Assembly: GCF_009791395.1 (NCBI RefSeq)
Contig: NZ_WSZK01000004.1
Span: 1 to 34,567 of the forward strand
Direction: 5' to 3'
Source: Halomarina oriensis
GTDB taxonomy: Archaea; Halobacteriota; Halobacteria; Halobacteriales; Haloarculaceae
Length of the DNA: 34,567 bases
Shown: positions 1-34,567 of the stretch, one piece after another
How positions within the stretch are numbered: position 1 is the stretch's first letter
How the letters are laid out: each line of letters opens with the position of its first letter
Position numbers and translations under genes: made by a program
The notes under the pieces: model-generated
What the model was told of the DNA's origin: nothing
What the model saw: only the letters and a program-made list of their open reading frames with translations
The model's database searches: none

Positions 1-248
1 TGAACGAGGAGGTCGAGCAGGTTGGGGAGGCCAACACCGTCGAGCAGGTCGAGCGCTCCATCAAACTCCCAGCAGAGGTCTGTCTGAAGGCGAACGACGC
101 CCTCAACGAGGCCATCGTCACGCTGTCGTTCGGTGCTGAGCCGGGCAAGGAAGTGCCGATGACACACCTCAACGACGCACCGGACCGCGTCGGGAGTGAG
201 GGGCAGAAACCAGAGTTCGATTCTGAATCGGACGGTGAGGCCGCATGA
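1..248 (+). CDS. C-terminal part of a small acidic protein (5' end cut by the window)
   Basis: The frame is open from base 3 to the TGA at 246-248 and encodes about 82 acidic residues. The first two bases are TG and the next codons read NEEVEQVG, so the window may have cut the A from an ATG; a longer gene is also possible. The middle part (IKLPAEVCLKANDALNEAIV) looks helical and the tail is Asp/Glu-rich. I recognise no family. The stop overlaps the ATG of the next gene (ATGA), so the two are probably co-translated, and this may be an accessory partner of the ATPase. Confidence 0.6.
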   Translation, partial: NEEVEQVGEANTVEQVERSIKLPAEVCLKANDALNEAIVTLSFGAEPGKEVPMTHLNDAPDRVGSEGQKPEFDSESDGEAA

Positions 249-1246
249 GCGCCAGTGAGCAGGTCGACGTCTCTGGGTTCGTCGAGGAAGCACAGCAGCC
301 GAGTGTCGCTCGGACCGTCGGCCCCAGTGTCCAACCCCGAACGCTCACCGACATTCAGGCGGCGAACGAAGGAACGCCGTCGGCGGTCCCCGACGAGTTC
401 CTCACGGCCGAACCCGACTACGACCCCTCTGTCGACTTCGCAGAGATGGGCTTCTGGGAGGACTTCGAGCGGCGTGTCTCAAACGGACAGGACCTTCTCA
501 TTCTCGTCTCCGACTACGAGAACGACCGAGGCACGGGAAAGACGACACTCTCCTGTGACCTCGCCGACCGAATGGACCGCTCACAGGCGGGTCTCATCCC
601 CGCGAAGGCCTCCATCGCCCCGGAAGAGCTCATCAACGCCTACACCGAGCAGGAGCAGGGCAGTGCCCTCATCCTCGACGAGGCAGAGGCGGGCGTCGGC
701 TCTCGTGACGCGATGACGAACGTGAACAAGTTGATGAACAAAATCGTCTCGATGGCCCGAGTCATGGAGAAATACGTCATCATGAACATGCCCGCGTCGA
801 ACCACATCGACAAGGGCATCCTCGACCTCGCTCACTACTGGATTCTCGTCCGTCGAAAGGGCCTCTGCCGAGTCTACGACCTCCGAAACAACCCCTTCGA
901 GCAGAAGAAGTACCCCGTACCAGTCCAGGACCTCCAGTGGGACCCCATCACATCCGACCGTGGCACCGTCTACGACACGTACAAGTCACTCACCGAGGAG
1001 AAGCAGACCCGACTCGGTAACGGCAATCAAGGCGATGGGATGGGCTACATGACCGGCGAGGACGTCGCCGAGTTGCTTGAGAAGGAGAAGAAGGAGGCGC
1101 TGAACGAACAGCGTGACGACATCGTTGAGCGGATGCTGACGCACCCACGCATCCAGGAGGCGGGCATCCCGCAATCGGTGATGGCCGACCTCGTCGATAT
1201 GAGTCAGTCGCACATCTCGAACGTCAAGGAATCACGCGGACTGTAG
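245..1246 (+). CDS. P-loop ATPase with C-terminal helix-turn-helix
   Basis: The protein has 333 residues. Residues 1-60 are acidic and probably disordered. A Walker A-like motif (YENDRGTGKTT, about residues 91-101) follows a beta strand (DLLILVSD), and a Walker B strand (ALILDEAE) lies at about 141-148. Residues 170-200 contain a further strand (EKYVIMNMPASN) that could carry a sensor residue. The end (about 305-330, GIPQSVMADLVDMSQSHISN) looks like a helix-turn-helix. Haloarchaeal plasmids and pleomorphic viruses often carry NTPases of this broad type, but I cannot assign a subfamily. It may be a DNA-handling or packaging motor, a regulator, or a partition-like ATPase. The start is fixed by the ATGA overlap with the previous gene. 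It is the only motor-like ATPase in the window apart from ParA. Confidence 0.85.
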   Translation: MSASEQVDVSGFVEEAQQPSVARTVGPSVQPRTLTDIQAANEGTPSAVPDEFLTAEPDYDPSVDFAEMGFWEDFERRVSNGQDLLILVSDYENDRGTGKTTLSCDLADRMDRSQAGLIPAKASIAPEELINAYTEQEQGSALILDEAEAGVGSRDAMTNVNKLMNKIVSMARVMEKYVIMNMPASNHIDKGILDLAHYWILVRRKGLCRVYDLRNNPFEQKKYPVPVQDLQWDPITSDRGTVYDTYKSLTEEKQTRLGNGNQGDGMGYMTGEDVAELLEKEKKEALNEQRDDIVERMLTHPRIQEAGIPQSVMADLVDMSQSHISNVKESRGL

Positions 1247-1456
1247 ACACCGAGGAGAAGGCCGCTACCCGCCGACTAATCGTAGTCCATTCCCCACACC
1301 CGCCACGTATGGCGATTTTGACCTACCAACCGATTACCAACCAGAGATAATAGTATACTATACACACGTAAGGTCAATTCTCGCGGCGTTTTGGTGAGGC
1401 GATAGGGGTAGTCGACCGACGAACGGGGGTGCTGGTTCGACCTCGAGGCCGGCTCC

Positions 1457-1618
1457 TCACCAGCGGGGTGGGCGTCGACGTCGACGAGCGAGCGCGGTCA
1501 CCAGATGCTCGGCGCTGTGACCACACCGTGCGCTCGTGAGGTCGCCCTGGTCGTCGAACTCAACGTGGTGGTCGAAGAGATCGGGCGGGCCGACGTCGAC
1601 GCGCGAGTGAGTTACCAT
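1457..1618 (-). CDS. Possible 53-residue protein starting in palindrome copy A
   Basis: The frame begins at an ATG inside the left arm of palindrome A (reads MVTHSRVDV) and ends at a TGA at 1457-1459. It has coding-like composition for about 45 residues and then an Arg-rich tail. The minus-strand gene at palindrome B starts in the same way (MVTTRHAF), which is the main reason to list it. No family is recognised. It may be a decayed gene remnant. Confidence 0.3.
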   Translation of the reverse strand: MVTHSRVDVGPPDLFDHHVEFDDQGDLTSARCGHSAEHLVTALARRRRRPPRW

Positions 1619-1648
1619 ACAGTCGCCAAGTCAGAGCGTATGGTAAAC
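1611..1648. repeat. Interrupted palindrome, copy A
   Basis: Left arm TTACCATAC at 1612-1620 and right arm GTATGGTAA at 1638-1646 are exact reverse complements separated by 17 bases. Copies B, C and D share the same arms. The left half continues AGTCG, as in copy C. Confidence 0.85.
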
Positions 1649-1907
1649 AGGGGCAGAGCGCTACGGACGAGCTGATGAATCGGAGTCGCCCGTGGGCGCC
1701 GTGGGCAGCGGAGGGGTCGTCGACGAGCGGCAGGTGGGTGCTCGTCAAGGACGTCGTCCGCGCGCCAGCTGGCGAGGGAATGGAAGCATCGTGGGGATGC
1801 GCGTTCGCGTGCCTCTGACAGCACTGTCCCGGCAGACAGCCACTCGGTCGTTTGTGTCACTCCTAATAAACAATTCGTCAGACACGCGTCGGAGTTCGTG
1901 AGTGTCG

Positions 1908-1927
1908 CTCTACGTACGCGCGTAGAG
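1908..1927 (-). terminator. Hairpin at the end of the 60-residue membrane gene
   Basis: CTCTACG (1908-1914) and CGTAGAG (1921-1927) form a 7-bp stem with a 6-base loop and overlap the stop codon of the leftward operon. It could end transcription. No strong T-tract follows, so this is tentative. Confidence 0.4.
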
Positions 1928-2092
1928 TGAGACGGCGACGGCCCACACAGCGGCCGCAGGAGCGACGTAGATCGAGAGGAAAGTTCGGGCCCGGCGGTCG
2001 AAGCGGACGCGCGTACGCGCCAGCAGGAGCGCCAGCAGAGAGACGGTGGCGAGGTAGAGCAGCGTGGCGAGGAAGACGTCGAGGAGTGTCAC
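1910..2092 (-). CDS. Small membrane protein, two membrane segments
   Basis: This 60-residue protein has hydrophobic spans at about residues 5-25 (FLATLLYLATVSLLALLLA) and 38-56, separated by an Arg-rich cytoplasmic-type loop (RTRVRFDRRART). It starts with GTG at 2090-2092, overlapping the stop of the preceding micro-gene (GTGA), so it is the last gene of a translationally coupled set of four. No family is recognised. The set begins with an AbrB-like DNA-binding protein, so a toxin-like or holin-like membrane effector is possible but unproven. Confidence 0.65.
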   Translation of the reverse strand: MTLLDVFLATLLYLATVSLLALLLARTRVRFDRRARTFLSIYVAPAAAVWAVAVSLYART

Positions 2093-2175
2093 GCGGTCGC
2101 GGTGTTCGCGCCGAAGGAAGCGAGCAGGAGAACCATGACGATAGGACTCAGAAGCTGAGTCTCGCGTCGCTTCAT
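2089..2175 (-). CDS. 28-residue single-span membrane peptide
   Basis: The ATG (2173-2175) overlaps the stop of the upstream gene (ATGA), and its own stop overlaps the GTG start of the next gene. The product is a basic N-terminus (MKRRETQ) followed by one hydrophobic segment (IVMVLLLASFGANTATA). It could be a short signal or membrane peptide. The tight overlaps on both sides are the main evidence that it is translated. Confidence 0.5.
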   Translation of the reverse strand: MKRRETQLLSPIVMVLLLASFGANTATA

Positions 2176-2450
2176 CGCCACACGTCGAGACCGAGTCGAG
2201 CGAGCACGTGACTGACTGCGGCCTCGAGGCCGACGGCCGCCGCCGTCAGACCCAACAAGAACCACGTCGTGCCGGAAACCACCTGCCACTGGACGGTTGT
2301 GACCTGCTCGGTGCAAGGACTCGGCGAACACGTGAGACCGTCCGCTCCGGGGTTCGGAAGAGCGACGATAAGAGCGCCAGTGAGGAGTGCGGCGAAAAGG
2401 ACGCCGACGCCGATGAGGAACGTACTCGACGAACGGTTCGACATCGTCAC
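2172..2450 (-). CDS. Small membrane protein with extracellular cysteine pair
   Basis: The product has 92 residues from a GTG at 2448-2450 that overlaps the upstream stop; an ATG two codons later is an alternative start. Two membrane segments (about residues 11-30 and 60-80) flank a loop with two cysteines (LTCSPSPCTEQ) that could form a disulfide outside the cell. No family is recognised. It is co-transcribed with the AbrB-like gene before it and two micro-genes after it. Confidence 0.7.
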   Translation of the reverse strand: MTMSNRSSSTFLIGVGVLFAALLTGALIVALPNPGADGLTCSPSPCTEQVTTVQWQVVSGTTWFLLGLTAAAVGLEAAVSHVLARLGLDVWR

Positions 2451-2695
2451 CCCATCCGGTCGAGGATGATTCGACCAGGGAACTCGTCGCTCGTGGAGAT
2501 GAAGAACACCTCCTCGTCACCGTGTTCCATCTCGCTCGGTTCGATGCCGACGTCTCGGCACGCCTCGACGTCGATGGTCATCCGCAGCGACCCGCCTTCT
2601 TTCTTCGCAGTTCCCCGGCCGACGGGGTTCTCGTCGATGCTCTCGTAGGGCGTGGCCCCCGATGGAGACCGACTGGATTGTGTCTGATGAGACAT
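2447..2695 (-). CDS. AbrB-like DNA-binding protein (antitoxin/regulator type)
   Basis: From the ATG at 2693-2695 the product has 82 residues. A Ser/Thr-rich N-terminus is followed by a swapped-hairpin-like stretch resembling AbrB/SpoVT domains: GRGTAKKEGGSLRMTIDVEA, then GIEPSE, then a strand rich in Glu and Val. An in-frame ATG at 2743 would add 16 residues of AT-rich sequence that looks non-coding, so the shorter start is preferred. It leads a four-gene overlapping operon with three membrane peptides. In haloarchaea such proteins are often plasmid-borne regulators or antitoxins. That function is inferred. Confidence 0.6.
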   Translation of the reverse strand: MSHQTQSSRSPSGATPYESIDENPVGRGTAKKEGGSLRMTIDVEACRDVGIEPSEMEHGDEEVFFISTSDEFPGRIILDRMG

Positions 2696-2781
2696 CGTCG
2701 AATGGGACTCAACACTCACCAGACTTAATGAATTCTTAGCCACAGATAGGTTTCTATTGAAGAAATCGGGAGTTTACACAG

Positions 2782-3024
2782 TCAGAACCCGTCGTCAAGC
2801 CACCCCAGTGCGGAGAGTGCGAGGGCGGCGACGAGTCCTGTACCACCGATAAGTAGCCCGTAGATGGCCGTTGTGGTCGTCAAAAGGTCGATGCCGACAG
2901 GGGAGAACGGGCCAGAGTTCACACCGAGGATGATTCTCGCTGCGAGGAGAGCGCCTCCAAGGGAGATGGCCGCGAGTATGAGAACGACGAAAGAGCGACC
3001 AACGGTGTTGATGATGTCGAACAT
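2782..3024 (-). CDS. Small membrane protein coupled to the serine recombinase
   Basis: The 80-residue product has two membrane segments (about 10-34 and 50-76) rich in Gly, Ala, Leu and Thr, and a short acidic tail. The ATG at 3022-3024 overlaps the recombinase stop (TGATG); a GTG one codon upstream is an alternative. No family is recognised. Co-translation of a holin-sized membrane protein with a site-specific recombinase is unusual, and its role is unknown. Confidence 0.7.
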   Translation of the reverse strand: MFDIINTVGRSFVVLILAAISLGGALLAARIILGVNSGPFSPVGIDLLTTTTAIYGLLIGGTGLVAALALSALGWLDDGF

Positions 3025-3773
3025 CACGCCGTCGCCGTGACCTCATCAAGCGCGTTCGCCACGCGCTCGTCGTCGGCCTCGAGGTCGAGATACCAGCGCC
3101 GGCGTTCCTCATTGTTGTCGAGATTCGACAGTGAGCGCCGGGTGCAGACCATCTCACTCGCAAGCCCCCGATAGGACGCCCGAGGATTCTCGTCGAGGAT
3201 GCGCATCGCCTCGGCGACCGTCCAGAACCCGTCACGCTCCTCGTCGAACTCGTCGTAGAAGTCGACGTTTGCGATGAGGTAGCCGTCCTCGTCGGTCGTG
3301 AACCCCAGCGGGACACCGCCGACCCACTTCCCCGCGCGGAGCGCTCGCTGCTGGCCGTAGCGAGTCCGACGGATGAGCGTTCGGCGCTCCTCGGCGTACA
3401 CCGCTGCAAGGATGTCGGCGACGAATCGGTTCGTCCCGTCCGGTTTGATTTCTCGAATAGATCCACTCGTCACGTGAACGTGGACGTCGTGGTCCTCACA
3501 GAGATTGAAGAACGTCTGGGCGAGCTGTCCCTCGCGTGCGATACGCGAGAGTTCCCAGACGACGACGTGGTCCACCTCGTCGGCCTCAATCCGGGCCATG
3601 AGTTCGCGGAGTTGCTCACGCGAGCGGTCGGCCCCGCTACCCGTCTCGCTCAGCACGTCGACGTCGGCGAAGTCGACGCCCTCCCGTTCGAACCACTCGC
3701 GGATGGCCTCGAACTGGTGCTCGTTCTCCTGCTCGAATTTGCTCCTGCGAACGTACGCTGTGACCCGTTCCAT
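3024..3773 (-). CDS. Serine recombinase, resolvase/invertase type
   Basis: The product has 249 residues. The N-terminal catalytic domain shows AYVRRSK with the likely nucleophile Ser11 and Arg9, a GSGADRSREQL stretch, and VVWELSRIAREG with Arg77 and Arg80. A long-helix/linker region follows (RRTRYGQQRALRAGKWVGGVPLGF, about 135-158). The last 90 residues carry a helix-rich, possibly DNA-binding part (TVAEAMRILDENPRASYRGL) rather than the large zinc domain of phage integrases. The start at 3773 is chosen because a TATA box lies about 30 bases upstream; an ATG 30 codons earlier precedes that box. It probably resolves or inverts DNA at sites on the element. Confidence 0.9.
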   Translation of the reverse strand: MERVTAYVRRSKFEQENEHQFEAIREWFEREGVDFADVDVLSETGSGADRSREQLRELMARIEADEVDHVVVWELSRIAREGQLAQTFFNLCEDHDVHVHVTSGSIREIKPDGTNRFVADILAAVYAEERRTLIRRTRYGQQRALRAGKWVGGVPLGFTTDEDGYLIANVDFYDEFDEERDGFWTVAEAMRILDENPRASYRGLASEMVCTRRSLSNLDNNEERRRWYLDLEADDERVANALDEVTATA

Positions 3774-3800
3774 CTCTGTTCTCGTTTCCACACTTCGGAG

Positions 3801-3808
3801 TATATAAA
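3801..3808 (-). promoter_or_regulatory. TATA box of the serine recombinase gene
   Basis: TATATAAA on the plus strand (minus reading TTTATATA) lies about 30 bases upstream of the ATG at 3773. This is the spacing of a near-leaderless archaeal transcript and supports the shorter start. Confidence 0.65.
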
Positions 3809-3894
3809 ACTCCGCTCCCGTTACCAGTCTGGGAGCATCCGACCGTTCATTACCATCCTCCACCGACCATCACGGTCATGATCTCGACTGCCAG

Positions 3895-3910
3895 CGCTCG
3901 TCGACGAGCG
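3895..3910. repeat. 16-bp perfect palindrome
   Basis: CGCTCGTCGACGAGCG is self-complementary and lies in the 280-base gap between the recombinase and the next gene. It could be an operator or recombination half-site. In this GC-rich genome it could also be chance. Confidence 0.35.
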
Positions 3911-4055
3911 AGTGCCGAGTAGCGCCGGAACCCCTTCTCGGCACGCTACCTCACCATTCGACCGGTAGAAACGCTGTTACTCTCGAATTCGGAAGGTAAA
4001 TAACATATTGCTATACGGACTCTGAGGCATCGTCAGACGTGTGGCCGACGAATGA

Positions 4056-4415
4056 CTATGGAGAATAGTTGAGGATTAGGACTCTGAATACGCCGCCGCT
4101 ATTGAATCCTATCAGAGAGACGGTGAACCGGTCTGTTCCCTGAGAGTCTTTCACATCAATGTCAACCTGCTCATCGTTGTTGAATCGTTCTCTGAGCACT
4201 TTTTGAGTCTCAGCGTCCAGATTCGAGAGCGTCCCTTTGTACGCACGGTGGCCGTTTTTCTGCATCTGGTCTCGGAACTCAAACGTCGCATCGTTCTGGA
4301 GAGCACCGTTCTCGCCGTAGATCGTTACCGTGTCCCCGTTGCTAGCGGAGAAATGGTGATTTGACACATATTGATTAGCTGAGTCTCCGGAAAAAGCGTG
4401 TCGTGTTGTTACCAT
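4056..4415 (-). CDS. Hypothetical 119-residue protein
   Basis: The start is the ATG inside the left arm of palindrome B (MVTTRHAFSG). The frame extends upstream to 4580 but would then overlap the divergent zinc-knuckle gene. The sequence is a mix of beta-like segments (DTVTIYGENG, TDRFTVSLIGF, GGVFRVLILN) and an Asn/Gln-rich middle. It is less acidic and more AT-rich than its neighbours, which suggests a different origin. No membrane segment or family is recognised. Confidence 0.6.
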   Translation of the reverse strand: MVTTRHAFSGDSANQYVSNHHFSASNGDTVTIYGENGALQNDATFEFRDQMQKNGHRAYKGTLSNLDAETQKVLRERFNNDEQVDIDVKDSQGTDRFTVSLIGFNSGGVFRVLILNYSP

Positions 4416-4444
4416 ACACCTATAGTAATTCGGATGTATGGTAA
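4409..4444. repeat. Interrupted palindrome, copy B, between divergent genes
   Basis: TTACCATACA (4409-4418) and TGTATGGTAA (4435-4444) form exact 10-bp arms with 16 bases between. The copy lies between two divergent genes. The minus gene starts within its left arm and the plus gene starts 5 bases after its right arm. A TATA-like CTATAGTAAT for the plus gene lies in the spacer, so here the palindrome could act as a shared operator. Confidence 0.85.
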
Positions 4445-4448
4445 AAGT

Positions 4449-5876
4449 ATGAGCACCGATGATGCAACATTCGAGTGTGAGTCGTGCGGGAAGCAGGTCG
4501 AAGGCGCCCCTATGCGGGTGACTCGGTGTTTCGACTGTGGTGGGACAATGGAACTCGTTGGCGACGTCGACGACCTCCAAGAGACGAGTGACGCCGTCGA
4601 CGAGGACGACGAGGTAAACTTCGACCCAACGCGAGAGGAGATTTCAGGACGCTGTCGGGCCATCAAGAGATCGACCGGGACACGGTGTACGAGTGGCGCG
4701 TACCGGGGAACTGAGGACCAACTGTGCCTGCTCCACGACGACGCGAAGGATGTCGAACTCGTCAACGCCGAGGAGTCGACCGACCAGACCGCGCTCGTCG
4801 ACGGCGGCGCGGTCCGAGACCACCCGGACGACTCGAAGTGCGCGGCCATCGTTCGAGGGAGCGGGAAGCAGTGTCGCTCGAACGCCGAGGACCTGTGCGG
4901 TCAGCACGAGGGGATGCGCCGGCTACTCCGTGTCGACGAGGTGGACGGCGCACCACTGGTCGACCTCCGCGACGAGCTGATAGACGTCGGCGCGTCGGGC
5001 TACGACGCCTACCGTCTCGCCGCCGAGTTTGACACTCCCGAGGCGATGTGGCACGCCTCTTCGGGCTACGAGAGCCGTACGGTGGCCGGCGAGGCGATGA
5101 CCGCCGACTGGCTGTCGATGAGGGCGCACCTCGCGGCCGATCTCCTCGACAATGACCCCCACCCCCACCCGTTCCTGTTCGACTCCTGCATCGCCATCTC
5201 CGACTCGTCGGTCTACGACGACGGCCGGTGTCGCAGCGGCGGTCACAGCGCTCGGCTCACGTGCGGCGTCCACGATGGGGCGAAGAACCTCCGAACAGTG
5301 TTCGACGAGGGCGAGAAGTACGCCAACGCGTTCACGCCGTGCGTTGCCGATATGACCGATGCGCTGCTCGTTGAGTGGCGGGCGGACGGCGAGGAGGCCA
5401 TCGTCATCGTCGAAGACGGATGGGGCGTGTTCCGGATGGAGGCCGGAGTAGTCGTCGTCAACGAGCAGGAGGACGTCGACGCGGTCAAGGCCGTCGCAGC
5501 GGACGGTGGGGAGCGCCCGGACCTCCCGGCGTACCTGCTCGACCCCGTGGAGTCGGACGCTCGAACCCCCGATGAACTCCGGGCGCTCGCCGCGTACGCC
5601 GAGGCGCTCGCTGATGACCGCGAGGCCGCCGCCGAAGCCGAGGCCACCCAACAGGACGACGCCAACGAGGACGGCGACAGCGCCCGCGAGAAGCCCGACA
5701 GAAACGAGGAACGAGAGGCGGACCTTCGCGCCGACCGACCCGACGACGTCCCCTCCGGCGCTGGTCTCGTGATGAAGCACATCAACGGGAACTGGTACTA
5801 CTACTGGCAGTACCGAGAGCCGGGGAAAGAGACACCCACGCAGGACTACGCGGGCGCGGTAAACCCAAAGAGATGA
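4449..5876 (+). CDS. Multi-zinc-knuckle protein with C-terminal WYYYWQYR motif
   Basis: The product has 475 residues. A CxxC...CxxC ribbon (Cys10, 13, 27, 30) is followed by three related knuckles of the form C-x10-13-C-x7-12-C-x2-H: Cys69/Cys80/Cys93/His96, Cys131/Cys142/Cys150/His153 and Cys247/Cys261/Cys272/His275. Between the third and fourth lies a possible helix-hairpin-helix region (LIDVGASGYDAYRLAAEFDT). Residues 395-440 are an Ala/Glu/Asp-rich linker. The end (NGNWYYYWQYREPGKE, then AVNPKR) resembles a short Tyr/Trp-rich motif found at the ends of other haloarchaeal plasmid proteins. A nucleic-acid-binding role is likely. The start at 4449 follows a TATA-like box 20-29 bases upstream; an ATG at 4434 is an alternative. 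Confidence 0.8.
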   Translation: MSTDDATFECESCGKQVEGAPMRVTRCFDCGGTMELVGDVDDLQETSDAVDEDDEVNFDPTREEISGRCRAIKRSTGTRCTSGAYRGTEDQLCLLHDDAKDVELVNAEESTDQTALVDGGAVRDHPDDSKCAAIVRGSGKQCRSNAEDLCGQHEGMRRLLRVDEVDGAPLVDLRDELIDVGASGYDAYRLAAEFDTPEAMWHASSGYESRTVAGEAMTADWLSMRAHLAADLLDNDPHPHPFLFDSCIAISDSSVYDDGRCRSGGHSARLTCGVHDGAKNLRTVFDEGEKYANAFTPCVADMTDALLVEWRADGEEAIVIVEDGWGVFRMEAGVVVVNEQEDVDAVKAVAADGGERPDLPAYLLDPVESDARTPDELRALAAYAEALADDREAAAEAEATQQDDANEDGDSAREKPDRNEEREADLRADRPDDVPSGAGLVMKHINGNWYYYWQYREPGKETPTQDYAGAVNPKR

Positions 5877-5995
5877 TAAATATAACAGAAATGTTTAGAA
5901 TTCGGCCCACCCCGAACCCTTTATGCGTCAGTGGCAACTCCCATAGAAGTAAGCGCGCCAACGAAAGGGCGCGAAGACCTACCCGCTGGCATAGG

Positions 5996-6308
5996 ACCCC
6001 ACACCCTCAACCGGGTAATTTGGGTTCTCCCTGTCTTTGAGTTTGGGCACCGATAGCGGAGGTGATAGAATCAAAACGCCTTCGTCGGGTAGCCAGGATG
6101 AGGACGACCGCGACGAGCCTTCAGAAAGAAGTCTCGAAAAAGTCCTCCTGACAATCAAAATTGTCGTCTGGCTTATTCGACTGCTCGGAACTGTCGTATA
6201 GTTCGTGTGTATTGACACACGGACCTCAAAGATGTCTCTATTTCGTGTGAAACCAGGTGCAGGAATTTCCTCCGACTCTTAATCTGAGAACCCCACACCC
6301 TCAACCGG
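5996..6308. repeat. Pair of 19-bp direct repeats, 294 bp apart
   Basis: ACCCCACACCCTCAACCGG occurs at 5996-6014 and again at 6290-6308 in the same orientation. The sequence between them includes a possible short membrane-anchored ORF. The pair could be insertion boundaries, a recombination product, or binding sites. Confidence 0.8.
6043..6201 (+). CDS. Possible 52-residue tail-anchored peptide
   Basis: The frame opens after a TAA at 6016 and ends at a TAG at 6199-6201. It has no ATG; TTG at 6043 (or 6037) would be the start. The sequence is hydrophilic and acidic (SGSQDEDDRDEPSERSLE) and ends in one hydrophobic helix (VLLTIKIVVWLIRLLGTVV). This acidic-then-membrane pattern looks like a real haloarchaeal peptide, but the unusual start keeps confidence low. 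Confidence 0.3.
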   Translation: MGTDSGGDRIKTPSSGSQDEDDRDEPSERSLEKVLLTIKIVVWLIRLLGTVV

Positions 6309-6651
6309 TATCAGTAGCAATGGTGCGACGTTATAAAAACACGTCGGTGATAATCCAGTGACGATGACGTGCACAAAAGTCAGTGCTAGTTACAGGCCGT
6401 GAGAGCCCGATATATTGGAGTTTTAACACAGGCCAACTCCACGACGTTGAGTATGCAAAAAATACCTGACATCAAGTGTGGCATATCAATTTCCGTTACA
6501 TTCACAATATCTGTATCTTTAAAATCAAATCACTCCTTCAGACTTGTTTTCTTGTTATTGAATAACATGTGTTATTTTAAAGTGATTGAGATTCAGTCAT
6601 TTGCGTAGTGAAAGTGGACAGGCGAAGACTGGAAACTACCGGAAGGGGTAC

Positions 6652-7326
6652 TCAGATGAGCGCCATCTGTTCCGGGTCGCTCGCGGCCTCAACTCGTCGG
6701 AGCCGGTCCCAGCACTTGTTTCGGACCACACCGGAGGTGTCGAGTGAGTCGACAGCCGTCTCGTGAACCCACCACGCGAGATTCGGCCCCGGTCGGCCGA
6801 CATGGACCGTCAGACCGCGCTCACCTGCGAGGTCGCAGATGAAAGCAACGACACGTCGGCCCGTCGCTGTCGGGGACCGTCGCCAGTCACGTGTCGCGTT
6901 CGGACCACCGCCACCACCGACCAAGACTCCCTCGACGTCGCGCGGGAGCTGAGCAAACTGATCGGCGAGGCGACCGGGTTGAATCACGCCGAACGGTGTC
7001 AGTCCACGGTCGGTGACGGCCTCGACCCACTCGCCCGCTCGGTCGCTCGTCGCCACGGCGTCGCCGACGACATCCGGAAGGACAACGAACTCCGGGAGGT
7101 CGGCGAACTCGGTCACGTCGTCGAGGGCGACGGAGAATGCGTCAGCATCCCACGTCTCGCCTGCGACGTGCGCGCGAAACGCACCGTTGTCGAGAAACCA
7201 CGGCCCATCAGCGTCGTGCGAGAGCCGGCGCGGAATCGCTGCCACGCCGTGCGTCAGCGACGGACAGACAGCACGCGCGTGTTGAACGTCGGGTGTCGAG
7301 GCGCACGTGTGGTAGAGCGTAACCCC
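6652..7326 (-). CDS. TGT/DpdA-like deazaguanine transglycosylase fold protein, start disrupted
   Basis: About 224 residues from VTLYHTCAS to the TGA at 6652. Motifs resemble the tRNA-guanine/DNA-7-deazaguanine transglycosylase superfamily as seen in short haloarchaeal and phage DpdA-like proteins: PWFLDNGAF, FVVLPDVVGD, VEGVLVGGGGG, TVHVGRPGPNLAWWVHE and DSLDTSGVVRN. Such enzymes exchange guanine for a 7-deazaguanine base in tRNA or DNA; here a role in DNA protection is inferred. The usual VGGT..WK motif is replaced by VGGGGGPNATRDW. No ATG, GTG or TTG exists at the expected start. The TAATG junction with the upstream gene puts its ATG one base out of frame, and a fifth G in the ATGGGG run would restore a normal start. 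It is therefore either frameshifted, mis-sequenced, or begun at an unusual codon. Confidence 0.5.
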   Translation of the reverse strand, partial: GVTLYHTCASTPDVQHARAVCPSLTHGVAAIPRRLSHDADGPWFLDNGAFRAHVAGETWDADAFSVALDDVTEFADLPEFVVLPDVVGDAVATSDRAGEWVEAVTDRGLTPFGVIQPGRLADQFAQLPRDVEGVLVGGGGGPNATRDWRRSPTATGRRVVAFICDLAGERGLTVHVGRPGPNLAWWVHETAVDSLDTSGVVRNKCWDRLRRVEAASDPEQMALI

Positions 7327-7327
7327 A

Positions 7328-7537
7328 TTAGCGGCCCTCCAACTCCACTTCAGCCTCGGCGCGTAGCCGTTCTTCCTCCTCCCAGTCGAAGCAGTCGTCA
7401 CACCGGTCGTCGTTGACCTGCTCCGTCTCGCCACACTCGACGCACGGTGGTGCTACCCCGTGGAGTTCGGCCGTGTCAATTGTCTCCGGTTCGCCGATGT
7501 TCGGCGCTTCTTCTCGGTGAATATGATCGAAAGTCAT
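7328..7537 (-). CDS. Small CxxC zinc-ribbon protein
   Basis: The 69-residue product starts at MTFDHIHREE and carries Cys32-x2-Cys35 and Cys46-x2-Cys49 (PPCVECGETE and DDRCDDCFDW), a typical haloarchaeal zinc ribbon, followed by a Glu-rich helix. It sits 14 bases after the preceding small zinc gene, and its TAA overlaps the ATG that would begin the DpdA-like gene, so it is the middle gene of a leftward operon. The function is unknown. Confidence 0.7.
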   Translation of the reverse strand: MTFDHIHREEAPNIGEPETIDTAELHGVAPPCVECGETEQVNDDRCDDCFDWEEEERLRAEAEVELEGR

Positions 7538-7551
7538 GGGTCGGGGGTCGC

Positions 7552-7782
7552 TTAGTTGTCCCCGAACCAGAGCCGGTACCGAATCAGGCACAGGCGGCAC
7601 TTGGGACCGGCGTAGCCGGGGAGAACGCCCTTGCACCACGCCGTGCCCGTCGAGCAGTCCAGCGAGCAGTGAACGCATGGGAACTCGTCGTCCCAGCTTT
7701 CACAGCCCTCGGTGCCGTGGTCGCACGTCGCCGGTTCGGTCGTCTTCAATTCGTCCGTCGCCGTCAGGTTCGTTGCAGCCAT
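7552..7782 (-). CDS. Cysteine-rich zinc-binding protein (76 residues)
   Basis: The start MAATNLTATD follows the conserved leader CCAAACACC directly, which decides against an upstream ATG at 7884. Eight cysteines (20, 27, 36, 39, 43, 50, 62, 65) sit in CDHGTEGC, CVHCSLDC and CRLC patterns and could bind two zinc ions. It is the first gene of the leftward operon and is divergent from the 7958 gene. Both are preceded by the same kind of dyad operator. The function is unknown; nucleic-acid or protein binding is likely. Confidence 0.7.
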   Translation of the reverse strand: MAATNLTATDELKTTEPATCDHGTEGCESWDDEFPCVHCSLDCSTGTAWCKGVLPGYAGPKCRLCLIRYRLWFGDN

Positions 7783-7793
7783 GGTGTTTGGAG

Positions 7794-7841
7794 GGGGCTT
7801 TCGCCCCGTACTTCTATAGAATAGAACTAACACCATAAAGG
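7794..7841 (-). promoter_or_regulatory. Promoter P1: TATA, dyad operator, GAAA-loop leader hairpin
   Basis: Reading leftward: TATA-like CCTTTATG (7834-7841), dyad TTCTAT-TCT-ATAGAA (7812-7826), hairpin GGGGC-GAAA-GCCCC (7794-7807), then CCAAACACC and the ATG at 7782. The same order of parts occurs at P2 and P3. Confidence 0.75.
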
Positions 7842-7899
7842 TATCGCTTTGAAGCTTCTCTGCTATCGTATCGACATTATGCACGCGAGAATCGGAGTC

Positions 7900-7956
7900 T
7901 TTATGCTATACTACTACATTGTAGAATACAGAGGGGGAAACCCCTTACCAAACACC
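7900..7956 (+). promoter_or_regulatory. Promoter P2: TATA, dyad operator, GAAA-loop leader hairpin
   Basis: TATA-like TTTATG (7900-7905), degenerate dyad ACTACTACATTGTAGAATA (7910-7928), hairpin AGGGG-GAAA-CCCCT (7932-7945), then CCAAACACC (7948-7956) one base before the ATG at 7958. Confidence 0.7.
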
Positions 7957-7957
7957 T

Positions 7958-8293
7958 ATGACCGCAACTCTGCGGCCCAACAGGGCCGTCCGAATGCTGA
8001 ACGGTACTCCGACAGGCGTCGGCCTCGACGCCTTCTGTGACTCGTGCAACCGCTACCTCGAAGCCGGTGACGACGTGCGAGTCTACGTCACCGCCGGACG
8101 CGGCGACCGCCTGTCGCTCCGGTGGGTCTCCTGCTCGACGTGTGGCCCCTGTGGGGACGCAACGGCCGCCGAAGATGGCGAACTCCACGCCGTCGCCACG
8201 CTCCGGTCGGTCCTCAACGCGCCGTCACCGCGTCTTGTCCTCACCGACGCCCGCCTCGACCCTGACGTGAGCCACGAGGTCGTCCGACGATGA
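7958..8293 (+). CDS. Small zinc-binding protein (111 residues)
   Basis: Cys27-x2-Cys30 (FCDSCNRYLE) and Cys59, Cys62, Cys65 (CSTCGPCG) form a zinc site around a beta-rich core (VRVYVTAGRGDRLSLRWVSC). The C-terminal 40 residues (LVLTDARLDPDVSHEVVRR) look like a separate helix-strand unit. The start follows the conserved leader of promoter P2. The stop overlaps the next ATG, so it leads a rightward operon of three short genes. The function is unknown. Confidence 0.75.
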   Translation: MTATLRPNRAVRMLNGTPTGVGLDAFCDSCNRYLEAGDDVRVYVTAGRGDRLSLRWVSCSTCGPCGDATAAEDGELHAVATLRSVLNAPSPRLVLTDARLDPDVSHEVVRR

Positions 8294-8541
8294 TGCTCGG
8301 ACTGTTCGCGTCGGAGGTTCGCAGGGACTTCCGCGACATGGTGTTGTCCGAAGTCGAAGCAATGTACGGCGTGGATGCCCGCGCCGATGCCGAGGAGGCC
8401 GGGAGCGACCCGGCACGAATCGACGTGGTGGGTGTTGCTCTCCGGTCGGGCGTGCCACTCGTGCCATCGTCGGGAAACGCCCGTGCCACGGCGAAGTGGT
8501 GGGCGCGTGAGAACGGCTACGAGCCGGTTATGAGGGCCTGA
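8290..8541 (+). CDS. Hypothetical 83-residue helical protein
   Basis: The start ATGATG overlaps the previous stop. The product is a mixed helical protein (SEVRRDFRDMVLSEVEAMYG) without cysteines or membrane segments and ends in ARATAKWWARENGYEPV. It has normal haloarchaeal codon use and is co-transcribed with the zinc-binding gene upstream. No family is recognised. Confidence 0.65.
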   Translation: MMLGLFASEVRRDFRDMVLSEVEAMYGVDARADAEEAGSDPARIDVVGVALRSGVPLVPSSGNARATAKWWARENGYEPVMRA

Positions 8542-8553
8542 GAGGCCGGGTCT

Positions 8554-8853
8554 ATGCTCGACTTTGAGAAGCCGCCAGCGATGCCTCCCGAACTGTTTAG
8601 CGAACGCTCGAAGCGGCGGCTACACGTTCAGCGGATGCTTGAGCGCATGGCGTTCGTAGAGTCGTTCTACGTCACGCTCGACACCGACGCCGAACTCGTC
8701 GGTCACGTCGAAGCCCCACGGTCACGCCTGCCGCTCATTGCCCGTCTGCTCGCCACCGAGAACGCCCGTCTGACGACCGACGCAGGCCGCCCGCGAGTCG
8801 TCGCAGACGGTGGAACCGAACCTGTCGCCACGGCCGCCATCCGACCGGCCTAA
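8554..8853 (+). CDS. Hypothetical 99-residue protein
   Basis: It begins 13 bases after the previous stop. The N-terminal half is basic and helical (FSERSKRRLHVQRMLERMA), followed by a strand-rich part (SFYVTLDTDAELVGHVEAP) and an Ala/Thr-rich tail. No motif or family is recognised. It is the last gene of the P2 operon; promoter P3 follows within 30 bases. Confidence 0.6.
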   Translation: MLDFEKPPAMPPELFSERSKRRLHVQRMLERMAFVESFYVTLDTDAELVGHVEAPRSRLPLIARLLATENARLTTDAGRPRVVADGGTEPVATAAIRPA

Positions 8854-8880
8854 CCCCCGGTCGAACGGCCAACCGAAGCC

Positions 8881-8936
8881 TTTATGCATCTACTTCTACT
8901 AAATAGAAGTACAGGAGGAAACTCCTGCCAAACACC
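8881..8936 (+). promoter_or_regulatory. Promoter P3: TATA, dyad operator, GAAA-loop leader hairpin
   Basis: TATA-like TTTATGC (8881-8887), dyad ACTTCTACTAAATAGAAGT (8892-8910), perfect 6-bp hairpin CAGGAG-GAAA-CTCCTG (8912-8927), then CCAAACACC (8928-8936) directly before the ATG. This is the best formed of the four related promoters. Confidence 0.8.
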
Positions 8937-9395
8937 ATGCAAAGCGATATTGCAACTCTCGGCGCGGAACTGTTCACGAACTTCGACTACGCGGCGTCGG
9001 ACGCTGATGACCGGCGAACGTGGCGTGCTCGCACCCAGTCGATGCTCGTACTCCCAGAGACGGACACCGAAGGCGATGCGACGGGCCTCTACCACGTGTT
9101 CAGTCAGTCGGGTAGCAACTACCTCGCGGACCCCGAACTCGACTCTTGCACCTGCCCGGACATGGCGCACAACGACCCTGAGAACGGATGTAAGCACATC
9201 CGGCGCGTCTCCCTCGCCATCGACGAAACGTCGCTCCCCGCCCGCACAGAGAGCACTGACGACTACTGGACCGAGTTCGACGCGACGACCACGAACATCG
9301 CCGAGCAGATAGAGAACCTCAACGAGCGTATCCAGCAACTCGGAACGCTCCTCGACGCCGGCCTCGTCGCCAAGGCGGAATTGGCCGACGAGTAG
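8937..9395 (+). CDS. SWIM zinc-finger protein (152 residues)
   Basis: A SWIM-type finger CxCx(n)CxH is formed by Cys71, Cys73, Cys85 and His87 (DSCTCPDMAHNDPENGCKHI), after a strand pair (GLYHVFSQSGSNYLAD) typical of the domain. Residues 115-150 form a likely coiled coil (IAEQIENLNERIQQLGTLLD). SWIM domains bind DNA or partner proteins, and small single-domain forms are common in haloarchaeal genomes and viruses. The start is fixed by the conserved leader of promoter P3. It is followed by promoter P4, so it is probably monocistronic. Confidence 0.85.
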   Translation: MQSDIATLGAELFTNFDYAASDADDRRTWRARTQSMLVLPETDTEGDATGLYHVFSQSGSNYLADPELDSCTCPDMAHNDPENGCKHIRRVSLAIDETSLPARTESTDDYWTEFDATTTNIAEQIENLNERIQQLGTLLDAGLVAKAELADE

Positions 9396-9429
9396 ACAGC
9401 CACCCCCGCTCGACAACCGAACGACACTC

Positions 9430-9470
9430 TTTTATACTTCTATAATATAGAAGTTGTATGGAGAAACACC
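9430..9470 (+). promoter_or_regulatory. Promoter P4: TATA and dyad operator, no clear hairpin
   Basis: TTTTATAC (9430-9437) overlaps a near-perfect dyad ACTTCTATAATATAGAAGT (9436-9454). The leader keeps AAACACC directly before the ATG at 9471 but lacks the GAAA-loop hairpin of P1-P3. Confidence 0.75.
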
Positions 9471-9908
9471 ATGCAAGACACTGAAGCAACGACAGTCCAC
9501 TTCGACGTCGTCGGGACCGCCCACGTCCGCCATCATCAAGCGATCAAGGTCGGAGCCATCGACGGCCTCCGCGCAGCGGGCCTCACCGACGCCGCGTCTT
9601 TGCGGTACCACGTCGTCGAGCATCCCGACGGTCCCCTGCTCGTCGCGGAAGGCCTCGACGTCGAAGTCGACGGTCGGGCCGAACCGCACGCCCGGCCAAT
9701 CTACGACGAGGGCGGGGCCGGCGGTATCGCCTCGATTCCCGCAGCCGACTTCGAGGAGACCTTCGGCATCGACCGCGTGGAGCTGACCGAACGCGACGTC
9801 GACCTCGAAGTCCTCGCCGCGCCCGACCACCACCTCATCGCGTTCCGACTGCCACCCAGCGTCGACGTCGACCTCGGTGGCGTCGATCTCGAGGAGGAGG
9901 TGGCGTAG
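9471..9908 (+). CDS. Hypothetical acidic 145-residue protein
   Basis: The start follows promoter P4. The protein is beta-rich, with repeated Asp-Val-Asp segments (VELTERDVDLEVL, SVDVDLGGVDLEEE), and has an early HVRHHQ cluster that could bind metal. No membrane segment or cysteine is present. It is directly followed (TAG then ATG) by the 9909 gene, so the two are one transcript. No family is recognised. Confidence 0.7.
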   Translation: MQDTEATTVHFDVVGTAHVRHHQAIKVGAIDGLRAAGLTDAASLRYHVVEHPDGPLLVAEGLDVEVDGRAEPHARPIYDEGGAGGIASIPAADFEETFGIDRVELTERDVDLEVLAAPDHHLIAFRLPPSVDVDLGGVDLEEEVA

Positions 9909-10418
9909 ATGGACGACCTCCCGCTCGAAGAACTCCCGGAGGAAGCACCGCACCCGATGTGCGTCCTACTGGGGACGCCCGACCCCGAGGCGTTCATTCG
10001 GTTCGACATGAGCGCGAAACGCGCGGCACTACTGGCGAAGAAGGTCCACGAAGAGCGGGCAGAAGCAGGACCCGACGAACTGGTTCAAGCACCGGTCTAC
10101 GTCGGTCAGGAGGCATATCGACACCTGCACGACACAGTGGGTCGACTCGCGGGGCCCGGCGCAGCCGCCAAGAACCTCCAGGTCATCGCCGACCCCGAAC
10201 CTGAGATCTCAGTCGGCGTTGCTATCAGCGACGAGCAGGTTCGGCACCTCGCCGACGATCTCGCTCGTCGAGGACCGGCAGTCGACCGCCTCACCTGGGC
10301 GGTGCCGACGTCGACGGTCGCCGCGACGCTGTTCATCGAACAGGTAAAAGCCGCAGTGCGAGGCGAAGACCCGACCGAAGCGCTCGAAGGCGTCACAGAG
10401 GAAGACCTACATGGGTGA
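9909..10418 (+). CDS. Hypothetical 169-residue protein
   Basis: The ATG follows the previous stop without a gap. An acidic N-terminus (DDLPLEELPEEAPHP) precedes an alpha/beta region with MCVLLGTPDPEAFIRFDMS and two Ala/Arg/Glu-rich helices (AKRAALLAKKVHEERAEAG, EQVRHLADDLARRG). It overlaps the following winged-helix gene by 8 bases. The function is unknown; the operon suggests a joint role with both neighbours. Confidence 0.65.
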   Translation: MDDLPLEELPEEAPHPMCVLLGTPDPEAFIRFDMSAKRAALLAKKVHEERAEAGPDELVQAPVYVGQEAYRHLHDTVGRLAGPGAAAKNLQVIADPEPEISVGVAISDEQVRHLADDLARRGPAVDRLTWAVPTSTVAATLFIEQVKAAVRGEDPTEALEGVTEEDLHG

Positions 10419-10677
10419 CGCCCCAGAGGAGCTCGTCGAGGACGTCGTCCGCATCGTCGACGCCCAGACCTCGCCGAAGCAACCGAACGACGTCGCCGAC
10501 CACACCATCGTTCGCGCGCTCGTTCGTCGATACACTCGGCGCGAGGGGGGGGGTGAGTACGATGCCGGCACGGTCAAGCGCCATCTATCTCCCAGCGAGG
10601 CCCGGGAGGCCATCGAGGCGGCCGTTGCAGCGGGCCGTCTCGTTGAGCAGGACGGGCGCTACGCCATCTCATCGTAA
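10411..10677 (+). CDS. Winged-helix-like protein (88 residues)
   Basis: The helical pattern EELVEDVVRIVDAQ, then TIVRALVRRYTRREG, then TVKRHLSPSEAREAIEAAVA ends in a hairpin GRLVEQDGRYAISS, which is typical of a winged-helix wing. It is probably a DNA-binding regulator. It ends the P4 operon and overlaps the upstream gene. It is a candidate for the protein that reads the shared operators, but this is a guess. A run of eight or nine G at about 10547-10555 encodes the GGG in the middle and is a likely slippage spot. Confidence 0.6.
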   Translation: MGDAPEELVEDVVRIVDAQTSPKQPNDVADHTIVRALVRRYTRREGGGEYDAGTVKRHLSPSEAREAIEAAVAAGRLVEQDGRYAISS

Positions 10678-10946
10678 CCCCGGAGTATTTAACCTCAGAC
10701 AGCACAGAATACGATAAGGACTGATAACCGGACTGCCCATAATTCACATTTCCATGTTGCATCATGGTGTTTGGTAGGGTAGCGCCGTAGTGTCGGTCCG
10801 CTATTCATCGCGGTTTTGCAGATAGTAAATGAGGCCCTCAGCAGAAGCGCCCACACGTCTCGTGTCTCGCCAGTCGGTTGGACATCACCTGCGGAGATTG
10901 GGCGCTAACTATTGGACGAATGTCAGATACAGAATGGATGTTGAGT
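10678..10946. other. Gap with an orphan copy of the conserved leader (minus strand)
   Basis: At 10763-10774 the minus strand reads CCAAACACC followed directly by ATG, identical to the end of leaders P1 and P3. The frame behind it (MMQHGNVNYGQSG...) does not look coding, and no dyad operator is seen upstream, so this may be the remnant of a lost gene of the same regulon. No other gene is seen in the gap. Confidence 0.5.
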
Positions 10947-11612
10947 CTACGCCTCGAACGTTGCCGACGTCCCCACGTGAACCGGCTCGAACGGGACGCC
11001 GATGTCGCCGTGGTAGACGGCGATGTTGGCTTCGAGGTCGGTGAGGAGGTAGTGTTCGATGACCTCGGTGAGCTGGTCGTACCGCTCATCATCAGTGTCG
11101 GAGAGTGCTGTGAGGTACGCCGGACCGAGTTCTTCCCCGAAGCGGATGTTCGTGAGTTCCGAACCACCCCAGTGGGTCGTTGCTGGCGTCCACCCGTACG
11201 CTTCGAGGCATTCTTCCAGTTTAGGCCACTTCTTCCCCATTCGGTCGGCCTCCGGCTTCCGGTCCTCAAAGAGATCGATGTGTGGCGCAATCTCCGGGCC
11301 ACCGACGCTCTCCTCCAGAATCATCGAGCGGTCGTACAGAAAGTCAAGGTCGAACCCCTGACCGTTGTAGGACACGAGGGCGTCGGCACCCGACTCGTTC
11401 AGGTGTGCAAGGCCCGTGCGAATGAGCGCCGCTTCCCCACCCCCGTCGCGGTGGACCATCGTGTACTCCGCCTCATCAGCCGGCGTTCCACGTTCGTGGA
11501 CGCCGATGCCGATGGACACCGTCTCTCCCACCTTTGGTTTGTAGTGAGTCGTCTCGATGTCGATGGTCGCCACGCGCTCGAACTCAGCGTCGTCTCGGGA
11601 ATATCGCATCAT
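10947..11612 (-). CDS. DnaQ-like (RNase H fold) 3'-5' exonuclease
   Basis: The 221-residue product has the three exonuclease motifs: Exo I ATIDIETT (Asp18, Glu20), Exo II SYNGQGFDLDFL (Asn83, Asp88) and Exo III HYLLTDLEAN (Tyr188, Asp192). It matches the archaeal group of stand-alone nucleases related to the exonuclease domain of family B polymerases. It would trim DNA or RNA 3' ends in repair, replication or recombination. A TATA-like box at about 11633-11642 lies roughly 26 bases upstream of the ATG, so it appears leaderless and separately transcribed. Confidence 0.85.
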   Translation of the reverse strand: MMRYSRDDAEFERVATIDIETTHYKPKVGETVSIGIGVHERGTPADEAEYTMVHRDGGGEAALIRTGLAHLNESGADALVSYNGQGFDLDFLYDRSMILEESVGGPEIAPHIDLFEDRKPEADRMGKKWPKLEECLEAYGWTPATTHWGGSELTNIRFGEELGPAYLTALSDTDDERYDQLTEVIEHYLLTDLEANIAVYHGDIGVPFEPVHVGTSATFEA

Positions 11613-11632
11613 CCGAGACTCTGACCGGAGCT

Positions 11633-11642
11633 ACATTATTTT
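11633..11642 (-). promoter_or_regulatory. TATA-like box of the exonuclease gene
   Basis: The minus strand reads GAAAAATAAT about 26 bases before the ATG at 11612, the expected place for a leaderless archaeal transcript. Confidence 0.45.
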
Positions 11643-11713
11643 TCGGTTGTCAGTTCAAGCTACTGTAACGAACTGCTGGAAGCAACTCGCAGAGCCAGTC
11701 GAATTAGCATCAC

Positions 11714-12022
11714 TCATGATGTGTCGTTGGAGTTTCTATTCTCAACAATGACAGTCGTGAAAAGCGGACGGTTCGCAATTGACCAGTCGGCGTCTGTGCG
11801 GCCGCACGAGCGGCAGGCCGTCGGTCGCTCGACGGTGTAGCGCTTCGACCCGCAGTTCCGACAGGCCCGGAGTCGACGACGTCGACGTGCGTCTTGGAGG
11901 AACCTTCCGAAGCGCGCCGCCCGACGAGACTTCGAGACGTCGCCCGCCTCGTCAAAGATGACGACCTCCTCGCCTTCGTCGAACGAGTCGATGAGTTCCT
12001 CCAACCTCTCGACGCGCTTCAT
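11714..12022 (-). CDS. Zinc-ribbon protein (102 residues)
   Basis: An acidic N-terminal helix (MKRVERLEELIDSFDEGEE) leads into a strand, a basic Arg-rich stretch (FLQDARRRRRLRA) and a ribbon with Cys54-x2-Cys57 and Cys70-x2-Cys73 (CRNCGSKRYT, CRSCGRT). The basic patch beside the ribbon suggests nucleic-acid binding. The start overlaps the stop of the 60-residue gene upstream. It is the last gene of the 13236-11714 operon. Confidence 0.75.
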   Translation of the reverse strand: MKRVERLEELIDSFDEGEEVVIFDEAGDVSKSRRAARFGRFLQDARRRRRLRACRNCGSKRYTVERPTACRSCGRTDADWSIANRPLFTTVIVENRNSNDTS

Positions 12023-12201
12023 CGCTCGTCCCTCCACTCCGAGACGACGTCCATCCGGCGGTTGGCCTCCGTGAAGTCGCGCGTTCCTGCGAGTTCTTCC
12101 ATGCGGTCCTTGAGATAGGCGACGTCGAGGGCGTTCATCTGGGACTTCGACCCGGCGCGGAGTGCCCCCTTCGCGTCTTCGAGGTGTTCGTGGTTGCTCA
12201 T
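12019..12201 (-). CDS. Hypothetical 60-residue helical protein
   Basis: It overlaps both neighbours by four bases (ATGA), which supports its reality and co-translation. The sequence is helical and charged (LKDRMEELAGTRDF, ANRRMDVVSEWRDER) with no cysteine or membrane segment. No family is recognised. Confidence 0.65.
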   Translation of the reverse strand: MSNHEHLEDAKGALRAGSKSQMNALDVAYLKDRMEELAGTRDFTEANRRMDVVSEWRDER

Positions 12202-12983
12202 CGCTCTGCTCTCACCATCCCTGACTCGCGGAACGTAACCGACAGGCCGGCGTCGTTAAGCAGCGCCAGTGCGCGCTCGTCGTCGATGCGGTGGAGTTCG
12301 ACGAACGCGACACGGACGTCACCGAGCAGGTCGCCCAGACCGTCGAGTACCATTGCCTCGGCCCCCTCGACGTCCACCTTCAGCACGTCGGGTGTGTCGG
12401 CGGCCACCTCGTCGCCACGGGCCGTCTCGACCTCAACGACCGCGCCGTCCTGCCAGTCGTCCAGGAGTGACCCTCGACCCGCGCCGGCACCGTCGGCACA
12501 CCGATTGTCGAGCGTGAACGATGCGATCCCGGCCTCATTCGAGAGTGCGACCGAGCGGACGTCCACACGGTCGCCCAGTCCGTTCCGAGCGACGTTCCGG
12601 GCGAGTGCCCGGCGGTTGGCCTCAACCGGCTCGAACGTGACGACAGACGCCCCTCTGGACGCGCCGAAGCACGCCCACGACCCGACGTTCCCGCCGACGT
12701 CCCAGACCGTGTCGGTCGGTTGGAGGTCGTCGAGGAACGCCGAGAGCATCGGTCGCTCCAAGGCGATTGCTCGCATGTGGTCCCACTCGCTCGCAGTCTG
12801 ACGGCGGAAACGTACCGTCTCGCCACTGATTGTGACCGTCTTGGTGTTGGTGGTCAGCCAGTGGAGCGAGCGAGCACGGCGGTGGAGGCTCCACCGAAGT
12901 TCGTCGACGGCCATCCGGATTCCATCGACGCCGTTCTCGCGGACGCTCGACCCGGCGTAGCGGACGAAGCCCGTGGCACCCAT
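12198..12983 (-). CDS. FkbM-family methyltransferase
   Basis: The product has 261 residues from the ATG at 12983; the longer frame to 13157 would overlap the upstream gene. Motif I DVGGNVGSW (95-103), TFEPVEANRRAL (motif II region, about 116-127), VRSVALSNEAG, and VLKVDVEGAEAMVLDGL (FkbM signature) are all present. FkbM enzymes are S-adenosylmethionine-dependent methyltransferases acting mainly on sugars or glycolipids. In a haloarchaeal element it may modify surface glycans, for example S-layer N-glycans, and so alter recognition by viruses or partners. That role is inferred. Confidence 0.85.
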   Translation of the reverse strand: MGATGFVRYAGSSVRENGVDGIRMAVDELRWSLHRRARSLHWLTTNTKTVTISGETVRFRRQTASEWDHMRAIALERPMLSAFLDDLQPTDTVWDVGGNVGSWACFGASRGASVVTFEPVEANRRALARNVARNGLGDRVDVRSVALSNEAGIASFTLDNRCADGAGAGRGSLLDDWQDGAVVEVETARGDEVAADTPDVLKVDVEGAEAMVLDGLGDLLGDVRVAFVELHRIDDERALALLNDAGLSVTFRESGMVRAER

Positions 12984-12984
12984 C

Positions 12985-13236
12985 TCAGTCACCCCGCTCC
13001 TCGGCCTCCTCGACGAGTCGTTCGACGACCTCGCTGCCGAGCGTGACGAGTTCGCGGTCGCCCTGGACACGCTGGTAGAACGAGATGCCGCCACTGTCGA
13101 GTAGCGAGACGTCGGTCTCGCGGATGATGAGTTCGCCTTCGCGCGCGAATTCCTCACGAGCGCGGAGCTTCGTTTCGACGCCGTTGTCGACTGGTTCTAC
13201 TTCTTCGATTCCGGTCCGCAATTGGTGTCCTGGCAT
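12985..13236 (-). CDS. Hypothetical acidic 83-residue protein
   Basis: It starts at MPGHQLRTGIEEVE and contains a beta-rich middle (REGELIIRETDVSLLDSGGISFYQRV) and an acidic helical end (SEVVERLVEEAEERGD). It lies one base upstream of the FkbM gene, as the first gene of the operon. A short dyad TATCG-G-CGATA overlaps the region just before its start. The function is unknown. Confidence 0.6.
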   Translation of the reverse strand: MPGHQLRTGIEEVEPVDNGVETKLRAREEFAREGELIIRETDVSLLDSGGISFYQRVQGDRELVTLGSEVVERLVEEAEERGD

Positions 13237-13261
13237 GGTATCGGCGATAGGTCGCCACCCA

Positions 13262-13304
13262 GACCCCGCGCGGGAATCGAACCCGCGTTAAACCACTCGG
13301 GGCT
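13262..13304 (-). other. tRNA 3'-end-like fragment, candidate attachment site
   Basis: The minus strand reads GCGGGTTCGATTCCCGC, a complete T-arm with a 5-bp stem and TTCGATT loop, followed by GCGGGGT as the 3' acceptor strand. Upstream the bases AGCCCCGAGTGGTTTAAC do not complete a tRNA, and no anticodon arm is seen. Archaeal elements often integrate into tRNA 3' ends and carry such a fragment as their att site. Whether it is used is unknown. Confidence 0.5.
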
Positions 13305-13340
13305 TACCATACAGTCGTGCGGAGAAGAACTGTATGGTAA
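13304..13340. repeat. Interrupted palindrome, copy C, beside the tRNA-like fragment
   Basis: TTACCATACAGT (13304-13315) and ACTGTATGGTAA (13329-13340) are exact 12-bp arms with a 13-base spacer, the longest arms of the four copies. It abuts the tRNA-like fragment, which makes a recombination role thinkable here. Confidence 0.9.
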
Positions 13341-13442
13341 CGTCGGATCACCCCCTACAGTCAAATAGGGAAACCCAGAACCGCGTAGGCGGTTACCTTG
13401 GGTGAGCGCCGAGTCACCGCCTGAGCGGTTCGACGAGTCGTC

Positions 13443-13529
13443 GTGAACAACCCCCGAAGACGTCGCGCTGACCGGCGTGAATAACCCCCGAAGACGGGTC
13501 AGAGGTCGCTGTGAATGACCCCCGAAGAC
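13443..13529. repeat. Three 19-bp iterons with exact 34-bp period
   Basis: GTGAACAACCCCCGAAGAC (13443-13461), GTGAATAACCCCCGAAGAC (13477-13495) and GTGAATGACCCCCGAAGAC (13511-13529) differ only at two positions. They lie just beyond the 3' end of the RepH-like gene. Regular spacing near a rep gene suggests replication-initiator binding or copy control. Confidence 0.9.
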
Positions 13530-13549
13530 CCCCGCAGTCGGGCGATTCC

Positions 13550-16501
13550 TCACCACGCTGGAACACCCACGTCGTCGAGTGTCGTTTGCTCGGCACGCGG
13601 CGCTTGACCGAACTGGATGACCGGCACTGTCGCTGGTGGCCCGCCAACGTCGTCCTCCCCGCGGTCGCCACCACCGGGGTCGACCAGCGCCACCAGCGTC
13701 GACGTCCAGGGCGCAAGCACCGGCCACCGTTCCTCAACGTCGTCGACACCTACCTCGCCGCTGATGAGCGGTATCCAGAGGTCCGACCCGACGAGCGAGT
13801 GCCCGAAGGCGTCGAGGAACCCCGCGAGCGCGTCCTGAAGCGCCACCTCGAAGCCGTCGACCGTCTCCTCACAGAGCCATGTCGGGGCCGGCGCGTCCGT
13901 CTCCCGGCGCTCCTCACGGAACGGCAGGGCGAGGCGATAGAGGTCGGCCTTCCCCGGCCCCGTCTCGTCGACGACCAGCAGGCCCGCCGCCTCCAGGACG
14001 TCCCGAACCGAGGGAGTCGTCGCCTCACCGCTGTCCGTCTTCTCTCGACGGGTAATGCCTCGCTTCGAAACCCCGGCGAGGGCGGCAAGATCCGCCTTCG
14101 AGACAGGGGTTTCGGCCCGGAGAAGTGCCTTCAACACCTTCGAGACAGCGGGTCGACCGACGTCACGCAGGAGTCGGCGGTGGTCGAGCGTCGACAGCGC
14201 CCACCGAACCTCCCCGAGTTCGAGGTCCCGGTCCTCACCGAGTCGCTGCGAACCGAGGTTCATCACCGCCTCCGTCACCGACGCCGTGGAGTCGCACAGT
14301 GCGTGCAGGAGTGAGACGCTGCGACGGGTCGGGTCAAGGCGTTTGATGGACGCCATTCGCGAGAGGGCCGCCGCGACCGTCGAGCGCTGCATAGCGTCAC
14401 CGACCTGGACGTCCAAGAGGAACCGCGCGAACTTCTCGGCCTCATCTTGGAGGTCGAGGTGCCGGTCCATCGTGCGAAGGTCCTCGTCGAGGCGGCTGAT
14501 TCCCGGTCCGGACAGCACCCACGACCCGATGAGGTCACCGTTCGGGCGGGTCACCTCCGGAGCGCACAGCAGGTCCTCGCGCTTGTCCTCACGGCCCTCG
14601 TAGAGGACTCGGTAGGCGCTGAAGTGACCGTAGCGAGCGCCGATTGGGATAGCGGTCGATAGGAATTTCGTCAGCGTGTGGCGCTTGTCGTGGATGTTCC
14701 GCGCGTACTCGGGCACGCGGATGTGACGCACGAGGTCGACGTCGAGCAGGTCAAGCAGTTGGGAGACGGTCCCGATGATGCCGTGGGCCTCCCGGAGCAG
14801 GTCGCCCGCGAGCTCGTGGTTGTAGTCATCCGTTCCGATGCCGACCGCCGGCATCCGGGAGAGGAGGTCGACGCGGGCCTGCCGCAGCGCCGCGAGGTAC
14901 GATTCCCCGTCCGCGTTCGCGTCCTTCAGGTACCCGAGACACCGGGTCCGCCGGAGGAGGTAGGCGTTCGACTCGACGAGGCCGCCGAGAGCGACCCCAT
15001 CCTCGTCGAGACGAGTCGCCGGCATCGCCTTCGATACCAGGGCATCGCTCGTCAACGCCGCGCACAACCGCGCCGCGGTCGGGAGGGGGCCGTCCCACTC
15101 AGCTTCGACCACGGCCTCGTCGCGCTCCTCGTCGAACGACACGCGAGCGGCGCGCGGGTCGTCGAACTTCTGGACTCGGCGGTCATCGAGGGCAATTTCG
15201 GCCGACTGAGCGGCCGACGCGATGGCGTGGTGTTCAGCGTACGAGAGGTAGTCAGTGCGGAGGTCGTCGTCGCGGGCAGCAACTGCATCGGCGGCCACGG
15301 CCGACCCGACCCCTCCCCCCTCCCGTGCTTGCTTTGGGGGTAACACGGCACTTGCGGTGAGGGTTCGGGGGTCGCTCACAGAGCCGATAGCGAAGACGGA
15401 CCGTACCGCATCGGAGGCGTCAACCCCTTCGCTTCCACTGAACCCGCACGACGTACACCCAGCACCGTCCTCGGGGGACCCCTCCCCGCCTGTAACCGCC
15501 TCCGCATCCGCCTCAGCCGCTGTCTCCGCTCCCGCATCCTCAACCGCAGGCACGACCGCACGCGTCGAGTCGCGCGCGCACAGCAGGTCCAGCGCCGCCA
15601 CGCCCGCCGGCCGCAGCACGAGGTAGTGGTCGCCGTCGATGCGCGCCCGATCTACGAGGTCGTGGTCGTCGAGGACGCCTGCCCGGTGACGGACGGCCGA
15701 GCGGCCGACGTCAACACGCGCGTCGTCGTAGAGCGCCGTGTAGGGCGCACGTTGACTTCCACGCTCGTCGAGCATGGCGAGGAGGTCGAGCGCCGGGTGG
15801 TCGTCGCCGAGGTCGTCGAGGGCCGCCCGCGCCGTCTCGGTCGCCGCCACGGGGGACCCACTGTGTAGGCGCGGGTTCGCAGCGTCGTTCACGGACGGCG
15901 GGACGTCGGACTCGTGAGCGGTCGCCAGCCACGTGGCTTCGAGCGTCGACGTGACGAGACGGACGTCCATCACGTCGGCGAGGTCACAGAGCCATGCGAG
16001 GAACTTCCGGCGCTGCTCGCGGCGGTAGTCGCGGAATTGCTCGGGGAGGTGGATGGCGACGGTCGGAACGACATCGGCCGCCTCGAAGACGCGGAGGACC
16101 GCCCGAATATCGTCGAGCGTCGAAGTGAGGCCGGCAGACGTCCCACCGGAGCCGAGTTGCCGGAGGAGTCGTTGTGCCTCCCAGAACGCCGTCTCGTCGC
16201 GCGGAGCGACGAGGTCGAGGAGATAGTCGGCAAGTAGGTCGTCAGTTGCGTCGATGCCGTCCACGCCCTGGACGGACAGGCCGCGCACGTCGTGGCCCTC
16301 AAGGAGTGTCGCCCGCGCCTCGTCTCGGGTCATGCCGTCGACGAGTTCGCGTAGCGCCCGCGTGAGGACCTGCGGGATGGTCGAGTGTCGGTGGTCCACG
16401 AGGTCCCGCCACGCCTTTGACGGCGCGACGGGCGGGTTCTGGACGTATGAGGCGACGCTCACCGGTGGCTGTTGACAGACAGTGAGGCCTGGTTCGCTCA
16501 T
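13550..16501 (-). CDS. RepH-like plasmid replication protein (983 residues)
   Basis: The length and N-terminal sequence (SEPGLTVCQQPPVSVASYVQ, then TIPQVLTRALRELVDG and DGIDATDDLLADYLLDLV) fit my memory of the large RepH-type replication proteins of haloarchaeal plasmids; I cannot align it here. Residues about 200-300 look like winged-helix segments (VRHRAGVLDDHDLVDRARID). An acidic linker near 320-350 includes a CTSCGF pair. A helix-turn-helix-like stretch (KADLAALAGVSKRGITRRE) lies near residue 800. Iterons lie just past its 3' end, and a structured leader precedes its operon. The ATG overlaps the stop of the 35-residue gene, implying translational coupling. It would bind the origin and recruit host replication proteins. 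Confidence 0.6.
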   Translation of the reverse strand: MSEPGLTVCQQPPVSVASYVQNPPVAPSKAWRDLVDHRHSTIPQVLTRALRELVDGMTRDEARATLLEGHDVRGLSVQGVDGIDATDDLLADYLLDLVAPRDETAFWEAQRLLRQLGSGGTSAGLTSTLDDIRAVLRVFEAADVVPTVAIHLPEQFRDYRREQRRKFLAWLCDLADVMDVRLVTSTLEATWLATAHESDVPPSVNDAANPRLHSGSPVAATETARAALDDLGDDHPALDLLAMLDERGSQRAPYTALYDDARVDVGRSAVRHRAGVLDDHDLVDRARIDGDHYLVLRPAGVAALDLLCARDSTRAVVPAVEDAGAETAAEADAEAVTGGEGSPEDGAGCTSCGFSGSEGVDASDAVRSVFAIGSVSDPRTLTASAVLPPKQAREGGGVGSAVAADAVAARDDDLRTDYLSYAEHHAIASAAQSAEIALDDRRVQKFDDPRAARVSFDEERDEAVVEAEWDGPLPTAARLCAALTSDALVSKAMPATRLDEDGVALGGLVESNAYLLRRTRCLGYLKDANADGESYLAALRQARVDLLSRMPAVGIGTDDYNHELAGDLLREAHGIIGTVSQLLDLLDVDLVRHIRVPEYARNIHDKRHTLTKFLSTAIPIGARYGHFSAYRVLYEGREDKREDLLCAPEVTRPNGDLIGSWVLSGPGISRLDEDLRTMDRHLDLQDEAEKFARFLLDVQVGDAMQRSTVAAALSRMASIKRLDPTRRSVSLLHALCDSTASVTEAVMNLGSQRLGEDRDLELGEVRWALSTLDHRRLLRDVGRPAVSKVLKALLRAETPVSKADLAALAGVSKRGITRREKTDSGEATTPSVRDVLEAAGLLVVDETGPGKADLYRLALPFREERRETDAPAPTWLCEETVDGFEVALQDALAGFLDAFGHSLVGSDLWIPLISGEVGVDDVEERWPVLAPWTSTLVALVDPGGGDRGEDDVGGPPATVPVIQFGQAPRAEQTTLDDVGVPAW

Positions 16502-16605
16502 CCCGACACCTCACGGTCGAGAATGGCGAGCAGGTCGTGGCAGGCGTCGTCGGCGTCGACAGTGCTCGACGTGACAGACGTCCGGCTCTGGGTGTCCGTA
16601 GACAT
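16498..16605 (-). CDS. 35-residue leader gene coupled to the rep gene
   Basis: ATG at 16603-16605, reading MSTDTQSRTSVTSSTVDADD and then ACHDLLAILDREVSG, with its TGA overlapping the ATG of the 983-residue gene (ATGA). It has haloarchaeal codon use and an acidic amphipathic end. It could be a coupling peptide that sets rep translation, or a small accessory protein. The overlap is the main support. Confidence 0.55.
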   Translation of the reverse strand: MSTDTQSRTSVTSSTVDADDACHDLLAILDREVSG

Positions 16606-16713
16606 CTACGCGCTGGTGTGAGCGCGCTGGTCCGTTTCAGGACCACTCACGAGGGCAGCCGAGCGAGACAGAGAGATGTGGCTCTCTGGACCCGAACGAT
16701 TAAGCTCTCGGAG

Positions 16714-16794
16714 CAGAAACGACCGGGTACGAGAGAACCCCCCCGGCACGAGGCTGTTGTCGCAGCCGATGATGGCCGGGGTTGGTCGTTTCTG
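16714..16794 (-). ncRNA. Three-way-junction structure in the rep operon leader
   Basis: An 11-bp outer stem (CAGAAACGACC 16714-16724 with GGTCGTTTCTG 16784-16794) encloses two hairpins with almost no junction bases: GGGT/ACCC (16725-16728, 16737-16740) and CCCCGGC/GCCGGGG (16741-16747, 16775-16781), the latter capped by GGCTG/CAGCC (16752-16756, 16763-16767). It begins about 20 bases after the predicted transcription start of the leftward rep operon and ends about 110 bases before the first ATG. It may be a regulatory RNA fold, a small RNA on either strand, or a DNA cruciform of the origin. Confidence 0.55.
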
Positions 16795-16840
16795 GCGCTG
16801 TTGTTCGCCTAGCTTTGCCTGTGGTGGTTTCCCGAGGCAC

Positions 16841-16887
16841 ATAAAACCGCGTGAGGACGCCGTGGCGTGTCTGACGCGCGTCAGACA
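16841..16887 (-). promoter_or_regulatory. Promoter of the rep operon with a 20-bp perfect palindrome
   Basis: The minus strand has a TATA-like GGTTTTATG (16841-16847 core). About 20 bases upstream lies TGTCTGACGCGCGTCAGACA (16868-16887), perfectly self-complementary. Its place just upstream of TATA suits a regulator of rep transcription, possibly the winged-helix protein encoded upstream. Confidence 0.6.
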
Positions 16888-16892
16888 CCGGA

Positions 16893-17381
16893 TCATCGCC
16901 GCCCCTCCACGTCTTCGGGGTCGAAGACACGACTCCACGCGAGTTGTCGGTAGCCCTGCTCGGAGCGGTCACCGTCGACAGACGTCCACCCGTCTGGCAG
17001 GAGGCCTTCGAGCGTCGACGCGAGTATGACGGCCATCGCCAACAGCTCCTCGCCGCGACGGTCGTGAACGCACAGGAGATACGCCCCCCGCTCCTCGACG
17101 AGGCGCTCGTGTTGGCGCTGGCGGATGAACCACCGCCCGCGTGCGGCCCCGCTCGTGAGTTGTGCGCCCTTGATTTCGACGGCGGTCCCGGATTCGAGCA
17201 GCGGGATGCCCACGAAACCGATGTCCGCGACACGAGGACACAGCACTCCCTCGACAACGGCGTCGTGCCACTGTGCCTCGCGGTCGGGGACGAACGTGAG
17301 GTTCTCGACCTCTTGGACGGCGACCGCCTCAACCGTCTCCCCGATTGCCTTCGGGTGACACGGGTTGAGTGCGGAACTCAT
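16893..17381 (-). CDS. PD-(D/E)XK nuclease-like protein
   Basis: The 162-residue product from the ATG at 17381 shows the nuclease core ESGTAVEIKG (Glu69-x-Lys71), preceded by a candidate Asp53 in VADIGFVGI, and followed by a basic glutamine-rich helix RGRWFIRQRQHERLVEERGA and the strand YLLCVHD. This arrangement is like archaeal Holliday-junction resolvases and restriction-type nucleases. Its start overlaps the stop of the winged-helix gene. A role in processing replication or recombination intermediates of the element is plausible. Confidence 0.7.
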   Translation of the reverse strand: MSSALNPCHPKAIGETVEAVAVQEVENLTFVPDREAQWHDAVVEGVLCPRVADIGFVGIPLLESGTAVEIKGAQLTSGAARGRWFIRQRQHERLVEERGAYLLCVHDRRGEELLAMAVILASTLEGLLPDGWTSVDGDRSEQGYRQLAWSRVFDPEDVEGRR

Positions 17382-17743
17382 CGGCCGCCGTCCGTTCGCA
17401 TCTGCCCGTAGCGCGTGACGACCTCGTGGCCGCACGAGCGGGCAGTGAACTCGAGTCGGTCGGCGAGGAGATCCATCGCCGCATCGGTGAGTTCGAGGCG
17501 GTGCGTCCGACCGTCGATAGCGAACTCGTCTTTCTCGACGAGGCCAGCGTCGACTAGACCGTCGAGTTGCGTGTAGAACTTGAACTCCGAGAGGTCCTCT
17601 TCGCGGCGCTCGGTGAGGTGACCCCACACCGCGCGCCCGAACTGCTGGTCAGACTCGACGTCCGCGAGCGCGTATAGCGTGTCGCGCTGGACACCCGAGA
17701 GGTCTTCGTAGGTGATTCCGAGGTGTCTCGTGTTGATGCTCAT
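17378..17743 (-). CDS. Winged-helix transcription regulator (PadR/ArsR-like)
   Basis: The 121-residue product from MSINTRHLGI has the helical series GVQRDTLYALADV, then FGRAVWGHLTERREE, then SEFKFYTQLDGLVDAGLVEK and a wing EFAIDGRTHRLELTDAAMDL. This is the typical haloarchaeal winged-helix regulator layout. It is the first gene of the operon with the nuclease and the next gene upstream of the rep leader, so control of the 20-bp palindrome is a reasonable guess. The upstream ORF extension to 17794 is not needed. Confidence 0.75.
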   Translation of the reverse strand: MSINTRHLGITYEDLSGVQRDTLYALADVESDQQFGRAVWGHLTERREEDLSEFKFYTQLDGLVDAGLVEKDEFAIDGRTHRLELTDAAMDLLADRLEFTARSCGHEVVTRYGQMRTDGGR

Positions 17744-18413
17744 GGCCCTCGGAACACCTCCAAGGGACCGACCTTGTCTGCCCCCGGATTGCACCGAGTC
17801 GTGCCGATTTTTTCAGACCCCTTCATAACGTGTTGAATAGTACACGTCGGGTCTGCGGCAGAACTAAGGCGATTCGTTCTCCACATCCGACTGTTCCCCC
17901 GGACCGGGGTATGGCTTTCGCGGTTCATCGTTTGGCGGGCTGTGTAAACCGGCCCGTACGGTAGCCCGAACCCCGGACTGGGGGAACGCGACGATAACCA
18001 CGGGCGTTGTGTCCTGGCAGACTTGTGCGCCCGTGGTGCTAGTCGCCGGTTAACTTGGACTGATGACTCATCAGATATAACATTGTTCGTAAGCGGATTG
18101 AATCGTGTAACATCAAATTCAGTCTCGCTAATAGCATCCCAGTTATCCTGTGCTTGGTCTCTGTCGTTTGAGAGGGGTTTATCACCTCCCGCGTGGGTAT
18201 CTTGCATTGCTGTTTCGGCAGCACCGGGCCGGGGTCTACACCCCCGGTCCACTTTCGTTCTGACGTGAACCCCATGGACCCGGTGACTGTCCAGTCGCTA
18301 CGAAATCCTGTTGGAACATAAATGTAGCCCTATACAGGTTCACCAACACTCTGTATGGGGCTAACTTATCATTGTTCGTAGGTGTTAACCGCCGTTCTCC
18401 GGAAGTACAGCCA
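17744..18413. other. Long structured non-coding region with many inverted repeats
   Basis: I see dyads ACGTGT/ACACGT (17828-17847), an 18-base near-perfect inverted pair (17893-17910 with 17970-17987) whose left half is itself a GC palindrome, ACCACGGGCG/CGCCCGTGGT (17997-18006, 18028-18037), TGATGA-C-TCATCA (18061-18073) and CCGGGGT/ACCCCCGG (18229-18247). CATTGTTCGTA occurs twice (18081-18091, 18370-18380). A minus-strand frame from 18207 begins acidic and protein-like but then loses coding character. The region may be an origin, a structured RNA or decayed coding DNA. Confidence 0.5.
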
Positions 18414-18689
18414 ATGAAGCCCCGGCCGCCCTGGGCGGGTAAGTACGACGAGCCGATCCTCGAACTCTTAGAGGCGTCTGGGGTCGCTCTCCCTCCTGCG
18501 GTCGTCCACTTCAATCTCCGCTGGAAGAACGTCGCCACGCCAGCAGATTCCACGGTGAAGCGTCGGCTTCGGAAGCTCGCTGAACACGACTACTTGGAAA
18601 AGGTCGAGCAGAACGCAGGCTACTACGCAATCACCCAGAAAGGACGCGATTACCTCGCCGGCAACCTCGACGCTGACGAACTGGATTAG
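18414..18689 (+). CDS. Winged-helix repressor-like protein (phiH1-repressor type)
   Basis: The 91-residue product begins MKPRPPWAGKYDEPILELLE, which resembles the common haloarchaeal winged-helix proteins related to the phiH1 repressor. It continues with LPPAVVHFNLRWKN, the recognition region STVKRRLRKLAEHDYLEKV and a wing GYYAITQKGRDYLAG. The start is chosen at this motif rather than the upstream ATG at 18372. It overlaps by its stop with a convergent 29-residue zinc peptide. It may regulate the par genes that follow. Confidence 0.8.
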   Translation: MKPRPPWAGKYDEPILELLEASGVALPPAVVHFNLRWKNVATPADSTVKRRLRKLAEHDYLEKVEQNAGYYAITQKGRDYLAGNLDADELD

Positions 18690-18775
18690 TTCTTCTTCTG
18701 CTTCTTCTGCTTCGTCAGCACCGAGTGCCCGCATTTCTTGCACTTCGAGGGGTTGTTCCGGCTGAACAGGCCCAT
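18686..18775 (-). CDS. 29-residue zinc-binding micro-protein
   Basis: It reads MGLFSRNNPSKCKKCGHSVL and then a Lys/Gln tail (TKQKKQKKN). One CxxC pair plus a His (CKKCGH) suggests zinc or metal binding, perhaps as a dimer. The strongly basic composition is unusual in a halophile and suggests nucleic-acid binding. Its stop overlaps the stop of the convergent winged-helix gene. It is too short for most gene callers. Confidence 0.5.
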   Translation of the reverse strand: MGLFSRNNPSKCKKCGHSVLTKQKKQKKN

Positions 18776-18828
18776 GCCCCGACGTTCTTTTGAGCCGATG
18801 TAGTTCTATTCGATACTGTCTGACGAAG

Positions 18829-18896
18829 TATTATTAGTGACGCTTGTAATATTGGTAATACCGGTGTTGCCAGTAACACCAGAAACACCAATCACC
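18829..18896 (+). promoter_or_regulatory. parA promoter and leader with 9-bp repeats
   Basis: TATTATTAG (18829-18837) is a likely TATA box. The leader holds consecutive 9-bp units GTAATACCG, GTGTTGCCA, GTAACACCA and GAAACACCA (18855-18890), running up to the ATG at 18897. GGTGTT/AACACC (about 18863-18880) also forms a dyad. It is probably the binding site of the partition partner, giving autoregulation. Confidence 0.65.
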
Positions 18897-19721
18897 ATGA
18901 CGCAACCAGCAATCATCGCCTGCTCGAATCAGAAAGGCGGCGTCGGGAAGACCACAGTTGCCATCAACGTCGCCGGGGCGCTCGCTCAGCGCGGCCGTAA
19001 CGTGCTGTTCGTCGACCTCGACCCTCAGGGGAACGCCACCGAAGGACTCGGCTTCGCGGGGGCGTACGACGACCAGCCTCCGTCGCTGTACGACGTTCTC
19101 ACCGACATGGACCAACGCTCGGCCATCAACGACCTCGTGCTCGAACACGAGGAGATGGACGTCGTCCCGTCGAACATCGAGATGTCCGCCATCGAACCGG
19201 ACCTCGTTGTCTCTCGTCGCGGCGGCGAACAACTCAAGCTCGCGCTCGGCCACCTCGACCACGAGTACGACTACATCTTCATTGACTCGCCGCCCTACCT
19301 CGGCTACGTCACGGACAACGCCTTGGTCGCCGCCGAGAACGTGCTGATTCCGGCACTCGCTGAATCGACGAGTCAACGCGCCCTCGAACTCCTGATGACG
19401 CACTGCCGGCAACTCGAAGACGAGTTCGAGATGGAAATCGACGAAGTGGCGCTGGTCGCCAACCGCGTCGAGCAGAACAACGACGCACAGGCGATGATGG
19501 ATTTCTTCGAAATGGCGTTCGACGACGTCCCCGTGTTCGAGGTGCGAAAACGAGTCGCCCTCCAGCGGGCGTTCACCGCCGGGAAGTCGATTTTCGAGTA
19601 CGACCCCGAGTGCGACCAATGTGAAGTGTTCCTCCGGGTCGGCGACGCTCTCGACCGACAGTTCGGGTTCGACATGCCAGATGGCCGGACCAAAGACATC
19701 CTCGGAGACTTCAACGAATGA
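18897..19721 (+). CDS. parA: ParA-family partition ATPase
   Basis: The 274-residue product starts MTQPAIIACSNQKGGVGKTT with a deviant Walker A (residues 13-20, Lys13 and Lys18). LFVDLDPQGNATEGLGF (Walker A' region) and YIFIDSPPYLG (Walker B) follow. This is the standard ParA/Soj/MinD-type fold, and the protein would position or segregate the plasmid using ATP-dependent binding to the nucleoid. The ORF extends 20 codons upstream, but that part encodes the repeat-bearing leader (Val/Pro/Thr-rich), so the ATG next to the fold is preferred. The stop overlaps the partner gene start. Confidence 0.95.
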   Translation: MTQPAIIACSNQKGGVGKTTVAINVAGALAQRGRNVLFVDLDPQGNATEGLGFAGAYDDQPPSLYDVLTDMDQRSAINDLVLEHEEMDVVPSNIEMSAIEPDLVVSRRGGEQLKLALGHLDHEYDYIFIDSPPYLGYVTDNALVAAENVLIPALAESTSQRALELLMTHCRQLEDEFEMEIDEVALVANRVEQNNDAQAMMDFFEMAFDDVPVFEVRKRVALQRAFTAGKSIFEYDPECDQCEVFLRVGDALDRQFGFDMPDGRTKDILGDFNE

Positions 19722-20167
19722 CTGACGAAGACGACGAGGGAACGCTGAACTTCGAGGACCGGGCCGAACGCCTCGGCAAGAGCCGGAAGAAATCGGCCGA
19801 CAACGCCCGGCGGAAGGCCGCCGACCGGAAGCGAGAGGAATCGGAAACACCAGCAACACCAGCAACACCGGAGGCCGACGAGAGCAAAGACGACGCACCG
19901 AAGCCCTCGGTGAAAGACGTCTACGACCCGTTCAACTCCTACATACCGCTCGACCTCAAACGGATGCTGAAACTCCGCTACCGGCAGGCGAGCGTCGAGG
20001 TCGAGATGGCGACCGGCGAGGACGGCGACCCGCTCGAACTCGAAAAGAACCGCCACTGGTACCCCTTGGTTATTAAAGCCGGCCTCGACGCCCTGGAGGA
20101 CGTCGACGGCGAGGGCCTCGCTGAGCGTGCCCGAGAGCTCGAAGAGCGGACGCACTCAGAAGATTAG
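19718..20167 (+). CDS. ParA partner, putative centromere-binding protein
   Basis: The 149-residue product overlaps parA by four bases. Residues 1-60 are charged and disordered (RKKSADNARRKAADRKREE) and include an ETPATPATPE stretch encoded by three 9-bp repeats. The folded C-terminal part (DVYDPFNSYIPLDLKRMLKL, then EKNRHWYPLVIKAGLDALED) resembles the conserved end of small proteins that follow parA in haloarchaeal plasmids. By position it should bind the partition site and stimulate ParA. It has no ParB nuclease-like domain. Confidence 0.75.
   Translation: MTDEDDEGTLNFEDRAERLGKSRKKSADNARRKAADRKREESETPATPATPEADESKDDAPKPSVKDVYDPFNSYIPLDLKRMLKLRYRQASVEVEMATGEDGDPLELEKNRHWYPLVIKAGLDALEDVDGEGLAERARELEERTHSED
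19844..19870. repeat. Three 9-bp repeats inside the partner gene
   Basis: GAAACACCA, GCAACACCA and GCAACACCG are consecutive at 19844-19870. They match the units upstream of parA and those in the 1450-residue gene, but are read here in the frame GNA-ACA-CCA (Glu/Ala-Thr-Pro). Confidence 0.85.
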
Positions 20168-20424
20168 ATTCCGCGACGAGGCGAGTGCTTCGATGCTCGG
20201 TCTGGGCCAAGTTTGTGCAGGCCGATGGAGTAGAGCAGGACCGCAGTAGTCGCACACAGAATTAACGTTGCTACACCTATTGCCTGAAGACCCGCAATTA
20301 GCGCGTCTGCTCCACCAGCAATGGAAAGCGAGTTGTACTGGTACATCACTTCGAGAGCCGACCACCGGACGCCGAGTGCTGCCCCAAAGGCCAATGCGAT
20401 TCGGATGATGAGGAATCCGTTCAT
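20164..20424 (-). CDS. Small membrane protein (86 residues)
   Basis: Hydrophobic stretches at about residues 3-20 and 40-66 (AGGADALIAGLQAIGVATLI, LCATTAVLLYSIGL) indicate two or three membrane helices with a basic C-terminus. Its stop overlaps the end of the convergent partner gene. It is divergent from the Tat lipoprotein gene, with a 57-base shared promoter region. No family is recognised. Confidence 0.65.
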   Translation of the reverse strand: MNGFLIIRIALAFGAALGVRWSALEVMYQYNSLSIAGGADALIAGLQAIGVATLILCATTAVLLYSIGLHKLGPDRASKHSPRRGI

Positions 20425-20451
20425 CTATCTGTGAACAGCTTTGTCCGTGAA

Positions 20452-20460
20452 CTTATAAGC
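20452..20460 (+). promoter_or_regulatory. TATA box of the Tat lipoprotein gene
   Basis: CTTATAAGC centred about 26 bases before the ATG at 20482 is a good leaderless archaeal promoter and supports that start over the upstream ATG at 20431. Confidence 0.7.
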
Positions 20461-20481
20461 TTGTGGACTAGTTCGATAGCT

Positions 20482-21276
20482 ATGAAACGCCGTGCGCTTC
20501 TCGGGATGCTCGGGGCGGTCGGAGCGACCGCGCTCTCCGGATGTGTCTCGCGAGACGACGTTGATGAAGCCCTGCCGTGGGACGCCGCAGGACGGGCGCT
20601 CTCGGAGGCGAGCGACTACACCGATTCGGATGGTCGAACGCACTTCTCAGTCGCTAGCGGTGGCTACATGGCCGCAGAGTGGCGGCCGAACGGTCGCCTC
20701 GCCTTTGAGTTCATTGACGACCCGCCGATGATGGAGTGGCTCCTCATCGATCCCAATCGAGATCTCCGGGCATCGGGTCGACCACCGGAGTTCGGCGGGT
20801 GGAACAGCGTCGAGATGCGCTACCCGCTGATGGAGGGCTGGTGGGAGCTCTCTGGTCGAACCATCGCAAAGAGCGAGTCCTCGGTCCTCGGTGCCGAGGA
20901 GAAGCGCACCGGTGGCTGTGGCATCCCCGTCGACCCGCGTGTCCAGGTGGACGCCGTCGACGTCGAGGATGGGACCGGAAAGGCGCAACTCGAACTCTCG
21001 AACCCAGGCCGCGCCCCGCTACATGTGAGGGGCGTCCGATTCAGCGGCGATGTCGCCATGCGTTCCACGATGAAGCACTGGGCGTTCGCTGAGGGCGAAC
21101 ACCTGCTGATGCCCGGCACGACCGTCAACTTGACCTCGGTCTCAATGCCGTTCGTCGACGGGATGCCCGAGTCGTTCGGCATCTCGCTCTGGGCCGGGAA
21201 TCAGGCTTGGAACGTCGCCGTCGAGAACGATGCGCTCGGTGCGACAGCGAAGAACGCGACGGCGGAAAAGGAGTAG
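20482..21276 (+). CDS. Tat-exported lipoprotein, function unknown
   Basis: The 264-residue product has a twin-arginine signal with a lipobox: MKRRALLGMLGAVGATALSG followed by Cys21, a typical haloarchaeal Tat lipoprotein anchor. The mature part has a beta-rich C-terminal half (VQVDAVDVEDGTGKAQLELS, HVRGVRFSGDVAMRS, MPGTTVNLTSVSMPF) like an immunoglobulin-type or cupredoxin-like sandwich, but no metal-ligand set is visible. It would sit on the outer face of the membrane. It is not part of the leftward cluster, but its surface location fits the envelope theme of the region. Confidence 0.8.
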   Translation: MKRRALLGMLGAVGATALSGCVSRDDVDEALPWDAAGRALSEASDYTDSDGRTHFSVASGGYMAAEWRPNGRLAFEFIDDPPMMEWLLIDPNRDLRASGRPPEFGGWNSVEMRYPLMEGWWELSGRTIAKSESSVLGAEEKRTGGCGIPVDPRVQVDAVDVEDGTGKAQLELSNPGRAPLHVRGVRFSGDVAMRSTMKHWAFAEGEHLLMPGTTVNLTSVSMPFVDGMPESFGISLWAGNQAWNVAVENDALGATAKNATAEKE

Positions 21277-21287
21277 TCCGACGTCGT

Positions 21288-21554
21288 TTACTTCTGGTCC
21301 CACTTCTCGGCGACCGCTTCGGCCGTGAGTGGGAGGTCATCGTCGTGGTCTGTAGACTCAGCTTTGTTCTCCAAGTGGTAGTGGTATCCAGAGAATACGG
21401 CGGCTGTCCCGACGGCCAGTGTCACCGCAGCGGCCCAAGGACTGTAAGACTGCTCCAAGAGCGACGGGAGGAAGAGAGCAATCAAGCCCGAGGCGATAAA
21501 CCATGCACCAGAAAAGAACAGGAATCTCGATACGCCGTAGCGAACTACACTCAT
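21288..21554 (-). CDS. Small membrane protein (88 residues)
   Basis: From MSVVRYGVSRF, two membrane helices (FLFFSGAWFIASGLIALFL and PWAAAVTLAVGTAAVFSGY) are followed by an acidic cytoplasmic tail (ESTDHDDDLPLTAEAVAEKW). It lies 37 bases after the protease gene in the same direction and may be a read-through extension of the big cluster, or have its own promoter. No family is recognised. Confidence 0.65.
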   Translation of the reverse strand: MSVVRYGVSRFLFFSGAWFIASGLIALFLPSLLEQSYSPWAAAVTLAVGTAAVFSGYHYHLENKAESTDHDDDLPLTAEAVAEKWDQK

Positions 21555-21591
21555 ATCGAGACCTTCTACTGAACGTACAAAAAGTAACGGT

Positions 21592-22296
21592 CTATCCTGA
21601 TACCTGCTCGTCGGCCTCGACGCCGGCAGGCGACAGGTTGCGTCGAAGCAAATGGACCGCATACGCCAGTGGGAACGCGAGGTCGGCCTTCGAGGGGATA
21701 GCGTACCGGAGGACCATCGTGACGACGACGATCCGCGAGACGGCCGACCCTAACGAGATGGTCGGCGAGGTCGCCGCCAGTCCCCACTGAGCGATGAACG
21801 CCAGCCAGACCGCGCCCACGAGCGTCGGGCCGATGGAGACGAGCACGATACCCCACGCGGGCGTCTCGTCCGGGAGGGTGACGTCAACGCCGAGGACGCC
21901 GTCGTCGTTGTGCCACTCGACGACCCGACCACCGAACGCCCGTGCGAACCCGGCGTGAGTCGCCTCGTGGAGGACGTGAGCCGGGGCGAAGACGATGTGC
22001 TGGAGCGCCGGCATCTCTTCAGGAAGTGGGAGGACGCCTCGACGAGTCGCTTCGTCGGCGATGAGTCCCACGATGAAGAAGGCGGCCGCACCGAAGAACA
22101 CGATGCGCCCCCAGACCGGGAACGCGAGGAACGCGCCGAAGCCCAGCAGGTTCGCCAGCAGGCTCCGCAGGGCGTGGGTCTCGAAGCGCCCGTCGTACCA
22201 CTCTTGATGCGCGGGCGACGCCGGGGCGTCGGAGTTGGCCGCCCGCGTGAGCGTCGTGAGACGCCCCCTGAGCGCCTCGGTGATGAGTCCCAGCAT
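21592..22296 (-). CDS. Membrane-embedded zinc metalloprotease-like protein
   Basis: The 234-residue product has the zinc motif HEATH (His110, Glu111, His114) in the hydrophobic context FAPAHVLHEATHAGFARAFG, plus a later AIPSKADLAF segment with an Asp that could be the third ligand, as in membrane site-2-type proteases and DUF3267-like proteins. Four to five hydrophobic spans are visible. It is the last gene of the 14-gene leftward cluster. It may process or mature the membrane or surface proteins encoded upstream. That role is inferred. Confidence 0.7.
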   Translation of the reverse strand: MLGLITEALRGRLTTLTRAANSDAPASPAHQEWYDGRFETHALRSLLANLLGFGAFLAFPVWGRIVFFGAAAFFIVGLIADEATRRGVLPLPEEMPALQHIVFAPAHVLHEATHAGFARAFGGRVVEWHNDDGVLGVDVTLPDETPAWGIVLVSIGPTLVGAVWLAFIAQWGLAATSPTISLGSAVSRIVVVTMVLRYAIPSKADLAFPLAYAVHLLRRNLSPAGVEADEQVSG

Positions 22297-22608
22297 CTAC
22301 CGCACCGCCCGGTAGAACATCCAGAGGAACGCACACGCGGCCGCCGTGATGAACAGGAGCGTCACCTGTCCGGCGAGGGCCGGAATGTAGCTCGACATGA
22401 TGCCGACCATGATGATGGCGACGACCGCCGGGAGCAGAACGCTCCGGGTATAGATGGCCAACGCCGAGAAGACGGTGAAGCCGACGATGAGGACGAACAT
22501 CCCACCCATCGTCGAGAGGAACGGGCAGAGAATCGCGTCTGCCCAGTTCCCGCTGGTCCACTGGTCGGGGCCGCACTGTGCTGTGATTTGGAGAGGTGTC
22601 TCGGTCAT
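22297..22608 (-). CDS. Small membrane protein with cysteine pair (103 residues)
   Basis: Three hydrophobic spans (about residues 32-50, 54-72 and 80-98) follow a soluble N-terminus with Cys12 and Cys28 (ITAQCGPDQWTSGNWADAIL, CPFLSTMGGM). The product directly abuts the protease gene. The size and topology recall small inner-membrane subunits of secretion or conjugation machines, but no homology is claimed. Confidence 0.7.
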   Translation of the reverse strand: MTETPLQITAQCGPDQWTSGNWADAILCPFLSTMGGMFVLIVGFTVFSALAIYTRSVLLPAVVAIIMVGIMSSYIPALAGQVTLLFITAAACAFLWMFYRAVR

Positions 22609-22612
22609 GGTC

Positions 22613-22969
22613 TCAGAGTTGCGTTCGCAGGACGACGGTCACCATCGCCAGCGCCATCACCAGCGCAATCGGTGACGTCACCCAGTTGGCGATGTAGACC
22701 GGCACCCCGAGATTCATCAGGAACCCCGTCAGATTCGAGAGAATCGAGATACCGGTCGTGAGGATGTCGAGAGCCGCCAGCGGCGAGAGCGACCCGCCCT
22801 CGGTGACACCGCCGTCGACGTCACCGGTGAGGTCCTCGTTCGTTCGTTCGATGTCGGTCTGCCCACCGGTCACGAGGTCGAAGCCCAACAGTGGGGCGAC
22901 CGTCGAGTTGACGAGCGTCACCGTCGCGATGAGAATGAAGACGCCGATAGCGAGTTCGGTAGCCCGCAT
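22613..22969 (-). CDS. Membrane protein with acidic loop (118 residues)
   Basis: An N-terminal hydrophobic helix (LAIGVFILIATVTLVNSTVA) resembles a signal anchor or pilin-like segment. It is followed by an acidic Gly/Thr-rich loop (ERTNEDLTGDVDGGVTEGGS) and two hydrophobic segments (ILTTGISILSNLTGFLMN, SPIALVMALAMVTVVL). It sits two bases after the LamG-type gene, so it is co-transcribed and may anchor or assist it. Confidence 0.7.
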   Translation of the reverse strand: MRATELAIGVFILIATVTLVNSTVAPLLGFDLVTGGQTDIERTNEDLTGDVDGGVTEGGSLSPLAALDILTTGISILSNLTGFLMNLGVPVYIANWVTSPIALVMALAMVTVVLRTQL

Positions 22970-22970
22970 C

Positions 22971-25900
22971 TCAGGCCCTCCTCGACGCCGCGAAGCCGAC
23001 GACGGAGAGTGAAATCGCGAACATCAACACCGTCTGCGGGATTTCGAGGTAGCCCATCACGGCGAAGATGCCCGTCAGCCCGGCCGTGATGACTGCGCCG
23101 GTCGGGGCATGGATGAAGCCGAACACGCCCGCAACAAGCAGGATAACGCCTCCAAGCGCCACTTTTGTCCAGAACTCACTGAGTCCCAGCGGTGTCGCGG
23201 TCCCATCGGCCCCGACGCGCCACGTCCCGTCGATGTGCTGGGCGGGTTCGTCGGCGTCGCCAGTCGGGTAGAGTTCGGCCTCCCACGAGATGGTCCACTC
23301 TGTCTCGGATTCATCTGCGGGAATCGGGATGTTGGCGTTGTAGGACCCGACGGTCCCATACGCGTAGAGTTCGTCGAGGACATTCGACGGGTCACCGCGC
23401 TCGTGAATGACGATGTGGAGGTCCTCGATACGGCGATCTCGCGCGTTGAACTTGAACAGGAGTTCGCGACTGCCGATTGTCTCGTTCGTCACGACCGACT
23501 CAACCTCCCACTCGTAGGTCGTCCCGCGCTCGAGGCCGAACGTCTGACCCTCGACGATGAGGTTCCGTGTCTGCTGGGCGAATGAGGAGTCGCCACGGTA
23601 GCCACCGAGGTTCCGGCGGTCACCCTCATCACGGATTGCGAGGCGGTAGTCTTCCTCGTCGACGAGGTCGAAGCAGACCGAGTTCGCCGCGCCGAAGTAG
23701 CCGCCGGCCATGTCTCGCCACGACCCATTGATGTGCTGCTGGACGATGAGCCAGCTATTGTCCGGCGCGAACCCCGCACCGCGTGAGTCGAGGGCAAAAC
23801 ACTGGCTGTAGCCTGCTGCGGACGAGGAATCGATGAGGTTCGTGTGACGCTCGACGGTCCCGTACGGGTTGTCCACGAGCATCGTCCGCGTGGTGTAGTT
23901 CGCCGCAGAGATGCGGAGCGCCAACTGCTCATCGGGGAGCTGTCCGAACGTGATGGTCCCATCAGAAGTCGCTCGTTCGGTGACGAAGTTCGACATCGAT
24001 GCCGTCCCGACCATCTCGACGGTCACCTCCTTGGTGAGCAGTTGCGTTCCGTTCTCATGATGAAGATAGAGAATCATCGGACTCCTGAACCCACGCTGTT
24101 CGGTCTCGACGGTGTGGCCGTACTCGTCGGTCGCTGCGGCCGACCACGTGTGATGACCCCCGGGAATCTCACCGGGTGAATACTGCACGGTGCCTTCGGC
24201 GTTGACCGTCTGGGTCGAGACCACCTCGCCATCGATTCGGATGTCGACAGTGACGCTATCGCTCTTCGCCGTCCCAAGGTCCGGGTCGGTGACGTTGACG
24301 GCGAGATGCTCGGAGGTGCCGTTGAGCTTCCCACCATCTTCGGGCATCCAGAGGTCGAGCGTCGGTTCGACTGTCTTAGACATGACCCCTTCACCGTATA
24401 GACGGGCGAGCGCGTTCGGTCCGGTCGCGGTAAACTCAACCTCGGTCGTCACGGTGTCAGTCGTCGGGCGAGTCCAAGTGGCCGAGTGGTTCCCCGTCGT
24501 GGTGAACGTCGCCTGCGTGAGGACCGTCCCGTCAGCGGCCTTCCACGTGACGTCCGCCTTTGCGTTCTGGAGTTCAAGGTCAGCGAACCCCTCGATAGTG
24601 TTCGACATCGAATGCTCGTTCGAGTAGGTCGACGACTCGGGGAGTTGTGCAGCCGGGTTGTCCGCGAGGAACTGGACCTGCTCGCTCGTGAGAATCGTCG
24701 AATCCATCAGTCGGACATCGTCGAGTGTCACATTCGCGTGGCGATAGTCGCCATACGACCCGAGCGTCATCGGTTCAGAGTTCTGACTCGGCGATTTCGG
24801 GACGTTGACGGTTTTGATGAGCTCGCCATCGACGTACACGTCAATCTCCCCCGACGAGTGAACGACCGCCAGATGCGACCAGGTACTATCGAACAGCTCC
24901 GGTGTGTCGACGGTCGCATCCCAATCGTCATGCTCGAGGAACAGCGTCCCGTCGTTCGCACCGATCGCCCAACCCGGTTGCAGTGCGTTCGATTTCTTCG
25001 TCACCAACCCAACACGGAATTCATCGGGCGGGGAGACCTCTCTGTCCGCTTTGACCCACATCGAGATAGAGTACCCAAAGCTGAGGTCCGTCCGGTACGA
25101 ATCTGGCACGCTGAGGCTGTCGTCGTCGTGATAGCCGTCGAATCGGAGCGCCGTTCCCGACGCGCCACTCACCCACTCCGGCGAGTTCTGAAACGTCCCG
25201 TCGAACGTATTGCTCGGACCGACCGTCCCGTATGCCGTCGAACCCACCCCTGCGTCAAGCGCGAGTCGTTCACTCGTCACCGGACTCAGCTTGCTGTTTG
25301 GCGACTCCGTGAGCCGATAGAGTTGCCCTGGTGCGAGTGCGTCGTCAAACGTCCGGATGTCGTGATAGCGCATCTCCTGCGAGCCGCCGTAGTAGCTGTT
25401 CTCGAATGGACCAGTGATGTCGACGCTCCCGACTGCGACCGTCGTCTGCGTGACGAACCGTCCGTTCAGTCGAAGCGTCATCGTATCTCCTCGACGAGTG
25501 AGCGAGACCGTGTGTTTCTCGCCCGCTTGAGCGTAGTCTGTGGGCGGTATCGGTCCAGATGAACCGCTGTCGAGCCCGAAGACACCCGTATTATCTGAGC
25601 CCCCGCGCACAATCGCCTCGACCTCCTCGTTCCCCTGGCGGTTCCAGAAGAACGCTATCGCGCCGGTCGACCCGTCGTCACCCGCACCGAATCGCATCAC
25701 CTTACCGGATTCCGGCGTGAACTGCATCGCCACAGTCCACGTTGTGTCACTCCCGAAATTGACGCTCGACGCTGGAAGTTCCAGTTCCCCACCTCGCATG
25801 TCGAGACCATCAGTCTGCCATTGGTAGCTGCCAGAAAGTGACCCATCGAACTCACTCACGTCATCGTAGAGGGTTTGAGAGATGGAATCTATCGGATAGT

Positions 25901-26141
25901 GCGTCCGGGTCTGTGAGAGGTGGGTGTCGTGGCTGACGAAGCCGGCTTCTCCACTTCGTTCGACCTCAGCGTTCGTCGTTGAGCCGTTCGATAGTTCGCT
26001 CGCCGTTGTGTGCATGCTGGCGAACGCGCCGTGGGTCGCGGCGACCGGTGCGGAACTGGCAACGAGGAGCGTGAGGATGACTGCGACGACCGCGAGAATC
26101 GTCCCTGCGAGCGAGACGTCGATGGTTCCGGGCCGATGCAT
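22971..26141 (-). CDS. Large surface protein with two LamG/ConA-like lectin domains
   Basis: The 1056-residue product has a signal sequence at about residues 9-36 (AGTILAVVAVILTLLVASSA). Two concanavalin-like/LamG domains follow, at about 100-285 (TWTVAMQFTPESGK, HTVSLTRRGDTMTLRLNGRF, MRYHDIRTFDDALAPGQLY) and 325-490 (GTALRFDGYHDDDSLSVPDS, GYSISMWVKAD, EIDVYVDGELIKTVNVPKS). The next 400 residues look like beta-sandwich domains (DIRIDGEVVSTQTV, VTVEMVGTASM). About three membrane helices close the protein (KVALGGVILLVAGVFGFIHA, then two more). It should be a cell- or particle-surface adhesin that binds glycans. It is the best candidate for the recognition protein of this cluster. Confidence 0.85.
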   Translation of the reverse strand: MHRPGTIDVSLAGTILAVVAVILTLLVASSAPVAATHGAFASMHTTASELSNGSTTNAEVERSGEAGFVSHDTHLSQTRTHYPIDSISQTLYDDVSEFDGSLSGSYQWQTDGLDMRGGELELPASSVNFGSDTTWTVAMQFTPESGKVMRFGAGDDGSTGAIAFFWNRQGNEEVEAIVRGGSDNTGVFGLDSGSSGPIPPTDYAQAGEKHTVSLTRRGDTMTLRLNGRFVTQTTVAVGSVDITGPFENSYYGGSQEMRYHDIRTFDDALAPGQLYRLTESPNSKLSPVTSERLALDAGVGSTAYGTVGPSNTFDGTFQNSPEWVSGASGTALRFDGYHDDDSLSVPDSYRTDLSFGYSISMWVKADREVSPPDEFRVGLVTKKSNALQPGWAIGANDGTLFLEHDDWDATVDTPELFDSTWSHLAVVHSSGEIDVYVDGELIKTVNVPKSPSQNSEPMTLGSYGDYRHANVTLDDVRLMDSTILTSEQVQFLADNPAAQLPESSTYSNEHSMSNTIEGFADLELQNAKADVTWKAADGTVLTQATFTTTGNHSATWTRPTTDTVTTEVEFTATGPNALARLYGEGVMSKTVEPTLDLWMPEDGGKLNGTSEHLAVNVTDPDLGTAKSDSVTVDIRIDGEVVSTQTVNAEGTVQYSPGEIPGGHHTWSAAATDEYGHTVETEQRGFRSPMILYLHHENGTQLLTKEVTVEMVGTASMSNFVTERATSDGTITFGQLPDEQLALRISAANYTTRTMLVDNPYGTVERHTNLIDSSSAAGYSQCFALDSRGAGFAPDNSWLIVQQHINGSWRDMAGGYFGAANSVCFDLVDEEDYRLAIRDEGDRRNLGGYRGDSSFAQQTRNLIVEGQTFGLERGTTYEWEVESVVTNETIGSRELLFKFNARDRRIEDLHIVIHERGDPSNVLDELYAYGTVGSYNANIPIPADESETEWTISWEAELYPTGDADEPAQHIDGTWRVGADGTATPLGLSEFWTKVALGGVILLVAGVFGFIHAPTGAVITAGLTGIFAVMGYLEIPQTVLMFAISLSVVGFAASRRA

Positions 26142-26414
26142 CTACAGCACCCCCAGATACGCCAACGTCGCCAATAACATCATAAAGGCCCAGACGGAGA
26201 CGATGAACACCATCGCACTCGGAATCTGGACGAGCGCGATGTTCGCCCCCCGGTCGATGGTTTCGTTCTCTACGGAGAAGCCCTCCCCGTCACTGCCCAT
26301 CGATGTCTTCGCCTCCTCGCTCAGAACGCCCAGCAGCGTCGGTGCGAATGCGTTGGTGATGATGACGGTGAGAACGATGGCGACGATGGCAACGAAGCCC
26401 TTGATGGCGCTCAT
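26142..26414 (-). CDS. Small membrane protein, two helices (90 residues)
   Basis: From MSAIKGFVAI, an N-terminal helix (IVAIVLTVIITNAFAPTLLG) and a C-terminal helix (PSAMVFIVSVWAFMMLLATL) flank an acidic outer loop (EEAKTSMGSDGEGFSVENET). It ends next to the start of the LamG-type gene. The same helix-acidic loop-helix layout recurs in the 98- and 118-residue neighbours, suggesting related subunits. Confidence 0.7.
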   Translation of the reverse strand: MSAIKGFVAIVAIVLTVIITNAFAPTLLGVLSEEAKTSMGSDGEGFSVENETIDRGANIALVQIPSAMVFIVSVWAFMMLLATLAYLGVL

Positions 26415-26416
26415 CG

Positions 26417-26713
26417 TCAGGCCCTCGCTGAGAGAACGACGGCCATCACGATGGTGAACACCACCACGAGGAACGTCCCGACGACCGGGAGTGCGTTCCA
26501 CGCATCCGTGATGCGCTGGTTCATCGTCGCCGCCTCTTGTTCGTACTCGGTGCCGTCGTTCTGGTCGTCAGAGAAGTTCTGGACCTTCGTTATCGGTGTC
26601 GTCATCATCGAAAGAATCAGCGCGATGAACGCGAACGCGATGAGCATCAACACGAGCTGATACCCGACGCCCCGGTCATCGTCGCGGAGTCGCTCGGCGA
26701 GACTCGGACTCAT
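26417..26713 (-). CDS. Small pilin-like membrane protein (98 residues)
   Basis: The ATG overlaps the stop of the 1450-residue gene. The N-terminus LAERLRDDDRGVGYQLVLML, followed by a long hydrophobic helix, looks like an archaeal prepilin or flagellin leader (charged, then Gly, then hydrophobic). The middle is Gln/Asn/Glu-rich (FSDDQNDGTEYEQEAATMNQ), and a second helix (VVGTFLVVVFTIVMAVVLSA) makes it unlike a true pilin. It may be a two-span subunit of the envelope assembly. Confidence 0.65.
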   Translation of the reverse strand: MSPSLAERLRDDDRGVGYQLVLMLIAFAFIALILSMMTTPITKVQNFSDDQNDGTEYEQEAATMNQRITDAWNALPVVGTFLVVVFTIVMAVVLSARA

Positions 26714-29700
26714 CGGCCGAACACCTCGCGGAGCGATGCCACATCGTTCGTAAAGCGCTTCGACCACTCGCTGGACGGACCGCTACCGAGCAGGTCGTCG
26801 AGAGACTGCTGGCGACCGCGCGCGAACATCTCGCTCTCGGATTCGAGTTCGGTCTCGAATTCGAGTTCCATCTCCATCTCGAACTCGCTTTCCCACTCCA
26901 TCGCGCGCTCAACCTCGAACGCCGATTCCCACTCGGTAGCGAACTCGGACTCCCACTCTGATTCCCACTCACTCGCCCATTCCGACTCGATGAGCGACTC
27001 GAATTCGGTGTCGACCTTGCTCTCGATAGCCGTCTCGACGAGCGCCTCCTGGTCGCCCACGATGTCGCGCATGTCGACACGCTGCTCGCCGGCGACGTCG
27101 GCGACGATGGCCGCCGGGTCGAACGTCGATGTCTCCTCAGCGAAGCCCGCGACTTCTGCGCGGCCGGCGATGTCTGCGAGGTCAAACGCGTCTCGCGAAC
27201 GATTGTCGAGTTCGAGTTCGGCGAGACGGTTGGGATTGACCTCGTCGCCCATCCGGAGCAACGTCATCTGGTCGCCGCTGCGGGCGGGCGTGAACCCCGA
27301 TTCGATGCGGCCCGTCGACGGCCCGGTAAGGTCGTCGATGTCTTCGGTCAGGCCCATCCGCATCCAGGCCTTCTCGGTGTCGCTCCAGCCGTCGACTTCG
27401 AGGTCGACGGCGTCGGCGTCAAGCGAGTAGTCTCGGCGGTCGGGCACGTTACCATACAATCGGTTGGAACCGACCTGTATGGTAAACTCGCTGGGGAGCG
27501 ACTTCGCGTTCCACCACTTCGTCTGTGCGTTGACGAGACCACTTCGGACCGACTCGTCGAACGACGTACGTCGGGCGTCGAGGCCAGCGCTAAGCTGTCC
27601 CCGCGCGAGCGCCGCGTCGATGGGGAGGTCGGTGTCCCAATCGCTGAGCGAGTCCGTTGCGGCGTCGAACTGTCCACGAAGTCGCGCAGCGGAGAGGCCG
27701 ACGTCGGCCCGGCCGCTGCGAAAGTCTTGGAGAGGACGCTTCACCCGCTCTTTCGTTCGGAAAAGGCGGTCTGACGCCCGCCGTCGGCGAGTGTCGTACG
27801 TGTCGGCGAGGCGGCCCCGGGCGATACCGAGGTCGATGCCGAGGTCGTTCCGGACGTCGTCGAGACGAGAGGACTGGCGGTCCTGCTCGAATCGGTAGCC
27901 GGCCCGCCACGCGGCGTCGTTGAGGTTCGCCTGTGACTGAAGCGGCGCGGGAAGGCGCTGACGGGCGTTCTCGCGCGCTCGGGGGCCGAGGCCGGCCATC
28001 CAGTCCTCGGTGTTCCACTTCGCCGTCTGTCCGCGCACAGCGGCCGACAAACCCGCGTCACGCCCCCGGCCAGGAAGCGACCCGGCCCACTCCTCGATGT
28101 CCCACTTCGACGACTGGGCGCGGAGCGCTGCGGAGCCAGCAGCACTCCGGGTCCGGCCGGGCAGGGAGCCGACGATGTCCTCGGTGGCCCACCGACCCGC
28201 CTGAGCGCGAAGCGCGCCATCCATCGCGAGGCCCCGCGCCGTCGGCGTCGACGAGTCGGCGAGGTCACCGAGAGCGATCTCGGCGTCCCACCAGGCACGC
28301 TGGGTTCGCGCAGTGCCGGTCGTCGCCAGCCCTCGAAGGCGGTCGGGAGTCGCGGCGAGCGCCTCACGGCCCTTCCACGCCATCGTCTGGGTGTCAACGG
28401 CCGTTCGGAGCGCTCGGTCTCGCGTGCTGTCGCGAGCCTGCTCGAACCAGTCCTGTCGGTTCTGGCGGGAGCGAGCGGAGCGCCGGCCCAGCGACCGGGC
28501 CGTGGCGTCGAGGCCCGCCTGCGTCGGTGTGAGGCGCGTCTTCGCGTTGTCGATGCCGAGGCGGGCATCGTCGAGGCGACGGTTCGTCCCGGCGAGCGCC
28601 TTCTTCGTGTCGTACTTGAGCGCGGGCGAGAGTTTCACGAGGCCGGCATCGGCATCGCGCTCGACCGTCACCCAGTCGGAGGCGTCGAAGCCCGACCCGT
28701 CGTCCCGACCGGGGAGTCGGTCACGAACTGAGAAGTCCTGATCGGCCCGAAACTCGCCGACACGTTGCTTCGCCCCCCGGTAGGCGCGCTTGCCCTCGCG
28801 GATGATGATTTCCTCGTTGTCGATGCGGCCGCCGGGGAACTTCGCCGCGACGGAGGGGAACAGTCGCGTCGCCCCCGTCGAGAGCAGTTCCTCGCCGGGC
28901 TGGATGGCCCACGCCGCCGACCGACCGGCCGTCGACGAGACCCGTGAGGCTCCCGCGATGGCCCCGTAGGAGCCGACGAGTGAGCCGACGAGTTGGCCGG
29001 CCCCCTTCGATGGATTCGCCGTCACGCTGTCCCACGCGGAGACTGCTGCCATCTCTGCGGTAGCGCTCACCTTTTTGCGAGCGTCTTTGCCCTCGCCGGC
29101 GAGTTCTCGTCCACCGTACCACGCGGCGAGTTCGCCGAACTCGTCGAGGCCGCGAACGGTCGCCGGAACGTTTGCGATGGCGAGTGCGCCCTCGGTCGTC
29201 CCGGCTGCGAAGTTGCCGACGAAGTTCGTTCCGGTCGTCCGGCGTTCGAGCATCCCGACCGGCGAAATCGTCGAGGTGAGTTCGCCGGCGTCGCGAGCGA
29301 AGCCCTGGTAGTCTCTCGAAAGGCCGTCGAGGAAGTCCTCTCCACCCGGAACGAAGGCGACACGGCCGCCGTCGTCACCGAACCTCTCGGGCCTCTGGTT
29401 CGCCTCTTGGTACGCTTGCTGCCCCTCCTGGGCGAACGAGACGTCCCACGCACCGCCCTCGTAGTCGACGAGGACCTCACTCGGGTCGAAGCCCGGCGTC
29501 TCGGCGGCGACCTCCCGCTTCGTCCGCTGAGAGACCGTCGCGACGCCAGAGTCGGTGAGCGCGACGTCGTAGGTCGTCCGACCGTCGAGGTCGCCCGTGC
29601 GGGTTTTGACGAGTTCTGTCGCGCCGTCGACGCGGAAGTCCTCCGCGTTCAGGCCGGTCGACGCCTCGACCCGCTCGCGCATGGTGTCTTTCGGGTCGAC

Positions 29701-31062
29701 CCAGCGCTCGGTCTGTTCTTCGAGACGGCCGTCCTCGGCCGCGTTCAACACGTCGGTCCCCGTCCCATAGACGTCGAACGGGTCCTCGACGACTCGGACC
29801 TTTCCGGGGTTCGCTGCTCGGTCGAGGGCCGCGTCGATTTCGTCCGACTGGGCGGCGTTCCGGCGCTGCTCCATGTTCACCTGAGCGGCATCAGCGAGAA
29901 TCGTCGCTGTCTGACGACGACGCTCCTGCTCGCTCGTCGAGAACTGTGCGGAGTAGCGGCCGTCCTCGCCCTGTGTCAACTCGAACTGCTCGTCGGCGAG
30001 GCCGGTCGTCGCGCGGACCTGCTGGCGCATCGCATCTTCGAGGCCCGTGTCGGTGAATTCGACGTTCAGCCTGCCGTCTTCCTCGGTGATGGCGTAGTCC
30101 TCGGCGGAGAACTCCTCACCGAAGTAGTACGACTCGGTAACCGTGTCGCCCGACCCCAGCGTGGCCTCAGCGACAATTTCGCCGTCGTCGCCGTACCGGA
30201 TACTCGTCGAGTCGACGTCGCTGTACTGGGCGTTGAGCGACTGGTACGCGATGTCCAACCGGCCGCTCTTCGAGGCGAGACGACGTTCGAGGGTCTCGCG
30301 CTCGCGGTCGGCGATGGCGGCCTGCCCCTGCTCGGTCAGGGTCGCCGAGAACTCGTCGGCCTGCTCGTCGTAGATGATACGCACCTGCTCGGAATCCGTC
30401 AGCCAGTCGTTCGAGGCGAGGATGTCCTGCTCGGCCCTCGTCGCCGCATCGCCCAGACGACCGCCGTCCTCCTCGACGCCCTGCCACGTCCCGAGGTTCT
30501 GAGAGGTCGAGAGGTCGTAACTGAGAATGGACGTCCCGCTCCCGCTGGAGTTCGTCAAGGACCTCGACGACGATGCTGACCTACCCCGACCACTCGTGTC
30601 GCGCCGGGTCGGTTCTGGTTGCTCGCGGACGGTCTCGCCGTGGATGCCACGAATAGCGTCTTCGACGCTGCTCGACCGAGTGTTGCCGCCGTCACTCGTG
30701 TTCTGAGTGTCGCGAGTGTTACTGGTGTTTCCGGCGTCGCCAGTGTTGCTCGCGTCCCGGTCATTGCTAGTGTTGCTGGCGTTCCTGTCGTCGCTGGTAT
30801 CCGGTTCCCAGATGACACCAGTAGGAGTGTTTCGAGTGTTGCTGTTGTTACTGGTATTACTGCTGTTGCTTGTGTTTCTGGTGTTTCGGGTGTTGCTGTT
30901 GTTGCTGGAGCGCGTCGGTTCGGGGCGAGACTGCTCACGAAGCATCTCCTGAGCCGCCTCGACGGTTTCCCGGTCACTCATCTGGTCGTCGCTGTCCGAC
31001 GACGAAGACGAGGAGGACGACCCAGAGCCACTCGACGAACGGAAGCGTGAGGTGTCGGCCAT
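26710..31062 (-). CDS. Giant repeat protein (1450 residues), low-complexity ends
   Basis: Residues 1-30 are Ser-rich. Residues about 53-129 are Asn/Thr/Ser/Arg repeats encoded by a 9-bp DNA repeat. Residues 230-620 are mixed alpha/beta with repeated DxxTR..VxAxTGL-type units (MRERVEASTGLNAEDFRVDG, MRQQVRATTGLADEQFELTQ). Residues 630-770 are Ala/Gly-rich and amphipathic. Residues about 885-1035 hold about 33-residue repeats with LRAQ.SKW..E.W.GSLPGR. Residues 1342-1412 are Glu/Trp/Phe repeats (ESEWASEWESEWESEFATEW). No family, signal or clear membrane span is recognised. Length and helical repeats recall scaffold or tape-measure-like proteins, which is inference only. It is the central gene of the cluster. 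Confidence 0.8.
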   Translation of the reverse strand: MADTSRFRSSSGSGSSSSSSSSDSDDQMSDRETVEAAQEMLREQSRPEPTRSSNNSNTRNTRNTSNSSNTSNNSNTRNTPTGVIWEPDTSDDRNASNTSNDRDASNTGDAGNTSNTRDTQNTSDGGNTRSSSVEDAIRGIHGETVREQPEPTRRDTSGRGRSASSSRSLTNSSGSGTSILSYDLSTSQNLGTWQGVEEDGGRLGDAATRAEQDILASNDWLTDSEQVRIIYDEQADEFSATLTEQGQAAIADRERETLERRLASKSGRLDIAYQSLNAQYSDVDSTSIRYGDDGEIVAEATLGSGDTVTESYYFGEEFSAEDYAITEEDGRLNVEFTDTGLEDAMRQQVRATTGLADEQFELTQGEDGRYSAQFSTSEQERRRQTATILADAAQVNMEQRRNAAQSDEIDAALDRAANPGKVRVVEDPFDVYGTGTDVLNAAEDGRLEEQTERWVDPKDTMRERVEASTGLNAEDFRVDGATELVKTRTGDLDGRTTYDVALTDSGVATVSQRTKREVAAETPGFDPSEVLVDYEGGAWDVSFAQEGQQAYQEANQRPERFGDDGGRVAFVPGGEDFLDGLSRDYQGFARDAGELTSTISPVGMLERRTTGTNFVGNFAAGTTEGALAIANVPATVRGLDEFGELAAWYGGRELAGEGKDARKKVSATAEMAAVSAWDSVTANPSKGAGQLVGSLVGSYGAIAGASRVSSTAGRSAAWAIQPGEELLSTGATRLFPSVAAKFPGGRIDNEEIIIREGKRAYRGAKQRVGEFRADQDFSVRDRLPGRDDGSGFDASDWVTVERDADAGLVKLSPALKYDTKKALAGTNRRLDDARLGIDNAKTRLTPTQAGLDATARSLGRRSARSRQNRQDWFEQARDSTRDRALRTAVDTQTMAWKGREALAATPDRLRGLATTGTARTQRAWWDAEIALGDLADSSTPTARGLAMDGALRAQAGRWATEDIVGSLPGRTRSAAGSAALRAQSSKWDIEEWAGSLPGRGRDAGLSAAVRGQTAKWNTEDWMAGLGPRARENARQRLPAPLQSQANLNDAAWRAGYRFEQDRQSSRLDDVRNDLGIDLGIARGRLADTYDTRRRRASDRLFRTKERVKRPLQDFRSGRADVGLSAARLRGQFDAATDSLSDWDTDLPIDAALARGQLSAGLDARRTSFDESVRSGLVNAQTKWWNAKSLPSEFTIQVGSNRLYGNVPDRRDYSLDADAVDLEVDGWSDTEKAWMRMGLTEDIDDLTGPSTGRIESGFTPARSGDQMTLLRMGDEVNPNRLAELELDNRSRDAFDLADIAGRAEVAGFAEETSTFDPAAIVADVAGEQRVDMRDIVGDQEALVETAIESKVDTEFESLIESEWASEWESEWESEFATEWESAFEVERAMEWESEFEMEMELEFETELESESEMFARGRQQSLDDLLGSGPSSEWSKRFTNDVASLREVFGR
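27449..27485. repeat. Interrupted palindrome, copy D, inside the giant gene
   Basis: TTACCATACA (27449-27458) and TGTATGGTAA (27476-27485) are exact 10-bp arms. The spacer contains its own dyad, CGGTT/AACCG. Here the site is translated as part of the protein (FTIQVGSNRLYGN) without breaking the frame. Confidence 0.85.
30678..30905. repeat. Array of about 23 degenerate 9-bp repeats
   Basis: Plus-strand unit TGGTGTTNC (minus GNAACACCA). Nine contiguous units run 30825-30905, and about fourteen more degenerate units run 30678-30803 in a register shifted by three bases. Units identical to those near parA include GTAATACCA-like and GAAACACCA. The array encodes the Asn-Thr-Ser/Arg repeats of the giant protein. 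Confidence 0.9.
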
Positions 31063-31274
31063 CAGGCCACCTCAGCGAGGCGGTCCTGCGCGACGCCGTT
31101 GCGGTCGATGACGCGAACCGTTATGTGTGGGCCACGCTCGTCGAACGTCAGGCCGGCCGCCTCCTTGAACGCCTCACTCTGGGATGGCGCACGGGACACG
31201 ACCGTGCCGGAGCGTCGGACCGTCCAGTCACCCCGGTGGTCGTCGAAGCGGACGACGATTTCGACGTCATCCAT
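31062..31274 (-). CDS. DUF2188-like small protein (70 residues)
   Basis: From MDDVEIVVRFDDHRGDWTVR, the product shows the pattern of DUF2188-type domains: a strand ending in W-x-V-R, then GTVVSRAPSQSEAFKEAAGL with a helix, then a strand HITVRVIDRNGVAQD. Such domains are common small units of unknown function. It overlaps the ATG of the giant gene (TGATG) and is overlapped upstream by the 29-residue gene, so all three are translationally coupled. Confidence 0.7.
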   Translation of the reverse strand: MDDVEIVVRFDDHRGDWTVRRSGTVVSRAPSQSEAFKEAAGLTFDERGPHITVRVIDRNGVAQDRLAEVA

Positions 31275-31356
31275 CGTCGGCGCTCCTGCCGGTGAGCTCG
31301 GCTGCAGCATCGTAGAGGTATTTCGAGTCGTAGACCTCCTCACCTTTCTCTCCCAT
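31267..31356 (-). CDS. 29-residue acidic micro-protein
   Basis: ATG at 31354-31356; it reads MGEKGEEVYDSKYLYDAAAE and ends LTGRSADDG. Its TGA (31267-31269) lies just inside the next gene. It abuts the stop of the 345-residue gene upstream, leaving no spacing, which supports translation. The function is unknown. Confidence 0.5.
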   Translation of the reverse strand: MGEKGEEVYDSKYLYDAAAELTGRSADDG

Positions 31357-32394
31357 CTACATCACCCCCACGAGCGCGTCAAGGCCAGCCTGGACGGTCG
31401 CCGGATCGACGGTCAACGAGGGCATCGGAACGGGCGCGGAGATGCCGCCACTGCCGCCACCACCACCGGTCGAACCGTTCAGTCGCGGGCTCATCGCGCC
31501 GATGAAGAACGCGACGACGAGACCACCGATGTAGATGAACGTCGATTTGTCCTCGAACTCCGAGCGCGATTCGTAGACGGTGTTCATTTGCTGGCGGTTG
31601 AAGCTCCCATCCATCATCGAGAACGGCGCGTAATCCGCCAGTCGACCCGACGAAACGGCCGTGGTGACACGGGCGACGACACCGGACTTCTCGTCCTCGC
31701 CGGCCCCGATGGTCGTCCCGCCGTCGGTGGCGGTCTCGACGGCCTCCTTCGCGCGGAGAATCTCGCTCGTCGCCGGGTTCCACATCCCCTCCATCCCCTG
31801 CAGCGAGAGGCCGATGTCCGTCGACCAGCGGTTGAACGCCGCGCCACGCCCGTCGGCGCTCTTGAACTCGTCGTCAACGACGTTCCCGCGACGGGGACGC
31901 TTGACCGACTTCATCTTCTTGAAGCGGAGGTTTCCCGAGTCGTCGATGTGGACGCACGTGTCACCCTGGAAGATGGTCGCGAAGAACCAGAACGGGAAGG
32001 CGAGCGTTGCCCGGAGCGGCGTCGAGTCGCCACCGAAAACGTGGACATGGAGGTCCCCGTCGCCCTCGGTTGCCTCGGCGAGCTCGTCGGCCGGGACTTC
32101 GAGCGTCGCTGGGTTGAGCAGCGAGCGGATGTCCTCGAACGCGATGGTGAACTCGACGTTCCACACGCGGAAGTAGCTCGATGGACCGTCGTCCGGGACG
32201 AATCGACCCGCGACGATGATACCGGTCTCTCCGCCGATTTCGACCTTCTCGTAGCTCTTGTAGTGGATGTTCCGATTGGAGTCAATCCAGAGGCACGTCG
32301 GGCCCTGAATGAGCACTGCGCAGAACCACAGTGGGAGGCACAGAAGCTCCCAGATTTTCGTCGCGAGTCCCGTTTTGAGTTTTGGCATTTGCAT
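31357..32394 (-). CDS. Membrane-associated protein built from an internal duplication (345 residues)
   Basis: Residues 21-115 and 134-226 are diverged copies of one unit: PLWFCAVLIQGPTCLWIDSN matches PFWFFATIFQGDTCVHIDDS, and LLNPATLEVPADELAEATEG matches MWNPATSEILRAKEAVETAT. Each copy starts with a short hydrophobic stretch that could dip into the membrane. A single membrane helix (about 284-303, STFIYIGGLVVAFFIGAMS) is followed by a Gly-rich stretch and a Pro/Val-rich tail. No family is recognised. The duplication suggests a two-domain membrane scaffold. Confidence 0.75.
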   Translation of the reverse strand: MQMPKLKTGLATKIWELLCLPLWFCAVLIQGPTCLWIDSNRNIHYKSYEKVEIGGETGIIVAGRFVPDDGPSSYFRVWNVEFTIAFEDIRSLLNPATLEVPADELAEATEGDGDLHVHVFGGDSTPLRATLAFPFWFFATIFQGDTCVHIDDSGNLRFKKMKSVKRPRRGNVVDDEFKSADGRGAAFNRWSTDIGLSLQGMEGMWNPATSEILRAKEAVETATDGGTTIGAGEDEKSGVVARVTTAVSSGRLADYAPFSMMDGSFNRQQMNTVYESRSEFEDKSTFIYIGGLVVAFFIGAMSPRLNGSTGGGGGSGGISAPVPMPSLTVDPATVQAGLDALVGVM

Positions 32395-32400
32395 GATGAA

Positions 32401-32937
32401 TCACTTGAACAATCGGGAGACGAAGCTCCCATCCGACGGCTGGTGAGCCGTCGACTCGATGCGCTTGTCCTGGCGCATCTCTTTGATGACAGACTGCTGT
32501 TCCATCCCCTCGGACTGGGTGAGCCGGGCGAGAAGCACCGACTCGATGGAGAGGACGTCCCGGACCTGCTGGGGGCTGAGCGGTTCGTGCCGGTCGCCGT
32601 AGACGAGCTCGCGGAACGACCCCTGCATCTTCGACCCCTCCGGTGGGTGTTCCATGAAAAAGATGTTCGTCCGAAACCGAACGAGGAACTCCGCTTCCCA
32701 GAGACGAGCGCTGTCTCGGTTGGCGAGGATGTGCGCCCGCTCGAACTCGGGGCGCATCTTCTTCAGGTACTTCAGTTCGATGTCGTGGTCGATGACCTCG
32801 ACGAGGTAGCTCGCGTCTGAGCCACCGATGTTCATTCCACTGACTAACTTCTTGACGTCGGCCGGTGAGACGCTCTGTGACCCCTCAGCAGAGCCATTCG
32901 TCGTCTCGTGACCGTTGGTTGGTGCGGTTGTACTCAT
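32401..32937 (-). CDS. Soluble protein of the membrane cluster (178 residues)
   Basis: A Thr/Ser/Gly-rich acidic N-terminus is followed by a charged helical part (VEVIDHDIELKYLKKMRPEF, ARLWEAEFLVRFRTNIFFME) and a helical C-terminus (QQVRDVLSIESVLLARLTQS). No membrane segment or cysteine is present. It overlaps the upstream membrane gene by four bases. It may be a cytoplasmic adaptor of the assembly. Confidence 0.7.
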   Translation of the reverse strand: MSTTAPTNGHETTNGSAEGSQSVSPADVKKLVSGMNIGGSDASYLVEVIDHDIELKYLKKMRPEFERAHILANRDSARLWEAEFLVRFRTNIFFMEHPPEGSKMQGSFRELVYGDRHEPLSPQQVRDVLSIESVLLARLTQSEGMEQQSVIKEMRQDKRIESTAHQPSDGSFVSRLFK

Positions 32938-33248
32938 GACTGGTTACGAGAACGGCCGGCCTCGTTGCCGGCCACAGCTTCTGCCAGCGCCTCGAACGGC
33001 GCGGGCACGAGGAACACGATGTTGATGAGCGCAACACCCGCCCAGACGATGAACAGGTATTCAGACCCGTACGAGACCGCCTCGCCGGTCGAGGTGTGCG
33101 CTTCGATGTTGACCGAGGCGATTCCGAGCAGTATCGAAAGGAACGTCGCGAACGCCCCGCAGACGTAGACGCCCTCAACGCGGATGGTCGCCTGATAGGT
33201 CGAGAGGAGCGCGGCAGTGCCGAGAAACAGGTAGATAGGCCAGAACAC
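32934..33248 (-). CDS. Small membrane protein, three helices (104 residues)
   Basis: Hydrophobic spans at about residues 3-18 (WPIYLFLGTAALLS), 30-47 (CGAFATFLSILLGIASV) and 63-84 (YLFIVWAGVALINIVFLVPA), then a charged C-terminal tail. The stop overlaps the start of the 178-residue gene (ATGA). Part of the co-translated chain. No family is recognised. Confidence 0.7.
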   Translation of the reverse strand: MFWPIYLFLGTAALLSTYQATIRVEGVYVCGAFATFLSILLGIASVNIEAHTSTGEAVSYGSEYLFIVWAGVALINIVFLVPAPFEALAEAVAGNEAGRSRNQS

Positions 33249-33250
33249 GG

Positions 33251-33472
33251 CTAAATCCCCCTGACGAGCACGAACACGATGAGCGCGACAGCCACGACCA
33301 TCGGGATTGTACTCCCGATCTCCGCGAACACTGTGGTCACCGACAGCGCGAACTCATCCGCTTGGGTGTTCGAGGTGTTCCCGACCTCAGCGTCGACGGC
33401 CATCGGCGCGGCGAACGTCAGCGCGTAGACGAACACCAACAGACCGAGCACTCCAGCAATGGTGCGTATCAT
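33251..33472 (-). CDS. Small exported two-helix protein (73 residues)
   Basis: A signal-like N-terminus (IAGVLGLLVFVYALTFAAPM) precedes a short polar loop (DAEVGNTSNTQADEFALSVT) and a C-terminal helix (IPMVVAVALIVFVLVRGI). The loop is encoded by two AACACC-containing units that faintly resemble the 9-bp repeats. It lies two bases upstream of the next gene in the cluster. Function unknown; size and topology fit a major particle or pilus subunit. Confidence 0.7.
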   Translation of the reverse strand: MIRTIAGVLGLLVFVYALTFAAPMAVDAEVGNTSNTQADEFALSVTTVFAEIGSTIPMVVAVALIVFVLVRGI

Positions 33473-33536
33473 AATGGTGATGGGCGACGGTGGTTTCGGT
33501 CCGTCAGTCCGTGATTCGGTTAGTATCGAGCGATTC

Positions 33537-34034
33537 TCACATCCGAGACATGACGATGCCCAGAACGAACAGCGCCACGACCAGGAACGGCAGCAGGTTC
33601 ATGAAGTCGAACGTGTCAGCCGCCTGTTGGCTGGTGTTGTCCTGCACGTTCTGCCACTGGCCGCTCATGTCGGGCGTGAACCCGTCGATGCGGCCGAGGA
33701 CGACGACGCCGATCATCAACGTCGCAATGATGCCGATGGCGATGCCGACGACACCCTGAGCGCCCTGATTGAGGCGCATCCCGGTGTTCCGGTGGACGTA
33801 GTTCGTGAATGCCAGCGTCTTCTTGGCCGTCCACTGTTCCTTGAACGCTTGGAGGAACCGAGCACGCTCAACGAGGTACTCGCCGCGCTCCTCGCCGAGA
33901 TGCTGCTTCGTCATCTCGCTCAGTTTCGTTTCGGACTCCGTGTCGACGGTCGGCGTCGGCATGTTGAGAGCCGTGGGAGCCTTCCCCTCACGGAACCCAG
34001 AAACCTGGCCGGCCGCTGCCGCTGGTGGCGACAT
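33537..34034 (-). CDS. First gene of the cluster: membrane protein with soluble N-domain (165 residues)
   Basis: The N-terminal 85 residues are soluble (MTKQHLGEERGEYLVERARF, LQAFKEQWTAKKTLAFTNYV). Two membrane helices follow (about 92-112 AQGVVGIAIGIIATLMIGVV and 146-162 LLPFLVVALFVLGIVMS) with a polar loop between. The start at 34034 follows a TATA-like box at the right distance. It heads the 12.4-kb leftward gene run. No family is recognised. Confidence 0.75.
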   Translation of the reverse strand: MSPPAAAAGQVSGFREGKAPTALNMPTPTVDTESETKLSEMTKQHLGEERGEYLVERARFLQAFKEQWTAKKTLAFTNYVHRNTGMRLNQGAQGVVGIAIGIIATLMIGVVVLGRIDGFTPDMSGQWQNVQDNTSQQAADTFDFMNLLPFLVVALFVLGIVMSRM

Positions 34035-34052
34035 AGACGCGTTTACCTACCT

Positions 34053-34062
34053 CGTAAGTAAA
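34053..34062 (-). promoter_or_regulatory. Promoter of the 12.4-kb leftward cluster
   Basis: The minus strand reads CTTTACTTAC about 26 bases before the ATG at 34034. The 127-base gap to the divergent gene also holds TTATAT (34110-34116), a likely TATA for the rightward gene, so the two divergent units may be co-regulated. Confidence 0.5.
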
Positions 34063-34161
34063 GACCTATCTGAAGCTTTACATAATATCGTCAGACCGTG
34101 TTGAACACTATTATATCATGTTTAAGATATGTTTTCCCTCGTGCGCTTCGCACGACGCGAT

Positions 34162-34567
34162 ATGGGGAAGCACGACGACGAACATTCCTACCGCGCACAG
34201 ATTGCACTCCGATCGATTCACGAGGCCCGAAAGGAGGCCGACAAAGCTATCGACGCGTTGATGCAAGCCCACCAGAGCGACGACGGGTCGGGTGGTGGAC
34301 AGGCGAAACGCGCAAAGACGGAACAACACGCTCACATCGCCGTGATGCGCCTCTACAACCGCCTCCGACCCTACATCCTCACCGACGACCGACTCGCTCA
34401 CAACGTCGAACTCTACGTCGAGACGACCGAGGACGGCCGGCCCATCGAGGTCGCCGTCAAAGACGAGAAGGGTGACCCGGTCACCGAGAACGGACGGCCG
34501 GTGACGCGGAGGAAGGGCATCTATGGATTGCAATCGCTCGACGCATGGCGACTCGCCACGACGACGA
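34162..34567 (+). CDS. Partial gene at the right end (hypothetical, at least 135 residues)
   Basis: The open frame from ATG 34162 runs off the window. It reads MGKHDDEHSYRAQIALRSIH, continues helical with EARKEADKAIDALMQA, has a Gly/Ser linker, then a helix (AHIAVMRLYNRLRPYIL) and a beta-rich part (VELYVETTEDGRPIEVAVKD, ENGRPVTRRKGIYGLQSLDA). An in-frame ATG at 34129 would start nearer the TATA-like box, but the hairpin GTGCG-CTT-CGCAC (34141-34153) lies between, so 34162 is preferred without certainty. No family is recognised. Confidence 0.6.
   Translation, partial: MGKHDDEHSYRAQIALRSIHEARKEADKAIDALMQAHQSDDGSGGGQAKRAKTEQHAHIAVMRLYNRLRPYILTDDRLAHNVELYVETTEDGRPIEVAVKDEKGDPVTENGRPVTRRKGIYGLQSLDAWRLATTT

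Follow-up and report, generated by a model that had tools for sequence, protein, structure and literature searches.

RepH operon leader in the window

The window is the whole stretch of DNA that was analysed, namely an entire 34,567-base contig (C34) of a 4.07-Mb assembly. A gene for a large RepH replication protein is located on its minus strand, and a three-way junction spanning 16714-16794, read on the same strand, is predicted to lie within the leader of the RepH operon. The features of the operon, in the order of the minus strand, are as follows.

16888-16867, minus strand: perfect 22-bp palindrome GTGTCTGACGCGCGTCAGACAC, operator-like (sequence)
16846-16840, minus strand: TATA-like box TTTTATG of the rep (sense) promoter (sequence)
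16794-16784, minus strand: 5' arm of the outer stem P1, CAGAAACGACC (sequence and fold; the homologous arm covaries in other leaders)
16783-16782, minus strand: two unpaired A at the junction (sequence and fold)
16781-16741, minus strand: hairpin H1 of the three-way junction (sequence and fold)
16740-16725, minus strand: hairpin H2 of the three-way junction (sequence and fold)
16724-16714, minus strand: 3' arm of the outer stem P1, GGTCGTTTCTG (sequence and fold)
16688-16669, minus strand: downstream hairpin D, CAGAGAGCCACATCTCTCTG (sequence; counterpart AGAG..CATCTCT in other leaders)
16605-16498, minus strand: 35-aa ORF whose stop overlaps the RepH start (ATGA) (sequence)
16501-13550, minus strand: RepH replication protein, 983 aa (phrog_17376 'replication protein', E 1.7e-120; tblastn to RepH plasmids)

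The sense RNA is predicted to start near 16819, a position inferred from archaeal TATA spacing without transcript data. A preliminary description of this DNA had placed the structure between the rep promoter and the first ORF, which is true on the minus strand, and its account of an 11-bp perfect outer stem, two hairpins and two unpaired junction bases was confirmed by both sequence and fold with exact coordinates. Its three nested perfect stems are reduced to two, P1 and H2, as no other stem of the junction is perfect and H1 has a 7-bp stem, then an internal loop and more short stems.

The minimum free energy of 16714-16794 is -44.6 kcal/mol on the minus strand and -47.0 kcal/mol on the plus strand, values reached by 0/200 dinucleotide shuffles on each strand (z -6.5 and -6.2, respectively), so that the folding of both strands, proposed earlier as a check, found that both fold extremely well. 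In a scan of 4,060 81-nt window folds covering both strands with 25 shuffles per fold, the exact junction coordinates being added as two of the 4,060, the two strands of the junction gave the two most extreme z-scores. The claim that the structure is hard to explain by chance thus stands for the fold, with z about -6, but not for the 11-bp stem by itself, since the window contains seven perfect inverted repeats of 11-12 bp with a span of at most 140 nt, compared with one to five in five Markov shuffles, and the outer stem alone is therefore unremarkable. The junction fold is real in the window.

Related leaders in other haloarchaeal replicons

DNA similarity with the window leader matched no plasmid record, and across 146 genomes of the taxonomic family its sole returns apart from the window were two short matches, 27-30 bases long. 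RepH homologues were therefore gathered by protein; for 40 of them the surrounding sequence was collected, at most 7 kb each, and the upstream regions of 18 loci (window included) were inspected by eye. Several loci share a common leader order, comprising an operator palindrome GTCTGACG..CGTCAGAC, a TATA element, a hairpin, the outer stem with its two hairpins, a box, another hairpin and rep; the box reads AATAAGCG or CTTAAT, and the hairpin behind it reads AGAG..CATCTCT and is followed by the rep start. The operator half-site GTC[T/A]GACG or CGTC[T/A]GAC occurs as an exact match in 22 of 27 elements examined, 60-320 nt upstream of the box, the background being 0.033 per 260 nt, and the window carries CGTC[T/A]GAC upstream of its sense TATA. 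BLASTN with two Haloarcula leaders uncovered five more elements on the named plasmids pNG300, pNG400 and pHsi55 and two H. halophila plasmids. The H. halophila leader stands before a gene for a 239-aa protein, which has no match to the RepH set. A scan of viral contigs with RepH found no relative.

Two covariance models were built from these leaders. R1 comprises nine Haloarcula leaders. L038 and L058, whose outer arm had been shifted by MAFFT, were for that reason kept out of its training, and R1 recovered both out of sample (E about 5e-14). Searching the 146 genomes with R1 gave L096, L097, L099, L101 and others, in total 17 genomes at E <=1, several of them by chance. R2 was trained on 15 leaders without the window; of 392 genomes from the order, 23 matched it at E <=0.5, including a Natrialbaceae group whose assignment derives from named plasmids. 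The gene behind the leader in that group codes for a protein of 272-299 aa that has a coiled-coil-like stretch and matches no family above the curated cut-off. A single leader type therefore serves both RepH-like genes and at least one other class of gene. Three R2 matches (L129, L139 and L130; E 6e-5 to 0.01) were left out of further analysis, and the search pattern found no box in L143. Some weak model matches were accepted for their box, namely L107 (R1 E 0.75) and L131, L133, L134 and L135 (R2 E 0.02-0.10), and the promoter matrix described below is therefore favoured by their admission. Two further R2 matches, L132 and L136, were taken as noise. Rfam 15 gave nothing at the gathering threshold for the window and 14 loci with related leaders.

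Covariation and strand preference

In the A4 alignment of 15 leaders, 92.3% of the cells are paired and double-sided changes occur in 24 of 41 pairs, with a covariation score of 0.300 against 0.046-0.075 when the partners are slid by one to three columns. P1 is paired in 120/120 cells of this alignment and has double-sided changes in seven of its eight pairs. The larger A6 alignment gave similar values, with 89.2% of the cells paired, double-sided changes in 35/40 pairs, a score of 0.301 against 0.04-0.07 for the slid controls, and double-sided changes in all eight P1 pairs; its 33 rows, 31 of them distinct, include two places taken twice (L100, L112) and three opposite-strand partial matches (L051, L090, L091). 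Both alignments were fitted to the covariance model and are biased towards it, and the window is absent from both, being present only in an alignment-free swap test. In that test the P1 3' segments of 27 elements, some of them related to each other, paired better in total with their own upstream regions than with those of other elements (-706.5 vs -528.4 kcal/mol, sd 19.1), and 0/20,000 permutations matched the native pairing. The stem of the window ranks only 8 of 27, and four elements (L096, L112, L107, L133) rank 13th to 27th.

The compensatory changes observed in homologous leaders are contrary to the outcome that the preliminary description had named as refuting, and they support its proposal of a regulatory leader RNA for rep. 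We regard the existence of the structure and of a covarying family as very likely.

Concerning the strand, the 120 cells of P1 in A4, read as rep mRNA, are all paired and include 14 G-U, while A-C pairs are not tolerated; this favours the rep-mRNA strand. Whole-unit energies favour that strand only weakly: no more than 15 of 26 elements are more stable as the sense strand (Wilcoxon p 0.02), and for the whole unit of the window the opposite strand is the more stable one.

A pseudoknot between the first-hairpin loop GCTAAT and the box ATAAGC, suggested by RNAalifold, was dropped for lack of covariation, mismatches being seen by eye in L058, L088, L096, L097 and L099.

A predicted antisense promoter within the leader

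Downstream of P1 the opposite strand features a promoter-like sequence directed back into the junction.

16691-16698, plus strand: BRE-like CCCGAACG of the predicted antisense promoter (sequence, promoter matrix)
16699-16704, plus strand: TATA-like ATTAAG of the predicted antisense promoter (top matrix site, window untrained)
16725-16812, plus strand: predicted antisense RNA, start GGGTACG at 16725 at H2 (5' end inferred from the promoter)

The 3' limit given for the predicted RNA, 16812, is only that of the stretch that was folded. A gapless box-anchored alignment of the opposite strand, covering 35 elements with some variation, reads GGGGAAACG-CTTATT/TTTATA, then 20 nt, then AGGT(G) at the edge of H2, where TTTATA is the Natrialbaceae version and CTTATT occurs elsewhere; the consensus extends across 23 clusters. 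In the window, too, 20 nt separate the BRE/TATA box on the opposite strand from the edge of H2; this promoter-like sequence and its spacing are conserved. The haloarchaeal consensus is given as CGAAA for BRE and TTWT for TATA in one report (PMC4983044).

When a promoter matrix from the 23 clusters, window excluded, was run over the window, the plus-strand site ranked first of 69,034 with 15.2 bits versus 3.8 for the next; with the promoter positions alone it ranked only third. Random sequence of 1 Mb reached 15.4 bits at best, so a 15.2-bit match anywhere in the window by chance has a probability of roughly 7 per cent. With the window added to the matrix, only 14 of 44 RepH upstream regions scored above 8 bits on the antisense strand and two did so on the sense strand; the region upstream of the closest RepH relative (L047) did not exceed 8 bits. 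The R2 match in the window is weak (8.2 bits, E 0.59), yet it is the best of the window and lies at the right place, in full length and on the right strand. The narrower R1 did not find the window element, and R2 run over the whole assembly of the window did not list it, giving only another place at E 1.7. Upstream of its replicon gene the window also has the outer stem around one or two hairpins that marks the family, in its case two. Taken together, the window very probably belongs to this haloarchaeal rep-leader family, and the opposite-strand box is, on sequence evidence alone, a good candidate for an antisense promoter and likely to be one.

Duplicated sites were also observed. L115, L117 and L120 each have two same-strand promoter-matrix matches 305-557 nt apart in one upstream region, and in L115 both sites match the covariance model too. 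A second RepH-type replicon in the same assembly as the window (G000:C30, L071) has an antisense-strand matrix match of 15.5 bits near 4545 (+ strand of L071), an outer stem CCCGCCCC/GGGGCGGG and an operator half-site, with a 600-aa RepH ORF beginning about 1.8 kb downstream.

The leader in pNRC100 and phiH1

Two replicons that entered no training set, the classical haloarchaeal plasmid pNRC100 and the phage phiH1, carry the element. The repH upstream region of pNRC100 scores 28.7 bits in the promoter matrix, folds as P1-H1-H2 and has an R2 match (E 0.036) that is the best of 15.6 kb; its antisense RNA is predicted to begin near 9021 on the minus strand (NC_001869). As far as the available part of the report goes (PMC1447603), the replicating fragment of pNRC100 includes the repH upstream region, and the plasmid still replicated when sequence upstream of repH was interrupted or partly deleted; this fits an element that regulates and is not indispensable.

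The phage phiH1 gave 25.8 bits in the matrix with the next site at -5.3, and its R2 match (E 0.09) falls at the same place. From the promoter, its antisense +1 is predicted to lie at 35269, and the phiH1 record annotates the 5' end of T4' at 35264, which 'results from cleavage of a 2 kb primary transcript', an end 5 nt inside the predicted sense-antisense duplex. An antisense RNA (Tant) and an RNase attacking duplex ends are described for phiH, with Tant and the processing of the early lytic transcript T1 credited to Stolt and Zillig 1993, in the accessible portions of three accounts (PMC8707807, PMC4284463, PMC6210493). That Tant is the antisense RNA predicted here in phiH1 is an inference. 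On these partial sources, phiH resembles the window as a haloarchaeal replicon with repH and features an antisense RNA to an early transcript with cleaved duplex ends; in contrast to the present system it was reported for one phage, as immunity control, and in the portions available there is no mention of a conserved RNA family, a three-way junction or control of plasmid copy number.

Loop divergence among co-resident plasmids

The plasmids pNG200, pNG300 and pNG400 of one strain are identical at 124-129 of 133 positions outside H2, but at only 9/15, 11/30 and 13/30 positions in the H2 variable part. Similarly, two replicons of another strain (G031, C3/C7) share 126/133 positions outside H2 and 10/16 in the variable part, whereas the different-strain pairs pNG400/pHsi55 and G014/G031 C3 are identical at 12/12 H2 positions. 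Against this pattern, two replicons of one H. halophila cell (L090/L091) share the H2 loop. The H1 and H2 segments were cut with a hand-written pattern, and the loop-divergence pattern is therefore only suggestive; with few cases, the H2 divergence among co-resident plasmids agrees with the prediction, made below, that the loops set incompatibility. Between G014 and G031 C3 (L050 2756-2781 against L057), H1 is identical except for an exact inversion of the loop, TTGGCG versus CGCCAA, possibly a way to switch recognition specificity.

Proposed mechanism and alternatives

The reading we consider most likely, at a probability of roughly 0.7 and without transcript data, is that the leader is a structured RNA with an embedded antisense promoter serving antisense copy control; the inferred step of copy control itself we put at about 0.65-0.7. 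A sense RNA would start near 16819 from the operator-controlled promoter, fold into P1, H1 and H2, and run on through hairpin D into the 35-aa ORF and repH. An antisense RNA, whose production is inferred, would start at 16725 at the H2 edge and extend across H2 and then H1 in the direction of the sense start. It may pair with the leader, loops first, and so lower RepH expression, an effect that is likewise inferred; the lowering might proceed via cleavage at the ends of the RNA duplex, inferred by analogy with phiH. As antisense output would be proportional to plasmid number, copy number would be held down, and the antisense loops would set incompatibility.

The alternative that survives best, which we nevertheless consider unlikely, is a leader acting only in cis as a 5' UTR, in which translation or termination is controlled through binding of RepH, a host protein or a ligand to the junction, and in which the box is a conserved part of the RNA and not a promoter. 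Selection on the sense RNA, as shown by the covariation and the G-U bias, speaks for it, and constant spacing alone is no proof of a promoter, since the P1 core (AGAAGC, antisense strand) is equally fixed relative to the box. It is the character of the box region that this explanation leaves unaccounted for, with variants that keep TATA character (CTTATT, TTTATT, TTTATA, CTTAAG, ATTAAG), AAC/GAAAC before the box and a purine-rich start 20 nt away, together with the differences of H2, which adjoins the predicted start, between co-resident plasmids and the phiH1 transcript annotated as cleaved at the predicted antisense start region.

A DNA-level element, either a cruciform or a single-strand hairpin at a replication origin, is very doubtful. 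The cruciform at the origin had been among the initial suggestions, and it is disfavoured by G-U without A-C in P1, which points to RNA, and by the position of the family between a promoter and rep genes of several kinds. In its favour, both strands fold well in the window, the element lies upstream of a replication gene, and the replicating fragment of pNRC100 takes in the region upstream of repH in the part of that report available (PMC1447603). By eye, better origin candidates exist at 17890-18380, where there is an AT-rich region and another inverted repeat. A private, functionless fold outside the family, to which the weak covariance-model score of the window and the absence of any other DNA copy in 145 further family genomes except two 27-30-base matches might point, is the least credible reading, given that z-score, matrix rank, operator, sense TATA, hairpin D and gene context coincide where expected.

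Antisense copy control, which had also been proposed in the preliminary description, is thus supported at the sequence level, and it appears to be one device with the leader RNA; an antisense-promoter-like sequence inside the rep leader is what control of the CopA/CopT type requires. In CopA/CopT of plasmid R1 and in other bacterial rep leaders, the antisense promoter lies in the leader, stem-loops are the targets and loop changes alter incompatibility. The likeness extends to a predicted opposite-strand antisense promoter in the rep leader and to stem-loops as presumed targets, and it would extend to loops tied to incompatibility; the domain of life, the promoters and the rep protein are different. 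The present leader, for which no transcript has been shown, is further unlike CopA/CopT in its long outer stem around two hairpins and in the operator before its sense promoter.

In the titles and abstract beginnings of the open-licence literature searched, no antisense-RNA copy control of haloarchaeal plasmids or RepH-leader system of such kind is described. With somewhat less assurance than for the window itself, we lean towards a widespread, unrecognised archaeal module for antisense copy control and incompatibility, present in RepH plasmids (including pNRC100), phiH-like viruses and replicons whose downstream genes are quite different, where loop divergence or inversion in the two hairpins would create new incompatibility groups. 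How haloarchaea set copy number and keep many related plasmids per cell is poorly understood, and a conserved leader with an embedded antisense promoter offers a concrete mechanism, testable in the classical archaeal plasmid pNRC100. It would tie plasmid control to the phiH antisense RNA, the first reported in archaea, and would offer vector builders control of copy number and compatibility.

Other features of the window

An inverted repeat TTACCATACA...TGTATGGTAA occurs three times, at 4409-4444, 13304-13340 and 27449-27485, with arms of 10, 12 and 10 bp, and is possibly a protein-binding or recombination site. Between divergent ORFs, a long imperfect inverted repeat GTTCCCCCGGACCGGGG.../...CCCCGGACTGGGGGAAC at 17893-17990 is followed by an AT-rich stretch at 18040-18380, together an origin candidate by eye. 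On the minus strand, 22971-26141 encodes a 1056-aa protein with a Laminin_G_3 (ConA-like) domain, and 26710-31062 encodes a 1450-aa protein without a match in Pfam or PHROG. Two promoter-like sites, at 7839 on the minus strand and 8881 on the plus strand, have CTTTATG in common and TAGAAGTAC downstream of both, as if they were co-regulated.

Follow-up and report, generated by a model that had tools for sequence, protein, structure and literature searches.

A 9-bp DNA repeat recurs in the leader of a haloarchaeal parA gene, inside the adjoining gene for a small ParA partner and in a giant gene on the same contig. In the first two places the repeats very likely have a function as DNA, judging from sequence comparisons, and they are probably binding units of the partner that would serve both partition and autoregulation; partner binding and this dual role are proposed because of the analogy with omega of plasmid pSM19035. 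One and the same stretch of DNA seems to be protein-coding and, likely, a sorting or control site.

The parA operon and its surroundings

The window, i.e. the whole stretch of DNA that was analysed, is the entire contig C34, 34,567 bp long, from the draft assembly of a haloarchaeal genome 4.07 Mb in size. Its relevant features are as follows:

3024-3863: resolvase gene
13550-16501: probable replication gene, 983 aa (phrog_17376 'replication protein', 405 bits; no Pfam family)
18819..18842, plus strand: promoter-proximal box GTCTGACGAA...TATTATTAG upstream of parA, found also at many haloarchaeal parA genes outside the AAACGA repeat class
18851..18892, both orientations: parA leader array of AACACC-class 9-bp units, a 42-bp imperfect palindrome
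18897..19721, plus strand: parA, a ParA-type Walker ATPase of 274 aa (Pfam AAA_31, E=1.1e-44; phrog_164 ParA-like partition protein, E=2.1e-53)
19718..20167, plus strand: partner gene, 149 aa, its start overlapping the parA stop by 4 bp
19844..19870, plus strand: partner-gene array of three 9-bp units, ETP-ATP-ATP, inside a low-confidence linker
22971-26141: LamG-domain gene, in a minus-strand cluster with the giant gene
26710..31062, minus strand: giant gene, 1450 aa
30678..30786, minus strand: giant-gene block 2, about twelve units, eight with at least 5/6 core bases, out of register with block 1
30826..30908, minus strand: giant-gene block 1, about nine AACACC-class units, read Ser/Arg-Asn-Thr

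The parA product carries a KGGVGKT motif and shares 64% identity with plasmid ParA proteins from Halobacterium and Halomarina. The 4-bp overlap of the two genes is also found in most relatives' operons, where the small partner lies directly downstream and the pair forms one operon; partner relatives occur in 136 of 391 haloarchaeal genomes. Viral contigs hold one partner relative, and AACACC-type repeats are present among them as well. Upstream of the window parA lies a winged-helix gene (18372-18689), a position taken by other genes in annotated relatives.

The gene at 13550-16501 is probably the replication initiator of the window's element. A role of the repeats as replication iterons was considered and set aside: this gene is 2.4 kb off, and the motif scan saw no array beside it. 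A minus-strand ORF at 12198-13157 (319 aa) matches an FkbM-type methyltransferase domain (Pfam, E=8e-15).

Of 29 distinct leaders outside the AAACGA class, 16 contain the promoter-proximal box in the form GTCTGAC[AG], in most cases at -41 to -45 relative to the ATG; in the window it stands at -79. It is followed by a TATA-like stretch and is found in operons of differing repeat classes. The initial annotation took the parA leader as non-coding, which relatives support in that they favour the ATG at 18897, although an open reading frame from a GTG at 18837 runs through the leader in frame with parA.

The repeat in the window and its genome

The window contains 7 copies of GNAACACCA, where 0.5 would be expected, and 17 matches to the two-unit pattern AAYACCNGNAAYACC (up to 2 mismatches), where 0.8 would be. 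The initial annotation's observation that leader, partner gene and giant gene share one repeat is thereby confirmed, above chance expectation. It had counted about four units in the leader and three in the partner gene: the three stand, while the leader holds two perfect units on the plus strand (18873 and 18882), one degenerate (AATACC, 18857) and one inverted, with 30 of the 42 palindrome positions matching the reverse complement. Reading frames are as it described, GNA-ACA-CCA in the partner gene (more generally GNA-ACA-CCN, Glu/Ala-Thr-Pro) and AGN-AAC-ACC, or rather AGN-AAC-ACY, in the giant gene. For the latter, the array itself is borne out but the figure of about 23 units includes degenerate ones: 17 of about 21 units keep at least 5/6 core bases (nine from a list of core matches, eight in block 2 counted by eye), and a motif scan likewise gives 17.

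Across the 4.07-Mb genome, the motif search proposed in the initial annotation finds the three-unit pattern, with up to 2 mismatches allowed, nowhere but in the partner gene and the giant gene. The only exact match to the two-unit AACACCAGAAACACC outside the window contig is a single one at 61068-61082 of contig C48, just upstream of a possible gene; it may be due to chance.

Three ParA-partner systems with three different repeats coexist in this genome: AACACC in the window, TCCRAAC on contig C45 and GAACAC on contig C30. No significant cross-matches were detected among the repeats of these systems. On C30 the repeats lie in both leader and partner gene (p=0.002). On C45 they lie at the leader, with matches at and upstream of parA, and the partner linker there has no in-gene array; 6 of the 7 three-unit TCCRAAC matches in the whole genome fall on this contig. 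Two TCCRAAC arrays of C45 are far from parA: one, at about 24562-24595, is apparently intergenic; the other, at about 83776-83800, occupies the first codons of a regulator-like gene, where it reads Thr-Glu-Pro three times.

Repeat classes across haloarchaeal operons

Most of the haloarchaeal parA-partner operons examined carry 9-bp repeats in the leader, in the partner coding sequence or in both. Many partner genes encode linkers with a period of three amino acids, which at the DNA level are 9-bp repeats; a similar unit is found in the leaders. The class of the repeat changes in step in leader and partner gene, the classes being AACACC (window), AAACGA, TCCRAAC, GAACAC and TCTAAGA. We found no GNAACACCA at parA genes up to 64% identical on named plasmids, and the four-unit window pattern has a single, unrelated match in 391 haloarchaeal genomes. 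This absence from relatives was rejected as a refutation, because the repeat unit changes from class to class.

Five candidate cores scored over 101 operons yield a near-diagonal class table; as the cores were picked after inspecting the operons, the table is a description with internal controls rather than an independent test. Two-unit AAACGA matches are present in 61 of 62 leaders and 62 of 62 linkers of their own class and in none of the 33 TCCRAAC-type operons, and two-unit AACACC matches in the window operon only. Just 8 of 33 leaders and 8 of 33 linkers of the TCCRAAC type reach the two-unit threshold, since this class is degenerate.

The window linker has 43 9-mers in common with its own leader, against 3.5 after synonymous recoding (p=0.002, the floor of 501 trials). 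Values of p ≤0.006 were also obtained for the AAACGA class and for loci L021, L023, L025, L032, L048 and L051, while for L019, L024, L027, L033 and L049, among others, leader and linker share no more than expected under the same recoding; these p-values are uncorrected over 35 operons, near-identical operons being counted repeatedly. Given such operons, and the C45 linker without an array, an in-gene array is not obligatory.

When leaders and linkers of 17 representatives were compared crosswise, the window leader matched the window linker with z=14.1, the median for other leaders being 0. TCCRAAC-type operons tend toward mutual matches, and L025 (whose 'leader' takes in the first codons of its parA), L031, L032, L048 and L051 each match themselves best. 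Motifs derived de novo from single plasmids were blurred; on the small complete plasmids L047 and L048, clusters appeared only in or near the partner gene.

Constraint on the AAACGA class

Searching genome contigs with a profile yielded 66 named loci. Among the fetched loci, all 50 AAACGA-class operons have a three-unit array in the partner gene. AAACGA clusters number 90 in leaders and 1 elsewhere in 830 kb, with none for the reversed pattern, and leader arrays reach to about -430. In 12 whole genomes of this class, arrays are confined to the parA operon and one remote place; the reversed control gave 0.

The six core codons GAA/ACG/GAA/ACG/AAA/ACG show 0 synonymous changes out of 289 in 54 distinct partner genes of the class. 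Codons of the C-terminal domain in the same genes have a mean heterozygosity of 0.29, and 23% of them lie below 0.15; some other partner codons being invariant too, the signal resides in six of six core codons and not in any single one. Glutamate in the linker is encoded by GAA in 76% of cases, against 36% in the remainder of the gene. Part of this conservation reflects descent, because the class genes are closely related. Still, descent would not readily explain synonymous sites of the core that are frozen though the residues there and the neighbouring bases vary.

The partner protein

In the AlphaFold2 model of the partner, an N-terminal helix with many Arg and Lys residues is followed by a low-confidence linker, which contains the array-encoded residues, and then by a conserved helical C-terminal domain. 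In the C-terminal model (pLDDT 83), helices 16-37, 48-59 and 69-85 follow a short strand-like stretch. Foldseek and VIA-align, run with the full and C-terminal models, returned no usable match to solved structures, and no sequence relative was found in the PDB; with the fold unmatched, a ribbon-helix-helix can only be guessed at. Just ahead of the first C-terminal helix the sequence varies by class, namely GTYMYLP for TCCRAAC, GRTIYIP for AAACGA and FNSYIP for the window; this would fit a DNA-reading strand, though the fold searches lend it no support.

Arrays in remote genes

The giant gene has no Pfam, NCBIfam or PHROG family match. It holds the longest array, yet it is the least certain part of our explanation: the chances that this array is a functional site are about even. 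Scored with a motif built from leader and partner gene only, the array reaches 176.6, against 96 +/- 17 for synonymous recodings (0 of 3000 as high). Its serines use AGY in 13 of 14 cases, against 31 of 123 elsewhere. On the other hand, permuting the array's own codons leaves the motif score nearly identical, and 8 of 15 threonine codons are ACT, departing from AACACC, so that tandem duplication without selection could give the signal. The initial annotation had placed the main centromere here, which the sequence evidence does not establish: many units end in ACT, and elsewhere the main array is at parA or in the partner gene.

Relatives of the giant gene occur once more in the same genome (contig C21) and in five further genomes, in a class-wide search with a 530-residue piece; plasmid and phage records gave none. 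Their readable N-terminal linkers are Ser- or Gly-rich and without a repeat. Relatives keeping Asn-Thr repeats in other codons, which the initial annotation had named as evidence against a role of the DNA, offer no such comparison, the linkers being Ser/Gly-rich. Together with the LamG-domain gene, the giant gene makes up a conserved two-gene module found again in several haloarchaeal genomes; the N-terminal linkers are hypervariable and of low complexity.

An AAACGA array is likewise found inside the gene of a 1281-aa conjugation-type ATPase, on three contigs that carry an AAACGA parA operon. The gene (L253, 14063-17908) is annotated as an ATP-binding protein and adjoins VirB4; the array reads Asn-Glu-Gly/Arg, in a frame different from that of the partner gene. 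ATPase orthologues 82-93% identical, on three plasmids without AAACGA arrays, have no array. The insertion is also absent from two 75% identical orthologues on AAACGA plasmids (J7-2 and Halorubrum hochsteinianum). Remote arrays sit at least 15 kb from parA on the same replicon.

Proposed function and alternatives

We propose that a two-gene haloarchaeal partition system, consisting of ParA and its small partner, uses the 9-bp repeat as its DNA recognition unit, which differs from class to class. The arrays would be bound by the partner, or by a partner-ParA complex. Those at the parA promoter may regulate the operon, with the partner repressing parA, and also mark the plasmid for ParA-driven segregation. 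In-gene arrays would be placed where a flexible linker tolerates tripeptide repeats, that is in the partner gene in most classes; on some replicons further arrays would lie in a distant gene, here the giant gene. A partition-site repeat bound by the ParA partner was already suggested in the initial annotation: position, co-variation and replicon specificity make a partition or operator site of the partner the most likely reading, but fold searches did not confirm a DNA-binding fold for the partner. More tentatively, and with slightly less than even confidence, we envisage a general haloarchaeal partition system whose centromere is largely written in coding DNA. The linker would then be a by-product of the bound array, the array would evolve in interchangeable specificity classes that confer plasmid compatibility, and extra arrays would have spread into unrelated linkers, such as those of the giant gene and the conjugation ATPase.

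Could the repeats be operators only, autoregulatory sites at the parA promoter and within the transcription unit, with the segregation site elsewhere? In many operons the leader arrays do lie between promoter box and start codon, the classic position of an operator, and the partition role is read from position and specificity. Yet the AAACGA leader arrays extend far upstream, the remote arrays of the same replicon would be needless for an operator, and one cell harbours differing classes, which is what compatibility between partition systems would lead one to expect; we therefore consider this explanation unlikely. Some exact tandem repeats in haloarchaeal genes, such as KNE and NET repeats, clearly have a mutational origin, and repeat expansion or copying between leader and coding sequence might have left DNA without function here as well. 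The giant array could stem from tandem duplication, codon permutation keeping most of its score. For the leader and partner repeats, however, such an origin is disfavoured and quite improbable: core synonymous positions are frozen over the 54 genes while neighbouring bases and residues vary, and leader and linker switch class together.

It is very improbable that the repeat belongs to the protein, with linkers needing their tripeptides (Thr-Pro, Asn-Thr sequons etc.) and the DNA match simply following from codon choice. When translated, both the partner array and the giant array do yield low-complexity linkers, and relatives of the giant gene have low-complexity N-terminal linkers too. But the match is lost on synonymous recoding and the serine codons of the giant array are strongly skewed to AGY; a leader array has no need to be translated, different genes read the unit in different frames, and what is seen in the AAACGA class is the opposite of tripeptides kept with other codons. 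The initial annotation's argument for selection on the DNA is accordingly well supported, given the synonymous-codon null, the co-variation of class between leader and partner gene, the absence of synonymous core changes among 54 relatives and the replicon-specific placement. We return to a recognition unit of the partner as the preferred reading.

Relation to known partition systems

The pNOB8 AspA-ParB-ParA system of Sulfolobus is, like the present one, a ParA system of an archaeal plasmid with a site upstream of the operon; it has three proteins and one 23-bp palindrome, in contrast to the two-gene operon and 9-bp arrays described here (PMC5120986). In SegAB of Sulfolobales and some Euryarchaeota, SegB sites are mostly intragenic, some of them within segAB (PMC12284271, PMC5120986). 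SegAB resembles our operons in its archaeal ParA-type ATPase and small partner, its overlapping genes and its sites both upstream of the operon and inside genes; SegB, however, binds 13-bp palindromes (TCTAGA-S-TCTAGA) and not tandem 9-bp units. No relationship of the partner to SegB was detected, and the window shows no enrichment of TCTAGA-S-TCTAGA (3 matches at 3 mismatches, where 5.5 are expected; none near parA). As SegB binds intragenic sites, an archaeal ParA partner with such sites is in itself nothing new. In Bacillus subtilis, too, a parS site lies inside the spo0J/parB gene, so that a segregation site is contained in the coding sequence of its own binding protein; it is a single 16-bp palindrome, not an array that sets linker residues.

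As far as the open-licence literature shows, the novelty lies in the 9-bp arrays of haloarchaea, in the specificity classes that they form and in the way they are written into the partner linker; we found no description there of haloarchaeal plasmid centromeres. The appearance of archaeal plasmid centromeres has been listed as an open question (PMC5120986), and the defined repeat classes offer a concrete candidate for the haloarchaeal one. If true, the arrays would clearly exemplify a DNA site that dictates the residues of a protein linker, and they might supply a rule by which the compatibility of haloarchaeal plasmids could be predicted from sequence.

A close parallel in design to our proposal comes from Firmicutes plasmids: the delta/omega system of pSM19035 pairs ParA with a ribbon-helix-helix ParB, and its heptad arrays at par promoters are operator and partition site at once, at least 4 contiguous units being required for ParA activation (PMC9499535). 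Both systems have short contiguous non-palindromic repeats in mixed orientation that overlap par promoters (PMC9499535). They differ in the unit, 9 bp here and 7 bp there, in the arrays that here also occupy coding sequence, above all the partner gene, and in the partner, for which neither sequence nor fold comparison detects a match to omega. The leader arrays do provide contiguous short repeats at the par promoter, a feature of type Ib systems such as delta/omega and ParF/ParG.
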